Positions 1 to 64,000 of a stretch of 64,000 nucleotides of DNA are shown here, piece by piece (within the stretch, counting starts at the first letter, position 1; each line of letters starts with the position of its first letter). Position numbers and translations under genes: made by a program. The DNA is taken from NCBI GenBank assembly GCA_958295805.1, contig OY282373.1:2141001-2205000 (forward strand), in the 5' to 3' direction. The notes beneath the pieces are model-generated. The model saw only the letters and a program-made list of their open reading frames with translations, was not told the origin of the DNA and did not search any database. This stretch comes from an uncultured Nitrospirales bacterium (lineage in GTDB: Bacteria; Nitrospirota; Nitrospiria; Nitrospirales; UBA8639).

Positions 1-3000
1 GCGAAGATCGTCGCGGCGTCCGCGGCGTTCTCCGTCCGCCCGGCCTGGATGACGATCATCGCGGTCGGCGGATCCACCGTGTAGGCGCCCGACACAGGCG
101 TCACCGTGATCTTCGTCACCGCACTCGACGGGTGCGAGAGCGTCGCCGTCACCGTCGACACCCCGCCGTTCTCCGAAATCGACGCCGGCGACGCCGACAA
201 CGTCGCCTCCAGCGGGTCGTCGTCGTCGCGCAGCGTCAGGGCCGCGTCCGTCGGATCCGCCACCTCGCCGCCAGCCGCCGAACCCGACACCGTGACCGTC
301 CCGTCCGGCGAATCCACGTTGTTGGCGTTGGCCGTCACCGTCACCGCGCCCGTGCTGGTCAGCGAACCCGCCGCGATGGTCAGCGTCGCCTGGCTCGACA
401 GCGTGAAGTCCCCCGTTGACGCCCACGCCCCCGGCGCCGCCGAGACCGTCACCGTCACCGCCTCGATCGAGGTCCCGGAGAGCGTCGCGCTCACCGTCGC
501 CACCCCGCCGGCCTCCGCAATCGACGCCGGCGAGAGCACCAGCGAGACCGTCGGCGCGCCGTCGTCGTCGCGCAGCGTCAGGGCCGCGTCCGCCGGATCC
601 GCCACCCCGCCGCCAGACGCCGTGCCCGACACCGTGACCGTCTTGTCCGCGGCGTCGGCGTTGTTGTCGTGGGCCGTCACCGTCACCGTGCCCGTGCTGG
701 TCGTCTCCCCCGCCGCGATGGTCAGCGTCGCGCCGATCAGCATGAAGTCCGCGGCGACCGCCGGAGAGACCGGTGCCGCCGAGACCGTAATCGTCACCGC
801 CTCCCGCGCCGGATACGACAGCGCCGCGCTCACCAGCACCACCCCGCCGTTCTCCGAAATCGACGACGACGACAGCACCAGCGACGCCGTCGGCCGCGCG
901 TCGTCGTCCTCCAGCGTCAGGGCCAGGGGGTTCGGGGCCGACGCCCCGTTGCCGCCCGCAACCGCGCCCGACACCGTCACCTGCTTGTCCGGCGTTACCA
1001 CCGCGTTGCCCACCGCGGTCAGCGTCACCACGCCGGTGCTCACCGTCGAACCCGCCGCGATGGTCAGCGTCTCCGCCGCGCTCAGCGTGAAGTCCCTCGC
1101 CGCCGCGCCCGTTCCCGGCGCCGCCGAGACCGTCACCGTCACTGCCTCGCTCGACGCGCCGGAGAGCGTCGCGGTCACCGTCGACACCCCGCCGGATTCG
1201 GAAATCGACGACGGCGCCAGGGCCAGCGACACCGCCGGCGTCGGCTCGTCGTCCACCAGCGTCAGAGTCACGTTCGCCGGGGGCGTCGCCGTGCCGTCCG
1301 GCACCCGGCCCGAGATAATTACCTCCTGGTTCTGCGAATCCACCGAATCGTCCACCCCCGTAATCACGAACGCGCCCGTACTCGCCGTCTCCCCCGCCGT
1401 GATGGTCAGGCTGGTGCCCAACGGCGTCACGCTGTAACCCGGCTGCGCATCGTCGGCGTCCGGCGAGGCCGACAACCTAGTAACCCTCACGTCCGTGGTC
1501 GCCGGCGCGCTCAGCACCACCGACAGCGTCGCCACCCCGCCGTTCTCCGAAATCGACGACGATGACAGCACCAGCGACACCGCGGGCAAGCCGCTGGGCA
1601 AGACGTCGTCGTCGCGGATCGCCAACGTCGCGTCCGGCGGGTTCGCGACCCCCAGGCCCCCCGACGCGGAACCCGACACCGCCACCTGCTTGTCCGGCGA
1701 ATTCACATTGTTGTCGTTCGCCGTGATCGTCACCGCGCCCGCGCTCTCCGTCCGCCCCGCCGCGATGGTCAGCGTCGTGCCCGTCCGCGTGAAGTAGCCC
1801 GGAATCGCCGGGGCCACCGCCGCCGCCGTCACGGTAATCGTCACCGGCTCGCTCGACGTGTGCGAGAGCGTCGCCGTCACCGTTGACACCCCGCCGTTCT
1901 CCGAGATGGACGCCGGCATCAGGGCCAGGGCCGCGGTGGGCGTCGCGTCGTCGTCGGCAATGGCGAGCGTCGCCCCGGTCACCGCGGAGACGCCCTGGCG
2001 GTTTGACGCCATGCCCGAGACCGCCACCGTTTTGTCCGGCGAATCCACGGCGTTGCCGCGGGCCGTGATGGTCACCGCGCCCGTGCTCTCCGTCCGCCCC
2101 GCCGGAACGGTCAGCGCCGTCCCCGTCTGCGTGAAGTCGCCCCGAATCGCCGGGGCCACCGCCGCGGCCGAGACCGTGATCGTCGTCGGCGCGCCCGACG
2201 GGTGGCTCAGGACCGCGGTGACCGTCGCGACCCCGCCCGATTCCGAAATCGAGGACGGCGACAGCACCAGCGTCGGGGCCGGCGGTTCGTCGTCGTCGCG
2301 GAGCGTCAGCGTCGCGGCGGGCGGTGCCCGCACGTCGCCGCTCGCCGCCGCCGAGACTGTTACCCGCTTGTCCGGCGTATCGACCACGTTGTCCACCCCC
2401 GTGATCGTCACGATCCCGGTGCTGGCCGTCTCATCCTTCGCGAAGGTGAGCGTCGTCGCCGCGGACAGCGCGAAGTCGCCCTCCAGCGCCGGAGGCGCCA
2501 CCGACACCGCCACCGTGAGCGTCGCCGCCGAGAACGCCCCCTTGTCCAGCGTCGCCGTCACGACCGAGACCCCGGCGCTCTCCCAGACCGACGACGGAGA
2601 CAGCGAAAGCGTCGCCTTGGGCAGCGCGGTGACGGGCACCCACTCGGCGTTGAGGTACTGCACGTTGGCACCGCCGGTCCCTATCGTAAAGACGATGACG
2701 ACGCCGTCGTTGTCGATCATCGCCTGCGTGAGCGCGATCGTCGTGGGCCGGCTGTTGTCGGTGAGTTTCGTGCAGTCGTCGCTGCTCGGCCCGGGGACGC
2801 TGCCGGAGCCCGAAGTCTGACCGACCGTCTTGGTGGCGCACGCCCAGACATCGGTAACGTTTGGGCTGTAGGTTCCCGTCATCGCGATCGGTTGCGAAGC
2901 CGTCTTGCCGAGCAGCGACGCCGTGGTGACGTCCCAATCGGGCCCAGGCAGGCCGCTGTTCGTCCAGCGCGTCCCGCCGCTCGGCAGGGAGCCGTCATTG

Positions 3001-6000
3001 TCGGTAATGGTCAGCGTCAGGCCCATCGGGGGCGACACGCCGTTGCCGCCCGACGCCGCGCCCGAGACCGTCACCGTCTTGTCCGGCGCCTGGACGTCGT
3101 TGTTCACCGCCGTGAGCGTCACCGTCCCCGTGCTCGCGGTCGAATTCGCGGCGATGGTCAGCGTCTTGTTCGTGCTCAGCGCGTAGTCGGCCACGACCGC
3201 GCCCGACAACGGCGCCGCGGACACCGTGACCATCACCGCTTCGCTGGATGCGCCGGAGAGCGCCGCGGTCACCGTGGTCACGCCGCTGCCCTCGGAAATC
3301 GACGATGACGACAGGGCCAGCGTCACCGTCGGCAACGCCTCGTCGTCAATGATGGTCAGCGTCACGTCCGCCGGATCCTCCACCATGCGCCCGCCCGCGG
3401 CCGTTCCCGACACCGTCACCGCCTTGTTCGGCGCGGACACGTCGTTGTCATTGGCCGTGACGGTCACGGTTCCCGAACTCGTCGTCGCCCCCGCCGCAAT
3501 GGTCAGCGTCGTCCCCGTCCGCGTGAAGTCCCCCGACACCGCCGGAGCCACCTCCGTTGCCGACACCGTCACCGTCACCGCTTCGCTGGACGGGTGCGAA
3601 AGCTCCGCGGTTACCGCCGCCGCGTTGTTCGCCCCGCTTTCGTCGACCGACGCCCGCGACAGCGACAGCGACAGCGTCGGCAGCACGTCGTCGTCCTTCA
3701 GCGTCAGTGTGGTCTCCGCCAGGGCCGTCAGGCCGTTGCCGCCGGCCGCAATCGCCGCGACCGTCACCGACTTGTCCGGCGAATCCGTGTCGTTGCCGTT
3801 CGCGGTCACCGTCACGGTCCCCGAACTCGTCGTCGCCCCCGCCGCGATGGTGAGCCTCCTCCCCGTCTGCGTGAAGTCGTCCATCGTCGCGGGCGACACC
3901 GGCGTCGTCGACACCGTCACCGTCGTCGGCGTGCTCGACGCACCTGACAACGCCGCCGTCACCGTCGAAACCCCGCCGGTCTCCGAAACCGCCGCCGCCG
4001 ACAGGACCAGCGAAAGCGTCGGCGCCGTTTCATTGTCCGTCAGCATCAGCGCCGCCCCGGTCACCGTCACGGTCTCCGCATTCGCCGCGGCCTGGGCGTT
4101 CGCGGCCGTGCCCGTCACCGTCGTCGAACGCCCGCCGCTGCCTTCGTACACGACGTTGTCCACCGCCGTGACCAACGCCGTGTCCGAGGCGTTCGCCGTC
4201 TCGCCCGCCGCGATCTCGATGGTCGCGTCCGACCCCACCGTGTAGAAGCCCAATTCCGGCATCACCGTCACCGTCGTCGCCGCGCTCGACGGATGCGACA
4301 GCGTCGCCGTCACCGTCGTGACGTTGCCCGAACCGCTCTCGTCGATGGTTGAGGCCGACAGCGACAGCGTCACCCCCGGCGCGTCGTCGTCGTCCTCAAC
4401 GGTGAACGTCAGGCTGGTCGGGTCCGCCACCCCGCGCCCGCCGGTGGCCACGCCCGACACCGTCGCCGCCTTGTCCGGCGCATCGGTCGCGTTATCGACC
4501 GCCGTGATCGTCACCGCGCCCGCGCTCGTCGTCGAACCCGCGGCGATGGTCAGCATCGTGTTCGCGCTCAGGCTGAAATCGCCGGCCACCGCCGGAAGCG
4601 TCGGCGACAGCATCACCGCGACCTCCACCGCCTCGCCCGACGGGTGATTGAGCGCCGCGGTCACCGTCGTGACGTTGCCCGACCCGCTCTCGTCGATGGT
4701 CAAGGCCGACAGCAACAGCGTCAGCGTCGGCAGCGCGTCGTCATCGACGATGGTCAGCGTCGCGTCCGACGGGGACTCGGCCCCGTTGCCCCCCGACGCC
4801 GCGCCCGAGACCGCCACCCGCTTGTCCGCCGAATCCGTCGTGTCCGGCTCTGCCGTCACCGTGACCGCGCCGGTGCTCGTCGTGTTCCCCGCCTCGATGG
4901 TCAGCGTCGTGCCCGTCAACGTGAAATCCCTTCCCGCGCCCGGCGAGGCCGACACCGTGATCGTGGTCGCCTCGCTGGAGACGCCGGAGAGCGTCGCCGT
5001 TACCGTCGATACCCCGCTCGCCTCCGCGATCGACGCCGGCGAGAGCGCGAGCCGCGTCGTGGGTGTCGCCTCGTCGTCGGCCAGCGTCAGCGTCAGGCTC
5101 GTCGGGGCGGCGATCCCGTTGCCCCCCGACGCCGTGCCCGAGACCGTCACCCGTTTGTGCGGCGAATCCACGGCGTTGTCGTTGGCCGTGATCGTGACCG
5201 TGCCGGTGCTTGTCATGGCGTTCGCCGCGATGGTCAGCGTCGTCGCCGTGCTCAGATCGAAATCGCCGGCCACCGCGCCCGACGCCGCCACCGCCGCCGC
5301 CGACACCGTGACCATCACCGCTTGGCTCGACGTGCCGTTCAGCGCCGCCGTCACCGTCGCCACGCCGCCATCCTCCGAGACCGACGACGAGGACAGCACC
5401 AGCGACACCGTCGGCGGGCCGTCGTCGTCGCGGATCGTCAGGATCGCGTCCGGCGGGTCCGCCGCCCCAAGCCCGAGGGGGCCCGACGCCGAACCCGAGA
5501 CGGTCACGCTCTTGTCCGCCGAGTCGGTCGTGTTGCCGACGGCCGTCACCGTCACGGTGCCCGCGCTCGTCGTCTGCCCGGCCGCGATGGTCAGCGTGTT
5601 CGCCGCGCTCAGCTCGAAATCGCCCTCCACCGCCTCGGTTCCCTGCGGCGCCGCCGACACCGTCACCGTCACCGCGTTGGCCGAGGGGTTGGAGAGCGTC
5701 GCCGTCACCGTCGTGACGCCGCCGCTCTCCGAGATCGAGGCCGGCATCAGGGCCAGGGCCGAGCTCGGCTGCGCGTCGTCGTCGGCGATGGTCAGGGTCA
5801 GGGTCAGGGGCGCCGTCACTAGACTGTGCCCGCCGGCCACCGTCCCGCTCACCGTCGCGGTCTTGGCCGCTGAGTCGATGGCGTCGTCCACCGCGGTGAG
5901 CGTCACCGTGCCCGTGCTCGCCGTCGCCCCCGCCGCAATGGTCAGGGTCTTGGCCGCGCTCAGGCTATAGCCGCCGTCCTCGGCAAGGGCCGCGTACACC

Positions 6001-6165
6001 GGCGTCGCCGAGACCGTCACCACGATCGCCTCGCCCGAGGTCCCGCCGCTCAGGCTTGCCGTCACCGTGGTCGCATTGCCCGTCCCGCTCTCGTTGATCG
6101 TGTCGGGATTCCCCGGGTCCGGGTCCGACAGGGCCAGCGCCAGCGTCGGCGTCGGGTCGTCGTCC
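1..6165 (-). repeat. Coding tandem array of about 17 units of ~112 codons
   Basis: Within the giant gene, units of about 336-345 bp recur. Each encodes SxSxSSISExGGVxTVTATLS, a hydrophobic TLTIAAG strand, an AVTVTAxxNxxDSPDKxVTVSG segment and an acidic DDD linker. Units differ from each other, so the array is old or diversifying. It is interrupted once, at about 2640-2995, by a module without the repeat motif. Confidence 0.85.
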
Positions 6166-8060
6166 GTGATCGTGCCCACGCCGGTGGCGGCGCTCCCCAG
6201 TATTGCGCCGGAGGGGTTGCTCAGCGCGATCCTCACCGTCTCGTCCGGTTCGTCCAGCGCGTCTCCCGTCACCGTCACCTCGAAGGTCTGGCTCGTCTCC
6301 GACGCGGCGAAGGTCAGCGTCCCGCCCGTGATGGCCGTGTAGTCGGTCCCGGAGGTCGCGGTGCCCGGGTCCGCGGCCGCGGCGTAGGCCACCGTCACTT
6401 GCCGTCCCGGCACCCGGTGCAGGGTCACGTCGTATTCCAGGGTCGCCGTCGCGCCCGCCGCGCCTTCCGTCGCACTCGGCGAGGAGATGGAGACCGTGAT
6501 CTCCTCGATCTCGATGGAGAAGGTCAACCTCCCACTGTCGCCGTCCGCGTCCGTCGCCACCATCGTGTAGTTCGTCGCCCCTTGCACCCCGGTGGGCGTG
6601 CCGGAAATGGTTCGCGTCGCCGCGGCGAAGCTCAGGCCGGCCGGCAGGCTTCCCTCGATGGTATAGGTCACGCCGCCGTCGCCGCCCGTCGCCGCCGGCA
6701 GCACCTGCGACACCGCGTTGCCCCTCACCCAGCTATAGGCCGGGGTCGAGCCGAAGGTCGGCACGGTCTGCTGCCCGCGCACCTGATGGTTCGCGTCGTC
6801 CAGCGTCGACGCGAAGTCCAGGGTCACGTAGTCGGAAAGAGTGTCGACGGGTCCGCGGCGCCACTGGAGACTGCGGTGCTGCCTGCCGGCGCCCATCGGA
6901 TTCGTCGGGAAGGAGATGCCGTCGCGGTCCCAGTCGCTCGCCTGCACCGCGTAGCTGAAATCGAGCGTTCTGCTCCTATCGGTATGGTCGGGATCGCATA
7001 CCCGGGGGCTGTTGCTCCCGATCCGGATGGTCAGGCACGCATTGCTCCTCTTGACAGAGATGAGGTCGTGCGTGAAGCTCACCCTCACCTTGATGTTGTC
7101 GTTGGGCCCAAAATCCCCGGTCTTGCCGTAGGTCTTGTCCGCCCCCGGGTCCGACCTGATCTCGATCTTCTCGATCCCCGCGCCGACCTTCACCTCCAGG
7201 GTGAAGGCCAGATCGGCCGTGCGGCTGAACCCGTCCGTCGCCCGCAGCGTGTAGTCGGTCCGCGTCAACGCGCTGGGAGAGATCGCCGGGGCCGTCGTGA
7301 TCGTCGCCGTAGACGGGTCCAGCGAAAAGTCGCTCGGCAGGGCCGGCGTTACCGAATAGGTGAGGTTGTACACGGCGGCCGCGTTGTTCACCGCCGGCAG
7401 CCGGTAGTTCACCGACGCGCCCACGTAGAAGAGGACGGCCGGGCCCGTCACCCCGGAGAAACTCGGCGCCGGCGTGTCCACCTTGTCGCCGGACTGGTCG
7501 CTCATCGCGGGGTGGTTTTTGCTGACGTCATCGAAGTTTGTCACGCCGCCCCCCCTCGGGCGGGAAATCCCGACATTGAGGGCGCCGCCGGTCAGCGCGT
7601 TCGCCGCCACGCTCACCCCGTCGGTGTCGCGGTCCCCCTTTTGCACCGTGTAGCGGAACTCCAGCCTGGGGGGATCCCTGAGGTCGTTCCTTGTGACTTC
7701 CCCGGTCACCGTCTTGACGGTGCCGCCGACGTTGAGTTTCAGCACAGGGTTGGCCATGCTGCGGATGAAGAGCGCCCCCAGCGAGGTCACGGGCCGCACT
7801 CGCACCACGATTTCCTCGCCGGGCATGTAGGTGTCCCCCGACGCCGGGGTGGAGGTGATGTCCGGCGACTGCAAGTAGGTCGGTTGCGCCGCGGCCGGCG
7901 CCGCGGGGAGGGCCGACAGGAAGGCGATGCCCAGGAAGGCCGCGGCGAACGGCAGCCCGGCGGCCGCGCGCCGGCCTCTACCGGCCACGGCCTTCACGGC
8001 ACTGATGCTTCTGCTTTTAGCGAAGCGCGGGGCCGCCTTTGCCATGCTTGCCACTTTCAT
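1..8060 (-). CDS. Giant secreted Calx-beta/Ig-like repeat protein (adhesin-like), 3' end beyond window
   Basis: One minus-strand frame stays open from ATG 8060 to the left edge, at least 2,686 codons; no stop is reached. The N-terminus has a basic stretch, a hydrophobic segment and an Ala-rich end (PAAPAAAQ), read as a signal peptide. Then come a non-repeat region, an Ig-like segment, a putative-Ig (He_PIG-like) domain with LPAGLSF and ISGTPTG at about 6600-6780, a Calx-beta-like domain (SGTDYTAITGGTLTF, TITDDD) at about 6150-6480, and about 17 repeats of roughly 112 residues (SISENGGVSTVTATLS, TLTIAAG, TLRDDD). Such proteins are usually surface or secreted and bind Ca2+ or other surfaces; adhesion here is inference. 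In-frame ATG 8102 and 8045 are alternative starts; no good ribosome site is seen. The gene is clearly richer in G+C than the rest of the window. An anchor or sorting signal would lie outside. Confidence 0.88.
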   Translation of the reverse strand, partial: MKVASMAKAAPRFAKSRSISAVKAVAGRGRRAAAGLPFAAAFLGIAFLSALPAAPAAAQPTYLQSPDITSTPASGDTYMPGEEIVVRVRPVTSLGALFIRSMANPVLKLNVGGTVKTVTGEVTRNDLRDPPRLEFRYTVQKGDRDTDGVSVAANALTGGALNVGISRPRGGGVTNFDDVSKNHPAMSDQSGDKVDTPAPSFSGVTGPAVLFYVGASVNYRLPAVNNAAAVYNLTYSVTPALPSDFSLDPSTATITTAPAISPSALTRTDYTLRATDGFSRTADLAFTLEVKVGAGIEKIEIRSDPGADKTYGKTGDFGPNDNIKVRVSFTHDLISVKRSNACLTIRIGSNSPRVCDPDHTDRSRTLDFSYAVQASDWDRDGISFPTNPMGAGRQHRSLQWRRGPVDTLSDYVTLDFASTLDDANHQVRGQQTVPTFGSTPAYSWVRGNAVSQVLPAATGGDGGVTYTIEGSLPAGLSFAAATRTISGTPTGVQGATNYTMVATDADGDSGRLTFSIEIEEITVSISSPSATEGAAGATATLEYDVTLHRVPGRQVTVAYAAAADPGTATSGTDYTAITGGTLTFAASETSQTFEVTVTGDALDEPDETVRIALSNPSGAILGSAATGVGTITDDDPTPTLALALSDPDPGNPDTINESGTGNATTVTASLSGGTSGEAIVVTVSATPVYAALAEDGGYSLSAAKTLTIAAGATASTGTVTLTAVDDAIDSAAKTATVSGTVAGGHSLVTAPLTLTLTIADDDAQPSSALALMPASISESGGVTTVTATLSNPSANAVTVTVSAAPQGTEAVEGDFELSAANTLTIAAGQTTSAGTVTVTAVGNTTDSADKSVTVSGSASGPLGLGAADPPDAILTIRDDDGPPTVSLVLSSSSVSEDGGVATVTAALNGTSSQAVMVTVSAAAVAASGAVAGDFDLSTATTLTIAANAMTSTGTVTITANDNAVDSPHKRVTVSGTASGGNGIAAPTSLTLTLADDEATPTTRLALSPASIAEASGVSTVTATLSGVSSEATTITVSASPGAGRDFTLTGTTLTIEAGNTTSTGAVTVTAEPDTTDSADKRVAVSGAASGGNGAESPSDATLTIVDDDALPTLTLLLSALTIDESGSGNVTTVTAALNHPSGEAVEVAVMLSPTLPAVAGDFSLSANTMLTIAAGSTTSAGAVTITAVDNATDAPDKAATVSGVATGGRGVADPTSLTFTVEDDDDAPGVTLSLSASTIDESGSGNVTTVTATLSHPSSAATTVTVMPELGFYTVGSDATIEIAAGETANASDTALVTAVDNVVYEGSGGRSTTVTGTAANAQAAANAETVTVTGAALMLTDNETAPTLSLVLSAAAVSETGGVSTVTAALSGASSTPTTVTVSTTPVSPATMDDFTQTGRRLTIAAGATTSSGTVTVTANGNDTDSPDKSVTVAAIAAGGNGLTALAETTLTLKDDDVLPTLSLSLSRASVDESGANNAAAVTAELSHPSSEAVTVTVSATEVAPAVSGDFTRTGTTLTIAAGATTSSGTVTVTANDNDVSAPNKAVTVSGTAAGGRMVEDPADVTLTIIDDEALPTVTLALSSSSISEGSGVTTVTAALSGASSEAVMVTVSAAPLSGAVVADYALSTNKTLTIAANSTASTGTVTLTAVNNDVQAPDKTVTVSGAASGGNGVSPPMGLTLTITDNDGSLPSGGTRWTNSGLPGPDWDVTTASLLGKTASQPIAMTGTYSPNVTDVWACATKTVGQTSGSGSVPGPSSDDCTKLTDNSRPTTIALTQAMIDNDGVVIVFTIGTGGANVQYLNAEWVPVTALPKATLSLSPSSVWESAGVSVVTATLDKGAFSAATLTVAVSVAPPALEGDFALSAATTLTFAKDETASTGIVTITGVDNVVDTPDKRVTVSAAASGDVRAPPAATLTLRDDDEPPAPTLVLSPSSISESGGVATVTAVLSHPSGAPTTITVSAAAVAPAIRGDFTQTGTALTVPAGRTESTGAVTITARGNAVDSPDKTVAVSGMASNRQGVSAVTGATLAIADDDATPTAALALMPASISENGGVSTVTATLSHTSSEPVTITVTAAAVAPAIPGYFTRTGTTLTIAAGRTESAGAVTITANDNNVNSPDKQVAVSGSASGGLGVANPPDATLAIRDDDVLPSGLPAVSLVLSSSSISENGGVATLSVVLSAPATTDVRVTRLSASPDADDAQPGYSVTPLGTSLTITAGETASTGAFVITGVDDSVDSQNQEVIISGRVPDGTATPPANVTLTLVDDEPTPAVSLALAPSSISESGGVSTVTATLSGASSEAVTVTVSAAPGTGAAARDFTLSAAETLTIAAGSTVSTGVVTLTAVGNAVVTPDKQVTVSGAVAGGNGASAPNPLALTLEDDDARPTASLVLSSSSISENGGVVLVSAALSYPAREAVTITVSAAPVSPAVAADFMLIGATLTIAAGETTSTGTVTVTAHDNNADAADKTVTVSGTASGGGVADPADAALTLRDDDGAPTVSLVLSPASIAEAGGVATVSATLSGTSIEAVTVTVSAAPGAWASTGDFTLSSQATLTIAAGSLTSTGAVTVTANANNVDSPDGTVTVSGSAAGGEVADPTDAALTLRDDDDPLEATLSASPASISENGGVSTVTATLSHPSSAVTKITVTPVSGAYTVDPPTAMIVIQAGRTENAADAATIF

Positions 8061-8403
8061 CGCGACGACCGTCAGGAACCTCTGCTCAGTTGGGAATTTC
8101 ATAGCGTGGGAAGCGCGACCGGCGGCATGAGATGCCGCCCTACGACTTTCCTCGCGACAACCGTCAGGAACCTCTGCTCAGTTGGGAATTTCATAGCGTG
8201 GGAAGCGCGACCGGCGGCATGAGATGCCGCCCTACGACTTTCATCGCGACGACCGTCAGGAACCTCTGGTCAGTTGGGATTTTCATAGCGCGACCGGCGG
8301 CATGAGATGCCGCCCTACGACTTTCATCGCGACGACCGTCAGGAACCTCTGCTCAGTTGGGAATTTCATAGCGCGACCGGCGGCATGAGATGCCGCCCTA
8401 CGA
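8053..8403. repeat. Four-copy tandem repeat (periods 92, 92, 83 bp) spanning the giant gene's start
   Basis: Units begin at 8053, 8145, 8237 and 8320 and are nearly identical; the last two lack a 9-bp segment. Each contains the palindrome GGCGGCATGAGATGCCGCC followed by CTACG. Read on the minus strand, the units carry the sequence around the gene's ATG, so the units at 8237 and 8320 also present an ATG AAA GTC; in the 8145 unit that ATG is mutated. A regulatory role is not shown. Confidence 0.9.
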
Positions 8404-8406
8404 CGT

Positions 8407-8486
8407 GGGACGCCCGCACGCGGAAGGACCGGGACCGACGTGGCCCCGTGCCGTTTGGATAATCGGGACGCCCGCACGCGGAGGGA
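8407..8486. repeat. Direct repeat of 22 bp, two copies
   Basis: A G+C-rich segment at 8407-8428 recurs at 8465-8486 (GGGACGCCCGCACGCGG core, small differences after it). It lies in the gap between the tandem repeat and hflK. The rest of the 8487-8735 gap is A+T-richer and holds only hflK's leader, including two copies of GTTGAAATTGC just before the gene. Confidence 0.6.
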
Positions 8487-8735
8487 TACCCGAGGTCAAT
8501 CTCCACGAACTCCCACATCGCCGGAGAATCACATTTTTTGTATTCTCTCAGAATTCTTATGCAATTCTCTAGGAAAACGTCATTATTTTCAATGCTTTTC
8601 TGTCAAAAAAGACGGGTGAGACCTGGGGCGCTTGCCTCCGTCGGAGTTTTCTGTTACCGTGGGCGACGTTGCTTTGTTCACGCATTCTTCCTCGTCGTTG
8701 AAATTGCCCTGTTGAAATTGCGAAGGTGAACCATC

Positions 8736-9785
8736 ATGGCTTGGGAACCAAAAGATCCGTGGGGACAATCCGGGGGAGCCGACCCGTTGGATGACGTCCT
8801 GAAAAAAGCGCAACAACAATGGCACCGGATGAAACCCGCCCGCGGGATGAAGACCATTGTCCTGCTGGTCGCGGCCGTGCTGGTGCTCTCCCAATCCATC
8901 TTTAAGGTCGAACCCGATGAAGAAGGGCTCGTCAAGCGATTCGGCGACGTGGTGCGAACGGTCGGCCCCGGGCCGCACGTCAAGGTGCCGTTTCTTGAAA
9001 CCGTGGTCACGCCCAAGGTGGAAAAACTTCACCGGTTGGAGGTGGGCTTCCGCACCAACCTGCGCGGCCGCACTCAGATCGTCCCGCAGGAAGCCCTCAT
9101 GCTGACCGGGGACATGAACATTCTTTCCGTGGAATTCATCGTTCAATACAAAATCAGCAACGCCAAGGATTATCTGTTCAACGTGGCCGACGTCGAAGAA
9201 ACCATCCGAAAATCCGCGGAGGCCGCGATGCGGGAAGTCATCGGCAAGAATAAAATCGACGAGGCGCTGACCGTCGGCAAAGCCGGCATCCAACAGTCCA
9301 CGCAAGAATTACTCCAGACGATCGTGGATCAGTATCGCGGCGGTGCCCAGATTGCGACCGTGCAGTTGCTGGACGTCAATCCTCCTCAAAAAGTGGCCAA
9401 ATTTTTCAAGGACGTGGCGAGTGCCAAGGAGGAACGGGAGCAACTCATCAATCAGGCCCACGGCTATCGGAACGACATCATTCCTAAAGCCAAAGGACAG
9501 GCCGCTCAGGACATCAATGAAGCGAAGGGCTACTCCCAGTCGAGAATCGCTCGGGCCCAGGGTGAAGCGAATCACTTTTTGCAGACGCTGGAAGAGTATA
9601 AAAAAGGCAAGGACGTCATCGGTAAACGGGTGTACATCGAAACCATGGAGCACGTCCTCTCCAACGTGGACAAGATTATTCTGGATTCCAAAGCCGCGGG
9701 GAACGTGTTGCCGTACCTCCCGTTGGAACGAATGCGGAAACTCCCGACCACGCCTCAGACTTCTTCTCCGGGGGGATCTCAATGA
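8736..9785 (+). CDS. hflK: HflK, membrane band-7/SPFH protein
   Basis: HflK and HflC form a membrane complex that surrounds and modulates the FtsH protease in the inner membrane. The 349-residue product has a Gly/Asp-rich N-terminus (PKDPWGQSGGADPLDD), one membrane segment at about residues 41-58, then the SPFH domain (VEPDEEGLVKRFGDVVRTV, GPGPHVKVPF) and a long Ala/Glu/Lys-rich helical region. The start follows GAAGGTG. It overlaps hflC by 4 bp (ATGA), so the two are translationally coupled. Confidence 0.95.
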   Translation: MAWEPKDPWGQSGGADPLDDVLKKAQQQWHRMKPARGMKTIVLLVAAVLVLSQSIFKVEPDEEGLVKRFGDVVRTVGPGPHVKVPFLETVVTPKVEKLHRLEVGFRTNLRGRTQIVPQEALMLTGDMNILSVEFIVQYKISNAKDYLFNVADVEETIRKSAEAAMREVIGKNKIDEALTVGKAGIQQSTQELLQTIVDQYRGGAQIATVQLLDVNPPQKVAKFFKDVASAKEEREQLINQAHGYRNDIIPKAKGQAAQDINEAKGYSQSRIARAQGEANHFLQTLEEYKKGKDVIGKRVYIETMEHVLSNVDKIILDSKAAGNVLPYLPLERMRKLPTTPQTSSPGGSQ

Positions 9786-10639
9786 AACAGAAGCTGCTGC
9801 TCGGGATCGTCGGGATCATCATCCTGCTGTTCATGCTGGGCGCGTCGCCGTTCTTTATTCTGGATTTAACGCAAACGGCCATCGTGGTCCAACTGGGCGA
9901 ACCCAAGCGCACCCTGACGGAACCGGGACTGAAGTTCAAAAAACCCGTGTTTGAAGAAGTGACCTACTTCGATAAACGGTTGCTGGATTACGACGTGCCC
10001 GCCCGTGAAGTCATTACCCAGGATAAGAAAACGATCCTGATCGATAATTTTGCCAAATGGCGCATCGTGGACGCCCTGATGGTCTACAAGGCGTTTCAAA
10101 CCCAACGGGGCGCGCTGCAACGGTTGGACGACATTATCTATTCGGAGCTGCGCGTGGAACTCGGTCGGCATGAACTCTCGGAAATCGTCTCGGCGAACCG
10201 CCTGTTAATCATGTCCGAGGTCGCCAAACGAGCCAACACCAAAGCTTCGAAATACGGCTTGGAAGTGCTGGACGTGCGAATTAAACGAGCCGACCTGCCG
10301 GAACAGAACGCGAAGGCCGTGTTCGACCGGATGCAGGCGGAACGGGAACGCATCGCCAAACAGTACAAAGCCGAAGGCGCGGAAGAAGCCCAGAAGATTC
10401 GGTCGGAAGCGGAAAAGGATCGGTCCATTCTTTTAGCCGACGCCTACAAAACTTCCCAGGAAATCCGTGGCGAAGGTGAAGCGAAGGCCTTTAAGATTTA
10501 CGCCGACGCGTATCGCCAGGACCCGAAGTTCTTTGAATTCATCCGGTCCATGGAAGCGTACAAGAAAACGTTTGCCGACAGGACGACCATGGTCCTGAGT
10601 CCCGATTCTGAATTTTTGCGATTCCTGAAGAAACGCTGA
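9782..10639 (+). CDS. hflC: HflC, membrane band-7/SPFH protein
   Basis: Partner of HflK in the FtsH-regulating complex. The 285 residues start with a membrane anchor at about 4-26, followed by the SPFH domain (DLTQTAIVVQLGEPKRTL, VPAREVITQDKK) and the charged helix AEGAEEAQKIRSEAEKDR typical of the family. The length is normal. It begins inside the last codons of hflK. No convincing terminator is seen downstream before the pentapeptide gene 77 bp away. Confidence 0.95.
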   Translation: MKQKLLLGIVGIIILLFMLGASPFFILDLTQTAIVVQLGEPKRTLTEPGLKFKKPVFEEVTYFDKRLLDYDVPAREVITQDKKTILIDNFAKWRIVDALMVYKAFQTQRGALQRLDDIIYSELRVELGRHELSEIVSANRLLIMSEVAKRANTKASKYGLEVLDVRIKRADLPEQNAKAVFDRMQAERERIAKQYKAEGAEEAQKIRSEAEKDRSILLADAYKTSQEIRGEGEAKAFKIYADAYRQDPKFFEFIRSMEAYKKTFADRTTMVLSPDSEFLRFLKKR

Positions 10640-10716
10640 TCTCTCTTCCTCTGCGTCCGTCACGAACAACCGGCTCACTTCCGTGATTCCGGCCGACGGT
10701 CGCCCCCCTTCCCCTC

Positions 10717-11373
10717 ATGGCCAATCCCGAACACGTGGCTCTGTTGCTGAAAGGATTGGAGGTCTGGAATAAGTTCCGACGCACCCAGCCGGACGTGCGC
10801 CCTGATCTTCGAGGGGCGGACCTTTCGGGTTATGATTTCACAAGAATGGACTTGAGCCGGTGCGACCTGCGCCAGGCGGATTTGTCCGACGCCTATTTGT
10901 TTCAAGCTACTCTGGAAGAGGCGGATCTGACCGACGCCACCCTGACCGAAGCTGACGTGATTGAAGCAAACGTCATCAAGGCCGTCCTGGTCAACGCCAC
11001 CATGGTCATGGCTGATTTTTCAGGAACGGGCATGGTGCGGGCGAATCTCGCCGGCGCGGATTTGACCAAGGCCAACCTCACTCGGACCGCGTTGCCGTGG
11101 GGAAATTTACAGGGGTGCCGGTTGATCCACGCCACCTTGAAGATGGCCGACCTGCGGGAAGCGAATCTCACGGACGCCAACTTGTCCGACGCCAACCTGC
11201 AAGATGCGTCGCTGACCGGAACCATTTTTCGCCGGGCGAATCTCGAAGGCGCCACGCACGTCTCAACGGCGTTACTCGGGAAAGCCAACACGCTCGCGCA
11301 GGCCAGACTGGCTCCGGCCATCCACGAAGCAATTACCCAGTGTCATCCTCACCTTCTTCGTGACTCTTCGTGA
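10717..11373 (+). CDS. Pentapeptide-repeat protein
   Basis: The 218 residues contain about thirty A(D/N)LXX pentapeptides from residue 27 to about 190 (DLRGADLSGYDF, ADLRQADLSDA-like runs, ANLTDANLSDANLQDA). Such repeats fold as a right-handed quadrilateral beta-helix. The N-terminal 25 residues (EHVALLLKGLEVWNKFR) form a helix found in other members of this kind. The function of this family is mostly unknown; a DNA-mimic role like that of Qnr/MfpA is possible but not indicated. The 3' end overlaps the convergent GTPase gene by 25 bp. Confidence 0.85.
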   Translation: MANPEHVALLLKGLEVWNKFRRTQPDVRPDLRGADLSGYDFTRMDLSRCDLRQADLSDAYLFQATLEEADLTDATLTEADVIEANVIKAVLVNATMVMADFSGTGMVRANLAGADLTKANLTRTALPWGNLQGCRLIHATLKMADLREANLTDANLSDANLQDASLTGTIFRRANLEGATHVSTALLGKANTLAQARLAPAIHEAITQCHPHLLRDSS

Positions 11374-12314
11374 CTGCGGCGGATGAGGACGATGCGCCCA
11401 AGGAGATGAGCGGGAGGGGTGACGGTGGGTTCGATGACGTCGACTCTGGAGCCAACGCCTTGAACCAGGCGAAGGCCTTCGGCGGTTTGCACGAACCCTT
11501 TGGCTCTGAGCGTCTGACGCGACGTGATCTGGTGGATGAGGGTTTCGGAGGCAATTCCACGGGGAACGACGAATTCTTCCGTTTCAAACGCCTCATGCGT
11601 ATGTGGACCGTGATGCGATTGCGTGCGCGTGCGCTTCGGCAGGGCCTCGGGGTCAGGGGGAAAGAGTGCCAGCGGACTGACGTTGGCGTTCACGGCCCGT
11701 ATGATGGGAGTCCCCGGCGCCAGATTCTTCACCACTGCATGGACTCGATCCAGTTGATCGGCGTCAATGAGGTCGATTTTGTTGAGGATCAGCAAGTCCG
11801 CGGACGACGCCTGCTGCTCAACGGTGCCTTCCAGGTCACGGCCTTCAGCCACCTGCTCGGCGTTCACCACGACGGCCGACACACAATCGCCAACCCACTC
11901 GGACACCGGTTCTCGCCAGAAATTCAGCAACGTGTCAAAGGGCAAGGCCACGCCGGACGTTTCGACGATGACGCGATCGGGATGAACCTCTTCCCGAATC
12001 CGTTGCAGGGTCGTCACGAGTTCATCGGAAAGTTTGCAGCAGACGCACCCTCCTTCCAATTCCACGTAATTTCGACCGGCCTGGTTTCCTAACAGGGCTT
12101 GATCGATCCCCAATTCGCCGAATTCATTGGACACCACGGCGATACGTGTGCCTTGCGTCCGGGCCTCTGCCAACAGGTGCCGCACGAGGGTGGTTTTCCC
12201 CGAGCCTAAAAATCCCGAGACCACCAGCGCGGGAACGCCGCCCACGGGAGTGGAGGGTGCATCCTTTCTGCTTCCGTGTTCACGTGATGAGGAAAAATTG
12301 TCTTGGGACGTCAT
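11349..12314 (-). CDS. CobW/COG0523-family GTPase (putative metallochaperone)
   Basis: A G3E-class P-loop GTPase of 321 residues. Seen: Walker A GFLGSGKTTL at about residue 34, the family metal-binding motif GGCVCCKLSDEL at about 85-96 (CxCC), and the G4 motif ILNKIDLID. A His-rich stretch (HHGPHTHEAF) precedes the C-terminal CobW_C domain. COG0523 proteins deliver Zn, Co or Ni to target enzymes; the substrate here cannot be told from sequence. The gene is monocistronic and convergent with the pentapeptide gene. Confidence 0.88.
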   Translation of the reverse strand: MTSQDNFSSSREHGSRKDAPSTPVGGVPALVVSGFLGSGKTTLVRHLLAEARTQGTRIAVVSNEFGELGIDQALLGNQAGRNYVELEGGCVCCKLSDELVTTLQRIREEVHPDRVIVETSGVALPFDTLLNFWREPVSEWVGDCVSAVVVNAEQVAEGRDLEGTVEQQASSADLLILNKIDLIDADQLDRVHAVVKNLAPGTPIIRAVNANVSPLALFPPDPEALPKRTRTQSHHGPHTHEAFETEEFVVPRGIASETLIHQITSRQTLRAKGFVQTAEGLRLVQGVGSRVDVIEPTVTPPAHLLGRIVLIRRSHEESRRR

Positions 12315-12367
12315 CTCAACTCTTCTCTAGGTGTTCACTGATTCGTTGGGCGGCCGTTGAGAATTCC

Positions 12368-12391
12368 GGCGCCATGAGATGGCGCCCTACG
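12368..12391 (+). repeat. REP-like hairpin, ATGAGAT-loop family
   Basis: GGCGCCATGAGATGGCGCC followed by CTACG. It belongs to the same family as the copies at 8053-8403 and 34259: the stem bases differ but compensate, while the AT-GAG-AT core and the CTACG tail are kept. Confidence 0.75.
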
Positions 12392-12438
12392 CTTCTCCTA
12401 CCGCGTCCGCGAGGGCAGGCTCCAGCCCTCTCTTAATG

Positions 12439-12479
12439 AGACCTTTGCAAAATTCCCCCTCTCCCCTGGCGGGAGAGGG
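12439..12479. repeat. MITE-end sequence fused to a Y-type REP palindrome
   Basis: AGACCTTTGCAAAATTCCCC is one end of the element seen complete at 16897 and 27396. It runs directly into the palindrome CCCTCTCCCCTGGCGGGAG. Further copies of this palindrome stand at 12787, 12939 and 13167. Confidence 0.6.
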
Positions 12480-12531
12480 AAGAATTGGTGCCGCGTTGAC
12501 AAGCACGGGTGGGGTTGATGAAAATGCCTTC

Positions 12532-12723
12532 ATGAACGCGCCTTCGCCAACGTCATCGGATATGCCGTCCGAAGGCGACCTTCCCGACCGTCAATGTACC
12601 TGGTGCCGCGTCACGATGCAGAAGCGACTCGTGGCCGACGGACGCTTTCTTCATTACACCTGCCCGCAGTGTATTTTTCAACAGACCCGAAAACGAGAAG
12701 CCGCGACTGACTTCTCTTCTTGA
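12532..12723 (+). CDS. Small zinc-ribbon protein
   Basis: The 63-residue product has two Cys pairs, CTWCRVTM and CPQCIFQQ, spaced about 20 residues apart with a His between them, as in a treble-clef or zinc-ribbon knuckle. ATG 12532 is preferred, because an upstream in-frame extension would translate a REP palindrome. The function is unknown. The last ~18 codons are repeated downstream at 12821. Confidence 0.6.
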   Translation: MNAPSPTSSDMPSEGDLPDRQCTWCRVTMQKRLVADGRFLHYTCPQCIFQQTRKREAATDFSS

Positions 12724-12962
12724 GCGTGCTTTCTTCCACCACGACGTCAATCCGTTTCATCCCCTCTCCCCTGACAAGGCCTCCTCCCTCTCCCCTGGCG
12801 GGAGAGGGAAGAATTAGTGCAGTGTATTTTTCAACAGACCCGAAAACGAGAAGCCGCGACTGGGTTTTCTTCTTGAGCGTGTTTTCTTATACCACGACGT
12901 CAATCCGTTTCATCTCCTCTCCCTTGTCAAGGCATTCTCCCTCTCCCCTGGCGGGAGAGGGG
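12667..12962. repeat. 154-bp tandem duplication including the 3' end of the zinc-ribbon gene
   Basis: 12667-12820 is repeated, with few changes, from 12821 to about 12962. Each copy holds the gene's 3' end (CAGTGTATTTTTCAAC onward), a spacer, and the palindrome CCCTCTCCCCTGGCGGGAG. The second copy is not a functional gene; it has only the C-terminal end. Confidence 0.85.
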
Positions 12963-12976
12963 CGGGGTGAGGGGGA

Positions 12977-13147
12977 TTAAGTCGCCCGCCCCAACGACAC
13001 TTGTCGACGAAATTTGCACTTTGCCAGTTGGCGGCTTCGTAGAAGTCCCCATAGTTTTTTTTCGGCGTCGGTGGCTTGGTGTCTCAGGTGCCGGGCTTTG
13101 GCGGTAGGGTTTGACATTGGTTTGCCTTGCCTTTGGTCCGCCATCAT
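12977..13147 (-). pseudogene. Truncated DUF559 (Vsr-like endonuclease fold) gene
   Basis: An open frame of 56 codons from ATG 13147 encodes ARHLRHQATDAEKKLWGLLR and KFRRQ, the conserved N-terminal third of DUF559 proteins (about 120 residues, PD-(D/E)XK fold). The frame then meets TAA next to a REP palindrome. The catalytic part is missing, so this is read as a remnant. Confidence 0.6.
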
Positions 13148-13166
13148 CTCTCCCCCCTCACCCTGA

Positions 13167-13189
13167 CCCTCTCCCGCCAGGGGAGAGGG
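13167..13189. repeat. REP palindrome (CCCTCTCCCGCCAGGGGAG type)
   Basis: Inverted repeat in the gap 13148-13275, followed by AGAATTGGTG, as after the copies at 12457 and (with one change) 12787. The rest of this gap holds nothing recognisable. Confidence 0.65.
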
Positions 13190-13275
13190 AAGAATTGGTG
13201 GCGACTACATTCACAAACGAAGGGCCATAGCATGGGAACCCACTCTCCCCCGGAGAGGGAAGAATGAATGAGAAT

Positions 13276-14502
13276 CTAAAACAGGTTTGACACGATTCGG
13301 GTTCCGCCTACCCACGTTCCGATTATGCTGCCGATGGTGGGAAACACGAAGGCTAGAAATACTCGTAACAGGCGGCTTTGCCACCAGCGACGGGGGACGG
13401 CAATATCCTCGGCAACGGTTTGAAATTCTCGCACGAGCGGGGGTTGAACGTAGGCTTGGACGAACGCCGTGACGTATCCCACGCCGATGACCGGCGTCAG
13501 GCTGGTAAACGGCGCACCGGCCACGGCCGCCAGAATGGTGAAGGGGTGGGCCCACGCCAGGAGTGCCCCCAACCCACTGGGCACGCCGTTGGCCATCATC
13601 CAGAAGAGGGCATTGTCTCCGGCCGCTGCCGCTCCTTTTTGATAGCCGATCGCGGCAATCGAGCCGACAATCACCGCCGGAATGCACCATCCCACCCATT
13701 TCCACGCGCGGGACATGGGTGGAATCACGTCCAAGGTCTCAAGTCGGCTCCTCCGGTCACTCTGAAGAATGGCCTTCATCCCTTCCACGTGTCCGGTTCC
13801 CACCACGGAGACAATGGTTTTTCCTTGGGCCTGCAATGTTTTTTCTGCCAGATAGTGGTCTCGCTCATCAATCAGCACGGTTTTCAGCGTCGGCACTTCT
13901 TTGCCGAATTCCTGCATCATCTCCGACAAGACGTCCCGTTGTTTCAAATTCTGGATGGATTCTTTGGTGACGGGCGTGGTGTCGAAGACGCTCAACAGAA
14001 GCGACGACAGCAGGAGACTTTTTTTCAAAAACGGGGTGGAACGCCACGCCCGCCGCATGGTGACGCGAATGTCCCTGTCACAGAGGACGATCGGAACGTC
14101 GTGTTCTCCGGCCACGGTGACGGCTTCCAGCATTTCCGTGCCCGGCAGGACGCCAAGCTGATTGCCTAAACGCTTTTGATAGGAGGCTAACAGGAGATTG
14201 GCCAACAAGGTGCTGAGCTGTTTTTTTCTGATCACGTCCTTGAGGTCGAGCGATTCCCATTTGTGTTGCTGAGACAAGGCTTCATATCGGCGGGCGTCCA
14301 GTTCAACGCACACGGCATCGGGACGTTCCGCTTCGATGACGGCACGGACCAGGTCGGCAGACTCTCGTGACACGTGAACCGTCCCGACCAGGATAATGGT
14401 TTTGTCCGCAACGGTGAGGACGTGTACGTCCGGAGACGTTCTTACGTTCATGGGAGCGGTTTTTTGGAAAGAGTGAGGTTCCGGGACGTCAATGGAATTC
14501 AT
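13276..14502 (-). CDS. TraB/PrgY-family membrane protein
   Basis: The 408 residues divide into an N-terminal TraB domain and a membrane C-terminus. Seen: ILVGTVHVSRESADL, CVELDARRYEAL and VVGTGHVEGM, the conserved GxxH and R motifs shared with TIKI/GumN proteins, a putative metalloprotease fold. About four hydrophobic segments follow residue 262. In Enterococcus, TraB relatives shut down pheromone activity; in other bacteria the role is unknown. ATG 14451 (NVRTSPDVHVL) is a possible shorter start. Monocistronic and flanked by REP clusters on both sides. Confidence 0.8.
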   Translation of the reverse strand: MNSIDVPEPHSFQKTAPMNVRTSPDVHVLTVADKTIILVGTVHVSRESADLVRAVIEAERPDAVCVELDARRYEALSQQHKWESLDLKDVIRKKQLSTLLANLLLASYQKRLGNQLGVLPGTEMLEAVTVAGEHDVPIVLCDRDIRVTMRRAWRSTPFLKKSLLLSSLLLSVFDTTPVTKESIQNLKQRDVLSEMMQEFGKEVPTLKTVLIDERDHYLAEKTLQAQGKTIVSVVGTGHVEGMKAILQSDRRSRLETLDVIPPMSRAWKWVGWCIPAVIVGSIAAIGYQKGAAAAGDNALFWMMANGVPSGLGALLAWAHPFTILAAVAGAPFTSLTPVIGVGYVTAFVQAYVQPPLVREFQTVAEDIAVPRRWWQSRLLRVFLAFVFPTIGSIIGTWVGGTRIVSNLF

Positions 14503-14518
14503 GGATTTTTCGCTACTT

Positions 14519-14676
14519 TCCCCCTCACCCCGGCCCTCTCCCGCGAGGGGAGAGGGAGTTCCGCGGCATTTTCCCGCGGGGAGAGGGAGTCTACTCAGTT
14601 ACGTCCCCCCCCCACCGGTCCCCCTCACCCCGGCCCTCTCCCGGAGGGAGAGGGAGTTCCGCGGGGAGAGGGAGGG
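14519..14676. repeat. Cluster of REP palindromes
   Basis: Two copies of the CCCCTCACCCCGGCCCTCTC type, at 14519-14558 and 14620-14658, each followed by GAGTTCCGCGG, with partial copies between and after them. This fills the 175-bp gap between two minus-strand genes. Such palindromes can act as transcription stops or mRNA stabilisers. Confidence 0.8.
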
Positions 14677-14677
14677 T

Positions 14678-14998
14678 TTACAAATCCAGCATGTAGGTTA
14701 CGTTGTCGCCACCGAAGGCCTTGACCTTGCCTTCAATCATCTTTTCTTTTTGACTGTAGACCCGCACCGTGACGTCTTGAAGCCCCGTCCATGCCTTCAT
14801 CTGCTGCATCAACGTCAGCACGATCTTTCGTCCACGATCCCGGTCCACGGCCAAGCGCGTATACAAGGCTTCGGAGACGTGAAGCTGCAAGAGGTCTCCT
14901 TTCACGAACAGGGCTTCCACGTCCGGGGTCGGCCCTAATTGAGTGCGGATGCGCTCGGCAATCTGTTCGTCCGTCAGGTTTTGTTCCACGTCGTGCAC
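14678..14998 (-). CDS. Small conserved-looking protein, unknown function
   Basis: GTG 14998 is chosen because GGAGGG stands 4-5 bp upstream; a longer frame to 15106 would overlap pepP. The 106-residue product is acidic and hydrophilic (DEQIAERIRTQLGPTPDVEA at the N-terminus; TVRVYSQKEKMIEGKVKAFG near the end). No domain is recognised. It follows pepP by 16 bp and is probably in the same transcript. Confidence 0.65.
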   Translation of the reverse strand: MHDVEQNLTDEQIAERIRTQLGPTPDVEALFVKGDLLQLHVSEALYTRLAVDRDRGRKIVLTLMQQMKAWTGLQDVTVRVYSQKEKMIEGKVKAFGGDNVTYMLDL

Positions 14999-15014
14999 GT
15001 CCCTCCGTGACGGG

Positions 15015-16787
15015 TCAGGTTTCGGACAGGGGTTCAGTGGCCCGGTGCACCCACTCGGCCGTGGCGTCGTCAACCAGAGGACCGATGGTGTCCCGTACCC
15101 GGGCATGATAGGCGTTGAGCCACTCGCGTTCGGCGGCGTTCAAGACGGTAACGTCAATCAGCGAGGCGTCAAACGGCACGAGCGTGATCGTCTCGAACGC
15201 GAGCCATTCCTTGTTCCGGTTCCACGGGATGACCACCACGAGGTTTTCCAGGCGGATGCCGTATTCTCCGGCTTTGTAATAGGCGGGTTCGTTGGAAATG
15301 ACCATTCCAGGCTGCAACGCGATTGAACCGGATCTCGAAATACGCTGCGGCCCTTCGTGGACGCTCAAGTAACTCCCCACCCCGTGCCCGGTCCCGTGCG
15401 CATAATCCAAGCCCACGTCCCACAGCGGTCGCCGGGCGAGCACGTCGAGTTGGGTGCCGGTCGTTCCCGCGGGAAAGACGGCCGTGGCCAAGTCAACGTG
15501 GCCTTTGAGGACGCGAGTATAGCGATCCCGCTGTTCCGACGTCGGTGAACCCACGGCAATCGTCCTGGTAATATCGGTCGTGCCGTCCAGATACTGTCCG
15601 CCGGAATCCACCAGATACAGGTGTCCCGGTTCAAGCAGGCGATGATGCGCTTGGGTGGCTCTGTAATGGACGATCGCGCCGTTCGGCCCAGCCGCGGAAA
15701 TCGTTGGAAAACTCACGTCTCGACAGCGTGCTTGCCGTCGCCGACAGTCGTCAAGATACGATTGCGCATCCAGTTCGGAGAGCGTTCCCTTGTGCGCTTC
15801 CTGATTCACCCAGGCGAGAAATCGACACACCGCGGCCCCGTCTCTCTTGTGCGCGGCTCGCGTTCCATTGATCTCCACGGCGTTTTTGCAGGCTTTCGGC
15901 AACACGCACGGGTCTTCTCCTTCGATCACGCGGGCGCCTGCTTTCGTCAGCCGTTCAGGGATCCAACTTGCCGTCCGCTTCGGATCGCACGACACTCGCG
16001 CACCGGCTTTTCCCAACTGCACCAAGACCTCCTTGAATTCGAGCATCGGACGAATCTGTACGGCCGATCCCAGATGAGACGCCAAGGGTTGCGAAATTTT
16101 GTGCTCGTCGAGAAAGAGGGACGCGGTGCCGTCACGACGAAGCAGGGCAAATCCAAGTGGGACGGGAGTGTGCTCAACGTCGCCGCCACGAACGTTCAAG
16201 AGCCAGGCAATGGAGTCCGAAGCCGCCAACACGGCAACCTCAACCTCATCCCGCTGCAAGGTCAGGGCAATCTCGTGCCGTTTGGCCTCGGATGACTTGC
16301 CGGCATAGGCCAAGTCATGGGGGACTACGAGCGAGGCGGGTGGGTCGGGACGGTCAACCCATACTGCGTCAATCGGATTCGGTTCACACGGAATCAAGGC
16401 CGCCTTGGTTCCGGCGCACGCCTCCGTCAATTGTTTGAGGTTTTCAGGCGTGTGCAGCCAGGGGTCATACCCCAGTCGGTCGCCGGGTTGCAGAATGCCG
16501 GACAGCCAGGAATGGACGGATTCTTCGGACAGATGCCGCGGCTCAAACGCCCGGAGATCAACTTGGTCACGGACTTGCAGCGTATATCGTCCATCCACGA
16601 AGATGGTTGCGTGATCCGATAACACGACGGCCGTTCCCGCGGACCCGGTAAACCCCGTCAGCCAGGTCAATCGTCTGGCACACGCGGGCAGATATTCGTT
16701 CTGATATTCGTCGGCGTGCGGAATGATGAATCCGGTCAGCCCTCTCCGACTCAGTTCAGCGCGAACAGCTTGTACGCGTTCCCACAC
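15015..16787 (-). CDS. pepP: Xaa-Pro aminopeptidase (M24B, XPNPEP1-like)
   Basis: Cleaves an N-terminal residue before proline; cytosolic metalloenzyme. The 590 residues follow the long three-domain form. Two creatinase-like N-terminal domains (GFIIPHADEYQNEYLP, RLTWLTGFTGSAG) precede the catalytic pita-bread domain. Metal ligands seen: D in YLVDSGGQY, D in TTDITRT, H in HGTGHGVGSYLSVHEGP, E in ISNEPAYY and E in GIRLENLVVV. The length matches eukaryotic and bacterial aminopeptidase P1 forms (about 590-620). Confidence 0.92.
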   Translation of the reverse strand: MWERVQAVRAELSRRGLTGFIIPHADEYQNEYLPACARRLTWLTGFTGSAGTAVVLSDHATIFVDGRYTLQVRDQVDLRAFEPRHLSEESVHSWLSGILQPGDRLGYDPWLHTPENLKQLTEACAGTKAALIPCEPNPIDAVWVDRPDPPASLVVPHDLAYAGKSSEAKRHEIALTLQRDEVEVAVLAASDSIAWLLNVRGGDVEHTPVPLGFALLRRDGTASLFLDEHKISQPLASHLGSAVQIRPMLEFKEVLVQLGKAGARVSCDPKRTASWIPERLTKAGARVIEGEDPCVLPKACKNAVEINGTRAAHKRDGAAVCRFLAWVNQEAHKGTLSELDAQSYLDDCRRRQARCRDVSFPTISAAGPNGAIVHYRATQAHHRLLEPGHLYLVDSGGQYLDGTTDITRTIAVGSPTSEQRDRYTRVLKGHVDLATAVFPAGTTGTQLDVLARRPLWDVGLDYAHGTGHGVGSYLSVHEGPQRISRSGSIALQPGMVISNEPAYYKAGEYGIRLENLVVVIPWNRNKEWLAFETITLVPFDASLIDVTVLNAAEREWLNAYHARVRDTIGPLVDDATAEWVHRATEPLSET

Positions 16788-16896
16788 TTGTCCTCTCCCC
16801 CACTTGGCTTCCCCTTACAAGAAACTTTTCAAAAATTTCCATTTCTCCCCCTCACCCCCGCGTTCGCGGGGGCAGGTCTAGCCCCATCCTACCAGG

Positions 16897-17046
16897 AGAC
16901 CTTCGCAAAATGTCATTCTGAGCGAAGCGAAGAATCTAAGGGCGCCGTCGTGGACAAGCCTGCACGGGAGATTCTTCCCTTCGAGGCTCAGGGCAGGCGT
17001 CGCTTCGCTCCTCAGAATGACAGAGAAGGGATTTTTGCAAAGGTCT
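16897..17046. mobile_element. MITE-like element, 150 bp, copy A
   Basis: Ends are inverted repeats: AGACCTTCGCAAAA at the left and TTTTTGCAAAGGTCT at the right. Inside are facing copies of TCATTCTGAGCGAAGCGAAG. Copy B at 27396-27547 has the same ends and order. No coding capacity. The rest of the 16788-17259 gap holds a CCCCCGCG/CGCGGGGG hairpin near 16857 and nothing else clear. Confidence 0.6.
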
Positions 17047-17259
17047 ATACAACGGGGAGGAAAAGAAGGAATCCTGCTCCCCTTCCAAGAATCCGTTCTG
17101 ACAAGAGATCTTTTTTACAAAAGCCCGGTCAGTTTAATGACGGCGCCCCGATACTCGCCGGTCAGAGACGGGAATGACCGGTTCTCGATTCCCTGCACGG
17201 GGATGACTGGGTCACGTTATCATCCACCGTCGCCAGGACAGGAACGGCAACCGTGACGA

Positions 17260-18132
17260 TTAACGGCTCAGGGCCGCTTTGACGGTTTCGCCGATTGCAG
17301 CCGGATTTCGGACGACGGTGACTCCCGCGGCTTCGAGCGCCTCCATTTTTTCTTTCGCCGTGCCTTTGCCTCCGGTAATAATCGCCCCCGCGTGCCCCAT
17401 CCGCCGGCCGGGCGGCGCAGTGATGCCCGCAATAAATCCGACGACCGGTTTTGTCATCTCTTCTTTGATAAACGTGGCGGCCGTCTCTTCGGCGTCACCT
17501 CCGATTTCACCGATCATCACCACGGCTTCCGTTTCATCATCCTGCTCAAACATTTGCAGGAGATCAATGTATCCCGTCCCGATGATCGGATCACCGCCGA
17601 TTCCCACGCAGGTGGTTTCTCCAAGCCCAAGGGTGGTCAGTTGGTTGACCGCTTCATAGGTCAGCGTGCCACTCCGGGAGATCACCCCGACTTTTCCTTT
17701 TTTATGGATAAAGCCGGGCATGATGCCGATCTTACACTCATCAGCCGTGATGATCCCGGGACAATTAGGGCCGATGAAGCGCGTTTGCGTGCTTTGTAAC
17801 GCACGTTTCACGCGCACCACGTCGTTGACCGGAATCCCTTCGGTGATGCACACCACCAACCAGATTCCCGCGTTCGCCGCTTCAAGAATGGCGTCGGCCG
17901 CAAACGCCGGCGGGACAAAAATCAGCGAGGTGGTGGCTTCCGTCTGCTTCACGGCGTCATGTACCGTGTGAAAGACCGGAATGCCTTCCACTTCCTGACC
18001 GGCTTTCCCGGGCGTCACGCCCGCCACGATTCGCGTGCCGTAGGCTTGACACTGCGTCGCGTGAAACGACCCTTCTTTCCCCGTGATGCCCTGAACAACC
18101 ACCCGCGTCTCTTTATTCACTAATATGCTCAT
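17260..18132 (-). CDS. sucD: Succinyl-CoA synthetase alpha subunit
   Basis: With SucC it interconverts succinate, CoA and NTP with succinyl-CoA; in the reductive TCA cycle it runs toward succinyl-CoA. The 290 residues hold the CoA-binding Rossmann domain ([34 protein letters not shown]) and the ligase domain with the phosphohistidine in [16 protein letters not shown] (His247). Full length. Start ATG follows AAGGGA. It lies downstream of sucC, the last gene of the aclB-to-sucD run. Confidence 0.96.
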
Positions 18133-18179
18133 CCGGTTTCCCTTTCAGATCGTCCGACGACTCCGCGAAGATTTCTTTT

Positions 18180-19388
18180 TTACTCCTTCACCCCGGCCCT
18201 CTCCCGGGGGGAGAGGGTGTTCCGTTTCATGGCGACAATTTTCTGGGCGGCCTCCCAGAGATCCGTAGCCACGTCAACGTGTAATCCTGAGTCGGTCAAC
18301 AGCGTTCTGCCTTCCTCGGCGTTCGTGCCCTGCAGGCGAACCACGACGGGCAGCGTGATGCCGACTTCTTTTGCGGCGTCAATGACGCCGTACGCAATGC
18401 GTTCGCACCGAACGATGCCCCCGAAGACGTTGATGAAAATGCCTTTCACTTTCTTGTCTTTCAGCAGGATGCGAAATCCCGCGGCTACCGTTTCTTTGGT
18501 CGCTCCGCCGCCGACGTCCAAAAAATTTGCCGGTTCCGCCCCGGCCAGCTTGATGACGTCCATCGTGGCCATGGCCAGGCCGGCACCGTTCACCATACAT
18601 CCGATGTCCCCGTCGAGTTTCACGTAGTTCAGATTGTGTTCACCGGCTTCAATTTCCAACGGTTCTTCTTCATGCAGGTCTCGGAACGTTTGCACGTCAG
18701 GGTGTCTCATCAGTCCGTTGTCGTCGAACGAGACTTTCCCGTCAAGGGCAATCAGCGTTTTTTCCGTGGTGATGACCAAGGGATTGATCTCCACTAATGC
18801 GGCGTTTTTCTCCATAAAGAGACGATAGACGTTTTCCAGCAACCGGATGAATGGATTCACCACGGCTTTTTCGAGAGCAAATAATCCCAAGCCGACGGCC
18901 AGATTTCTTCCGTTGTGCCCTTGAAACCCGACGGCCGGATCGATGGCTTCTCTGATGACTTTTTCCGGGGTCGTCTCGGCCACTTCTTCGATTTCCATTC
19001 CACCTTCAGTGCTCGCAATGAACGTGGGGCACCCCGTCTTTCGATCCACCAACACGCTCAGGTACAACTCTTTGTCAATGCCCGCACCCTCTTCAATCAA
19101 CACGCGACGCACTTTTCTGCCTTTGGGTCCCGTCTGATGCGTCACCAACACCTTTCCCAGAAGTTCTTGAGCCAGGGACGGCACTTCGTCTCTCTCTCTT
19201 GTGATCTTGACTCCACCGGCTTTGCCGCGTCCTCCGGCGTGGATTTGTGCTTTGACGACGTAGACCGAGGCATCGAGCGCAGCGGCCCACTTTTCCGCGG
19301 CACGCGGCGTCTTGACGGCTTTGCCCCGAGGAACCGGGATTCCAAATTGGGCAAACAACTGTTTGGCCTGGAATTCGTGGATGTTCAT
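18180..19388 (-). CDS. sucC: Succinyl-CoA synthetase beta subunit
   Basis: ATP-grasp subunit that binds nucleotide and pairs with SucD. Seen: NIHEFQAKQLFAQFGIPVPR at the start, AQIHAGGRGKAGGVK, ALVEINPLVIT, VNGAGLAMATMD and GGIVRCERIAYGVI, all standard. About 402 residues. ATG 19388 has the better distance from GGGAG than the preceding ATG 19391. The last 13 residues (NTLSPRERAGVKE) are encoded by a REP palindrome, so the C-terminal tail appears acquired. Confidence 0.96.
   Translation of the reverse strand: MNIHEFQAKQLFAQFGIPVPRGKAVKTPRAAEKWAAALDASVYVVKAQIHAGGRGKAGGVKITRERDEVPSLAQELLGKVLVTHQTGPKGRKVRRVLIEEGAGIDKELYLSVLVDRKTGCPTFIASTEGGMEIEEVAETTPEKVIREAIDPAVGFQGHNGRNLAVGLGLFALEKAVVNPFIRLLENVYRLFMEKNAALVEINPLVITTEKTLIALDGKVSFDDNGLMRHPDVQTFRDLHEEEPLEIEAGEHNLNYVKLDGDIGCMVNGAGLAMATMDVIKLAGAEPANFLDVGGGATKETVAAGFRILLKDKKVKGIFINVFGGIVRCERIAYGVIDAAKEVGITLPVVVRLQGTNAEEGRTLLTDSGLHVDVATDLWEAAQKIVAMKRNTLSPRERAGVKE
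18185..18221. repeat. REP palindrome overlapping the 3' end of sucC
   Basis: CACCCCGGCCCTCTCCCG with a GGGGGGAGAGGG arm, the same family as at 14519 and 14620. Here it lies inside the reading frame and supplies sucC's last codons. Confidence 0.75.
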
Positions 19389-19466
19389 CATTCTCCCTTC
19401 AGATTAGATTGCAGATTGTTGATTGCAGATTGAAAATCAAAAATCGAGGAAATCAAAAATCTGCAA

Positions 19467-21044
19467 TCATTGCCTGGTGTAAGCAGGCAGCACCATCGGG
19501 GAAACCATCTGATGGGTGACGCCGTGTTGCTTCGCGTCGGCTCGAAAGCGTTGCAAATGGTTCAACGTCAACCGGCCCTGCACAATCGTTTGGCCTCTGG
19601 CCGCAGCCGCAAGTCCCGAACGTTTTCCAAACACCATCAAGTCCAGCAGGGAATTCCCCATCAAGCGATTGCGCCCGTGCAGGCCGCCGGAGGTTTCTCC
19701 GGCTACCCAGAGATTCTTCACCGGCGTTTCACCATTGACGTCGATTTTCACGCCCCCGTTCTGATAATGGAGCGTCGGATAAATCAGCACGGGGTCCGCT
19801 CGGATATCCACGCCGTACCGTTCATATTGCCGAACCATGGCGGGGAAATGCTTCTCCAAGGTGCCTTTCCCTGACTCGACTTCCAGCAGCGGCGTATCCA
19901 ACCACACGCCGACCCGACCGGTCGCCGTTCGCACGCCCCGGCCTTCTTCGCACTCACGAATAATCGAGGAAGAGACCACGTCGCGCGTATCCAACTCATT
20001 GACGAACCGATCACCCTTGGCATTGACCAGATGCCCGCCTTCCGACCGTATACCCTCGGTAACCAACTGTCCCACGAGTTGCTCCGGATACACGCCCCCG
20101 GAGGGATGATATTGAAACGTATCGATCTGCGTCACCGGCGCACCGATTCGATAGGCCAGCGCCAGCCCGTCACCCGTGGCCCCGTAATGATTGCTCGTCG
20201 GGAATCCCTGGATGTGCAATCTTCCAATCCCGCCGGTGGCCAGAATCACGGTCTTGGCCGCCACGACGACGAAACGTTTGTTATCGAGATCCTTGAGCAC
20301 GGCGCCGGTACACGCGCCCTGGTCGTCACTCAGAAGTTCCATGGCCGCGGCAAATTCGAGAAGCTGAATCCGTTGGTTGAGCATCTCATCCTTGAGCACG
20401 CGCATGATCTCGAGACCGGTATAATCCGAACAGGTGAGCAACCGCTCCCTGGTACTCCCTCCGCCTTTTTTGACGTGGAGATTACCGTCGGGGTCCCGAT
20501 CAAACAGGACTCCCAACTCCAACAACCATTTTGCAATCGACGGGCCTTCTTCTACCATCGTCTTCAGCAACTGATGGTCATTCTTCATGTGCCCGCCCTT
20601 GAGCGTGTCGAGAAAATGTTGCACCGGCGAATCATTCGGGGCCACGGCGACTTGGATGCCGCCTTGCGCCATCACGGAATTCGAATCGCCCAAGCGCAAC
20701 TTGGTGGCCAACAACACGTCGGCGCCCTGCCCGTGTGCGTGAAGCGCCGCGGCGCATCCCGCGCCTCCCCCGCCTACCACCAACACGTCAACCACGTGGT
20801 CCGGCACGAGAGGCAGGTCGTCGGGAATCGAGCTGTCGCCCTCCAGGATTGAGGCGAGTTCGTGAACCGTCAGGTCGCCTTTATTGGGACCAAAGGCAAT
20901 CGGACGGTAGGCCGCTTGACGATGATCCGGATGAAATTTTTTAATCAGCGCGTCGCGTTCGGCCGGAGACAGCCTGGGAAGGGTTTGCCGTTGGCGGGCA
21001 TCACGAGATTTGTGAACGGCGGCGTGGAGGGGTTGAACGTCCAT
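19467..21044 (-). CDS. frdA: Fumarate reductase/succinate dehydrogenase flavoprotein-type subunit
   Basis: FAD-dependent subunit expected to reduce fumarate in the reverse cycle. The 525 residues have the dinucleotide motif VLVVGGGGAGCAAALHA, SNSVMAQGGIQVA, the STRERLLTCSDYTG loop, FQYHPSGGVYPEQL and the C-terminal WVAGETSGGLHGRNRLMGNS. The FAD motif starts only at about residue 88; the first ~85 residues (including KKFHPDHRQAAYRPIAFGP) are an extension most relatives lack. L-aspartate oxidase is the nearest alternative, but the adjacent Fe-S subunit gene favours fumarate reductase. No membrane-anchor genes are nearby. Confidence 0.85.
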   Translation of the reverse strand: MDVQPLHAAVHKSRDARQRQTLPRLSPAERDALIKKFHPDHRQAAYRPIAFGPNKGDLTVHELASILEGDSSIPDDLPLVPDHVVDVLVVGGGGAGCAAALHAHGQGADVLLATKLRLGDSNSVMAQGGIQVAVAPNDSPVQHFLDTLKGGHMKNDHQLLKTMVEEGPSIAKWLLELGVLFDRDPDGNLHVKKGGGSTRERLLTCSDYTGLEIMRVLKDEMLNQRIQLLEFAAAMELLSDDQGACTGAVLKDLDNKRFVVVAAKTVILATGGIGRLHIQGFPTSNHYGATGDGLALAYRIGAPVTQIDTFQYHPSGGVYPEQLVGQLVTEGIRSEGGHLVNAKGDRFVNELDTRDVVSSSIIRECEEGRGVRTATGRVGVWLDTPLLEVESGKGTLEKHFPAMVRQYERYGVDIRADPVLIYPTLHYQNGGVKIDVNGETPVKNLWVAGETSGGLHGRNRLMGNSLLDLMVFGKRSGLAAAARGQTIVQGRLTLNHLQRFRADAKQHGVTHQMVSPMVLPAYTRQ

Positions 21045-21115
21045 CGGGAACGGCGTTGATTGTGGATTGTGGATTGTTGATTTTCAATCTGCGATCAACG
21101 CGCACCAATCTAAAA

Positions 21116-21829
21116 TCAACACTCACCAATCTCCTGTAATTCTTCATCGGTCATCCGTAAGACGCGATTCCAATCGTCATGATACTGCCCTTCTTCAATG
21201 GCCTTGATGCGGTCAAACAGACCGGGCGGCTTGGCCATTTCCCGTACCCCATAAGCCCGACTGGCATAGACCGCCACTAAACTGGGGGCGATATCGGCAA
21301 TACACACCGGCGCACACAAGCCACACATCACGCAGTCCATAAACGTCTCCGACACCGCTTGAAAATCACCGAAGACGGCTTTCCAGACCCCCTCGCGCAC
21401 GTCGATGTTTTGTGGGCAGGCTTCGGTACACGCGTTGCAATTCCGGCACAACGGGGCTTCGGGATAGAGTTCAAACAAGGCTTGCTTGTGATCCTGGATT
21501 TGATTCAAATCATACGTGGCTTTCCGGGCGGGAAACGGCGGTGCAAACGAAAACGACATCCCGTCTTCAACCGCACGTGAGCACGCCAGGCAGGTTTTCA
21601 CTTTCGGATCGTCCTTCGTCCGGTAATAGGTGGCACAGGCCCCGCAAAACCCACCCAGACAGCCGGCCCCTCGCGTGACGTCGTGACCGGTATACCACAG
21701 GGACTTCATGAGGGTAATTCCCGCGGGCACCCGAAAGGGTTTTCCCGCGATCTCCACCGTGACCATCTCCGGTTGGAGCGCGTCTTCCTGCCTCACGGCG
21801 TTGTCTTTGTCAGAAGATTCGGTAGCCAT
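21116..21829 (-). CDS. frdB: Fumarate reductase-type iron-sulfur subunit
   Basis: Electron-transfer subunit for the flavoprotein encoded 71 bp downstream. Seen: a plant-type 2Fe-2S site (AGCLGGFCGACATYY, then CLAC), and two Cys groups for 4Fe-4S/3Fe-4S clusters (CRNCNACTEACP and CVMCGLCAPVC). About 237 residues, normal for FrdB/SdhB. ATG 21829 is used; the preceding codon is TTG. The 21833-21999 gap on its 5' side holds short repeats of CAGAATGACAGATG. Confidence 0.88.
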   Translation of the reverse strand: MATESSDKDNAVRQEDALQPEMVTVEIAGKPFRVPAGITLMKSLWYTGHDVTRGAGCLGGFCGACATYYRTKDDPKVKTCLACSRAVEDGMSFSFAPPFPARKATYDLNQIQDHKQALFELYPEAPLCRNCNACTEACPQNIDVREGVWKAVFGDFQAVSETFMDCVMCGLCAPVCIADIAPSLVAVYASRAYGVREMAKPPGLFDRIKAIEEGQYHDDWNRVLRMTDEELQEIGEC

Positions 21830-21999
21830 CAATGATTGTCCGGGGTTTCTGAACCGTGATCATAGCGCCGGTTCAGGGTATGGGGGGTGAGATTCTTCGT
21901 CGCAAGCTCCTCAGAATGACAGATGGGGAGCCAGTTTCTCAGAATGACAGATGTTGAGACGGACTGACACATGTTGAGACGGCTTCTCTTCACTACACG

Positions 22000-24246
22000 T
22001 TAATTCAAAGCGTTTAAGGCCGAACCCGCCCGGAACCAGTTCAGTTGCTGTTCGGTCATGCTGTGATTGGCTTGAATCGTGACGTCTTTTCCATCCTTTT
22101 TATAAATGGTGACGGCAACGGGTTTCCCGGGTGCCAAGGCATTGAGGCCGGTCACGCTGACTCGATCCTCTTGTTCGATCTGCTCATAATCAGCGGGGTT
22201 CACAAACGTCATGGGAAGGATGCCCTGTTTCTTCAGGTTCGTTTCATGGATTCGTGCAAAGCTCTTGGTCAAGACGGCCTTGACTCCAAGGAACCGCGGG
22301 GACATGGCGGCGTGTTCCCGGCTGCTCCCTTCGCCGTAATTTTCGTCACCCACGACGAAGGAACCGATCCCTTTGCTCTTATAATCCCGCGCGATGTGTG
22401 ACAGCGTCAGACCGGACTCGCCGGTGAGGACGTTCGTCCCTTTTCCGGTTTCTCCCGAAAAGGCATTGTTGGCACCAAGAAACACGTTGTCGCTGATCTT
22501 GTCCAGATGCCCGCGATATTTCAACCACGGACCAGCCGGGGAAATATGATCCGTCGTGGTTTTCCCCTTGGTCTTAATCAACACCGGCAATTTTTCAAAA
22601 TCCCCGCCGTCCCATCCGGGAAAGGGCTGCAACAACTGGAGCCGTTCACTGTTTGACGGCAGGTCAATGGCCAACCCTTCTCCATTCTCCGCCGGAGGAA
22701 GAAACCCTTCTCCGCCTTTCGCAAATCCTTGAGAGGGTAATTCCTCACCTTGCGGGGGATCGAGTTTGATCTGCCGACCATCAGGGGTAGGCAGGGAATC
22801 TTGCATGGGATTGAATCCCAGTTCTCCCGACAGAGCATACGCGGCGACCAGTTCCGGGCTCGCTAAAAAGGAAAGGGTGTCGGCGATCCCATCGTTCCGA
22901 CCGGGAAAATTGCGGTTAAAGGAGCTGACAATCGAATCGGCTCGGCCTTTAACGCCGTCCGTCCGTTTCCATTGGCCGATGCACGGACCACAGGCGTTCG
23001 CCAACACGGTTGCCCCCAGATCTTCAAACGTCTCCAGAAACCCGTCGCGTTTCATGGTGTGAAAAATCCGTTCCGACCCCGGCGAGACCAGAAAGGCGGT
23101 TTTGGCTTTCAAGCCCGCTTGCAAGCCTTGTCTGACGACGTGAGCCGCGCGGCTGATGTCTTCATAGGAAGAATTGGTGCAACTGCCCAACAAGGTGGCT
23201 TTCAATGCCACGGGATACCCCTTTTCCCTGGCTTCATCCGCCAACTTGGACACGGGTCTGGCTAAATCCGGGGAATGCGGACCCACCACGTGCGGTTCCA
23301 GGGTGGACAGATCGATTTCCAGGACTTCATCAAAATACCGTTCCGGGGATTCATGCACTTCAGGGTCCGCGACCAGCATCGCCTTGTTGGCTTCGGCCAG
23401 CTTGGCGACGTCTTCGCGTTCCATCATCCTGAGATAGTCCACCATTTTTTGATCGAAGGGAAACACCGACGTAGTCGCGCCGAGTTCGGCGCCCATGTTG
23501 GTAATCGTGCCCTTGCCGGTTGCACTGATGGTGGCGGCACCCGGCCCGAAATATTCGACGATTTTGTTGGTGCCGCCCTTGACGGTCAGTCGTCCGCAGA
23601 TGGAGAGAATCACGTCCTTGGGGGAAGTCCATCCATTCAACTTGCCGGTAAGCTTGACCCCGATGAGTTTAGGGTGCAGCACTTCCCACGGTAATCCGGC
23701 CATGACTTCACCGGCATCGGCACCACCGACGCCAATGGCCAACATGCCCAGTCCGCCGCCGTTCGGGGTGTGGGAATCCGTCCCGATCATCAATCCACCC
23801 GGAAAGGCGTAATTTTCCAGGACGACCTGATGAATGATGCCCGCTCCGGGTTTCCAGAACCCGATGCCGTATTTTTTTGCGGCCGATTCTAAAAAGTTGT
23901 ACACCTCCCGATTCTCATCGCACGCTCGCAGCAGGTCTTTTTCAGACCCCATCTCCGCCCGAATCAAATGGTCGCAATGAATCGTGCTGGGGACCGCGGC
24001 TTTTTTCTTCCCCGCCTGGATGAATTGCAGCATGGCCATCTGAGCCGTGGCATCCTGCATGGCCACGCGATCCGGTCGAAGGGCCAGCATGGCTTTTCCC
24101 CGCTCCCACGCCTGGGTTTGGAAATCGTCGGCATGGGAGACCATGATTTTTTCAGCCAGGGTCAACCCACGGCCGAACTGCTTGCGAGCGGCCTCCACGG
24201 CCGCCGGCATTGTTGCGTAGACATTCTTCACCAGTTCAATCGACAT
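22000..24246 (-). CDS. acn: Aconitate hydratase
   Basis: Interconverts citrate and isocitrate; 4Fe-4S enzyme. The 748-residue length and motifs match the mitochondrial-type (AcnA superfamily) enzyme. Cluster cysteines are in LLGSCTNSSYED (about 355) and NACGPCIGQW (about 418 and 421). GTDSHTPNGGGLGMLAIG and the C-terminal swivel domain (GDENYGEGSSREHAAMSPR) are intact. It lies between aclA and frdB on the same strand with short gaps (61 and 170 bp). Confidence 0.96.
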   Translation of the reverse strand: MSIELVKNVYATMPAAVEAARKQFGRGLTLAEKIMVSHADDFQTQAWERGKAMLALRPDRVAMQDATAQMAMLQFIQAGKKKAAVPSTIHCDHLIRAEMGSEKDLLRACDENREVYNFLESAAKKYGIGFWKPGAGIIHQVVLENYAFPGGLMIGTDSHTPNGGGLGMLAIGVGGADAGEVMAGLPWEVLHPKLIGVKLTGKLNGWTSPKDVILSICGRLTVKGGTNKIVEYFGPGAATISATGKGTITNMGAELGATTSVFPFDQKMVDYLRMMEREDVAKLAEANKAMLVADPEVHESPERYFDEVLEIDLSTLEPHVVGPHSPDLARPVSKLADEAREKGYPVALKATLLGSCTNSSYEDISRAAHVVRQGLQAGLKAKTAFLVSPGSERIFHTMKRDGFLETFEDLGATVLANACGPCIGQWKRTDGVKGRADSIVSSFNRNFPGRNDGIADTLSFLASPELVAAYALSGELGFNPMQDSLPTPDGRQIKLDPPQGEELPSQGFAKGGEGFLPPAENGEGLAIDLPSNSERLQLLQPFPGWDGGDFEKLPVLIKTKGKTTTDHISPAGPWLKYRGHLDKISDNVFLGANNAFSGETGKGTNVLTGESGLTLSHIARDYKSKGIGSFVVGDENYGEGSSREHAAMSPRFLGVKAVLTKSFARIHETNLKKQGILPMTFVNPADYEQIEQEDRVSVTGLNALAPGKPVAVTIYKKDGKDVTIQANHSMTEQQLNWFRAGSALNALN

Positions 24247-24307
24247 GATGCGTTCTCCTCCCTAGTCCAGTAGCCAGCACCGGCCACCGGTCATGAGCCT
24301 CTGACTA

Positions 24308-26134
24308 CTATTTCAACGGCGGCACTTCCCGACGGCTCGGGGCCGCGTAGCTTACTAGATAGTTAAACAAACGAATGAGGCGACTCCCTTGCCGCTTTTG
24401 ATCGGTCCAATGACCGATCAGGCCGATGGTTCGCGCCAACAAGAAAAATCCGTTCAAGCTATCGACGGGGAACCCGATGTCAACCAGCACCGCGGCCATG
24501 GTGCCGTCCACGTTCAAAATCAAGTTGTCTTTTTTCGCCGCAGTGACTTTCTCAACCTCCAGGGCAAAGTCGAGGTGAGGCATCGGCACGTCAAGGCTTT
24601 TGACGTATCGCACTAATTCCTTGACCCGTTTATCCGGATTCCGAAGACTCTTCACGCGATGGCCGATGCCCGGCACCGGCCCCACGTTTTTCTTCATGTG
24701 CGCCAGAAACTCGTCCACCGACATGCCGTTGTCAACGGCAAACTTGAAATACCGGCCGGCGTCCGTGACCGCGCCGCCGAACCGCGGGCCGATCATAATC
24801 AACCCCGCGGCAACGGCTTGAGACAATCCGATGCCCGCACACGCCGCAATGATGGTGGTCAACGCTCCGCTGACGCAGGGTCCATGATCGGCCGAAAGGA
24901 TGATGATTCTCCGAATGATTTCGGCCTCCTGCCTGCCAATCAGTCGTTTGTCCCACAGGAGCCCGATGACGTGCGGAATATCATACCCGTTGTTGATGAG
25001 TTCAGAAGCCGGATACCCTTCATACAAGGGTTCGTCTCCGCGGTCGTCACTGATGGTGGACTTGATGAGGGGGGTGACCAGCACGTCGCCGTCCTTCATG
25101 CCCTGCTCAACGGTCCGCGGCAGTCTGGGACGCTCCGCGTCACTGAGTTCGGGAATGGGCTTCACTTCGCCCGACTTCAGCAGCGCCTCATAGGCGTCTT
25201 TGATCGCTGGTCCCAACGCTCCGAAGGTATCGGGCACAATTGCCCCGGCCTTCTTCAGTGCTTCCGATTTCGCACGCGCCGACCCTTCCCCTTTGAGCCC
25301 TTCCTTGGCCCCGGCGTGACCGAATTTCATGCCCTTGGGCAAGCTTTCCTGACAAAAGCCGGACACGACGGCCAAGAGGGTAATCCGACGCTTCTTTGCG
25401 CCGTACCATTCAGCCGCCCGTTCCTCCAGATCCCCACCCATTTCACCGACGATGACCACGGCTTTGGTTTGCGGGTCGTTCTCAAACATTTCCAGATAAC
25501 TCACGTAGTCGGTTCCGGGATACGCGTCACCGCCAATTCCGATGGCCGTGGTGATTCCGTCTGCGAACTGCGAACAGATCCAGATAATTTCATTCGACAG
25601 TCCGCCGGACTTCGTGATGACCCCAAAGGAACCGGGACGATAGAGTTTGCAGGCCACCAGATTATCGAAGGCCCCGCCGATCACGCCCAAGCGACATTCC
25701 CCCGCGGACATGACCCCGATCGAGGACGGCCCATTGAAAATTTTCCCCAGTTGACGGGCGCGCTTCCCGAGCAACTTGGCATCTTTTTCGGGCAACCCTT
25801 CCGTAATCATGGACACCACGTTGACGTTGGGAGCATCCAAGGCTTCATTGGCCCCGGCATAAGCCCGGTCGGCGCCGACGTAGACCAGGCTCGTGTTGAT
25901 TTCCGGATGGTTCACGGTCGCTTCAGCGACGGTTTTATACACCGGAATCGCGACGAGTTGGTTGCCGCAGACGACTTCGTTGGTTTTCCCTGCATCCGGG
26001 GGATAGACAAACGCGGAAACGTTCAAGGGCCGCCGAATCATATGCCGGAATTCGCCCATGCGGCGAGCCGCGTTGACCCCCGCCACTCCGCCTTGAATCA
26101 CAACGTGCGTATCTTTTGTTGCCAGAATGCTCAT
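24308..26134 (-). CDS. aclA: ATP-citrate lyase, large subunit (AclA type)
   Basis: Cleaves citrate to acetyl-CoA and oxaloacetate with ATP and CoA, the key step of the reductive TCA cycle. 608 residues, equal to the Chlorobium AclA length. N-terminal succinyl-CoA-synthetase-alpha-like half (VVIQGGVAGVNAARRMGEF) has the phosphohistidine in KFGHAGAKEG (about 273). The C-terminal citrate-synthase-like half carries SADHGPCVSGALTT and VPGIGHRVKSLRNPDKRV. ATG 26134 follows AGGAGA. It lies 52 bp after aclB. Confidence 0.96.
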   Translation of the reverse strand: MSILATKDTHVVIQGGVAGVNAARRMGEFRHMIRRPLNVSAFVYPPDAGKTNEVVCGNQLVAIPVYKTVAEATVNHPEINTSLVYVGADRAYAGANEALDAPNVNVVSMITEGLPEKDAKLLGKRARQLGKIFNGPSSIGVMSAGECRLGVIGGAFDNLVACKLYRPGSFGVITKSGGLSNEIIWICSQFADGITTAIGIGGDAYPGTDYVSYLEMFENDPQTKAVVIVGEMGGDLEERAAEWYGAKKRRITLLAVVSGFCQESLPKGMKFGHAGAKEGLKGEGSARAKSEALKKAGAIVPDTFGALGPAIKDAYEALLKSGEVKPIPELSDAERPRLPRTVEQGMKDGDVLVTPLIKSTISDDRGDEPLYEGYPASELINNGYDIPHVIGLLWDKRLIGRQEAEIIRRIIILSADHGPCVSGALTTIIAACAGIGLSQAVAAGLIMIGPRFGGAVTDAGRYFKFAVDNGMSVDEFLAHMKKNVGPVPGIGHRVKSLRNPDKRVKELVRYVKSLDVPMPHLDFALEVEKVTAAKKDNLILNVDGTMAAVLVDIGFPVDSLNGFFLLARTIGLIGHWTDQKRQGSRLIRLFNYLVSYAAPSRREVPPLK

Positions 26135-26185
26135 CAATCAATCTCCTGCTTCAAGAGTTAGTGGTCGTTCGTGACCGGCCCCTGG

Positions 26186-27379
26186 TCACCGGACTAAGGC
26201 CATGTCAACGATGTCGGTCAGCGGCGTATGCCGGTCAAAGACTTCAATGTCGAACCCTTCGTCTTTCAACGCCTTCATCGCAGCTAGCCCTTCCTTTTCG
26301 TTCGGGCCACCGCGTCGCACCCAGATGCGCACGCCGTTCAACTTCCCGTCGGTTTTGGCCCGGCGAAACGCATTGATAATTCCGCCGAAGGTCTTTTTTA
26401 CGTCGGTGAAGTTGGCAATGGCTCCGCCGACGATGATGTTCTTGATGCCCGGAAGCGAGCAAATTTTGTCGGTCAGGGCTTCGACGGCCCAATCAGGAGG
26501 ATCGCCGGAATATTCGGCGTAATTGGCCAACTTGCCGCCCCGAGCCACTACCGCGTCCGAGTAATAGACGCTGGCCCCGCCGCCGGCCGGCAGCATGGCC
26601 GTGTCTCCGCCCGAAATTTCAATCAACTTCACCGACCCTTTCACCTTGGCATCCACGGCCATGATTTCTTCTTCCTTCCGGGTATAGGCCCGACCGAATT
26701 CAGCGGCAAAGGAAAAGTTCCAGTCCGGGTGCCGGAACTTCGCGTCCCCGTCCAACAGCGTCACGGCATCAAGGGCCACAAGCTCACCGGCCGCGTTCTG
26801 CACCAGCGGGTTGATTTCCAGATACTGGGCATCTTCATTTTCGAAGCAACGGAACAACTTTTGAGCAAAGGCGGCGACGCCGTTGACCAGATCACCGGAA
26901 AATCCTGCATCTTTTGCAAGACCCTGCAAATCGTCCGCGGCCGGAGATTCCCCCACGTCCACCGAGAGCCGTTTCACGCGATCCCAATTTGACTCCACTT
27001 CAATCCCGCCGCAGTTGGCCACCATAATATCGGCCCCGTCCCTGGTCGACTTGATCGCGGCGTAGTACTCGTCCGTATGGTCAACGGCTTCAGACACGAT
27101 GACCTGTCCGATCGTGAGCGTCTCGATCTTCCGCCCCAGAATTTCCTTCACCGCGGTTTTGGCACCGGATAAATCCAGCCCGACCTTGACCAGCCCAAGT
27201 TTGAAACGCGACCCCAGGGCTTCATGGGCTTTGACCACCAACGTGCCGTTCTTCAACCAATCGTTGGCTTGAGCCAACTGTTCGAATTCATCGAACGAAC
27301 TGACGACCGCATAATTCGGGGTTTGCACTCCCCATTTTTTCAACAAGCCCATTCCCGGGCCTTCAAGTACCTTAGCCAT
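26186..27379 (-). CDS. aclB: ATP-citrate lyase, small subunit (AclB type)
   Basis: The ATP-grasp/CoA-binding subunit, homologous to SucC, that pairs with AclA. About 397 residues, the usual length. Seen: LVVKAHEALGSRFKLGLVKV, QYLEINPLVQNAAGEL and the C-terminal IIVGGAIANFTDVKKTFGG. ATG 27379 follows AAAAAGGG. It is the first gene of the minus-strand run aclB-aclA-acn-frdB-frdA-sucC-sucD, so its leader likely controls the whole set. A MITE-like element sits 17 bp upstream. Confidence 0.95.
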   Translation of the reverse strand: MAKVLEGPGMGLLKKWGVQTPNYAVVSSFDEFEQLAQANDWLKNGTLVVKAHEALGSRFKLGLVKVGLDLSGAKTAVKEILGRKIETLTIGQVIVSEAVDHTDEYYAAIKSTRDGADIMVANCGGIEVESNWDRVKRLSVDVGESPAADDLQGLAKDAGFSGDLVNGVAAFAQKLFRCFENEDAQYLEINPLVQNAAGELVALDAVTLLDGDAKFRHPDWNFSFAAEFGRAYTRKEEEIMAVDAKVKGSVKLIEISGGDTAMLPAGGGASVYYSDAVVARGGKLANYAEYSGDPPDWAVEALTDKICSLPGIKNIIVGGAIANFTDVKKTFGGIINAFRRAKTDGKLNGVRIWVRRGGPNEKEGLAAMKALKDEGFDIEVFDRHTPLTDIVDMALVR

Positions 27380-27395
27380 GGTCAACCCTTTTTAG

Positions 27396-27547
27396 AGATC
27401 TTTGCACAATGTCATTCCGAGTGTAGCGAGGAATCTGAGGGTTCCGTCAGGGGACCGACCGTCACGGTAGATTCTTACCTTCGAGGCTCAGGGCAGGCGT
27501 CGGTTCGCTCTTCAGAATGACGGAGAAAGGGAGTTTTGCAAAGGTCT
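27396..27547. mobile_element. MITE-like element, 152 bp, copy B, in the aclB leader
   Basis: Same organisation as copy A at 16897: left end AGATCTTTGCACAA, right end TTTTGCAAAGGTCT, inner facing TCATTC/GAATGA arms. It lies between the predicted promoter at 27595 and aclB, so it would be transcribed as a long hairpin leader. No open frame. Confidence 0.6.
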
Positions 27548-27589
27548 CCTTTTTAATGTGAATGATTTGTGGCAATCAGGACACTGGAT

Positions 27590-27623
27590 GACAAATTCTA
27601 AAGAGATTTGTCTGCTATCGCAA
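27590..27623 (-). promoter_or_regulatory. Predicted sigma70-type promoter with operator-like inverted repeat, upstream of aclB
   Basis: Minus strand: TTGCGA (27623-27618), 17 bp, TAGAAT (27600-27595). An inverted repeat GACAAAT-N9-ATTTGTC (27590-27596 and 27606-27612) overlaps the -10 box. From sequence only. The remaining 27624-27735 stretch shows nothing recognised. Confidence 0.4.
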
Positions 27624-27735
27624 TCAATCAAAAGCCCCAAATTGAGGGAGTCACAAAAGACCCAGACTGAAATGAAAAATGGAGCAGTCATTCTTACTGA
27701 AACAACACGTTATGGCGGCATTTCGGATTCGCGTA

Positions 27736-31517
<3,782 letters not shown>

Positions 31518-31571
31518 CCGGCGTGATCGCCACCGGCTGGCCTTGCAGAGGCGGCACCCGGTCTTCTTGTG

Positions 31572-32741
31572 TCAAGACGCGAGGATAAAGCTTCCCTCAG
31601 AAGCCATCTCGATGGCTCTCTCATAAGGAAGAACCGTGACCTCACCGACCTTGAGGACGCGGGTGCCTCGATAGACGCCAAAAGCCCGCCGGATATCGCC
31701 GGACCGCAGCAAGACGTTCAGCCCTTTATTAAATTTTTCTTTCCAGATCGTGGAATATTTTATTTCAAAGCCGACCGCCTGCCTGCCCCTTTTCCAAATC
31801 AGATCAACTTCGTTGCCGGATTCCGTGCGCCAGTAGAAAAACTGCGCGCCGTGAGACCGCCACGAATTGAGCGCCCTGAGTTCATTGAGAATAAAGGTTT
31901 CAAACAGAACGCCCGTTTCGATTGTCAAAGGCCCGTCCCGGTGCAGACCCGCCAAGGCACGCTGCACGCCGCAATCGAACAGGTAGAACTTGGCGTGAGC
32001 AACCTCTTTGACCTTGGCTGTGTTGCGGTAGGCGGGCAAGAACCAGCCCAGCAGCGTGTCTTCCAGAATGCTGAAATAGCCCTGTACGGTGGATCGGGCC
32101 ACGCCCACGTCCCTTGCGACGTCGGCGACGTTCAGGATCTGCCCGTTCATCATGGCGGCAACGGATAAAAACCGGTAGAAGCCGTTGAGGTTTCTGACAA
32201 GGGCTTCCTGCTGAATTTCCTCTTTCAGATAGCTCTCGACGTACGCATCCAGAAATTCGATTCTCTCCGCACTGGAGGACGACGTCACGCTCAACGGCAA
32301 TTGTCCGTAGCACAAGGCATCCGGCAACCTGAAGTCTTTGCCGATCTCGAGCGCGCTCAGCGGAAACATCTTTTTCGACGAAGCTCGGCCCGCCAGCATG
32401 TTGGCATGGGAACGCTTGAGTTTCCTGGCGCTGGAACCGGACAGGGCAAACCGGTAGTCATGCCGACTCTCGAACAACAGCGCATGAACCTCATCCAGCA
32501 ATTCCGGGAGTTTTTGTACCTCGTCAATAATGATCCATGCTTTCTGGTTTTTCAGAGGAGCCACTTCCTGGGCGAGCAGAGACGGGTCCCGTTTATATCG
32601 AAGATATTCACCTGACTTCAGCAGATTGATATTCAAGGCCGCGTGGCCGAGACGTTGCGCCAGCCACACGGATTTTCCCGTACCCCGCGGACCGAACAGG
32701 AAAAAACTCTTTTGGGGAAGCGCAAGTATTCTGGAGTACAC
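31572..32741 (-). CDS. AAA ATPase with DUF4143 C-terminal domain
   Basis: The 389 residues carry Walker A LFGPRGTGKSVWLAQ, Walker B WIIIDEVQKLPELLDE, and sensor-like FALSGSSARKLKR. From about residue 210 there is the DUF4143 part (VARDVGVARSTVQGYFSILE, a winged-helix-like piece, then FFYWRTESGNEVDLI and VGFEIKYS, a PD-(D/E)XK-like core). The function of these widespread, frequently transferred proteins is unknown. The start is GTG 32741, immediately next to a strong inverted repeat. Isolated gene. Confidence 0.85.
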   Translation of the reverse strand: MYSRILALPQKSFFLFGPRGTGKSVWLAQRLGHAALNINLLKSGEYLRYKRDPSLLAQEVAPLKNQKAWIIIDEVQKLPELLDEVHALLFESRHDYRFALSGSSARKLKRSHANMLAGRASSKKMFPLSALEIGKDFRLPDALCYGQLPLSVTSSSSAERIEFLDAYVESYLKEEIQQEALVRNLNGFYRFLSVAAMMNGQILNVADVARDVGVARSTVQGYFSILEDTLLGWFLPAYRNTAKVKEVAHAKFYLFDCGVQRALAGLHRDGPLTIETGVLFETFILNELRALNSWRSHGAQFFYWRTESGNEVDLIWKRGRQAVGFEIKYSTIWKEKFNKGLNVLLRSGDIRRAFGVYRGTRVLKVGEVTVLPYERAIEMASEGSFILAS

Positions 32742-32742
32742 G

Positions 32743-32787
32743 TCGGTGATTCCGTCAAATTTACGGTAAAAATAACGGAATCACCGA
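32743..32787 (-). promoter_or_regulatory. Nested inverted repeat at the start of the DUF4143 ATPase gene
   Basis: TCGGTGATTCCGT (32743-32755) and ACGGAATCACCGA (32775-32787) are perfect 13-bp arms with 19 bp between, and the loop contains the smaller palindrome TTTACGGTAAA. It ends 2 bp before the GTG start. It could be an operator or an mRNA hairpin that masks the start. Confidence 0.55.
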
Positions 32788-32838
32788 CTCCTGTCAATCA
32801 CTCAGGCCAAGTCGTGCTGGATGCAAACGGCGAATGAT

Positions 32839-33786
32839 TCACGGGGTGAGCGTCCGGGCAAGCCGGAAGCCGACGTAGTCAACCTGGTTGCCGACGTCGC
32901 CCACGTCGCGGTGACCGGATTGCAGATGCTCCGGTCCGATGAACCAGGAACCGCCGCGCAATCCGCGGACGCTGCAATCCCCGCTCTGCCACGCGCTCCC
33001 ATCATTCGGCGCTCCCGCGTACCCCTTGTTCCAGCAATCCTCCACCCACTCCCAGACGTTCCCGCTCATGTCGTACACCCCCAGCTCATTGGGTTGCTTC
33101 TGCCCGACCGGATGGGTCTTGTCCCCGCTGTTATCAAAATACCACGCCACCGCATCCAGGGTCTGACTCCCGGCATATTGGTACCCCTTACTCTTACGTC
33201 CACCCCTGGCGGCATACTCCCACTCCGCCTCCGTCGGCAGCCGATACTGTTCTCCCGTCAGGGCATTCAATTTCTTGAGGAACGTTTGGACGTCATTCCA
33301 ACTGACTCTCTCGACGGGACACTGCGCGCAGTTCTTGAAGCCACTCGGATTCTTTCCCATGACGGCTTCCCACAACTCCTGGGTCACCTCATACTTGCCG
33401 ATTTCAAAGTCGTTCACCTGCACTTGGTGGACCGGTTTTTCGTCAGTAAAACAATGACGCTGTTCGCCCGTACAACCCATCCTGAACGTTCCGCCCCGTG
33501 CGCGGACCATCTGCTTCTTGAGATTTTTTAATACCTTCTGCAGGAATGCTTTGTCCTTTGCCGGTTGTGGCTGCGCCGCTGCTTGCCGCCGATCGGATTC
33601 CTTTAATTTTGACCGTGCCGTAGAAAGCAACTTCAACGCCCTTTGCGTGTCCCCGTTCTCAATCGCCTTTGTCGCTTCCAACAGGTATTGATCTACCGAA
33701 ACGTCATCCGGCAAGCCTTGGGAAATTGCCAGCCCGCCATAGCCAAAACTCAAGATCAAACAAGCGAGAGTCACAATGGTTTTCAT
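32839..33786 (-). CDS. Secreted formylglycine-generating-enzyme/SUMF1-like protein
   Basis: The 315 residues start with a signal peptide (KTIVTLACLILSFGYGGLAI), then a helical N-terminal segment, and from about residue 95 a sulfatase-modifying-factor domain: GGTFRMGCTGE, FEIGKYEVTQELWEAVMG, PVERVSWNDVQTFLKKLNAL, YRLPTEAEWEYAARGG, NVWEWVEDCW, RGGSW and VGFRLAR. Many bacterial members are not oxidases; whether the copper cysteines are present was not settled, and no sulfatase gene is nearby. ATG 33786 follows AGGAGG. Confidence 0.82.
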   Translation of the reverse strand: MKTIVTLACLILSFGYGGLAISQGLPDDVSVDQYLLEATKAIENGDTQRALKLLSTARSKLKESDRRQAAAQPQPAKDKAFLQKVLKNLKKQMVRARGGTFRMGCTGEQRHCFTDEKPVHQVQVNDFEIGKYEVTQELWEAVMGKNPSGFKNCAQCPVERVSWNDVQTFLKKLNALTGEQYRLPTEAEWEYAARGGRKSKGYQYAGSQTLDAVAWYFDNSGDKTHPVGQKQPNELGVYDMSGNVWEWVEDCWNKGYAGAPNDGSAWQSGDCSVRGLRGGSWFIGPEHLQSGHRDVGDVGNQVDYVGFRLARTLTP

Positions 33787-33876
33787 CTCAGGTGTCCTCC
33801 TGTCGTTGGTGGAGCATCAGGGAAATGACAAGCCGATTCGCGTCGGCGAGCATGAATTCATGATTCACGCTTTCAA

Positions 33877-34245
33877 TCACTCCTCCGACGATTCTTCAAT
33901 CGCGTCCATTTTTTCTTTATAAAAACTCAGGTAATCTTTAATGGCCGCCACGGCCTCGATTGGATTTTCATAGGTCCAGACGGCATTGTCGGCAGTCTTG
34001 CCGTTGACGGTCACGGAAAAGTAGGAAGCATCGCCCTTAAACGGACACTGGGTTGAATGGTCCGTTCGTTGCAAGTACGACGCGTGGACGTCTTGCCGGG
34101 GAATGTAATAAGCCGGTGGAAGCGGCCCCTCTTTCAAAACCAATGCCTGCTTTGTATCAGCGACGACGCGGCCGTTCAACGTCACCGTGACGCGCTTGGG
34201 ATGTTTCTCAATGCTGATCGCATGGGGGTGACCATGTCCGCTCAT
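33877..34245 (-). CDS. DUF427 domain protein
   Basis: The 122-residue protein fits DUF427: ITIEKHPKRVTVTLNGRV-like strand, YYIPRQDVHASYLQRT, CPFKGDASYFSVTVNGK and AVWTYENPIEAVAAIKDYLSFY. The function is unknown. ATG 34245 follows AAAGGA, and the longer frame to 34386 runs back through a REP hairpin. The C-terminus is acidic. Confidence 0.85.
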   Translation of the reverse strand: MSGHGHPHAISIEKHPKRVTVTLNGRVVADTKQALVLKEGPLPPAYYIPRQDVHASYLQRTDHSTQCPFKGDASYFSVTVNGKTADNAVWTYENPIEAVAAIKDYLSFYKEKMDAIEESSEE

Positions 34246-34258
34246 GGGAGTCCTTTCC

Positions 34259-34282
34259 GGCGCGATGAGATCGCGCCCTACG
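34259..34282 (+). repeat. REP-like hairpin, ATGAGAT-loop family
   Basis: GGCGCGATGAGATCGCGCC followed by CTACG. Compared with 12368 and 8053-8403, the stem pairs differ but stay complementary. It lies between the DUF427 gene and pilW. Confidence 0.75.
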
Positions 34283-34363
34283 CCTTGTGGTCGTTTTTCC
34301 TTATCAGCCAAGCCAACCAGAGAATGCTGATGATGGAGAAGAAATACACGAGACGCGAACGCT

Positions 34364-34972
34364 TCACGACAAATTTCTCGGGGCAATACGAGACTGAAGG
34401 GTCAAGGTCCGATAGCCGTCGTTTTCGGGATATTGGCCGTCGGGGCGTTCTGACTGGACCGTGATCTTCACCTCCACCGCCCGGATGTTCGGCGTATGCG
34501 TGGTTGGGCGACCCATGCGATCCAAACAGGAAAAGGTAAAGGACTTGACGTGCTCCGCCACGGGCTGTCGGCGGCCCTTTCCTGTTTTGCGCCGGAGCGT
34601 GGACGTTGAGTCGTCGTACAGATAGACGATGGATTCCTTCGAATCCGTCAACGTGCCGTTCCCGTTCAAATCAGCTCGAAGACGCAACTCCGTCGGATGG
34701 GAGGTGATTCCCTGAAAATCGTTAGACGGATCAGCATCCCGATTCACGCCCATGGGGTCATACCCTGCCATACGGATTTCTCTCACCATCATGTCCAATG
34801 CCGCACGGGCGGTCTGCTGCATCGTCAACACGTCCTCTTGAACGACCTGCCGCTTGATCTGAGTGAGATGCACGCTGTACACCGCACCAATGACGATCAT
34901 GCCCAGCACCAGGGCTATCAAAAGTTCCGTGAGGGTTAATCCCGTTTGATTCTTCAGAAGATTGGGAAACAT
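34364..34972 (-). CDS. PilW-like minor pilin
   Basis: 202 residues with a type IV prepilin leader: KNQTGLTLTELLIALVLGM, cleavage expected after Gly with Leu and not Phe at +1, and the conserved Glu five residues on (T-E). Downstream are QQTARAALDMMVREIRMAGY and a pseudopilin-like C-terminal domain. It would sit in the inner membrane or pilus tip. It follows the PilV-like gene by 5 bp. Confidence 0.82.
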   Translation of the reverse strand: MFPNLLKNQTGLTLTELLIALVLGMIVIGAVYSVHLTQIKRQVVQEDVLTMQQTARAALDMMVREIRMAGYDPMGVNRDADPSNDFQGITSHPTELRLRADLNGNGTLTDSKESIVYLYDDSTSTLRRKTGKGRRQPVAEHVKSFTFSCLDRMGRPTTHTPNIRAVEVKITVQSERPDGQYPENDGYRTLTLQSRIAPRNLS

Positions 34973-34977
34973 CGGGG

Positions 34978-35379
34978 TTACGGTGAGAGGATGGTGGAAA
35001 AGGACACCGAGTGTCGATCATCGGCCCACCACACGGTCACGGTCGCCGCGTGGAGCCCGGGAATGGGCTGATTCGGCTGGATGCGCCACTCACGTTTATA
35101 CAAGGGATAGTCTGGGATTGCGGCATAATCTTCCGTCGTTTCTATCGGACTCGTGACGGCGGTGGAACCGCCCGTTCTCCACTCTTCGAGTTTGTCCTGA
35201 CCTAACGTCGTGGCCGTCGTGAGATGTTTGCTCGCGGCCGCCCCCTTGCTCGCCGTGACGGCCAACCCCGACAGGGCCAACAAGACGAGGAAAACCAACC
35301 CCATGGCGATGACCACCTCTATGAGGGTTAATCCTTGAGCGGTTCCGACGAGGGACCTGATGATTCTCGGCGCCTTCAT
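34978..35379 (-). CDS. PilV-like minor pilin
   Basis: 133 residues. The prepilin motif is TAQGLTLIEVVIAMGLVFL, with Glu at +5. Short globular domain. Located between the GspH/FimT-like and PilW-like genes, all closely spaced, so one operon with pilD upstream. Confidence 0.8.
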   Translation of the reverse strand: MKAPRIIRSLVGTAQGLTLIEVVIAMGLVFLVLLALSGLAVTASKGAAASKHLTTATTLGQDKLEEWRTGGSTAVTSPIETTEDYAAIPDYPLYKREWRIQPNQPIPGLHAATVTVWWADDRHSVSFSTILSP

Positions 35380-35388
35380 TCGTTGTCC

Positions 35389-35949
35389 CTATGACGGGGT
35401 TTTGACCTTCACGCGGCCAGTGATGCTGATCGTGATGGCTTTTTCTCCCGCGGAATTGGAAATCTTGACCGTTGCCAAGCTTGAAGCCGTGCCCCTGGGG
35501 TGGAAGATGGGATTGTTGTTGGATACCACCGTGACTCCGGGAAAATCAATCGATCGGGAGGTCACGGCCTCGCCGGAATCGATTTTTCCATTATTGTTGT
35601 CATCGTCCAGCATATCATATTGTCGCGGCTTGGTGAAAAAGACGCGGACTTCATTGCCCTGGCTCACGGCTTGGGCCCTTGCCGCCAAGAGGTCGGCTCG
35701 AATTTGTCGCACGGCCCCATTCAACCGATAATGGGGGAGTTGCGAAGAAAGCCACGTGCCGCTCAACCCTATCACGACACTGAGAACGCCGAGGACGATG
35801 AGTAACTCGGCGAGCGTATACCCTGATGGATCATCCCGTCGTTTTTGGAACGGTCGCCACACGGCAGACTTACTGGGGTTCCAGAGATTGCCGGCCAGCC
35901 TTGTCTTGACTGCCGTTGCGTCACGCCTGACGGATGCCGGTTTTACCAC
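35389..35949 (-). CDS. GspH/FimT-like pseudopilin
   Basis: 186 residues with an unusually long leader (about 42 residues), then DPSGYTLAELLIVLGVLSVV. The C-terminal half (LNGAVRQIRADLLAARAQAV, GNEVRVFF, VNSNN-type loops) matches the GspH/FimT family. The DNDNNNGKIDSGE segment is a Ca2+-binding-like loop. Overlaps pilD by 7 bp. Confidence 0.82.
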   Translation of the reverse strand: MVKPASVRRDATAVKTRLAGNLWNPSKSAVWRPFQKRRDDPSGYTLAELLIVLGVLSVVIGLSGTWLSSQLPHYRLNGAVRQIRADLLAARAQAVSQGNEVRVFFTKPRQYDMLDDDNNNGKIDSGEAVTSRSIDFPGVTVVSNNNPIFHPRGTASSLATVKISNSAGEKAITISITGRVKVKTPS

Positions 35950-36713
35950 AGTGCCACGTACACGTCGATCACGTCCTGATAAAAGAACATCGACACCACG
36001 GCGCCCCCCACCAGAAAGGGACCAAACGGCATGGCCTCCCCGCGCTTCATACGACGCAGGGCCATCAGGCTGCTACCGACCACGGCACCCGTCATGGACG
36101 CCAAAACCAGGGTCATGAGCACGGACTGCCAACCCAAAAAGGCGCCGATCATCGCGAGAAGTTTAATGTCTCCACCTCCCATGCCTTCCTTTCCAAAGAG
36201 ATAGGGACTGAGGAGCGCAAGCACCCAGAGCACGCTCCCTCCCAACGTCATGCCGACCAGGGAGCCGACCCACCCCAAGGGAAGCACGAAGGTCGATGCC
36301 ACGAGGCCGACCACGATGCCTGGAAGAGAAATGGCGTCCGGAATAATACGGTGATCGAAATCAATCATCGCCACGACCAACAGGGCCGACAACAGCAACG
36401 CATAGACCACGGCCCTCATGCTGAATCCAAATTGATGGGCAAGCCCCAGATACCCCAATCCATTCACGCATTCCACTAGAGGATAGCGCCATGAAATCCT
36501 TCCTTGACACCAGCGACATCGCGCACGCAACCAGACAACGTTCAAGAGTGGAACGTTGTCAAACCATTGAATGGGTGTCCCGCATTGAGGGCAGGAAGAG
36601 CCCGGCCACAGAACGGATTGGCCGTGAGGGACCCTCAGGATACACACGTTAAGAAAGCTCCCTATGGACAAACCCGTTATCAACACCAAGATAGAGGGGC
36701 CGAATACATCCAT
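35943..36713 (-). CDS. pilD: Prepilin peptidase/N-methyltransferase
   Basis: Cleaves and methylates type IV prepilins at the inner membrane. 256 residues with about seven hydrophobic segments. Seen: SFLNVCILRVP, zinc cysteines in SCPQCGTPI and RCRWCQG, and the catalytic aspartates in DFDHRIIPD and GGGDIKLLAMIGAFLGW. Complete. It heads the minor-pilin operon and is divergent from the LuxR-type gene. Confidence 0.94.
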   Translation of the reverse strand: MDVFGPSILVLITGLSIGSFLNVCILRVPHGQSVLWPGSSCPQCGTPIQWFDNVPLLNVVWLRARCRWCQGRISWRYPLVECVNGLGYLGLAHQFGFSMRAVVYALLLSALLVVAMIDFDHRIIPDAISLPGIVVGLVASTFVLPLGWVGSLVGMTLGGSVLWVLALLSPYLFGKEGMGGGDIKLLAMIGAFLGWQSVLMTLVLASMTGAVVGSSLMALRRMKRGEAMPFGPFLVGGAVVSMFFYQDVIDVYVALW

Positions 36714-36756
36714 TCTTCTATATCTCGTGAATCACTGAAAACCCTTGCCCATCGTG

Positions 36757-36770
36757 AAAATACGTATTTT
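36757..36770. promoter_or_regulatory. Perfect 14-bp palindrome between pilD and the LuxR-type gene
   Basis: AAAATACGTATTTT lies in the divergent 132-bp gap, in an A+T-rich tract. It looks like an operator; no regulator can be assigned. Confidence 0.35.
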
Positions 36771-36845
36771 CTATGCTTTACTTTTCAAAGAACACGCTGC
36801 TAGTATTCCCTAGTTATTTCATCTTGAGAACACGTTCCGTGCCCT

Positions 36846-37109
36846 ATGGCGTTACACGCGAAAACGACTTCCAAAAGAGACGTGCTTCCCATGAAACGGA
36901 AACGCCCTGAGGCGTTGACCGAACGGGAACAGGAAGTTCTCCAATTGATCTGGGCCGGCCTGAAAAGTAAAGAAATTGCTCAGCGCCTCAAAATCAGCGT
37001 CAAAACCGTTGAGGCCCATCGGGCCAACATGATGAAAAAGGTGCGCGTGTCCAACGCCGCGCAACTCTTAAACGCGGCCATTCAAGAAGGGCTTATTCAA
37101 ATTCGGTAG
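36846..37109 (+). CDS. LuxR-type HTH DNA-binding protein, no sensor domain
   Basis: 87 residues that are almost entirely a GerE/LuxR helix-turn-helix: LTEREQEVLQLIWAGLKSKE, IAQRLKISVKTVEAHRANMM. There is no receiver or ligand-binding domain, so it may act alone or be driven by a partner. ATG 36891 is a possible shorter start; neither has a good ribosome site. The 3' end overlaps rlmB by 17 bp (convergent). Confidence 0.82.
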   Translation: MALHAKTTSKRDVLPMKRKRPEALTEREQEVLQLIWAGLKSKEIAQRLKISVKTVEAHRANMMKKVRVSNAAQLLNAAIQEGLIQIR

Positions 37110-37875
37110 CCCTTTCCCACCCCATCCGTTGACGCACGACTTCATACGCGACTGCCGCCACACTCGCTGAAACGTTGAGCGACTTCACCCGTCCTCGCAT
37201 GGGAATGCGGGCCCGGGCGCGACATTTTTGCAAGACGCCGGGTCTGAGCCCTTTTCCTTCTCCTCCAAACACCAGCACGGTCGGTCCCTGTAAATCCAAA
37301 TCGGTATAGAGTTGGTCGGCCCTCGGGTCGAAGGCTATCGCGTTCACGTCGCGAGCCTGCAATCGTTCGATCAGTTTACCGATATTGGTGCATCGAGCCA
37401 CGCGAACGTATTCAACGGCTCCCGCTGACGATCTGGCTACGCTTGACGTCAAGCCCACTGATCGACGCGCAGGAATAAACACCCCGTGGATACCGGCCGC
37501 GTCCGCGATTCTGAGAATCGCCCCAAAATTTTGAGGATCTTCCACTCCATCCAGCGCCAACAAGAACACGGAGTCCCCCCGTTGAAAGGCATACGTCACG
37601 ACATCGTCTTCCGACGCATAGGACTTGGCCGCCACCACACCCACCACGCCCTGGTGATTGCCGAAAGGAATCAGATGGTCAAACTGCTCGCGAGGTTGAA
37701 CCTGCAAGGGAATGCCGTGGATGTTGGCGAACCGGATGATCTGGGAATATTGACGTCCGCGGTGAGCAAGAAGAATTTTGACGAAACTGCGTGACCGGGA
37801 CTGAACGGCCTCCGTTACGGCATGAATGCCGAACAGGCGATCAACGTCCCTATCGCTTCCAACGGGTACTCCCAT
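37093..37875 (-). CDS. rlmB: 23S rRNA 2'-O-ribose methyltransferase, RlmB/TrmH family
   Basis: SPOUT methyltransferase that methylates a guanosine in 23S rRNA (G2251 in E. coli). Seen: LFGIHAVTEAVQS at the N-terminus and ALDGVEDPQNFGAILRIADA, VFGGEGKGLRPGVLQ, and IPMRGRVKSLNVSASVAAVA, the three SPOUT motifs. ATG 37875 gives 260 residues, close to the E. coli length; longer frames run through cysS. It overlaps the end of cysS by 26 bp. Confidence 0.88.
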   Translation of the reverse strand: MGVPVGSDRDVDRLFGIHAVTEAVQSRSRSFVKILLAHRGRQYSQIIRFANIHGIPLQVQPREQFDHLIPFGNHQGVVGVVAAKSYASEDDVVTYAFQRGDSVFLLALDGVEDPQNFGAILRIADAAGIHGVFIPARRSVGLTSSVARSSAGAVEYVRVARCTNIGKLIERLQARDVNAIAFDPRADQLYTDLDLQGPTVLVFGGEGKGLRPGVLQKCRARARIPMRGRVKSLNVSASVAAVAYEVVRQRMGWERATEFE

Positions 37876-39310
37876 CCGGCCGGTCTTCGAGGGTGATCCC
37901 TTTGGCCGCCAAGTCTGTTCGAATGTGGTCCGCGGCGGCAAAGTCTTGTCGCGCTCGCGCCTGGGCTCTTTTTTGAATTTGTTCTTGAATCCACTCATCC
38001 GTATGCTCCTGATCAGCACGCGTCCGAAACCGGTCCGTACCAAAATCCAACGCACGAAACACCCACTCTTGTTCGCTGAGCTGAAATAAGCCCAGCGGCG
38101 CCCCGCAACGGCGAAAGACTTCACGAACCCCCTGTCGCCCTTTTTCGGACAGCCCCTCCCGTATGGCGTGGTTGGCCATGGCGCGAAGTTGCTGAAATGC
38201 CGCCAACGCCTCGGGGGTATTGATATCGTCATCCATGGCTTCTTCAAAATCTTGCTGAAACTGCGCCAAGGCTTCTCCTACGGTATCCTTGGATACGGAC
38301 CCCTCGTGAGGTTTTTCGGACAGTCGGATGAAGAGATCGTAGACGTTATCCAATGCTGATTTGGCCTCGGTCAAGGCAAGATTAGAAAAATTGACGTCCC
38401 CGCGATAATGGGTTGAGAGCAGAAAATACCGCAACGTCTCGGCCGTGACGGGTTCAGGACAATTCGCCTGATCAAAAATCTCCCGCACGGAAAAAAAATT
38501 TCCTAACGACTTCGACATCTTCTCTTCGTCCACGGTGACAAATCCGTTGTGCATCCAATACCGCACGAACTCTTGGCCGGTGGCCGCGCAGGACTGCGCG
38601 ATTTCGTTTTCGTGGTGCGGAAAGGTCAAATCCTTCCCGCCGCCATGAATGTCAAAGGTTGCACCCAGATGATGCACGGACATCGCCGAACATTCGATGT
38701 GCCAACCGGGTCTCCCCGGCCCCCAGGGGCTCTCCCAAGCCGGCTCCCCTGGTTTGGCCGCTTTCCATAACGCAAAGTCCATGGGGTCCCGTTTGCGTTC
38801 ATCCACTTCTACTCTCGCCCCGGCCTGCATGTCTTCGAGGGTGCGTTTCCCCAACCGGCCATACGCCGGAAAAGCCGAAACCTGATAATACACGTCGCCG
38901 TCGATCTGATACGCCGATCCCTTGTCAATGATGCGCTGAATCATCTGAATGATCTGCGGCACGTGTTCCGTGGCACGAGGCTCGACATCGGGAATTCCAA
39001 CGTCCAACCGTTTCATGTCACGGTCGTAGGCCTGCACGTATTTCTGCACCACTTTGTCCCAGGGAACGTTCTCCTCCGCTGCCCGATTGATGATTTTATC
39101 ATCCACGTCAGTGAAGTTTTTGACGTAGGTGACCTCATAACCCCGATACAGGAGATACCGACGCAGCACGTCAAAAGCAATCGCACTTCGTGCGTGGCCA
39201 ACGTGACAGTCCGCATACGCGGTGACGCCACAGACGTAGATCCCGACCTTGGGCGGATCGATTGGAACAAACCGTTCCTTTTGATTGGTCAACGTGTTAA
39301 AGATCTTCAC
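37850..39310 (-). CDS. cysS: Cysteinyl-tRNA synthetase
   Basis: Class I synthetase, 486 residues. Seen: VKIFNTLTNQKERF start, zinc Cys in YVCGVTAYADCHVGHARSA (HIGH-like), CSAMSVHHLG, HGGGKDLTFPHHENEIAQS and the KMSKS motif EEKMSKSLGNFF. GTG 39310 is chosen since it overlaps the dedA stop (GTGA) and matches the usual N-terminus. Confidence 0.95.
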   Translation of the reverse strand: MKIFNTLTNQKERFVPIDPPKVGIYVCGVTAYADCHVGHARSAIAFDVLRRYLLYRGYEVTYVKNFTDVDDKIINRAAEENVPWDKVVQKYVQAYDRDMKRLDVGIPDVEPRATEHVPQIIQMIQRIIDKGSAYQIDGDVYYQVSAFPAYGRLGKRTLEDMQAGARVEVDERKRDPMDFALWKAAKPGEPAWESPWGPGRPGWHIECSAMSVHHLGATFDIHGGGKDLTFPHHENEIAQSCAATGQEFVRYWMHNGFVTVDEEKMSKSLGNFFSVREIFDQANCPEPVTAETLRYFLLSTHYRGDVNFSNLALTEAKSALDNVYDLFIRLSEKPHEGSVSKDTVGEALAQFQQDFEEAMDDDINTPEALAAFQQLRAMANHAIREGLSEKGRQGVREVFRRCGAPLGLFQLSEQEWVFRALDFGTDRFRTRADQEHTDEWIQEQIQKRAQARARQDFAAADHIRTDLAAKGITLEDRPDGSTRWKR

Positions 39311-39927
39311 GGCGCGTTCACGTCGGAGGCAGACGAAGCCGTCTGCTTCAGGGTTTTCTTGGCGTGGACCCTTACGATCCAAAATCCTAGGCCGATGAGC
39401 AAGACCAACGCGATGGTGAACACGTTAAAGTATTGCTCAAGAACCTCTTTGACCCAGGGACCCAACAGTTGCAACGTTCCGGCGACCAGGAAAAATCGCG
39501 TGCCCCGGCTGATCAGCGAGGCCACGACGAATATCTTAAAATTCACGTAAAAGGCCCCGGCTCCGATTGTAAACAGTTTATAAGGAACAGGGGTGAGGCC
39601 TGCAATTAAAATTGCCCATCCCTCATATCGCTCAAACGTGTCATGCACGGTCGAGACGCGATCCGGCCCCATCACGCGAAGCAGCAGCGGCCTCCCGCCG
39701 AACCAGCCGATCGCATACCCGAACATGCCCCCCAAGACTGAACCAACCGTCGTGATAGCCGCGAAATACATGCCCCACGACGGGGAACCGAGAGTCAACG
39801 CCATGAGCAGCACATCGGGAGGAAGCGGAAAGAAGGAAGACTCGGCGAACGCCAACAGAAATAAGGCCGGGCCCGCGTAGGCGGATTCAGACCATGACAC
39901 CATCCAGTGATAGAGATCGCGGATCAT
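39307..39927 (-). CDS. DedA/YqaA-family membrane protein
   Basis: 206 residues with about five hydrophobic segments. Family marks: FAESSFFPLPPDVLLMAL, GSVLGGMFGYAIGWFGGRP, and AGLTPVPYKLFTIGAGAF. The family is linked to membrane homeostasis and lipid carrier transport; the substrate here is not known. Coupled to cysS by a 4-bp overlap. Confidence 0.87.
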   Translation of the reverse strand: MIRDLYHWMVSWSESAYAGPALFLLAFAESSFFPLPPDVLLMALTLGSPSWGMYFAAITTVGSVLGGMFGYAIGWFGGRPLLLRVMGPDRVSTVHDTFERYEGWAILIAGLTPVPYKLFTIGAGAFYVNFKIFVVASLISRGTRFFLVAGTLQLLGPWVKEVLEQYFNVFTIALVLLIGLGFWIVRVHAKKTLKQTASSASDVNAP

Positions 39928-39946
39928 CGTCTGGGTTTCTCAATCG

Positions 39947-40729
39947 TTAAGAAGTCTGAGCCCGTTTCAGTCGTCCGGACACGACTGATTCCCATGCCTT
40001 CAACTTTTTCACGGCACGGTACTGCGTCATGTCAAAACGGAGGGGAGTCATCGAGACTTTTTTTTGTGCAATGGCATCGACATCGGAATGTCTTCTTCTA
40101 TTCCACGTCTCGCGTTCACCGGCAATCCAATAATACTTTCCGCCACGCGGATCGATTTTTTCAATCACGGGATTTCTGTATCGTTGTCGGCTTAACGAGG
40201 TCACCTGCATACCGTTTAACTCTTGGACCGGCACGTCCGGCACGTTGACGTTCAATAAGGTATCAGGAGGCAACCCATTGTCCAACACAAGTTGTGCCAC
40301 CTCAACCGCCACGTGAGCCGCTGATTGAAATCGAAATCGTTTCAGGCCTTCCAACGACACGGCCATGGCCGGAATCCCTCGAATGGCACCTTCCAGAGCC
40401 GCGGCCACGGTGCCGGAATTGGTGACGTCGTCACCAACGTTGAGACCTTTGTTAATCCCGGATACCAGTAAATGTATCGAACGATCTTTGAGGAGCTGTC
40501 CCACCGCCAACGTGACACAATCCGACGGAGTTCCATTCACGGAGAAGACTTGCCGGCTGATTCGATGGAGTCTCAGGGGTTTATGCAACGTAATGGCTCG
40601 ACTCATCGCGTCCTGAGGGCGCTCGGGGGCCACGACCCACACCTCACCCAGTTGCTTCAGGTATTTCGCCAGAGTCCGAATGCCAAGCGATTCAATGCCG
40701 TCATCATTAGAGACTAATATGTTCATCAT
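39947..40729 (-). CDS. surE: 5'/3'-nucleotidase SurE
   Basis: Survival protein SurE, a metal-dependent phosphatase of nucleoside monophosphates. Seen: MNILVSNDDGIESLGIRTLA (metal Asp pair), VAPERPQDAMSRAITLHKPL, GTPSDCVTLA and SGINKGLNVGDDVTNSGTVA. About 260 residues. ATG 40729 or 40726; upstream in-frame ATG 40756 would translate the terminator hairpin, so it is excluded. Confidence 0.94.
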   Translation of the reverse strand: MMNILVSNDDGIESLGIRTLAKYLKQLGEVWVVAPERPQDAMSRAITLHKPLRLHRISRQVFSVNGTPSDCVTLAVGQLLKDRSIHLLVSGINKGLNVGDDVTNSGTVAAALEGAIRGIPAMAVSLEGLKRFRFQSAAHVAVEVAQLVLDNGLPPDTLLNVNVPDVPVQELNGMQVTSLSRQRYRNPVIEKIDPRGGKYYWIAGERETWNRRRHSDVDAIAQKKVSMTPLRFDMTQYRAVKKLKAWESVVSGRLKRAQTS

Positions 40730-40752
40730 AGTCGAGCGACGGGTCTCATATA

Positions 40753-40790
40753 ACAAAGCCTACCTCAACGACCATTGAGGTAGGCTTTGT
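40753..40790. terminator. Strong terminator-like hairpin after the oxidoreductase operon
   Basis: Perfect 16-bp stem ACAAAGCCTACCTCAA (40753-40768) with TTGAGGTAGGCTTTGT (40775-40790), 6-nt loop. It lies between the alpha-subunit gene's stop and surE. The U-tract on the minus strand is weak (TATATG), so it may act as a bidirectional or mRNA-end hairpin. Confidence 0.7.
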
Positions 40791-40819
40791 CGGTACTCTC
40801 AAAAAGCAACGAAACGGTG

Positions 40820-42166
40820 TTAAATGTTCTGCATAAAGTGAGCCACCGCTTCTTGATCAACGGCTCCCATAATGGCGGAAGACGGAACCGTCGCCGACTT
40901 TTTCCCGGTGAGCCCGCATTCAATCTCATCAAAAATCATTTCGACCGGCATGGACATCCCACCATACACATGCGGGCCGGCGACAATTTTCGCTTTGGAG
41001 TAGCCATAAATGGCCGTCGCCACGTCCTTGGCCAACCACCCCACAAAATTAAATTCGGGGACCACGATGAGTTTGGCATGGGCACACAGGGCACGCAATT
41101 CTCTGGTGGGAAAGGGGCGAAGGGATTTCACTTTGATTAACCCTGCGTGAATATTCTTGTCTTTACACATCCGTATGGCTTCACGCGACTGAGCGGCGGC
41201 GCTGCCGGAGGCGATTAAAAGAACGTCAGCACCTTCCACATCTTGCGTTTCGATCAAACCGTTCATGTACAGGTCGATATACTTGCGGGACCGTTCAACC
41301 GCGGCCCAGATTTCTTGTTGCCAGACGGCATGAATGTTATACGCCATGAAATTCGATTTTTGGACGGGAGCATCCCGCGACAACCGCGCCGGAGGATTTT
41401 CAGCGTCTAACACCGGCACCGCGCCTCTCCAAGAATCTCGCGGCGGCAATTTTAAGCCTCGATCCTGCATCGAACAGTATCCCCGAGCATGGGTCACGAA
41501 AAATCCATCACAGCAAACCCCGACGGGAAGCGTCACGTCATTCTTTTCGCTGATCATGAACCCTTTCATAATGAAATCAAACAAATCTTGCTGATTCTCC
41601 GCGTGAAAGATGATCATGCCGCAATTCAGCAGATATGAGACTTCAATGTTATCGGGTTGAATGGCTAATGGAGCATTCACCACTCTGCACGTAAACATTG
41701 CCACGGCAGGAAGACGATGACCCGGCCATGACGCAATCGGTTCAATCCCTCGAAGCGTTCCCGGTCCGGCGGTCGCAGTAAAACACCGCACGCCGGAACG
41801 TGATCCCCCGGCAATGGCCGACATGACCCCATATTCTTCTTCGCCCCGATAATATTCTTTGACGTAGCCTTCTCCATATAACACCCCGATGAGCTGCATG
41901 GTTTCACTTTGCGGGGTAATCGGATAGGCAATGGAGAGATCGACGTTGGACCGGCGAACCGCCTCTTTAGCCGCTTCACTACCGGTAATGAACTCCCGCT
42001 CACGTGGTGCTTCAAAAAACATATGCTCAGGTGATACGACCTTTTGCAGTTTGGCTTCAGCGTGCGGATCCTTCTTCCCATTTTGGCCGGAAGACACTGG
42101 AGCCGTACTGGTAATCGGGTCGCCTTGTGGATTGGTTTTGACTTCGGTTTCTAATCCTTCACTCAT
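40820..42166 (-). CDS. 2-oxoacid:ferredoxin oxidoreductase, alpha subunit
   Basis: Alpha subunit (domain I/II) of a pyruvate- or 2-oxoglutarate:ferredoxin oxidoreductase, which joins CO2 and acyl-CoA with reduced ferredoxin. 448 residues; after a ~45-residue extension come FITGSEAAKEAVRRS, AYPITPQSETMQLIG, GEEEYGVMSAIAGGSRSG and a C-terminal transketolase-like domain (GADVLLIASGSAAAQSREAI). The substrate is not decidable from sequence; it is the last of five subunit genes. Confidence 0.9.
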   Translation of the reverse strand: MSEGLETEVKTNPQGDPITSTAPVSSGQNGKKDPHAEAKLQKVVSPEHMFFEAPREREFITGSEAAKEAVRRSNVDLSIAYPITPQSETMQLIGVLYGEGYVKEYYRGEEEYGVMSAIAGGSRSGVRCFTATAGPGTLRGIEPIASWPGHRLPAVAMFTCRVVNAPLAIQPDNIEVSYLLNCGMIIFHAENQQDLFDFIMKGFMISEKNDVTLPVGVCCDGFFVTHARGYCSMQDRGLKLPPRDSWRGAVPVLDAENPPARLSRDAPVQKSNFMAYNIHAVWQQEIWAAVERSRKYIDLYMNGLIETQDVEGADVLLIASGSAAAQSREAIRMCKDKNIHAGLIKVKSLRPFPTRELRALCAHAKLIVVPEFNFVGWLAKDVATAIYGYSKAKIVAGPHVYGGMSMPVEMIFDEIECGLTGKKSATVPSSAIMGAVDQEAVAHFMQNI

Positions 42167-42254
42167 GGCTTACCCCCTCTATGGGTGGGTTGCATCCCTG
42201 GCCGAACCGTCCGGGATTGTTTGATAACAATGATCGAGCAATAAAATAGAGGGA

Positions 42255-43010
42255 CTATCCTTCCCGCTGCATATCGTCGGCCTTATGACCGAAGGCAGCA
42301 GCATTCGCCGTCCCTTCTTCTCCCAACGAAATGTTTAATGGATTCGTATGGGACTGTCCACCATGCACGTGAGACTGCAATCCGGTGAATCTGACGTTCT
42401 CGCCATTGTCCGGCAGTGCAATCCCCATTTCCTCACGAACCCGCGTAAACACCGCCGTCACCTTTCGAATCTTGGCAGCATCAGAATCCCGAACCGTAAA
42501 CATCGCGTCTTCGTGGCCTTGCTCCGCGCAAATGGCCGACGTCCAGCAATTCGTCCCGGCCCGAATCATTTTCAGCGTCAGATTGGCGTAGTGACAATGC
42601 ACTCCGATGAAAATACACGCTTCAATTTTATTCCCCCAGATCGTGAGATTGGGATGATTCGGGTTAATCACTTCCTCGGGTTCGATTTTCGGGTATTTCG
42701 GACGATAATCGGGCATCGGAATAATGAAGACTTCCGGAATTTGAGCCGCAAGTTCCAAGACGGCCCGCGCTTTATCCGCCGCATGGTCGTTCCAATTCCA
42801 TAAGACTAAAGGACCAGGGAAGATCGTCGCGTTCTTTCTCGTGAACATGGCCTTTGCCATTTCTTCCATCGCCCGGTCTTCTTGCACTTCATGACCAAAC
42901 GTCAGGCCATGGTCGGGTTTGGGTGGAAGCACGCCTAATTCTGCCGCGGACGGCGGATGAAATCCCGCCGGACCGGGCTCCACGATTCTTTCTAATTCGG
43001 TCATTGCCAC
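42255..43010 (-). CDS. 2-oxoacid:ferredoxin oxidoreductase, epsilon-type subunit (CODH-beta-like)
   Basis: 251 residues (ERIVEPGPAGFHPPSAAELG at the N-terminus, RAGTNCWTSAICAEQGHED inside). Proteins like this, called carbon monoxide dehydrogenase beta-like, are the fifth subunit in Hydrogenobacter and Nitrospira enzymes. The exact role is unknown. His-rich motif GVHCHYANLTLKMI is visible. Position between the delta and alpha genes supports the call. Confidence 0.75.
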   Translation of the reverse strand: MAMTELERIVEPGPAGFHPPSAAELGVLPPKPDHGLTFGHEVQEDRAMEEMAKAMFTRKNATIFPGPLVLWNWNDHAADKARAVLELAAQIPEVFIIPMPDYRPKYPKIEPEEVINPNHPNLTIWGNKIEACIFIGVHCHYANLTLKMIRAGTNCWTSAICAEQGHEDAMFTVRDSDAAKIRKVTAVFTRVREEMGIALPDNGENVRFTGLQSHVHGGQSHTNPLNISLGEEGTANAAAFGHKADDMQREG

Positions 43011-43075
43011 TCTTGTACTCCCATTATGTGATGCAAAATGTGATGCAAAAAGGATAATCCGTTTCGGACGGTCAC

Positions 43076-43399
43076 CTACCCTCGAATAGGACTGGCCAAC
43101 GTGGCGGAACTGTTCTTTTCACCATAGGTGACGTTTTGGGTCAGTGCCGTGTCGCCAATCTGATCAATCATTTCCATTTTAATGGCGTTGTGTTTGGCCA
43201 TGTTGTCACAAACCCATACGCACTGAGCACATCCCTTACAGCGATCCACTGCGACATACGCAGACCCATATTTCAACCCTTTATCCTTGCCCGCATCGTT
43301 GTTATACAGGATGGTGTTGGCTTCAGGACAATATTGTGTACATAGCTTGCAACTCGTGGCTGCACAAATTCCTGTATCGATATTCGCGACTAAATACAT
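43076..43399 (-). CDS. 2-oxoacid:ferredoxin oxidoreductase, delta (ferredoxin-like) subunit
   Basis: 107 residues with two Cys groups: CAATSCKLCTQYCPE and CKGCAQCVWVCD, fitting two 4Fe-4S clusters that pass electrons to or from external ferredoxin. The first Cys group has an extra Cys at wider spacing. Gaps: 26 bp after the gamma gene, 65 bp before the epsilon gene. Confidence 0.9.
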   Translation of the reverse strand: MYLVANIDTGICAATSCKLCTQYCPEANTILYNNDAGKDKGLKYGSAYVAVDRCKGCAQCVWVCDNMAKHNAIKMEMIDQIGDTALTQNVTYGEKNSSATLASPIRG

Positions 43400-43425
43400 A
43401 TCTGCCTCTTTCGTCGGTTAGAGGA

Positions 43426-44130
43426 TTACGCCATTGCGGGTGCGGCGGATGTCCCTTTCACTTGAACCCAATCACGTTCCACGGCAAACTCCCACGCGGC
43501 TTGGACCACGGCCAGATTCTTCTCGATCAATTCCTGTTTCTTCTTGAATTTTCGCTCAACCACGCTATCCAACGCGGCCGTGCCCCCAGACACCACGAAT
43601 CCTTTTCCGAGGAATCGATCCTTCACCGCTTGAGCCAATGCCTCCATGTTCGAAAGGCCGGTAATCGCACCCATGGCTCCCACCATCGCCATATTCGTGG
43701 CTAAATCGATACCCGCCACGTCAAGTGAAAGCTTCGTGGCCGGCAAATAGAACAATCTGGCATTCAGTTCCTTGAGTTCACGATCCTGATCCGCTTCCAA
43801 TTTCATCGGACCATCATTGTTGATTAAGGCAATCCCATCCTTTTTCAAGCCAAAGTAAAAGGGATTCGTGTAACTTTTGCCATGGGTAATCACCTGCGGG
43901 TGGAAGATCATGATAATATGCGGGAAGGTGATTTCGCCTATTTCATAAATAGGCTCATCAGAGACCCGCACGTAACTTTCCACGGGAGCCATTCGCTTTT
44001 CTGAACCATAGAAGGGCACGATGGTACTTTCCCCACCCGCGTTAATCACCCCGGTACTAAAAATATGAGAGCCCGTAACGACGCCTTGCCCTCCGACTCC
44101 CGCCATACGAATGTTATAACGAACCGCCAT
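43426..44130 (-). CDS. 2-oxoacid:ferredoxin oxidoreductase, gamma subunit
   Basis: 234 residues. Gamma domain marks: YNIRMAGVGGQGVVTGSHIF, SYVRVSDEPIYEIGE, ALINNDGPM, and the C-terminal MVGAMGAITGLSNMEALAQA. The subunit binds CoA in this enzyme class. Second gene of the operon. Confidence 0.92.
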   Translation of the reverse strand: MAVRYNIRMAGVGGQGVVTGSHIFSTGVINAGGESTIVPFYGSEKRMAPVESYVRVSDEPIYEIGEITFPHIIMIFHPQVITHGKSYTNPFYFGLKKDGIALINNDGPMKLEADQDRELKELNARLFYLPATKLSLDVAGIDLATNMAMVGAMGAITGLSNMEALAQAVKDRFLGKGFVVSGGTAALDSVVERKFKKKQELIEKNLAVVQAAWEFAVERDWVQVKGTSAAPAMA

Positions 44131-44189
44131 GTCTTCCTCCCTCTTCTGTCTTCACGCACCGACCGATCGTTCCGCCGTCAGACGGGGCC

Positions 44190-45080
44190 TTACTGCTTTC
44201 CTACTGCCGTCGCCGGTTTCGGAAGATATTCTTTGTAACCATACAACTGGGACAAATACTCCTTGGCTTCGTCCGTGATGTATTCTGAAAACTTGTAGCG
44301 ATCGTCTTCGACGGTTTTGGCGTCTTCCATGACCTTATCAGTGGGAATTGCGTATTCGATATTACAGGACGTATACGCTTGAATATAGCTCGGACCAATT
44401 TCCCTCGCGACCAAGACGGCTTTTTTAATGACGCTTTCAACGCGTCTGGGATTATTGGGAACGACCGTCGCCACGTAGGCGCACCCGGCAACTTTTGCCA
44501 TCCCCAACATGTCCATCTTCTCGAACTTCTTACCCAGCGGTGCCATTTTCAACACTTGATTCCGGTTCGTCATTCCGCTTTCTTGACCACCGGTGTTTCC
44601 ATAGACCTCGTTGTCCAACATAATGGTGGTAAACTTCTCTTTTCTGAACCACGAGTGCAGAGTTTGCGCAAAGCCAATATCAGCCATCCCCCCATCGCCG
44701 GCCATCACCACCACGTCCTTGGGTTTATCACCAAACCGCAGACGAAGGCCCCGCGTCAATCCGCTCGCCACACCATTCTGATCTCCATAATTTCCATACA
44801 CGAAGGGAATGGCCGCTTGCGAGATGGCCAGACGTCCACACCCGGCCGTACCGACGGTGATCGTATCTTCAGGATTTGGAAAAGCAATGATCGCCAGTCG
44901 AATAAACAACGTCATGGCGCATCCGGCACACATCGGATGTTCTTCCAAAATTTCCTTAAACATCCCCACTTGAGACACTGAGATTTTTTTTCCGAATGGG
45001 CCATGCTCCACCATGTCTCTATATTCTTTGGGCATGAACTTTCCAAATCCCGGCGTAAATTTGACGTAATCGAGGCTCAT
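44190..45080 (-). CDS. 2-oxoacid:ferredoxin oxidoreductase, beta (TPP-binding) subunit
   Basis: 296 residues. Carries thiamine diphosphate and a 4Fe-4S cluster: MCAGCAMTLF and GTAGCGRLA Cys, and the TPP motif VVMAGDGGMADIGFAQTL with NEVYGNTGGQESGMTNRN. First gene of the operon, with the strong ribosome site AAAGGAGGATCTGCG before ATG 45080. Gene order is beta-gamma-delta-epsilon-alpha. Confidence 0.94.
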   Translation of the reverse strand: MSLDYVKFTPGFGKFMPKEYRDMVEHGPFGKKISVSQVGMFKEILEEHPMCAGCAMTLFIRLAIIAFPNPEDTITVGTAGCGRLAISQAAIPFVYGNYGDQNGVASGLTRGLRLRFGDKPKDVVVMAGDGGMADIGFAQTLHSWFRKEKFTTIMLDNEVYGNTGGQESGMTNRNQVLKMAPLGKKFEKMDMLGMAKVAGCAYVATVVPNNPRRVESVIKKAVLVAREIGPSYIQAYTSCNIEYAIPTDKVMEDAKTVEDDRYKFSEYITDEAKEYLSQLYGYKEYLPKPATAVGKQ

Positions 45081-45285
45081 CGCAGATCCTCCTTTTCTCG
45101 AGTTGAGTGACGCAAGCTTAATGGAATGCTAACAGATTGGTCCAAGGAATATTTTCTCATTCGTCAAGATCTTCTCAGATCGACTGCGTTTCCGGTTTCC
45201 CGGTTGTCTGCCGTTTATTACCAAATATCCTAAAGGTGAACCATAGAAGAAGGCAACACAAAAGAAGACCCACCTCTTCAAAAAG

Positions 45286-45318
45286 AAGGCCTATCCAGAG
45301 ATTTTCCGACTAGGCCTT
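45286..45318 (-). terminator. Terminator-like hairpin after the M23 peptidase gene
   Basis: Arms AAGGCCTA (45286-45293) and TAGGCCTT (45311-45318); on the minus strand the second arm is followed by CTTTTTG. The rest of the 45081-45361 gap should hold the oxidoreductase operon's promoter; TTGGAC at 45145-45140 is a weak -35 candidate. Confidence 0.55.
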
Positions 45319-45361
45319 TGGCCCCATTCGTCAAAAACGTTTGGCAGATTCGATAAGAACG

Positions 45362-46336
45362 TCAGTCCAAAATATACTGACGAGGATTCACGACTTTATT
45401 ATGAATCGCAATCTGATAATGGAGATGCGGCCCGGTAGAAAATCTCCCCGTACTTCCTACCAATCCGATCAGATCCCCTCGTCTGACTTTTTGGCCATAC
45501 TTGACCGACCTTTTCAAAAGGTGTCCATAAGTCGTCTGTATGCCGTGCCCATGATTGATACGAATAAATCTGCCCATTCTCGTATCATAGCCGGCGACGA
45601 CCACTCTGCCTTTAGCAGGAGCCCGCACTTTTTTCCCCAAGGCCGCACCAATATCCAGCCCTGAATGAAACGCCTTTTTCCCGGTGAATGGCGAAAGGCG
45701 TGGTCCAAACTTTGAAGTAATCGGGCCTTTGACGGGCCAAATGGAAGGCGTTGCGGCCCACTGTTCTGCTCGTTCCCCTGCAGTTTCTTGCAACCGAGCC
45801 AGAATGTGTTGTTCTCTCAACGTTTGTCGATCAAGCCAAGCCAACCCTTTTTCGATCTTTATCACCAAGGTCGTTTTGGGAAAGCCGGGATTGCGATTGA
45901 CGGATTCATCGGCACGGGCGTTCTGCGAGACTCGGCTGGGGGTGCTAGAGGATGGAACGTCATATGGAAACTCTTCCCCACCCCGTCCATTGACTCCAAC
46001 GCCGTCTATTTGCTCGGTGTCAAGTCCAAACATCGTTTGGAACTTTCTGTGCAATTCCTGCATGGACAGCATACGCTGCCTCATGTCGTCAATGGCTTCA
46101 GAAAACGCAACCGTTTGATTTCTGTACCGGTCCATTGCTTCACGCAACCCGTTGAGTTCGACGACTTGATCCATCTGCACCACGTAATGAACCATGATCC
46201 CGACTTGCATGACGAACAATGCCACCGTCGTGAGTAATACTCGCTTGAGCATCACTTTGCGCAAACGAATTCTGAACGGGTTCGCGGTCACTCCACGAAA
46301 AATCACGATGGTATAGGCATCATCAGATGGAGGCAT
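45362..46336 (-). CDS. Membrane-anchored M23 (LytM-type) peptidase
   Basis: Peptidoglycan endopeptidase or divisome regulator at the inner membrane facing the periplasm. 324 residues: cytoplasmic N-terminus, membrane segment at about 34-50, coiled coil at 55-100, Ser-rich linker, and the M23 domain with the zinc ligands in FHSGLDIGA (H, D) and HLHYQI. Single gene between two operons. Confidence 0.9.
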   Translation of the reverse strand: MPPSDDAYTIVIFRGVTANPFRIRLRKVMLKRVLLTTVALFVMQVGIMVHYVVQMDQVVELNGLREAMDRYRNQTVAFSEAIDDMRQRMLSMQELHRKFQTMFGLDTEQIDGVGVNGRGGEEFPYDVPSSSTPSRVSQNARADESVNRNPGFPKTTLVIKIEKGLAWLDRQTLREQHILARLQETAGERAEQWAATPSIWPVKGPITSKFGPRLSPFTGKKAFHSGLDIGAALGKKVRAPAKGRVVVAGYDTRMGRFIRINHGHGIQTTYGHLLKRSVKYGQKVRRGDLIGLVGSTGRFSTGPHLHYQIAIHNKVVNPRQYILD

Positions 46337-46503
46337 GAACTTCCTCTTGGATGGATGAGGGATTTTTATATGACGTCGGACGCCCAGACGCTACTTTACT
46401 CAAGAAAATCACTACGGATCAACAACGAATTCCACGCGACGGTTGTTCCGTTCATGCGGCGCATGACCAAATCTTGCCGAACTCGATCATCCGTCGAAGG
46501 ACG

Positions 46504-46836
46504 TCAGCCCGGTTCATTCGGCACCTTGACCGCGGCGTGTAACCACGTCAAATACGCGCTTGAGCCCCGTACCACCGGCAATGCGAGAATTTCAGGAACT
46601 TCATAACTGTGAATGGCTTTCACTTCGGCTTCCAGTGCCGGGTACGCGTCGGAATTCGATTTCAGCACCATGAAGCATTCCCGTTCTTCCGTCACGGTGC
46701 CTTCCCATTCAAAAATGGACGTGACGTGCGGCACGACGGTCGCACACGCTACCAGCTTTTTTTCGACCAGTCGGCGTCCAATGAGCAGCGCTTCTTCTTG
46801 CGTCGACGCCGTCACCAATACCACCAGTTCTCCCAC
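46504..46836 (-). CDS. cutA: Divalent-cation tolerance protein CutA
   Basis: 110 residues, whole family length. Seen: VLVTASTQEEALLIGRRLVE, KKLVACATVVPHVTSIFEW, SNSDAYPALEAEVKAIHSYE and PEILALPVVRGSSAYLTWL. Trimeric; implicated in copper tolerance, though its real role is debated. Confidence 0.94.
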   Translation of the reverse strand: MGELVVLVTASTQEEALLIGRRLVEKKLVACATVVPHVTSIFEWEGTVTEERECFMVLKSNSDAYPALEAEVKAIHSYEVPEILALPVVRGSSAYLTWLHAAVKVPNEPG

Positions 46837-46913
46837 GATTCACTCCCCCATCGGAAGGCCGTTTCCCTTCCTCGTCCACCGCGGCCACGTCTCTTTCGGG
46901 TTGTCTGAGGGGT

Positions 46914-47675
46914 TCATGATTCAGGCGTGCTCAAGAAACGTTTCACGCGGGCAGGAGCTTTGTCGGCCAAATCCCGAATGACGTCCCGCAGCGCGTCCTG
47001 CAGGGCCACCGGATAGCTCAGCACGGAATCTTCCAACCCATAATAGAGGCCATCCACCTCTCGTCCTTCAAATTCCATCGCAAAACTCCACAGCACGTTG
47101 TCCGGTTCTCCCGATGGAGTCAGTTGCATATCCAGTGACACTTCCGTCGTGGTATTGCCCATCGGCAAGCCGAGCATCCAAAACATCGTGCCGAAGGGAC
47201 CGAAGAGATACGTGGTAATACGCCGCTCCCAGCGCGTCGAATGAAGCTGCCCCCGTAAGACAACGTCACCGGACGCCGAATCAGGGGACTCGGCATACGT
47301 CACCGAAGAGAACAGGTCGGAGCGTTTAACCTCTTCCACCAACGCGCGCATGAAATCTCGCGGAGGGTCAAAGTCCACGTCATCCACCCGTTCGGGGTTC
47401 GGAATCGTCTCAGGCCGATCATAGGCCGTCACCCCATGAGGGACCAAGGGCACGGCGGCTTTCCAATATTCTTCCTTCACACCGTTTCCCCGTTTATCCT
47501 CCAGCGGAACCACCACCAGGTTGGCCGGGATCTTCTGGGACGTCGAAACCTCCAAATACGTCTTGTCCGGAGGGGGAGGATACGTCCACTCTCGCGAACC
47601 TAAACACCCGCCCATGATTAAAGACGCCATCAGAAGAACACCAAACACCGTACGCACTGAAAACAGGTGATTCAT
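46914..47675 (-). CDS. Lipoprotein of unknown function
   Basis: 253 residues from ATG 47675 (AAAGGAG 8 bp upstream). Signal peptide with lipobox LIMGGC, so lipid-modified at Cys and probably in the outer or inner membrane. The rest has a mixed alpha/beta feel (VVVPLEDKRGNGVKEEYWKA, LVEEVKRSDLFSSVTY, VLRGQLHSTRWERRITTYLF), like lipoproteins that form trans-membrane-complex parts. No family named. Confidence 0.7.
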   Translation of the reverse strand: MNHLFSVRTVFGVLLMASLIMGGCLGSREWTYPPPPDKTYLEVSTSQKIPANLVVVPLEDKRGNGVKEEYWKAAVPLVPHGVTAYDRPETIPNPERVDDVDFDPPRDFMRALVEEVKRSDLFSSVTYAESPDSASGDVVLRGQLHSTRWERRITTYLFGPFGTMFWMLGLPMGNTTTEVSLDMQLTPSGEPDNVLWSFAMEFEGREVDGLYYGLEDSVLSYPVALQDALRDVIRDLADKAPARVKRFLSTPES

Positions 47676-47801
47676 ACATTGTCTCCTTTGCGAAGAAACC
47701 GATTTCAACATTTGGAACGCCGGGCTATGGGACAGCACACCCTACCATGCTCGTCCGTTCGCGTCGCGTACCATTCGGATGTCTTTTCCACGATCGTGCC
47801 T

Positions 47802-48422
47802 TCAGGGGCACAGCCCTCCGGCCGCAACCAACTGCTCCATGAGTTCAGGGTAGGAGCGCGTGACGGGGAATTGAGGATATTCGGAACAGATGGCATCCGG
47901 CGGACGGAAGAAAAACCCGGCATGGGCTTCTTTCAGCATCGACACGTCATTGTACGAATCACCGGCGGCCAACACGTGAAAATTCAAACTCTTGACCGCC
48001 GCGACCGCATGGTGCTTCTGGTCGCGTTGCCGAAGAGAATAGCTGCGAACGTATCCTTCATCATCAATTTGTAAGGTATGGCAGAAAATGGACGGATAAT
48101 TCAATTGTTTCATGAGGGGACCGACTAAATCATAATACGTGTCCGACAAAATGATGACTTGGCAACGTTCCCGCAACCAAGCCAGGAAATCCGCAGCCCC
48201 ATCCAAGGGCTTCATGTCGGCGACAACGTCCGTGATATCCGACAACTTGAGGTGACGTTGACCCAGAACGTCCAAGCGATGCTTCATTAATTGGTCGTAG
48301 TCCGAAATATCTCGCGTCGTCACCTGCAATTCAGGAATGCCGGTTTTCTCGGCCACACCCAGCCAGATTTCCGGAGTCAAGACGCCTTCCAAGTCCAAAC
48401 AGGTCACGACCGGTGCCAGCAT
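47802..48422 (-). CDS. thrH: ThrH-like phosphoserine phosphatase/homoserine phosphotransferase
   Basis: 206 residues of the HAD superfamily. Catalytic LDLEGVLTPEIW (with D-x-E), IILSDTYYDLVGPL (second motif), and AAGDSYNDVSMLKEA (Mg2+). The sequence fits the ThrH subset, which dephosphorylates phosphoserine and can transfer to homoserine. The real substrate is not shown. Confidence 0.85.
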   Translation of the reverse strand: MLAPVVTCLDLEGVLTPEIWLGVAEKTGIPELQVTTRDISDYDQLMKHRLDVLGQRHLKLSDITDVVADMKPLDGAADFLAWLRERCQVIILSDTYYDLVGPLMKQLNYPSIFCHTLQIDDEGYVRSYSLRQRDQKHHAVAAVKSLNFHVLAAGDSYNDVSMLKEAHAGFFFRPPDAICSEYPQFPVTRSYPELMEQLVAAGGLCP

Positions 48423-48590
48423 ACACCCTCAATGCGCAGGAGATTTCGAGTAACAGTCACAGGACGACACAAACAAAGGGAAGAAATTATATAAAAAACG
48501 AGGAGCGACAACAAATCTTTCACGATTCAAGTTGATGCTGAGACCGGCCCGCTCCCAAACTCTTCGCGGGAATACCCTGACCGAATCGTC

Positions 48591-49571
48591 TTATTGATAC
48601 ACGTCCGGGTTGACACAATGGGGCAAGCACCGACGGCGTAACCCCGCGTGAAGGTTCTCGACGGCCATCAAAGCCATGCGATGACGGGTCGCAATGGACG
48701 CACTCGCCACATGCGGAACAATCACGCAATTCCTTAACGACAGGAGAGGATGCGTGGCGGGCAACGGCTCTGGATCGGTCACGTCCAACGCCGCACCGGC
48801 AATCTTCCCTTCAAGGAGAGCTTGGCAGAGGGCTTCCGTATCGACCACGGGGCCACGTGCCGTATTGATCAGCACGGCCGTGCGTTTCATCTTGCTCAAC
48901 GCGTCTCGGTTAATCAAATGATGGGTAGCCGGAGTGAGCGGCACGTGCAGGCTGAGAAAGTCCGACTCCCCAACCACCGTCTCAAGCGAGACCCGTTCAA
49001 CCTGATGAGTCTGCAATACGTCGTCAGGTAAAGAACGGGAATGACACACCAGCACACGCATACCAAAACCCTGAGCCCGACGCGCCATCGCTTGCCCGAT
49101 CCGCCCAAAACCCACAATGCCGAGCGTCGCACCAAAAATATCCTGTCCCAGCAGCAAGGTAGGGCTCCAGGTTTGCCACAGACCGTTCTTCACGTATTCC
49201 GCCCCCTCAACCACCCGACGAGCAGCCGTCATCAGCAGGGCAAAGGCCAAATCGGCGCTCGTCTCGGTCAACACCCCGGGAGTATTCCCAACGGGGATGC
49301 CCAGTTCGGAACACGCCGCAAGATCAACGTGGTCAAACCCTACCGCCATGGTGCTGACCACTCGAAGCCTCGGAGCACGGGACAGCAAAGCCGCATCCAC
49401 GCGATCGGTCAGCAAACAGAGCAAACCCTCGGCTTCAGCAATTTTTTCCGACAACACCGAGGAAGGCATCGGTCGATCCTCAGACCAAACGTCACACTCC
49501 GCAAACTCCCGTATCGCATGCATGGCGACCTCAGGCAATTGACGGGTAATCAACACGCGGAATTTCGTCAT
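48591..49571 (-). CDS. D-2-hydroxyacid dehydrogenase (glyoxylate/hydroxypyruvate reductase type)
   Basis: 326 residues. NAD(P) site GATLGIVGFGRIGQAMARRA, catalytic pattern with NTARGPVVDTEALCQALLEG (R), VTDPEPLPATHPLLSL (E) and VPHVASAS (H). Likely reduces glyoxylate or hydroxypyruvate; phosphoglycerate dehydrogenase is less likely because there is no ACT or ASB domain. ATG 49571 is used; GTG 49577 also fits, with weak ribosome sites for both. Confidence 0.88.
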   Translation of the reverse strand: MTKFRVLITRQLPEVAMHAIREFAECDVWSEDRPMPSSVLSEKIAEAEGLLCLLTDRVDAALLSRAPRLRVVSTMAVGFDHVDLAACSELGIPVGNTPGVLTETSADLAFALLMTAARRVVEGAEYVKNGLWQTWSPTLLLGQDIFGATLGIVGFGRIGQAMARRAQGFGMRVLVCHSRSLPDDVLQTHQVERVSLETVVGESDFLSLHVPLTPATHHLINRDALSKMKRTAVLINTARGPVVDTEALCQALLEGKIAGAALDVTDPEPLPATHPLLSLRNCVIVPHVASASIATRHRMALMAVENLHAGLRRRCLPHCVNPDVYQ

Positions 49572-49591
49572 AAACACGTGAACTCAGGCGA

Positions 49592-50596
49592 CTACCCTAA
49601 GAGAATGAGTAAGGCAAACGCGAGATAGCACAGACCGTTGAAGATCATATGGGAGGGCGTCAAGGCCTGCGATCGTACACGAAATTTGAGATAAGCCGTA
49701 GCCAGGAGCGTCACCCCCATCCCCCACAATACCTCCTTTCGGGGCACCCACGGCGTCAGCAGTACCCCCAACGCCGGCAACAAACTCCCTTGAAACACCA
49801 TGGCCCCGGTGATATTGCCAAAGGCCAAGGTATCCCGTCCCCGCCGCACCCAAAGGATGCTATTCACTTTTTCCGGCAATTCCGTTGCCACGGGCACAAT
49901 CAATAAGGACAACGCCAAAGCAGAAATACCGAGCCGGCTTGCCATATCCGCCACCCCGTAGACGAATCCCTTGGCCCCGGCAATAATCAACCCCAACCCA
50001 AGGACCAATTGCAACAGGATCGTGACGAGACGTTCAGAAAATCCTAACCGGCTTAAAAAAAGCGGCTGATCCGCTTCAGTGCCATGACCCCGATCAACCA
50101 GGGCCCGTGAAGCGCGAATCGTCAACAGCAGATAGATGAGATAACTCAAGGTCAGGCACAAAGCCAACGACAGTCGGATCATGCGCCATTCCGGCGGAAC
50201 AAAGACCGCGAGCACGGCCAACGTAAAGGCAAAAAGAAACCAATTCAGATCACGGTGGAGGCCCGTGGGTTCAGGACAAAAGACGTGATGCCATCCCCGG
50301 CCGTGGGCGGCAGCCACGCCCATGAAAAACAGGGCAATGGTGGACAGCATAAGCGGCGCACCTAAAATGGCCCCCACGCCGACCTCATGCCGAACCGCTA
50401 AATCTCCGGTCGCGGCCACCACGGCCACCACGGGGACCATCGCCTCGGGTAAGGCCGTGCCCACGGCGGCAAACACCGATCCCGTCACCCCCTCGGAAAT
50501 GCCCCAACGTTCCCCGAGATGTTCAAGCGCATTGGTAAACCCCTCCGCTCCAATCAAAATGGCAATTAACGAAATGAGCAACACCCACAATTCCAT
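49592..50596 (-). CDS. Sodium/calcium exchanger-family (CaCA) membrane protein
   Basis: 334 residues with about ten membrane helices. The two alpha repeats are seen: VFAAVGTALPEAMVPVVAVV and LSLLIVPVATELPEKVNSIL, inverted copies holding the ion-binding Glu. Likely exports Ca2+ or other cations. Located 14-20 bp before the dehydrogenase gene. Confidence 0.88.
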   Translation of the reverse strand: MELWVLLISLIAILIGAEGFTNALEHLGERWGISEGVTGSVFAAVGTALPEAMVPVVAVVAATGDLAVRHEVGVGAILGAPLMLSTIALFFMGVAAAHGRGWHHVFCPEPTGLHRDLNWFLFAFTLAVLAVFVPPEWRMIRLSLALCLTLSYLIYLLLTIRASRALVDRGHGTEADQPLFLSRLGFSERLVTILLQLVLGLGLIIAGAKGFVYGVADMASRLGISALALSLLIVPVATELPEKVNSILWVRRGRDTLAFGNITGAMVFQGSLLPALGVLLTPWVPRKEVLWGMGVTLLATAYLKFRVRSQALTPSHMIFNGLCYLAFALLILLG

Positions 50597-50612
50597 GCGT
50601 CGAATTTTCCCC

Positions 50613-50973
50613 GTCTGCCCATGACGCCCAGGCAGGCCGTTACGCGTCTGCGGAAGGTAGAGTCCGTCCAGGGTACAATCCCTTGCTCACCTGCTTCCGT
50701 TGCACTAGACTACTCCCATGAGTGAGGAAACGATCATCGTCGTATCGTGCCTTGCCGGGCTTCTGGTCTATCGAGTCGGCATTCGGTGGTGGCGTCACCG
50801 CAACGCAGCCAAACAAGCCGATAATCTTCTTGCCAAAATTGTGAAAGGCAAAGATGCGTTTCGTCGTTGATCCCCACCTAGGGACGTAGGTATCAAACCC
50901 GAGCCCGTTCCGGCAACACGTACATCACGATCGCACCCAGGTTTCGCTTCCTGCCTGGGCGTCATGGGCAGAC
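50613..50973. repeat. 24-bp perfect inverted repeats flanking a 313-bp segment
   Basis: 50613-50636 and 50950-50973 are exact reverse complements (the left begins GTCTGCCCATGACG). They belong to a palindrome family found at 51780, 54028, 60040, 60449 and 61303. The flanked segment holds a 50-codon open frame. MITE-like or simple REP pair. The rest of the 50974-51083 gap shows nothing more. Confidence 0.7.
50718..50870 (+). CDS. Small putative membrane protein, 50 residues
   Basis: MSEETIIVVSCLAGLLVYRV: a hydrophobic stretch (6-18) followed by a basic C-terminus (KIVKGKDAFRR). It starts at ATG 50718 without a clear ribosome site and lies between 24-bp inverted repeats. No family is recognised. 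Confidence 0.35.
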   Translation: MSEETIIVVSCLAGLLVYRVGIRWWRHRNAAKQADNLLAKIVKGKDAFRR

Positions 50974-51083
50974 AGGCCGCTCAGATGTGCCCGGCCCCTC
51001 TGTCTGCCGAGCCACAGCCAAGCTTTTGACTCGGGGTTCCACCGTCCCCAACCTCGCCGGTCCACGGCAGTCACCCACAACCA

Positions 51084-51716
51084 TTAAAAATCAAAAGACA
51101 ACTGAACGGGACAGACTGCCTGAAGGGATCGGGGACGCGGCGATTTTCGGGGAGCACGCACATGGGAGTCTCCTGTTTCTTGAAGAAGCCCCGAACACTG
51201 CCCGCAACGATGCCGTCTCGTCGAGAGCGTGTTTCGTTGACGATGATAGACGTATCCACACCGCACGCAACGCCAAGTAAACTTCGCAAAGACCTCAACG
51301 GCCTCGGTCAGCGTATGATAAATCGACACGTTCAACCCATCGGCATTCATCACGTCCATGAGGCGTCGAAATTCCCGTCCATGGGACGGACGGCATTTCT
51401 TCACGTCGAACTGCCACTGATGAATCATTTCATGGGCCAAGGTGTCCCGAACGAGGAGAAGAGATTGATCGCGAAGGAGCGGGGTTGACAGACGAATGAC
51501 TCTGCCTTTGCCCTGCCGTACTGCCGGAAGCAGGCGAGCGTCGCGCGGACCGGTTTGACCGACAAACAATCCCGCGGACGACGTCAGACGGGCACTCCAT
51601 TGAATCTCGATGGGCGGCAATCGATTCTGAAAATACGAAACGTTCAACCCTTGCCAGATCACGTGAAGGGCTTCCGCAGAAAGCGGAACGGAGAGATGAG
51701 TAGGATGACTCGCCAT
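51084..51716 (-). CDS. SprT-like zinc metalloprotease-fold protein
   Basis: 210 residues. HEMIHQWQF (HExxH) with a later zinc-ribbon pair CVRCGYVY and CGQCSG, as in SprT/Spartan-like proteins. The substrate is not known; it could act on DNA-protein crosslinks by analogy with Spartan, which is inference. ATG 51716 is used. The C-terminal 35 residues are basic. Confidence 0.8.
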   Translation of the reverse strand: MASHPTHLSVPLSAEALHVIWQGLNVSYFQNRLPPIEIQWSARLTSSAGLFVGQTGPRDARLLPAVRQGKGRVIRLSTPLLRDQSLLLVRDTLAHEMIHQWQFDVKKCRPSHGREFRRLMDVMNADGLNVSIYHTLTEAVEVFAKFTWRCVRCGYVYHRQRNTLSTRRHRCGQCSGLLQETGDSHVRAPRKSPRPRSLQAVCPVQLSFDF

Positions 51717-51775
51717 CAATCTCACAACAGACCGTCATAGAGGACGAGAAGGGAAGTATGGTAGCATATTTTCAC

Positions 51776-51810
51776 GCCTGTCTGCTTATGACGCACAGGC
51801 AGGTCTGAAC
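51776..51810. repeat. Palindrome of the GCCTGTCTGC family
   Basis: GCCTGTCTGCTTATGACGCA followed by CAGGCAGG, imperfect stem, in the divergent 150-bp gap between the SprT-like gene and tadA. Confidence 0.55.
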
Positions 51811-51866
51811 CAAAATCTTACCTATCTGAGCCCAGCGGGCTGAACCAGGGGCCTACACCGGAAACC

Positions 51867-52364
51867 ATGGCCATCGACACGGAACCCCAACACAAGACCG
51901 ACGAGGCATTCATGCAGGAAGCCCTGCTGGAAGCCAGACGCGCCGGTTCGCATGGAGAAGTGCCCGTGGGAGCGATTCTCGTGCTTGACCACGCCATCAT
52001 TGCCCGTGGACGGAACGCCAAGGAAGGGGAACAGGATCCAACCGCCCATGCGGAACTCATCGCCATTCAGGAGGCAGCACGGAAACTGCAATCGTGGCGA
52101 TTACCCGACGCCACCGTCTACGTCACGCTGGAGCCCTGTCTCATGTGTGCGGGAGCCATGCTGCAAGCACGAATTCCCCGATTGGTGTTCGGCACGTGGG
52201 ACCCGAAAGCCGGGGCCTGTGGTTCACTCTTTACCATTCACGAGGACCACCGATTGAATCATCACATCGCCGTCACACAAGGCCCATTGGAACGCGAATG
52301 TCGTGACGTGCTCCAACAATTCTTCCAACGGATGAGACGGAACCAATCAGTCACCATAGCCTGA
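51867..52364 (+). CDS. tadA: tRNA-specific adenosine deaminase TadA
   Basis: Makes inosine at the wobble position of tRNA-Arg(ACG). 165 residues. Zinc ligands and catalytic Glu: TAHAELIAIQEA (HAE) and LEPCLMCAGAML (PCxxC). EVPVGAILV and the C-terminal FFQRMRR fit. Single gene. Confidence 0.94.
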   Translation: MAIDTEPQHKTDEAFMQEALLEARRAGSHGEVPVGAILVLDHAIIARGRNAKEGEQDPTAHAELIAIQEAARKLQSWRLPDATVYVTLEPCLMCAGAMLQARIPRLVFGTWDPKAGACGSLFTIHEDHRLNHHIAVTQGPLERECRDVLQQFFQRMRRNQSVTIA

Positions 52365-52437
52365 CTCGACCCACCACGCCCCGGAAACACCGCCAACGTC
52401 AGGAAGAGAACCGGCATCGCGATTGGCATCGTTTGCA

Positions 52438-52725
52438 TCACGTCATGGCTTTAGGCTTTTTCTTGACGGCCACGCGACGTGAGGTCAGCGATCCCTCAAC
52501 GGCCCGCCGAATATATTTCTGGTATGAAATCCCTTCCTCATCTGCTCGCTCCCGCACCGCTGAAAGAAGTGGCTCGGAAAATCGAAGATTGACCTGTCTG
52601 GTTTTCGGCAACAGCTCAAAGGCGACGGGTGTAAAATTTGTCAGGTCCAGGTAGTCCGTCAGATCACGGGCAAGAAACTGTCTGGCTTCCTGGTCCGTCT
52701 TAAATTTTGGAACGTTCTTCTTCAT
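52438..52725 (-). CDS. brnA: BrnA-like antitoxin (CopG-type)
   Basis: 95 residues. The C-terminal ribbon-helix-helix (RQVNLRFSEPLLSAVRERAD, EEGISYQKYIRRAVEG) binds DNA; the N-terminal KFKTDQEARQFLARDLTDYL is typical for BrnA. It overlaps the brnT gene by 26 bp and would neutralise it. Confidence 0.85.
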   Translation of the reverse strand: MKKNVPKFKTDQEARQFLARDLTDYLDLTNFTPVAFELLPKTRQVNLRFSEPLLSAVRERADEEGISYQKYIRRAVEGSLTSRRVAVKKKPKAMT

Positions 52726-53008
52726 ACGTTTGGGCCTCCTTTTTGTGCATGTATCTGGCACTGATCGGACGGAGACGAATCGTATCGCCAAACGTCCTGA
52801 TCGTGAACACCACCACCATCGGTTTTCCCGTCCATGATCGTCCAATAGCCAAATAGCGCTCCTCCCGTCGAACGTGCAGAGGACTTGGCGCAATCAACAC
52901 ATGATCTTGCTGAAAGAAATCTTCGATCTCAAAACGGCTGAGACCATGTTTTGTACAATGCTCTTGGTTCCCGTCATCCCAGTCAAAGCCGTCAATCGCC
53001 AGGTTCAT
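52700..53008 (-). CDS. brnT: BrnT-like toxin
   Basis: 102 residues from ATG 53008. BrnT marks: FDWDDGNQEHCTKHGLSRFE, REERYLAIGRSWTGKPMVVV and LRPISARYMHKKEAQTYEEE. RelE-superfamily RNase toxin. First gene of a two-gene operon next to the tRNA-Ser gene; the upstream A+T tract (53018-53050) likely holds its promoter. Confidence 0.85.
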   Translation of the reverse strand: MNLAIDGFDWDDGNQEHCTKHGLSRFEIEDFFQQDHVLIAPSPLHVRREERYLAIGRSWTGKPMVVVFTIRTFGDTIRLRPISARYMHKKEAQTYEEERSKI

Positions 53009-53053
53009 TGTCGTCAATCCTATACATTTTTATATACAAATATCAACCGAAAA

Positions 53054-53185
53054 ACATTCTGAAATGAATGCGAACCTGATTGTCTTATGTGGATGATGTA
53101 TGCCGTTCTTGATTGGGCAGACGGCTTGGCGGTAGAGTCGAGGAAACGGAGAGGTGCGAGAGTGGCCGAATCGGGCGGTCTCGAA
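53054..53185 (+). repeat. 132-bp repeat copy A (tRNA upstream region and 5' half)
   Basis: Recurs at 54110-54241 with a one-base gap and a few changes. It runs from ACATTCTGAAATGAAT to the anticodon loop of the tRNA. Confidence 0.85.
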
Positions 53186-53235
53186 AACCGTTGACCGGCA
53201 ACGGTCCGTGGGTTCGAATCCCACCCTCTCCGCCA
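53148..53235 (+). tRNA. tRNA-Ser (CGA)
   Basis: 88-nt class II tRNA including encoded CCA: acceptor GGAGAGG/CCTCTCC with discriminator G, anticodon loop CTCGAAA (anticodon CGA), long variable arm (GACCGGCAACGGTCC) and TψC arm GTGGGTTCGAATCCCAC. Full. Confidence 0.96.
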
Positions 53236-53265
53236 TAATGCAATCTTGGAACGTTCTTCTTCATA

Positions 53266-53610
53266 CTACACCGCGACACTGAGCCTGCCCCGTCGCCGTG
53301 AACGCGGCTCTCGAATGACGATTTCCACGTCACGCCCAAGGGCCGTCAACAGACGCAAGAGGCGCTCAACCGAATAGTCACGAAAACTTCCCCGCAGGAG
53401 GCGCGACACGTCGGGTTGGGACAGTCCGAGCAACTGCGCCGCCTCAACCTGCTTGAGTCCACGCCGGCGGATGATCGTATCAATGCGGGTGACAAGCTCT
53501 GCCTTCAGCAAGTGAGCGTCGGCGTCGGGAAATCCCAGGTCCGCGAACACGTTACCGCTGCCGCGTTCGATCTCCATTTTTTCCACGTGTATTGATCGAC
53601 CCTTCGCCAT
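53266..53610 (-). CDS. XRE-family antitoxin (HigA-like)
   Basis: 114 residues; helix-turn-helix RGLKQVEAAQLLGLSQPDVS followed by RLLRGSFRDYSVERLLRLLT, as in antitoxins paired with Gp49-type HigB. The start overlaps the toxin gene by 59 bp. The C-terminus is Arg-rich. Confidence 0.82.
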   Translation of the reverse strand: MAKGRSIHVEKMEIERGSGNVFADLGFPDADAHLLKAELVTRIDTIIRRRGLKQVEAAQLLGLSQPDVSRLLRGSFRDYSVERLLRLLTALGRDVEIVIREPRSRRRGRLSVAV

Positions 53611-53965
53611 ACGTGTCCCTGTCGTGCTGCTCCGCCGCCTTCAGTCTGCGCTTGACCAGATCAATCTCCTGCCTCGGCGTCGCGATACCCCGCTTCGCTT
53701 TCTTCTGGAATACATGCAGCACGTAGATGGCGGCCTTGAACCAGACCGTGTACACCGCCCTGTAGGTGTCGCCGTCGTAACGTGAGACAACCTCCAGGAC
53801 GTGGACACCCAACGCCTTGAGCCGTTTGACATCGCGGTGTGTGAATCCGACTTGAGCCTGATACAAAGCAAAACCGACGTGGTCCTGCACTGCGGCTAGA
53901 AACTTCTTCAGATCCTCTTTGCTTGATCCGACCCATTTAACAGGCGTCAGTACCGCTTTGCCCAC
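53552..53965 (-). CDS. HigB/Gp49-type toxin (RelE-like)
   Basis: 137 residues, VLEVVSRYDGDTYRAVYTVW and AAIYVLHVFQKKAKRGIATP, EIDLVKRRLKAAEQHD: Gp49-type mRNA-interferase. First gene of the toxin-antitoxin pair next to the tRNA. The C-terminal tail (GEGSINTRGKNGDRTRQR) overlaps the antitoxin gene. Confidence 0.82.
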   Translation of the reverse strand: MGKAVLTPVKWVGSSKEDLKKFLAAVQDHVGFALYQAQVGFTHRDVKRLKALGVHVLEVVSRYDGDTYRAVYTVWFKAAIYVLHVFQKKAKRGIATPRQEIDLVKRRLKAAEQHDRDTYGEGSINTRGKNGDRTRQR

Positions 53966-54027
53966 ATCAAATTATAGCGATTTCACCATATTGCGCAAGC
54001 GGCATCCTTACGGTAAATACGCCAACG

Positions 54028-54055
54028 CTTGTCTGCCGGAGCACAGACAGGCAGT
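54028..54055. repeat. Palindrome of the GCCTGTCTGC family
   Basis: GCTTGTCTGCCGGAGCACAG with a downstream ACAGGCAG arm. The rest of the 53966-54109 gap shows nothing further. Confidence 0.5.
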
Positions 54056-54109
54056 TTCTGCCTCAGCAAACGGCCGGATTGTTAATAACCTATTCCAAAC
54101 AAATGGCAA

Positions 54110-54241
54110 ACATTCTGAAATGAATACCAACCTGATTGTCTTATGTGGATGATTTATGCCGTTCTTGATTGGTCAGCCAGCTTAGCGGTAGAGTCGGGGG
54201 AAACGGAGAGGTGCGAGAGTGTCCGATCGGGTGGTCTCGAA
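54110..54241 (+). repeat. 132-bp repeat copy B: truncated tRNA-Ser region
   Basis: Second copy of 53054-53185. The tRNA sequence stops in the anticodon loop at 54241 (GGTCTCGAA), and unrelated DNA with the methyltransferase remnant follows. Not a functional tRNA. Confidence 0.85.
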
Positions 54242-54271
54242 GCTAGAAAAGGCGTGGCAATAGACCGCTAA

Positions 54272-54784
54272 GCGGCTATTTATAGCCATTTACGGCAACA
54301 CCAAAAAGCACTCTCCAAGAAAGCCGGAACAAACCAATGGTACGAATTGCAGGCAAGCCCTAGTGATAGACTTGATTTGCTTTTCGGAGGGGAAAAACTG
54401 TTCGGGATGAATATACCCGATAGAGGACGCTTCGCCTACTCAGACGAGGAAATATATTGCAACGACAAAGGGGTTATGATGACGGGGTCATTCCTGAAAT
54501 ACCTCTGCGCTGTTTTGAACAGTTCCCTTATGACTTGGTTGATGCAAAATACCGCGCTGACAACCGGAGTAGGCCTTACCCAATGGAAGAAGTTTGCCGT
54601 AGAACGTTTGCCTGTCCCCCAAATATCCGCCACCAAGCAACGCCCGTTCATCACTCTGGTGGACAACATCCTGACGGCCAAAACCGCCGACCCGAAGGCA
54701 AACATCAGCGAACAGGAAGCGCAAATAGACCGGCTGGTGTATGGACTGTACGGCCTGAAGCCAGAGGAGATAGTTCTGGTCTAA
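54272..54784 (+). pseudogene. C-terminal remnant of a type IIG/class I DNA methyltransferase
   Basis: A frame open from 54272 gives AIYSHLRQHQKALSKKAGTN, WYELQASPS, then RFAYSDEEIYC, LKYLCAVLNSSLMTWLM and VERLPVPQISA, which match the C-terminal specificity (TaqI-like) part of Eco57I-type enzymes. The N-terminal methyltransferase domain is absent; a stop lies at 54269. It abuts the truncated tRNA. Not expected to be active. Confidence 0.75.
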
Positions 54785-54819
54785 AAATTGCGTTGACAGT
54801 AGAAAGAGAAGCAACAATT

Positions 54820-55929
54820 ATGGATATGACAACTCCCAACCCCGATGCAGCGAACATAACAAAAGCATCTAGATTAAAAGCGGTTGACTTTTTCTGTGGC
54901 GGAGGTGGAATGACCTACGGCATGAAGCAGGCGGGCATCACCGTACTCGCAGGCTTGGATAATGATCATCATTGTGAAAAAACCTATGTAAAAAATCACC
55001 ATGATACTCGGTTCATTTTTGCTGACATCACCAAGGTGGAAATTAATATTTTGTCCGATATCGGTATTACCACTAACGATAACAACCTTGTTTTTATCGG
55101 CTGTAGCCCTTGCCAGCATTGGAGTATTATAAACACAGATCGTCAGAAATCCGAGAAAAGCACAAATTTACTTACCTATTTTCAGAAATTCGTTAAATAC
55201 TATAACCCCGGATATGTCGTCATTGAGAATGTTCCGGGAATAAAACGCTATGCCGAGAAAAGCAAGTTAAACACCTTTATCTGTTTTCTGTCCCGACGCG
55301 GATACTACTTTGATGACAGTGTTATTAACGCGAATAACTACGGAGTTCCTCAAAGCAGAAGACGGTACGTGCTGATTGCTTCTCGTGTTAATAAACACAT
55401 ACGGTTGCCGACCCCCAATAAATCCGGGCCCGTTGTCAGAGATTTTATCGGGCCAAAAAACGGATTTAAGGAAATTGACGCAGGCCATATAGATAAAACG
55501 GATTTTAATCACAGTTGTTCAGGTCTAAATGAGATTAACCTGAAAAGGCTCTACTTAACTCCGAAAAACGGGGGCACAAGAAAATCTTGGAGCAAACACA
55601 AAGATTTGCAGATTGATGCTTACCAAGGACGCGATCATTGCTTTCGGGATGTATACGGAAGAATGTCTTGGGACAAACCAGCGCCTACGATTACCACTCG
55701 TTTTAACAGCATATCCAACGGCAGATTCGGACACCCCAATGAAGATCGAGCGATCTCGTTGCGAGAAGGTGCTACCTTACAAACATTCCCGCACAGTTAC
55801 CTATTCTACTCGGACAGCATATCAACCGTTGCCAAACTAATCGGCAACGCCGTACCTCCTGAGTTGGCAAGAAGACTGGCATTAGCCCTGCAAGTCCAAA
55901 ATGTTACAAGTACGGAGCATAAGCCGTGA
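54820..55929 (+). CDS. DNA (cytosine-5) methyltransferase
   Basis: 369 residues. Motifs I (VDFFCGGGGMTYGMKQAG), IV (IGCSPCQHWS, catalytic Cys), VI (VVIENVPG), VIII (PQSRRRYVLIA) and IX/X (SLREGATLQTFP, IGNAVPPELARRL) are all present, with the target-recognition part in between. ATG 54820 is used; the longer upstream frame enters the pseudogene. Low G+C. Stop overlaps the next gene (GTGA), so it is one operon with the ATPase and Vsr. Confidence 0.93.
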   Translation: MDMTTPNPDAANITKASRLKAVDFFCGGGGMTYGMKQAGITVLAGLDNDHHCEKTYVKNHHDTRFIFADITKVEINILSDIGITTNDNNLVFIGCSPCQHWSIINTDRQKSEKSTNLLTYFQKFVKYYNPGYVVIENVPGIKRYAEKSKLNTFICFLSRRGYYFDDSVINANNYGVPQSRRRYVLIASRVNKHIRLPTPNKSGPVVRDFIGPKNGFKEIDAGHIDKTDFNHSCSGLNEINLKRLYLTPKNGGTRKSWSKHKDLQIDAYQGRDHCFRDVYGRMSWDKPAPTITTRFNSISNGRFGHPNEDRAISLREGATLQTFPHSYLFYSDSISTVAKLIGNAVPPELARRLALALQVQNVTSTEHKP

Positions 55930-57794
55930 CAAACAAAACTGTAAAAATGGGATTTGACCCGAACACCATTGAACATTTGGGGGTCCAAATGTACAGCACG
56001 CTACCGCCGGTTATTGCAGAATTGGTAGCCAATGCCTATGACGCCGATGCGAAGAAAGTCAGAATATTCCTGGAAGACAAAGGTGAGAAAAAAATTACTG
56101 TTGAGGATACAGGACACGGGATGTCCTTTGAAAATTTGGAGGCTAAATTTCTAAAGATCGGTCGCAATAGAAGAGAAGAAGGAAATCAATATTCAGAGTC
56201 AGGAAAAAGAAAAGTTATCGGGAAAAAAGGCATCGGGAAGCTGTCGTTTTTCGGAATCGCAAATCATGTGGAAATTACTACCCGAAGAGAAGGCAAAGAG
56301 AATGCTTTTACGTTGGATTGGGCTGCTATAAAAAGGTCGGGCAGTGAATATAACGCGCCGGTGCATAAGTACAATGCCAAATGCTCTGAAGATCAATCCG
56401 GAACCAAAATCGTTTTGACCCAGATAAGACGAAAGACGTCATTTCAGCCAAAGGATTTAGCCATCAGTTTGGCCAGAACCTTTGCCGTATTTAATGAACA
56501 CAGGTTTGAAGTAGAAATCACTCACAATGATGAAAAACCCAGAAAAGTAACTAATGAAATGAAATACGATGGCGTTGAGACCGAGAATAGTTGGGACTTT
56601 CCGTATCAAGAGTCTGCTTTTCAATATGAATATGCCGAGCAAATTACCGGAAAGATCATCTCGGCAAAGACTCCTGTCGGCCCATCAATGAAAGGAATAG
56701 CCTTGTTTTCAAGAGGGAAATTGGTAAACAACCATGAATTTTACGGACAGAAAGCATCCAGCCATGGCTACACGTACCTCACCGGATGGCTGAGTATAGA
56801 TTTTGTTGACGATTGGGAACAGGATGTTATCGGAACAAACAGGCAGTCTTTGAATTGGGAAAATGAGAAGACATCCGACCTCCGTAGTTATCTGCAGCAT
56901 GTTGTGCAGAAAATCTATACCGAACAACGTAAGAAAAAAGCAGAATCTAAAAAGAATGCCATCCGGAGACGTACAGGGATTGATGTCGATAATTGGCTAC
57001 AAAAATTGCCGGGACATGAAAGAAATCTGGCCCAAAAAATAACCGACCAGATAATTGAAAACGAAGGCATAGACACGGAAAAGGCTGAGGGGTTACTCAG
57101 CTACGTGCAAGATGCTTTCCAGTTTGAGGCATTCAAAGAATTCGCCAACGATGTTGCTGATATGCAAGAAGTTGATAGTGCTGAATTCATTGCATTACTT
57201 AAAGAGTGGCAACTTGTTGAAGCCAAAGAACTGTATCGGCTTTCCTTAGGCAGAATTTCTACAATTAACGAACTTCGGAAGCATATAGATGACAATTCCT
57301 GGGAAGTTCCGACTATGCATCAATTTTTTAAGCAGTTCCCCTGGTTGCTAGATCCCAGAATTATTGAGTTCCAAGACGAGGTTTCCTATTCAAAACTTCT
57401 CAGGAAACACTATGCAGAAAAAGAACTAACAGAATCCGATAGAAGAATAGATTTCGTTTGCACGAGTGTTTCCAACAGTCGTTTTATCATTGAGTTGAAA
57501 AGACCCCGGCACACGGTAAACGCGAAGGATATAGAACAAGCTGCACAATATAGAGTGTTTCTAGAGAATCACATCGGCAACACGCTGGAGTCTGCAAGTC
57601 AGGTAGTTGCCTATATAGTCGGAGGTAAGCGGTCAAGTGATCCTTATGCTCAATCGAAAATGAAGACTTACTGCACAACCGGCCAAATATATGTCAAGAC
57701 TTATAGCGAACTCTTGGAGAATGCAAAAACCTATCATCAAGAGTTCATTGAAAAATATGAACAATTACAAAATCTTGGACAACTAAGTGAGTGA
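55926..57794 (+). CDS. MORC/MutL-like (GHKL) ATPase fused to PD-(D/E)XK-like domain
   Basis: 622 residues. N-terminal HATPase: IAELVANAYDADAKKVRIFL (N box), TVEDTGHGMSF (DxGxG), GKKGIGKLSFFGIA (G2). A middle helical region follows, then from about residue 450 a DUF4263/Shedu-like region with RRIDF (D509), IIELKRPRH (E523, K525) and EQAAQYRVFL, a PD-(D/E)XK pattern. Starts at GTG 55926. Prokaryotic MORC homologues in restriction-modification systems were described by Iyer, Abhiman and Aravind. Substrate and nuclease activity are inference. Confidence 0.82.
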   Translation: MTNKTVKMGFDPNTIEHLGVQMYSTLPPVIAELVANAYDADAKKVRIFLEDKGEKKITVEDTGHGMSFENLEAKFLKIGRNRREEGNQYSESGKRKVIGKKGIGKLSFFGIANHVEITTRREGKENAFTLDWAAIKRSGSEYNAPVHKYNAKCSEDQSGTKIVLTQIRRKTSFQPKDLAISLARTFAVFNEHRFEVEITHNDEKPRKVTNEMKYDGVETENSWDFPYQESAFQYEYAEQITGKIISAKTPVGPSMKGIALFSRGKLVNNHEFYGQKASSHGYTYLTGWLSIDFVDDWEQDVIGTNRQSLNWENEKTSDLRSYLQHVVQKIYTEQRKKKAESKKNAIRRRTGIDVDNWLQKLPGHERNLAQKITDQIIENEGIDTEKAEGLLSYVQDAFQFEAFKEFANDVADMQEVDSAEFIALLKEWQLVEAKELYRLSLGRISTINELRKHIDDNSWEVPTMHQFFKQFPWLLDPRIIEFQDEVSYSKLLRKHYAEKELTESDRRIDFVCTSVSNSRFIIELKRPRHTVNAKDIEQAAQYRVFLENHIGNTLESASQVVAYIVGGKRSSDPYAQSKMKTYCTTGQIYVKTYSELLENAKTYHQEFIEKYEQLQNLGQLSE

Positions 57795-58221
57795 CAAATA
57801 TTCCTCTCGGAAACGTAGCGAGATCATGTCGCATATATCCTCCAAGGACACAGTGCCCGAGGGTTTAGTTCGTAAATACCTGTTTTCCGAAGGATTCAGA
57901 TACAGAAAATATGTCGGCAATTTGCCCGGAAGTCCCGATGTGGTTTTATCCAAATATAAGACTGTTATTTTCGTTCATGGATGTTTTTGGCACGGCCACA
58001 CTTGTCCGCGTGGGAAATTACCCGCAACGAACACGGATTTTTGGCGCGAAAAAATAAACCGGAACAAACAAAGAGATATTAGAAACCTCAACGAATTGGA
58101 AAATGCGGGGTGGCATGTACTTGTTATTTGGCAGTGTGAAATCAGCAACAAACAAACAGAACGCTGGAAAATGAATGCAGTTTGTGAAGAAATCAAATCA
58201 TATGGGCTCTCTTCAAAGTAA
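57787..58221 (+). CDS. vsr: Very-short-patch (Vsr) endonuclease
   Basis: 144 residues. Vsr pattern: RSEIMSHISSKDTVPEGLVR, FRYRKYVGNLPGSPDVVL, VIFVHGCFWHGHTC and WREKINRNKQRD. It nicks T:G mismatches made by 5-methylcytosine deamination, which fits a C5-methyltransferase neighbour. Overlaps the ATPase gene by 8 bp (GTG 57787). Complete, including the metal and His sites. The 58222-58394 gap after it has no clear gene; short C-terminal-like reads suggest decayed DNA. Confidence 0.92.
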   Translation: MSDKYSSRKRSEIMSHISSKDTVPEGLVRKYLFSEGFRYRKYVGNLPGSPDVVLSKYKTVIFVHGCFWHGHTCPRGKLPATNTDFWREKINRNKQRDIRNLNELENAGWHVLVIWQCEISNKQTERWKMNAVCEEIKSYGLSSK

Positions 58222-58394
58222 AACTCCCGATTTGCTTTACGTCTAGAGATCTCCACAATCTGACTGACTACATCACCGAAGCCCAAGCCGACGATCCGGC
58301 AACGGACACCGGCGGGGAGGAAGCACGACTAGCCGGCGGTGTATCAACTCTATCAACGAGCATTTGAAAAGATTGCGATTGTCGAGAAACAGAA

Positions 58395-59594
58395 ATGAGC
58401 GAATCTGAAAGCAACGATTCAAAAATACAGAAGCTGCTCCGAGGTATTAGAAAAAAATCTCCGCAAGGCGAATACGTCTACAGAGGCGAACCCCAAAAAT
58501 ATAAGAAAATTTCCTCTGCGTTTTACCGAAAGTACGAAAAACAAATTGAAGCGGAGGAATTTAACCTTCAAATAGCCCAAGGGGAAATGCTGAAACAGGT
58601 AAAAGAATACACCAATTTTACCGATGAAACCGACGTCCTCACCGAACTGCAACATTACGGAGGGAAAACCAATCTGATCGACTTCACCACCGATTATCTC
58701 ATAGCATTATTCTTTGCCTGCGATGGCTTCTTCGAAAAAGACGGCAGAGTTATCCTGCTCAACCGAAAATCCAACAAGGAAAGAATCGCGTCTCCAAAGA
58801 AAAATCTGAACAACCGGGTCATCTCGCAGAAAAGCATATTTTTTCAATCCCCGAAAGGCTACCTCGACGAAGAGGATTTTGCCGTTATTCCTATTCCCGG
58901 AGAGATGAAACAACCCGTTTTACAGTACTTGAGTACATACCATGGCATTACAACGCATACCATTTACAACGATATTTTCGGCTACATCCAAAATCAGGAA
59001 AAACACCAAAACGCCTATACCAAGTTTTATATTGGTTTAACCTGTCAAGAAAAGGGTGAATACGAAGAAGCGATCAAGCATTATGACGAAACGATTCACA
59101 TCAATCGCCAACATGCCGAAGCCTACAACAACAGAGGAGCCGCCAAGGCCATGCTTGGCAGGTACGAGGAAGCCATTGCCGACTATGATCAAGCAATCCG
59201 CATCAATCGCCAACATGCCGCAGCCTACAAGAACAGAGTAGCCGACAAGGGCAAACTTGGCAGGCATGAGGAAGCCATGGCGGATTACACCGAAGCTATC
59301 CGCATCAATTCCAAAATTGCCGCAGCCTACAACAACAGAGGAGCCGACAAGGACAAACTTGGCAGACATGAGGAAGCCATTGAGGATTACAACGAAGCTA
59401 TCCGCATCAACCCCCAATATGCCGAAGCCTACAACCACAGAGGAATCGCCAATATAAAAATTAAGGCGTACAAAAAGGCACGCGTCGACTTGCAACACGC
59501 TTTTGAATTATCAACGAGACAAGGCGACCAAGAGTGGGCCCAGAACGCTCAGAGGTTGCTAGATGAACTACCGCCGGCCGGCAGCGAGGATTAG
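58395..59594 (+). CDS. FRG-domain protein with C-terminal TPR repeats
   Basis: 399 residues. FRG domain at about 25-125: [44 protein letters not shown]. From about residue 217, five TPR-like 34-residue units ([34 protein letters not shown]), nearly identical in DNA (102-bp unit, 59055-59480). FRG is a domain of unknown activity, common near defence genes. Low G+C like the preceding three genes; may belong to the same island. Confidence 0.8.
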
Positions 59595-59694
59595 GGAAGT
59601 GCCGGGATGTGTTCAAGTTTTCGGGTTAGGGTGTGTTTCGACACCACGCCCGTTGCGGAACCAAAATGACCCTATGACGTTATGGGATATGAGC

Positions 59695-59994
59695 ATGAAC
59701 GAGCCAATCACACCCGGCGAAATTTTGCTTGAGGAATACCTCAAGCCCATGGGGATTTCGCAGAATGCCATGGCCCGCGCCATCGTGGTCTCACCACGAG
59801 CGATCAACGAAGTCGTGCATGGCCGACGGTCGATCACACCGGCCATGTCCATTCGCTTCGGGGCGTTCTTCGGGCAATCTGATGAGTTCTGGCATGGAAT
59901 CCAAATTGAATGTGACTTTCGCAACCTCGTAGGGAAAAAGAAAAAATTGACTTCCGGTATCCAACCCGCTTCCACTTTGGTTCGAGCATCGTGA
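59695..59994 (+). CDS. Orphan HigA-type antitoxin
   Basis: 99 residues from ATG 59695 (upstream ATG 59689 also possible). [40 protein letters not shown] and [17 protein letters not shown] are HigA features. No HigB gene is next to it. The last codons (STLVRAS) are part of a dispersed repeat also found at 60473, so the tail seems replaced. Confidence 0.75.
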
Positions 59995-60003
59995 TCTCCC
60001 ATG
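59973..60003 (+). repeat. Direct repeat, copy 1 (CACTTTGGTTCGAGCATC)
   Basis: Repeated at 60473-60503 with three changes, exactly 500 bp apart. Copy 1 forms the end of the orphan higA. The rest of the 60004-60161 gap holds a GCCTGCCTG palindrome at 60041. Confidence 0.7.
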
Positions 60004-60161
60004 TCTGAACAATCTCTGCACGCATCCTCACCGCCGCCAAGCCTGCCTGTGCCCGGCAGACAAGCCTACTCAAAGAGAAAGGAGCGACGGTCTGAAATAT
60101 AAGGATAACCGAAAAGATTATCAGGACGGCTTTTGAAGTACCGTCAGTAAGGAGTAAATCG

Positions 60162-60386
60162 ATGACCCAACTTCTTCAAAAGGCTTTCGAGAGAGCCGCC
60201 AAATTGCCTCAGGAGGAACAGGATAAATTTGCGCGTTTCCTCCTGGCTGAACTTGAGTCGGAGCGGCAATGGGCTGCGTTGTTCAACCGTCCCGAGTCGG
60301 AGGATTTGCTGGATCGGCTGGCCGATGAGGCACTGACGGCGCACCGGTCGGGACGGACTCAGCCCTTCAATATAGAAGAATTGTAG
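60162..60386 (+). CDS. Small antitoxin-like protein
   Basis: 74 residues, LLQKAFERAAKLPQEEQDKF, ESERQWAALFNRPESEDLLD, and TAHRSGRTQPFN. This looks like the short antitoxins placed before RelE-like toxins; a truncated toxin follows by 2 bp. ATG 60162 has AAGGAG upstream. Confidence 0.7.
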   Translation: MTQLLQKAFERAAKLPQEEQDKFARFLLAELESERQWAALFNRPESEDLLDRLADEALTAHRSGRTQPFNIEEL

Positions 60387-60388
60387 GC

Positions 60389-60520
60389 GTGCGTTCATTT
60401 ACACGGACGAGTTTCTGGGATGCCTACCGGCGACTCCTGGAACATGTACCTGCCTGGGCTCCGGCAGACAGGCACTTTGGTTCGAGCATCTTGACCTCCC
60501 ATCTCGGTCTGTGCTTGTAG
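60389..60520 (+). pseudogene. RelE-like toxin, truncated by a repeat
   Basis: GTG 60389 opens VRSFTRTSFWDAYRRLLEHV, typical of a RelE-like toxin N-terminus, but from about residue 21 it runs into a palindrome (CCTGCCTGGGCTCCGGCAGA) and the repeat CACTTTGGTTCGAGCATC, then stops at 60520. The catalytic part is lost. The gap to 60597 shows nothing else. Confidence 0.7.
60449..60503. repeat. Palindrome plus direct repeat copy 2
   Basis: The GCCTGTCTGC-family palindrome (60449-60474), followed at once by CACTTTGGTTCGAGCATC (60473-60503). Inserted within the toxin frame. Confidence 0.7.
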
Positions 60521-60597
60521 ACGACCAATCTTTTATGGGGGGAATAAATTTTTGTCCGCCTTCGCATTTGTCACGCGAAGCAGGGCTGGGGGTAAAG

Positions 60598-61902
60598 TTA
60601 GTGAATTCGTCGGATTCCTTCACTCTTGGGTTGAGCAAGAGGAACGTGGGAAGGGACGCAACGGTCCTGAACCATATCTAGAAGACGATCGGCCAGGACA
60701 CGTTTCGGCAATCGGTCGAGGTGACGTGGTTCTCCGTCACGAGGGAGGAGGATCGCTTCATTGGTCTCGCTGCCGAAGGCTGAGTGATCGCCGGTAATAC
60801 GATTCACGACGATGACGTCCAAGTTTTTTTGATGGAGTTTTTTTCGGCCGTTGGCGAGCAGGTCTTCGGATTCCGCGGCGAATCCGACCAACACCTGATG
60901 GGTTCGTTTCCGTGACAACGATTCAAGAATATCGGGAGTCCGTTCAAGGTCCAAGGGCATCCCGTTCCATTCGTGTTTTTTCATCTTTGTCGGTACGGGA
61001 TGCCGAGGGCGAAAGTCTCCGACCGCCGCGGTCATGATGAGGACGGTCGCCCAGGCAAACCGGGCATCCAACGCCTGATACATGTCTTCAGCCGTCAACG
61101 CGGAGATGGTTTGGACGTTGGGGGGAGACGGCAGCGCGGTAGGCCCGCTGACAAGCACCACCTCCGCCCCTCGTTCGGCCGCGGCTGCCGCCACGGCGTA
61201 TCCCATTTTTCCTGATGAAGCATTGGTAATAAAGCGAACCGCGTCAATGGGTTCTCGCGTCGGGCCGGCCGAGACGAGTACTCGTTGCCCGACCCAATCC
61301 CGCCTGTCTGCCTGTCTACCAGGGCCCAGGCAGGCCGCGGCACGGGCAGGTTGGTGAGACAGACGGGCATACACCGCGTCCACAATCGTCCGTTCGGCGG
61401 GCAACCGGCCTGTTCCGACCAGACCGGAAGCCAGCGGGCCTTCCGCCGGTTCCAGCACCACGACTCCCCGCTCGCGCAACGTCCGCACGTGCGCCACCAG
61501 TGCAGGGTGGTTCCACATTTCTCCATCCATGGCCGGGGCCATCACGATGGGGCACCGTGCCGCCAGCAACAGGGTGCTCAGGAGGTCATCCGCCAACCCC
61601 AGCGCGCATTTGGTCAGGCAGTTTGCCGTAGCCGGAGCCACCAACACCAAGTCGGCCTCTTGAGTGCCTTGCAGGTGCGGCATGGATTCCGCGTCGGCAA
61701 AGAGGCCCTGACGAACCGGACGGCCGGACAACGTTTCAAAGGTCAAGGGCGTCACAAACTGCGTCGCGGCGGACGTCATCACCACGGAAACGTCAGCCCC
61801 TTCCTGCGCAAGCGTTCGCAGCAGGGATACGGCTTTATACGCCGCAATGCTCCCCGTCACGCCTAGGACGATCTGCTTACCGCGCAACGTGTTCTCGCTC
61901 AT
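60598..61902 (-). CDS. coaBC: Phosphopantothenoylcysteine decarboxylase/PPC synthetase
   Basis: Makes 4'-phosphopantetheine from phosphopantothenate and Cys. 434 residues: CoaC flavoprotein half (GVTGSIAAYKAVSLLRTL, TPLTFETLSG, PATANCLTKCALGLADDLLS, MAPAMDGEMWNHP) and CoaB half (VLVSAGPTREPIDAVRFITN, SSGKMGYAVAAAAAERGA). The linker (about 188-201, ACLGPGRQADRRD) is encoded by a dispersed palindrome, so it looks acquired. ATG 61902 is used. Confidence 0.95.
   Translation of the reverse strand: MSENTLRGKQIVLGVTGSIAAYKAVSLLRTLAQEGADVSVVMTSAATQFVTPLTFETLSGRPVRQGLFADAESMPHLQGTQEADLVLVAPATANCLTKCALGLADDLLSTLLLAARCPIVMAPAMDGEMWNHPALVAHVRTLRERGVVVLEPAEGPLASGLVGTGRLPAERTIVDAVYARLSHQPARAAACLGPGRQADRRDWVGQRVLVSAGPTREPIDAVRFITNASSGKMGYAVAAAAAERGAEVVLVSGPTALPSPPNVQTISALTAEDMYQALDARFAWATVLIMTAAVGDFRPRHPVPTKMKKHEWNGMPLDLERTPDILESLSRKRTHQVLVGFAAESEDLLANGRKKLHQKNLDVIVVNRITGDHSAFGSETNEAILLPRDGEPRHLDRLPKRVLADRLLDMVQDRCVPSHVPLAQPKSEGIRRIH
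61302..61340. repeat. GCCTGTCTGC-family palindrome inside coaBC
   Basis: GCCTGTCTGCCTGTCTACCA followed by GGGCCCAGGCAGGC, in frame. Lies in the CoaC-CoaB linker. Confidence 0.75.
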
Positions 61903-61920
61903 CACGTTCGTCCGGGCACG

Positions 61921-62289
61921 CTACGCTTCCGTCTCCGACGCAGGCGCGGCTTCTTTCGGCGAATCATCAATGTAGACGCCAAGTTGCTGTTTGATTTCCT
62001 TCGCGTCTTCGTCAGCCTCCGCGGACCCTGACGGATGGCCAGGATGTTCCTGATTTTTCTTCGTTTCTCGAAGGGCTTGACGGGCTTCTTCCCCGATTAA
62101 ATAGTCCACGTTGCCGCCCAACACTTCTTCAAGGGCCAGGGACGTTTCTTTTGTAAATTTACTCGTGTGTGATCGTTTCGTCCCACGCATGAGCTGTTTC
62201 GCACGTTGGGCCGAGACCAGGACCACACGATAGCGTGAATCAAACGTGCCGGATCTCTCGTCCGGCAGCAGTGGAAGGGTATCAATCAT
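61921..62289 (-). CDS. rpoZ: RNA polymerase omega subunit
   Basis: 122 residues. DSRYRVVLVSAQRAKQLMRG and ALEEVLGGNVDYLIGE match omega (Rpb6 family), which assists beta' folding. The acidic C-terminal extension (residues 75-122) is longer than in E. coli. Between gmk and coaBC, as in many bacteria. Confidence 0.93.
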   Translation of the reverse strand: MIDTLPLLPDERSGTFDSRYRVVLVSAQRAKQLMRGTKRSHTSKFTKETSLALEEVLGGNVDYLIGEEARQALRETKKNQEHPGHPSGSAEADEDAKEIKQQLGVYIDDSPKEAAPASETEA

Positions 62290-62322
62290 GATGGAAACTC
62301 CTTTGCGTGAATTACCAACCGC

Positions 62323-62964
62323 TTATATGGCCATCTCTCTCATCGTCAATGGGTCTCTTGATCCGTCGTCCACAAACCAGTCGTCACTCAATCGACTGGT
62401 TTTGATCCGTTCGGCCAGAATGATGGACTCTAATTCCTTCGTCGCCTGCCGGAGGTCCTCGTTCCGAATGAGGTAGTGATACGCTTTGACGTTGGCAATT
62501 TCATTTCTGGCTCCTTGGAGACGCCGTTGGATGTCTTCCGGCGTCTCTGCACCCCGTTGAGCAAGCCGGGTTTTGAGAACGTCAAGCGACGGCGGAGCCA
62601 CAAACACGAAGACGGCCTTCTGAAATCGCTCCATGATTTGCTTCGCCCCCTGGGTATCGATTTCCAACAACACGTCCAACCCCCTGTCCATGGCCTCCAG
62701 CAACGGCCGTTTGGGGGTCCCGTATTGACGGCCGTAGACTTCCGCCCACTCAACAAACGCGTCCTCCCTCACCATGGCGTGAAATTTCTCCTGTTCCACA
62801 AACCAATACTCGACGCCGTCTCGCTCGCCGGACCTCGGTTTTCTCGTCGTATAGGAGATCGACAGCGTGGTCCTCGGCACGCGCTCAATCATATTTTTGC
62901 ACAGCGTACTTTTCCCCACGCCGGAAGGCCCCGACACAACCACCGATATCCCCTTCCCTCGCAT
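62323..62964 (-). CDS. gmk: Guanylate kinase
   Basis: 213 residues from ATG 62964 (MRGKGISVVVSGPSGVGKST, P-loop). SISYTTRKPRSGERDGVEYW, YGTPKRPLLEAMDRGLDVLL and RRLQGARNEI are family motifs. The longer frame to 63048 overlaps yicC and is not used. GMP to GDP; 33 bp before rpoZ. Confidence 0.95.
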   Translation of the reverse strand: MRGKGISVVVSGPSGVGKSTLCKNMIERVPRTTLSISYTTRKPRSGERDGVEYWFVEQEKFHAMVREDAFVEWAEVYGRQYGTPKRPLLEAMDRGLDVLLEIDTQGAKQIMERFQKAVFVFVAPPSLDVLKTRLAQRGAETPEDIQRRLQGARNEIANVKAYHYLIRNEDLRQATKELESIILAERIKTSRLSDDWFVDDGSRDPLTMREMAI

Positions 62965-63004
62965 CAGATCATCCTCTCCACGCGACTCCGCCTCACGCGG
63001 TGAA

Positions 63005-63883
63005 CTATTCCACATTTTGCACCTGCTCACGAATTTTTTCCAGTTCACTTTTGAGCGTCACGACGTGCGTGGAGATTTCGGCGCTGTTGACCTTGGAGCC
63101 GATCGTATTGACCTCTCGCCCCATCTCCTGCAACAAAAAATCCAACTGCCGTCCGACCGGCTCCCGTTTTTTGACCATGTCGTCAAATTGCGTGACGTGA
63201 CTGTGAAGCCGGGTGAGTTCTTCCGTCACGTCGCACCGGTCCGCCAAGAGGACACATTCCTGGGTGAGTCGCGTCTCGTCACCGTTTGTCGAGCCGGACA
63301 ATTCCTGAACGCGCGCGCGCATCCGGTCCCGGAGCCCTTTCATCACGCGGGGGAACCCGCGCCGGATGGATTGATGAATCCTCCGAACGTGCGTCAACCG
63401 TTTGACAATGTCGCGTTGCAGGATTTTTCCCTCTTTGGACCTCATGCGATCAAGGTCGGCCACCGCGCCCGATACCAGCCGCGTCACCGCCCGACTCACG
63501 TTCCCGTCGTCAAGCGGGAATTCCACCACCCGAAAGATGTCCCGGAACGAGGCCAACAGATCGATGTCGATCCGGCCCTCTACCTGAAAGTCCTTCTGTA
63601 ACGTTTTGAGCGCCTGATAATATTGACGAGCAACGGGACGATCAAGGATAACGTGCGTCCTGCGTTCTTCTCCTCCCGCACAGGTGACGGTCACTTCGAT
63701 TCGCCCTCGCCGACACGTTTGAGCGACGAGCGCCTTGAGACCCTCTTCCCATTCAAACCGCCCTTTGGGCAATCGGGTCACGATCTCCCGAAATCGATGG
63801 TTCACCGATCGGACTTCCGCCACAATGGTCAGCCCTCGATGGGTCCCTTCCCGTTTTCCAAACCCGGTCATGCTTTTCAACAT
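63005..63883 (-). CDS. yicC: YicC-family endoribonuclease
   Basis: 292 residues. KSMTGFGKREGTH at the N-terminus, VRSVNHRFREIVTRLP, and the C-terminal LLQEMGREVNTIGSKVNSAE are YicC signatures. YicC was shown to be an RNase in E. coli. ATG 63883 overlaps the nth stop (ATGTTGA). Confidence 0.92.
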   Translation of the reverse strand: MLKSMTGFGKREGTHRGLTIVAEVRSVNHRFREIVTRLPKGRFEWEEGLKALVAQTCRRGRIEVTVTCAGGEERRTHVILDRPVARQYYQALKTLQKDFQVEGRIDIDLLASFRDIFRVVEFPLDDGNVSRAVTRLVSGAVADLDRMRSKEGKILQRDIVKRLTHVRRIHQSIRRGFPRVMKGLRDRMRARVQELSGSTNGDETRLTQECVLLADRCDVTEELTRLHSHVTQFDDMVKKREPVGRQLDFLLQEMGREVNTIGSKVNSAEISTHVVTLKSELEKIREQVQNVE

Positions 63884-64000
63884 GGACGCAGACGCTTTCC
63901 TTCCCAGTGACAATCTTCATAAATCACACAGGCCTCACACTTGGGTTTCCGAGCCAGGCACGTGTAGCGGCCATGGAGCAAAATCCTCTGCGAGCCTTCG
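63877..64000 (-). CDS. nth: Endonuclease III, C-terminal part (5' beyond window)
   Basis: About 40 codons reading GSQRILLHGRYTCLARKPKC, EACVIYEDC to stop at 63877. The LHGRYxC and CxxC...C pattern is the end of Nth with its 4Fe-4S Cys (C-x6-C-x2-C-x5-C). The rest lies to the right. Confidence 0.85.
   Translation of the reverse strand, partial: EGSQRILLHGRYTCLARKPKCEACVIYEDCHWEGKRLRPC

Follow-up and report, generated by a model that had tools for sequence, protein, structure and literature searches.

The window, a stretch of 64,000 nucleotides from the genome of an uncultured Nitrospirales bacterium, contains a compact group of genes related to DNA modification and restriction, located close to a tRNA gene. 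The following features were identified:

53148..53235, + strand: tRNA-Ser(CGA) gene beside tadA (ARAGORN)
54347..54784, + strand: C-terminal fragment (TaqI_C specificity domain) of a separate Type IIG restriction-methyltransferase gene (TaqI_C, 8.6e-08; PADLOC REase_MTase_IIG, 1.3e-22)
54820..55929, + strand: M, C5-cytosine DNA methyltransferase (Pfam DNA_methylase, 2e-52; TIGR00675 dcm, 4.4e-41)
55926..57794, + strand: R, restriction endonuclease of 622 aa (HATPase_c_3, 2.1e-26; NF050001, 328.7 bits against a curated cut-off of 550 bits)
57787..58221, + strand: V, Vsr T:G mismatch nicking endonuclease (Pfam Vsr, 2.8e-32; TIGR00632, 1.9e-43, score over the cut-off)
58265..58398, + strand: 3' end of a decayed Type IIG (TaqI_C) gene (aligns with the 3' end of the TaqI_C gene of locus L132)
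58395..59594, + strand: FRG-TPR gene (Pfam FRG, 8.7e-15, plus TPRs; PDC-S15, 1.5e-20)

The coordinates confirm that M, R and V form an operon, as proposed in an earlier note on this DNA: the end of M extends 4 bp into R (GTGA) and that of R 8 bp into V, and all three are open reading frames with full motif sets. The TaqI_C fragment at 54347..54784 constitutes the left flank of this cassette, while a gap of 173 bp separates V from FRG-TPR. The G+C content of the M-R-V genes is 41-43%, compared with approximately 55% in the flanking DNA. FRG-TPR had been described as having the same low G+C content; its value is indeed lowered, yet at 45.7% it differs from that of M-R-V, and the 173-bp spacer located 5' of it has a G+C content of 51%.

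M is an intact C5 methyltransferase, as the earlier note stated, with a DNA_methylase match and the motifs FCGGGG at 25, PCQ at 97, ENV at 136 and QSRRR at 178. Its recognition region shares 59% identity with that of the gonococcal M.NgoAXIV, 35% with that of a HgiDII-type methyltransferase and 30% with that of a paralogue encoded in the same genome. NgoAXIV is recorded with the site CCGG (PMC6789123), and cuts at CCGG are lost in strains lacking NgoAXIII/NgoAXIV (PMC12871193). Given the 59% identity, CCGG is the predicted target of M. The sequence GTCGAC, considered by analogy with HgiDII, was set aside as the recognition region is nearer to that of M.NgoAXIV; with only 35% identity to the HgiDII-type enzyme, it is probably not the site. 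The site ratios calculated for 400 kb of the genome (CCGG 0.95, i.e. no clear under-representation; GTCGAC 0.48) carry no weight here, because many palindromes in the same 400 kb are as low as GTCGAC and the genome has further R-M systems; the CCGG value is also uninformative if the cassette is a recent arrival.

The product of the R gene is composed of a GHKL ATPase with an S5-like domain (residues ~9-338), a helical linker and a PD-(D/E)XK nuclease (~438-600). The N, DxGxG and G2 motifs of the ATPase, previously noted as intact, showed no variation across 53 aligned sequences (E32/N36 in the N box, D61-G63-G65 and G99-K101-G102-G104), as did the nuclease residues E460, D509, E523 and K525, three of which had been picked out earlier as a PD-(D/E)XK pattern. 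The AF2 model of R (pLDDT 86.6) matches MORC3 with Z 23.6 over 296 residues. When modelled alone, the C-terminal domain (pLDDT 90.2) adopts the PD-(D/E)XK fold anticipated in the earlier note, with structural matches to EndoMS/NucS at Z 12.3 and to the nuclease of Shedu at Z 12.0 and 11.5. Together, the invariant residues and this model mark the C-terminus as a genuine nuclease domain, likely the cutting part of the protein. A search for solved structures of full-length R relatives returned only those of GHKL domains.

MORC and Shedu profiles had been suggested for comparison with R. The MORC-like fold was upheld, but membership of the strict MORC family was rejected, as the S5 motif GhXhhpXXRhl is absent from R and from all 53 aligned sequences. 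The SduA_C match lies under the Pfam gathering score of 27 (19.7 bits for the whole protein, 23.5 for the C-terminus), so Shedu was retained only as a fold similarity confined to one domain. Shedu is not known to have either a GHKL ATPase or a methyltransferase. The similarity of R to NCBIfam NF050001 (BbrUII/HgiDII), although beneath the curated cut-off, extends over residues 7-619 of 622 (2-654 of the 659 model positions), and PADLOC calls the protein REase_II. On this comparison, R is a full-length relative of the catalogued BbrUII/HgiDII enzymes, placed outside the characterised subfamily: the domain layout is colinear and a C5 methyltransferase (M.HgiDII/M.BbrUII) is likewise adjacent, but the window operon includes Vsr and the recognition regions of the methyltransferases have diverged, as described above. 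The view that the ATPase fusion is the cutter is likely to be right, whereas the accompanying statement that the locus has no standard restriction enzyme does not hold, R being of a catalogued Type II kind.

R also fits the paraMORC3 family, which Iyer, Abhiman and Aravind described in 2008 as GHKL proteins of R-M systems with an E-D-ExK nuclease (PMC2292703). It shares with this family the combination of GHKL, S5 and C-terminal E-D-ExK nuclease, the lack of the MORC-specific S5 motif, and linkage to a C5 methyltransferase and Vsr. A point of difference is that the R nuclease is nearest to Shedu/NucS, while RecB-like hits were given in that paper (PMC2292703).

The third gene of the operon encodes a Vsr protein with its catalytic and zinc residues all in place (D51, C66, H69, H71, C73, C117); H64 is present as well. 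The cassette as a whole resembles the M-R1-R2-V system NgoAXIV (CCGG) of Neisseria gonorrhoeae in gene order and sequence (M 53-59%, the ATPase half ~40% and Vsr 55% identical). The gonococcal R is, however, split: a short GHKL gene is followed by a Ymh-domain gene that replaces the PD-(D/E)XK domain, and therefore cutting in this close relative may be organised differently. V.NgoAXIV corresponds to locus L118. Its identification as NgoAXIII was rejected, because its Vsr gene is 423 bp long, while the other gonococcal Vsr (L137) has 414 bp and a truncated methyltransferase after it, in agreement with the description of NgoAXIII (PMC6116569, PMC6789123).

A survey of 80 loci encoding R relatives did not reveal the co-occurrence of all four genes that the earlier note had led us to look for. 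A C5 methyltransferase adjoins R in 63 of them and Vsr is nearby in 27 (M-R and M-R-V being the commonest gene orders), whereas FRG was found only once, on the opposite strand. None of the five closest relatives (L038-L042) has FRG near R; the closest of these (L038; R 69% identical) contains M-R-V only, also with TaqI_C-like fragments upstream. A second M/R/V set, followed by a TPR gene without FRG, is present in the same genome as the window.

The history of the locus can be read from a genome of the same genus (G185), in which an FRG-TPR orthologue (78% identical) resides at the same tRNA-Ser locus, directly 3' of a Type IIG (TaqI_C) gene and without M-R-V. In the window, the gap between V and FRG-TPR holds the decayed end of this Type IIG gene: the peptide encoded by the remnant at 58265-58398 aligns with the C-terminal end of the L132 TaqI_C protein (terminating in LVSKLYQLTPEEIAIIEKQK and a stop), and the remnant overlaps the FRG-TPR start by ATGA. 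Therefore, the M-R-V cassette was inserted between the Type IIG gene and FRG-TPR. The tadA-tRNA-Ser pair is conserved in loci L132-L135, and tRNA-Ser(CGA)/tadA is where the island lands in this genus. FRG-TPR, which probably was once coupled to the Type IIG gene and probably encodes an effector with an ADP-ribosyltransferase fold, is an unrelated neighbour, outside the R-M system.

The gene content, intact motifs, co-occurrence and insertion scar, together with the predicted folds, make it very probable that M-R-V is a complete Type II R-M cassette of a known kind, with FRG-TPR as a separate neighbour. M would methylate cytosine-5 at the host's own sites (predicted CCGG), while the MORC/MutL-like GHKL-S5 module of R would need to bind ATP for the dimer to close on DNA, bringing the two C-terminal PD-(D/E)XK domains to an unmethylated site, where cleavage would follow. 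Vsr would nick the T:G mismatches arising from m5C deamination, so that the host keeps its sites, and FRG-TPR would be a separate gene of the Type IIG locus that received the cassette.

The genes are physically adjoining, their G+C content is below that of the surroundings, and a TPR gene also lies 3' of the second M/R/V set, all of which would suit a single new defence system in which FRG-TPR acts as an effector, killing the cell or depleting its NAD once restriction has failed. Such a system is scarcely credible in view of the single FRG among the 80 loci, the orthologue that follows a Type IIG gene in a locus devoid of M-R-V, and the scar within the gap. Hence the four-gene system was rejected, and the ranking of the locus as the foremost candidate for a new defence system is not supported. 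It is also very unlikely that the cassette is a silent or decaying island passenger: it does have gene fragments around it, namely the two TaqI_C ends and an incomplete copy of the tRNA region, but its three genes are open and tightly overlapping, with complete motifs.

The resemblance of the R GHKL-S5 module to MutL and MORC, and the finding that MutL binds and stimulates the Vsr enzymes of the gonococcus, V.NgoAXIV among them (PMC6116569), raise the question of whether R is mainly a MutL-like partner of Vsr, i.e. an ATP switch loading Vsr on T:G, with restriction secondary or lost. We regard this as improbable: most related loci have M and R without Vsr, which, together with the invariant nuclease residues, argues for selection on cutting by R itself. 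Equally doubtful is a dual role, in which R with ATP is both restriction enzyme and Vsr loader, so that a single complex would restrict DNA and also repair deaminated sites. If true, the R-Vsr complex would parallel MutL-Vsr, and the split enzyme of gonococcal NgoAXIV, which is required for pilin variation, would be a re-tailed form of the full-length R type.

On the preferred reading, an R-M cassette of known kind beside an unrelated FRG-TPR gene, what appeared to be a four-gene defence island is such a cassette set within the operon of another system, and the locus offers a direct test for telling neighbours from partners. We found no paper explaining the role of the ATPase in cutting by GHKL-fused restriction enzymes. 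The compact and intact R, a relative of NgoAXIV with a predicted CCGG site, would be a convenient subject for laboratory study.

A coordinate check of the window confirmed the four open reading frames of the island at the positions first proposed for them, and family searches assigned them as follows:

54820-55929, plus strand: M, C5 methyltransferase (C5 methylase, 2e-52)
55926-57794, plus strand: R, GHKL ATPase-nuclease of 622 aa (HATPase_c_3, 2.1e-26)
57787-58221, plus strand: V, Vsr (2.8e-32)
58395-59594, plus strand: FRG-TPR gene (FRG, 8.7e-15, with TPR repeats)

M and R overlap by GTGA and R and V by 8 bp, while FRG-TPR starts 173 bp past V. The G+C content of M-R-V is 42%, compared with ~55% in the genome region around it; the values for FRG-TPR and the preceding spacer are 46% and 51%. 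Elsewhere in the window, positions 1-8102 (minus strand) hold an open frame of 2,700 aa or more with 70% G+C that continues past the window edge (genome ~56% G+C).

The earlier note had proposed R as the likely cutting subunit by elimination. This reasoning can be replaced, because R is matched over its full length by the NCBIfam BbrUII/HgiDII restriction enzyme model (328.7 bits, below the cut-off of 550 bits) and also by a PADLOC Type II restriction enzyme model, i.e. it is a relative of already named restriction endonucleases. In an alignment of 53 relatives, the GHKL motifs (E32, N36, D61-G63-G65, G99-K101-G102-G104) and the nuclease residues E460, D509, E523 and K525 are invariant. A separate model of the C-terminal domain (pLDDT 90.2) is matched first by EndoMS/NucS (Z 12.3 over 110 residues) and the Shedu nuclease (Z 12.0 over 143 residues), and next by FokI-type and other restriction nucleases. 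The nuclease domain is therefore real, judged from the conserved E-D-ExK residues and these matches; the PD-(D/E)XK fold is present in the structure model, and an objection on grounds of fold fails. In the AlphaFold model of R (pLDDT 86.6) residues 9-338 match MORC3 (Z 23.6 over 296 residues), which ranks above Hsp90 and MutL. The MORC-specific S5 motif (PMC2292703) occurs in 0 of the 53 aligned sequences, so that paraMORC, not MORC, is the fitting term. Iyer et al. (2008) gave the name paraMORC3 to proteins in which a GHKL-S5 module is joined to an E-D-ExK domain at the C-terminus, with DNA methylases and Vsr among their neighbours (PMC2292703); R fits this published description.

A scan of genome contigs, restricted to relatives of R and biased by the single peptide pattern used, yielded 80 loci. 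Of these, 63 have a C5 methyltransferase no more than 1.5 kb from R (53/67 where the flank suffices) and 27 have Vsr no more than 2.5 kb away; FRG was found within 6 kb at a single locus of the 80 (L096), on the opposite strand. The commonest complete orders were M-R (32 loci) and M-R-V (10 loci). The closest relative of the window cassette, in a Limisphaerales genome (L038; R 69%, M 76%, V 70% identical), is an M-R-V set without FRG. A second, distant set in the own genome (R 27%, M 33%, V 38% identical), ordered R-M-V (L004, C1:524000-540000, 6323-11781), is embedded in a Type I R-M locus, with hsdS and hsdR on either side; the gene after the set encodes TPRs but no FRG.

Among 198 genomes sampled from the phylum, FRG matches (E 1e-8 or better) were found in three, and the sole close one besides that of the window is in a same-genus genome, G185 (78% identical). 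It is found at the tadA/tRNA-Ser(CGA) site that also holds the window's island. A Type IIG gene with a TaqI_C domain ends immediately before it, the two sharing an ATGA overlap, and M-R-V is not present there. Given this and the 1/80 linkage, FRG-TPR was rejected as part of the system, and the undescribed four-gene defence system once envisaged gives way to an ordinary kind of R-M cassette next to an unrelated FRG-TPR gene. FRG has been placed in the ADP-ribosyltransferase superfamily and proposed as an NAD-consuming effector (PMC9503650). Between V and FRG-TPR, window positions 58265-58398 align with the G185 Type IIG 3' end; this remnant is frameshifted and still terminates ...IAIVEKQK* within the ATGA overlap. 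A second TaqI_C end (54347-54784) lies on the left flank of the cassette. These features are most simply explained by entry of M-R-V at the junction of a Type IIG gene with the neighbouring FRG-TPR. TaqI_C fragments also occur upstream of M in L038 (5468-5854; 5886-6284, minus strand; 6675-6851). That the cassette may often land at TaqI_C ends is only a lead, drawn from two cases in unrelated genomes; the repeated Type IIG 3'-end fragments may be places where recombination preferentially exchanges cassettes.

The 5' part of tRNA-Ser(CGA) and its upstream flank (53052-53169) are repeated ~1,057 bp downstream (54108-54226, 91-96% identical) as a truncated tRNA, a partial duplication that seems to have been left behind when the island inserted at the tRNA. 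Between the copies lies a Gp49-like/HTH pair (53266-53965, minus strand) resembling a HigB-HigA toxin-antitoxin module, and a 25-nt inverted repeat (54027-54051/60449-60473, 88% complementary, 6.4 kb apart) brackets the island. In a same-genus genome this tRNA-Ser locus (L132, 5607-15659) contains genes for a PLD-helicase and a Fic protein, together with FRG-TPR and an Eco57I-type methyltransferase gene that an apparent transposase gene interrupts.

In gonococcal NgoAXIV (L118) the gene order is that of the window cassette, with R split (M 53-59%, R about 40%, V 55% identical). It was told from NgoAXIII by published Vsr and methyltransferase descriptions (PMC6116569, PMC6789123): the L118 Vsr has the 423 bp given for V.NgoAXIV, and the other gonococcal Vsr (L137, 414 bp), followed by a truncated methyltransferase, matches NgoAXIII. 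The methyltransferase frame of this strain is also interrupted, as is that of R: over L118 8030-9709, a GHKL ORF of 297 aa that, unlike its relatives, has no PD-(D/E)XK domain precedes a Ymh-domain ORF (PF09509, 2.9e-25), which stands where window R has its nuclease domain. We guardedly favour CCGG as the predicted site of the window methyltransferase, because its recognition region is 59% identical to that of M.NgoAXIV, listed with CCGG (PMC6789123), as against 35% for a HgiDII-type enzyme and 30% for the own-genome paralogue; site counts over 400 kb of the genome speak neither for nor against it. According to a 2026 preprint, CCGG cuts vanish on deletion of NgoAXIII and NgoAXIV, and the NgoAXIV locus is required for CCGG cutting and pilin variation (PMC12871193).

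Our literature search found no paper explaining how ATP is used in cutting. In the mechanism we propose, M would protect CCGG, R would close as an ATP-bound dimer whose PD-(D/E)XK domains would cut unmethylated sites, and V would repair deaminated m5C sites.
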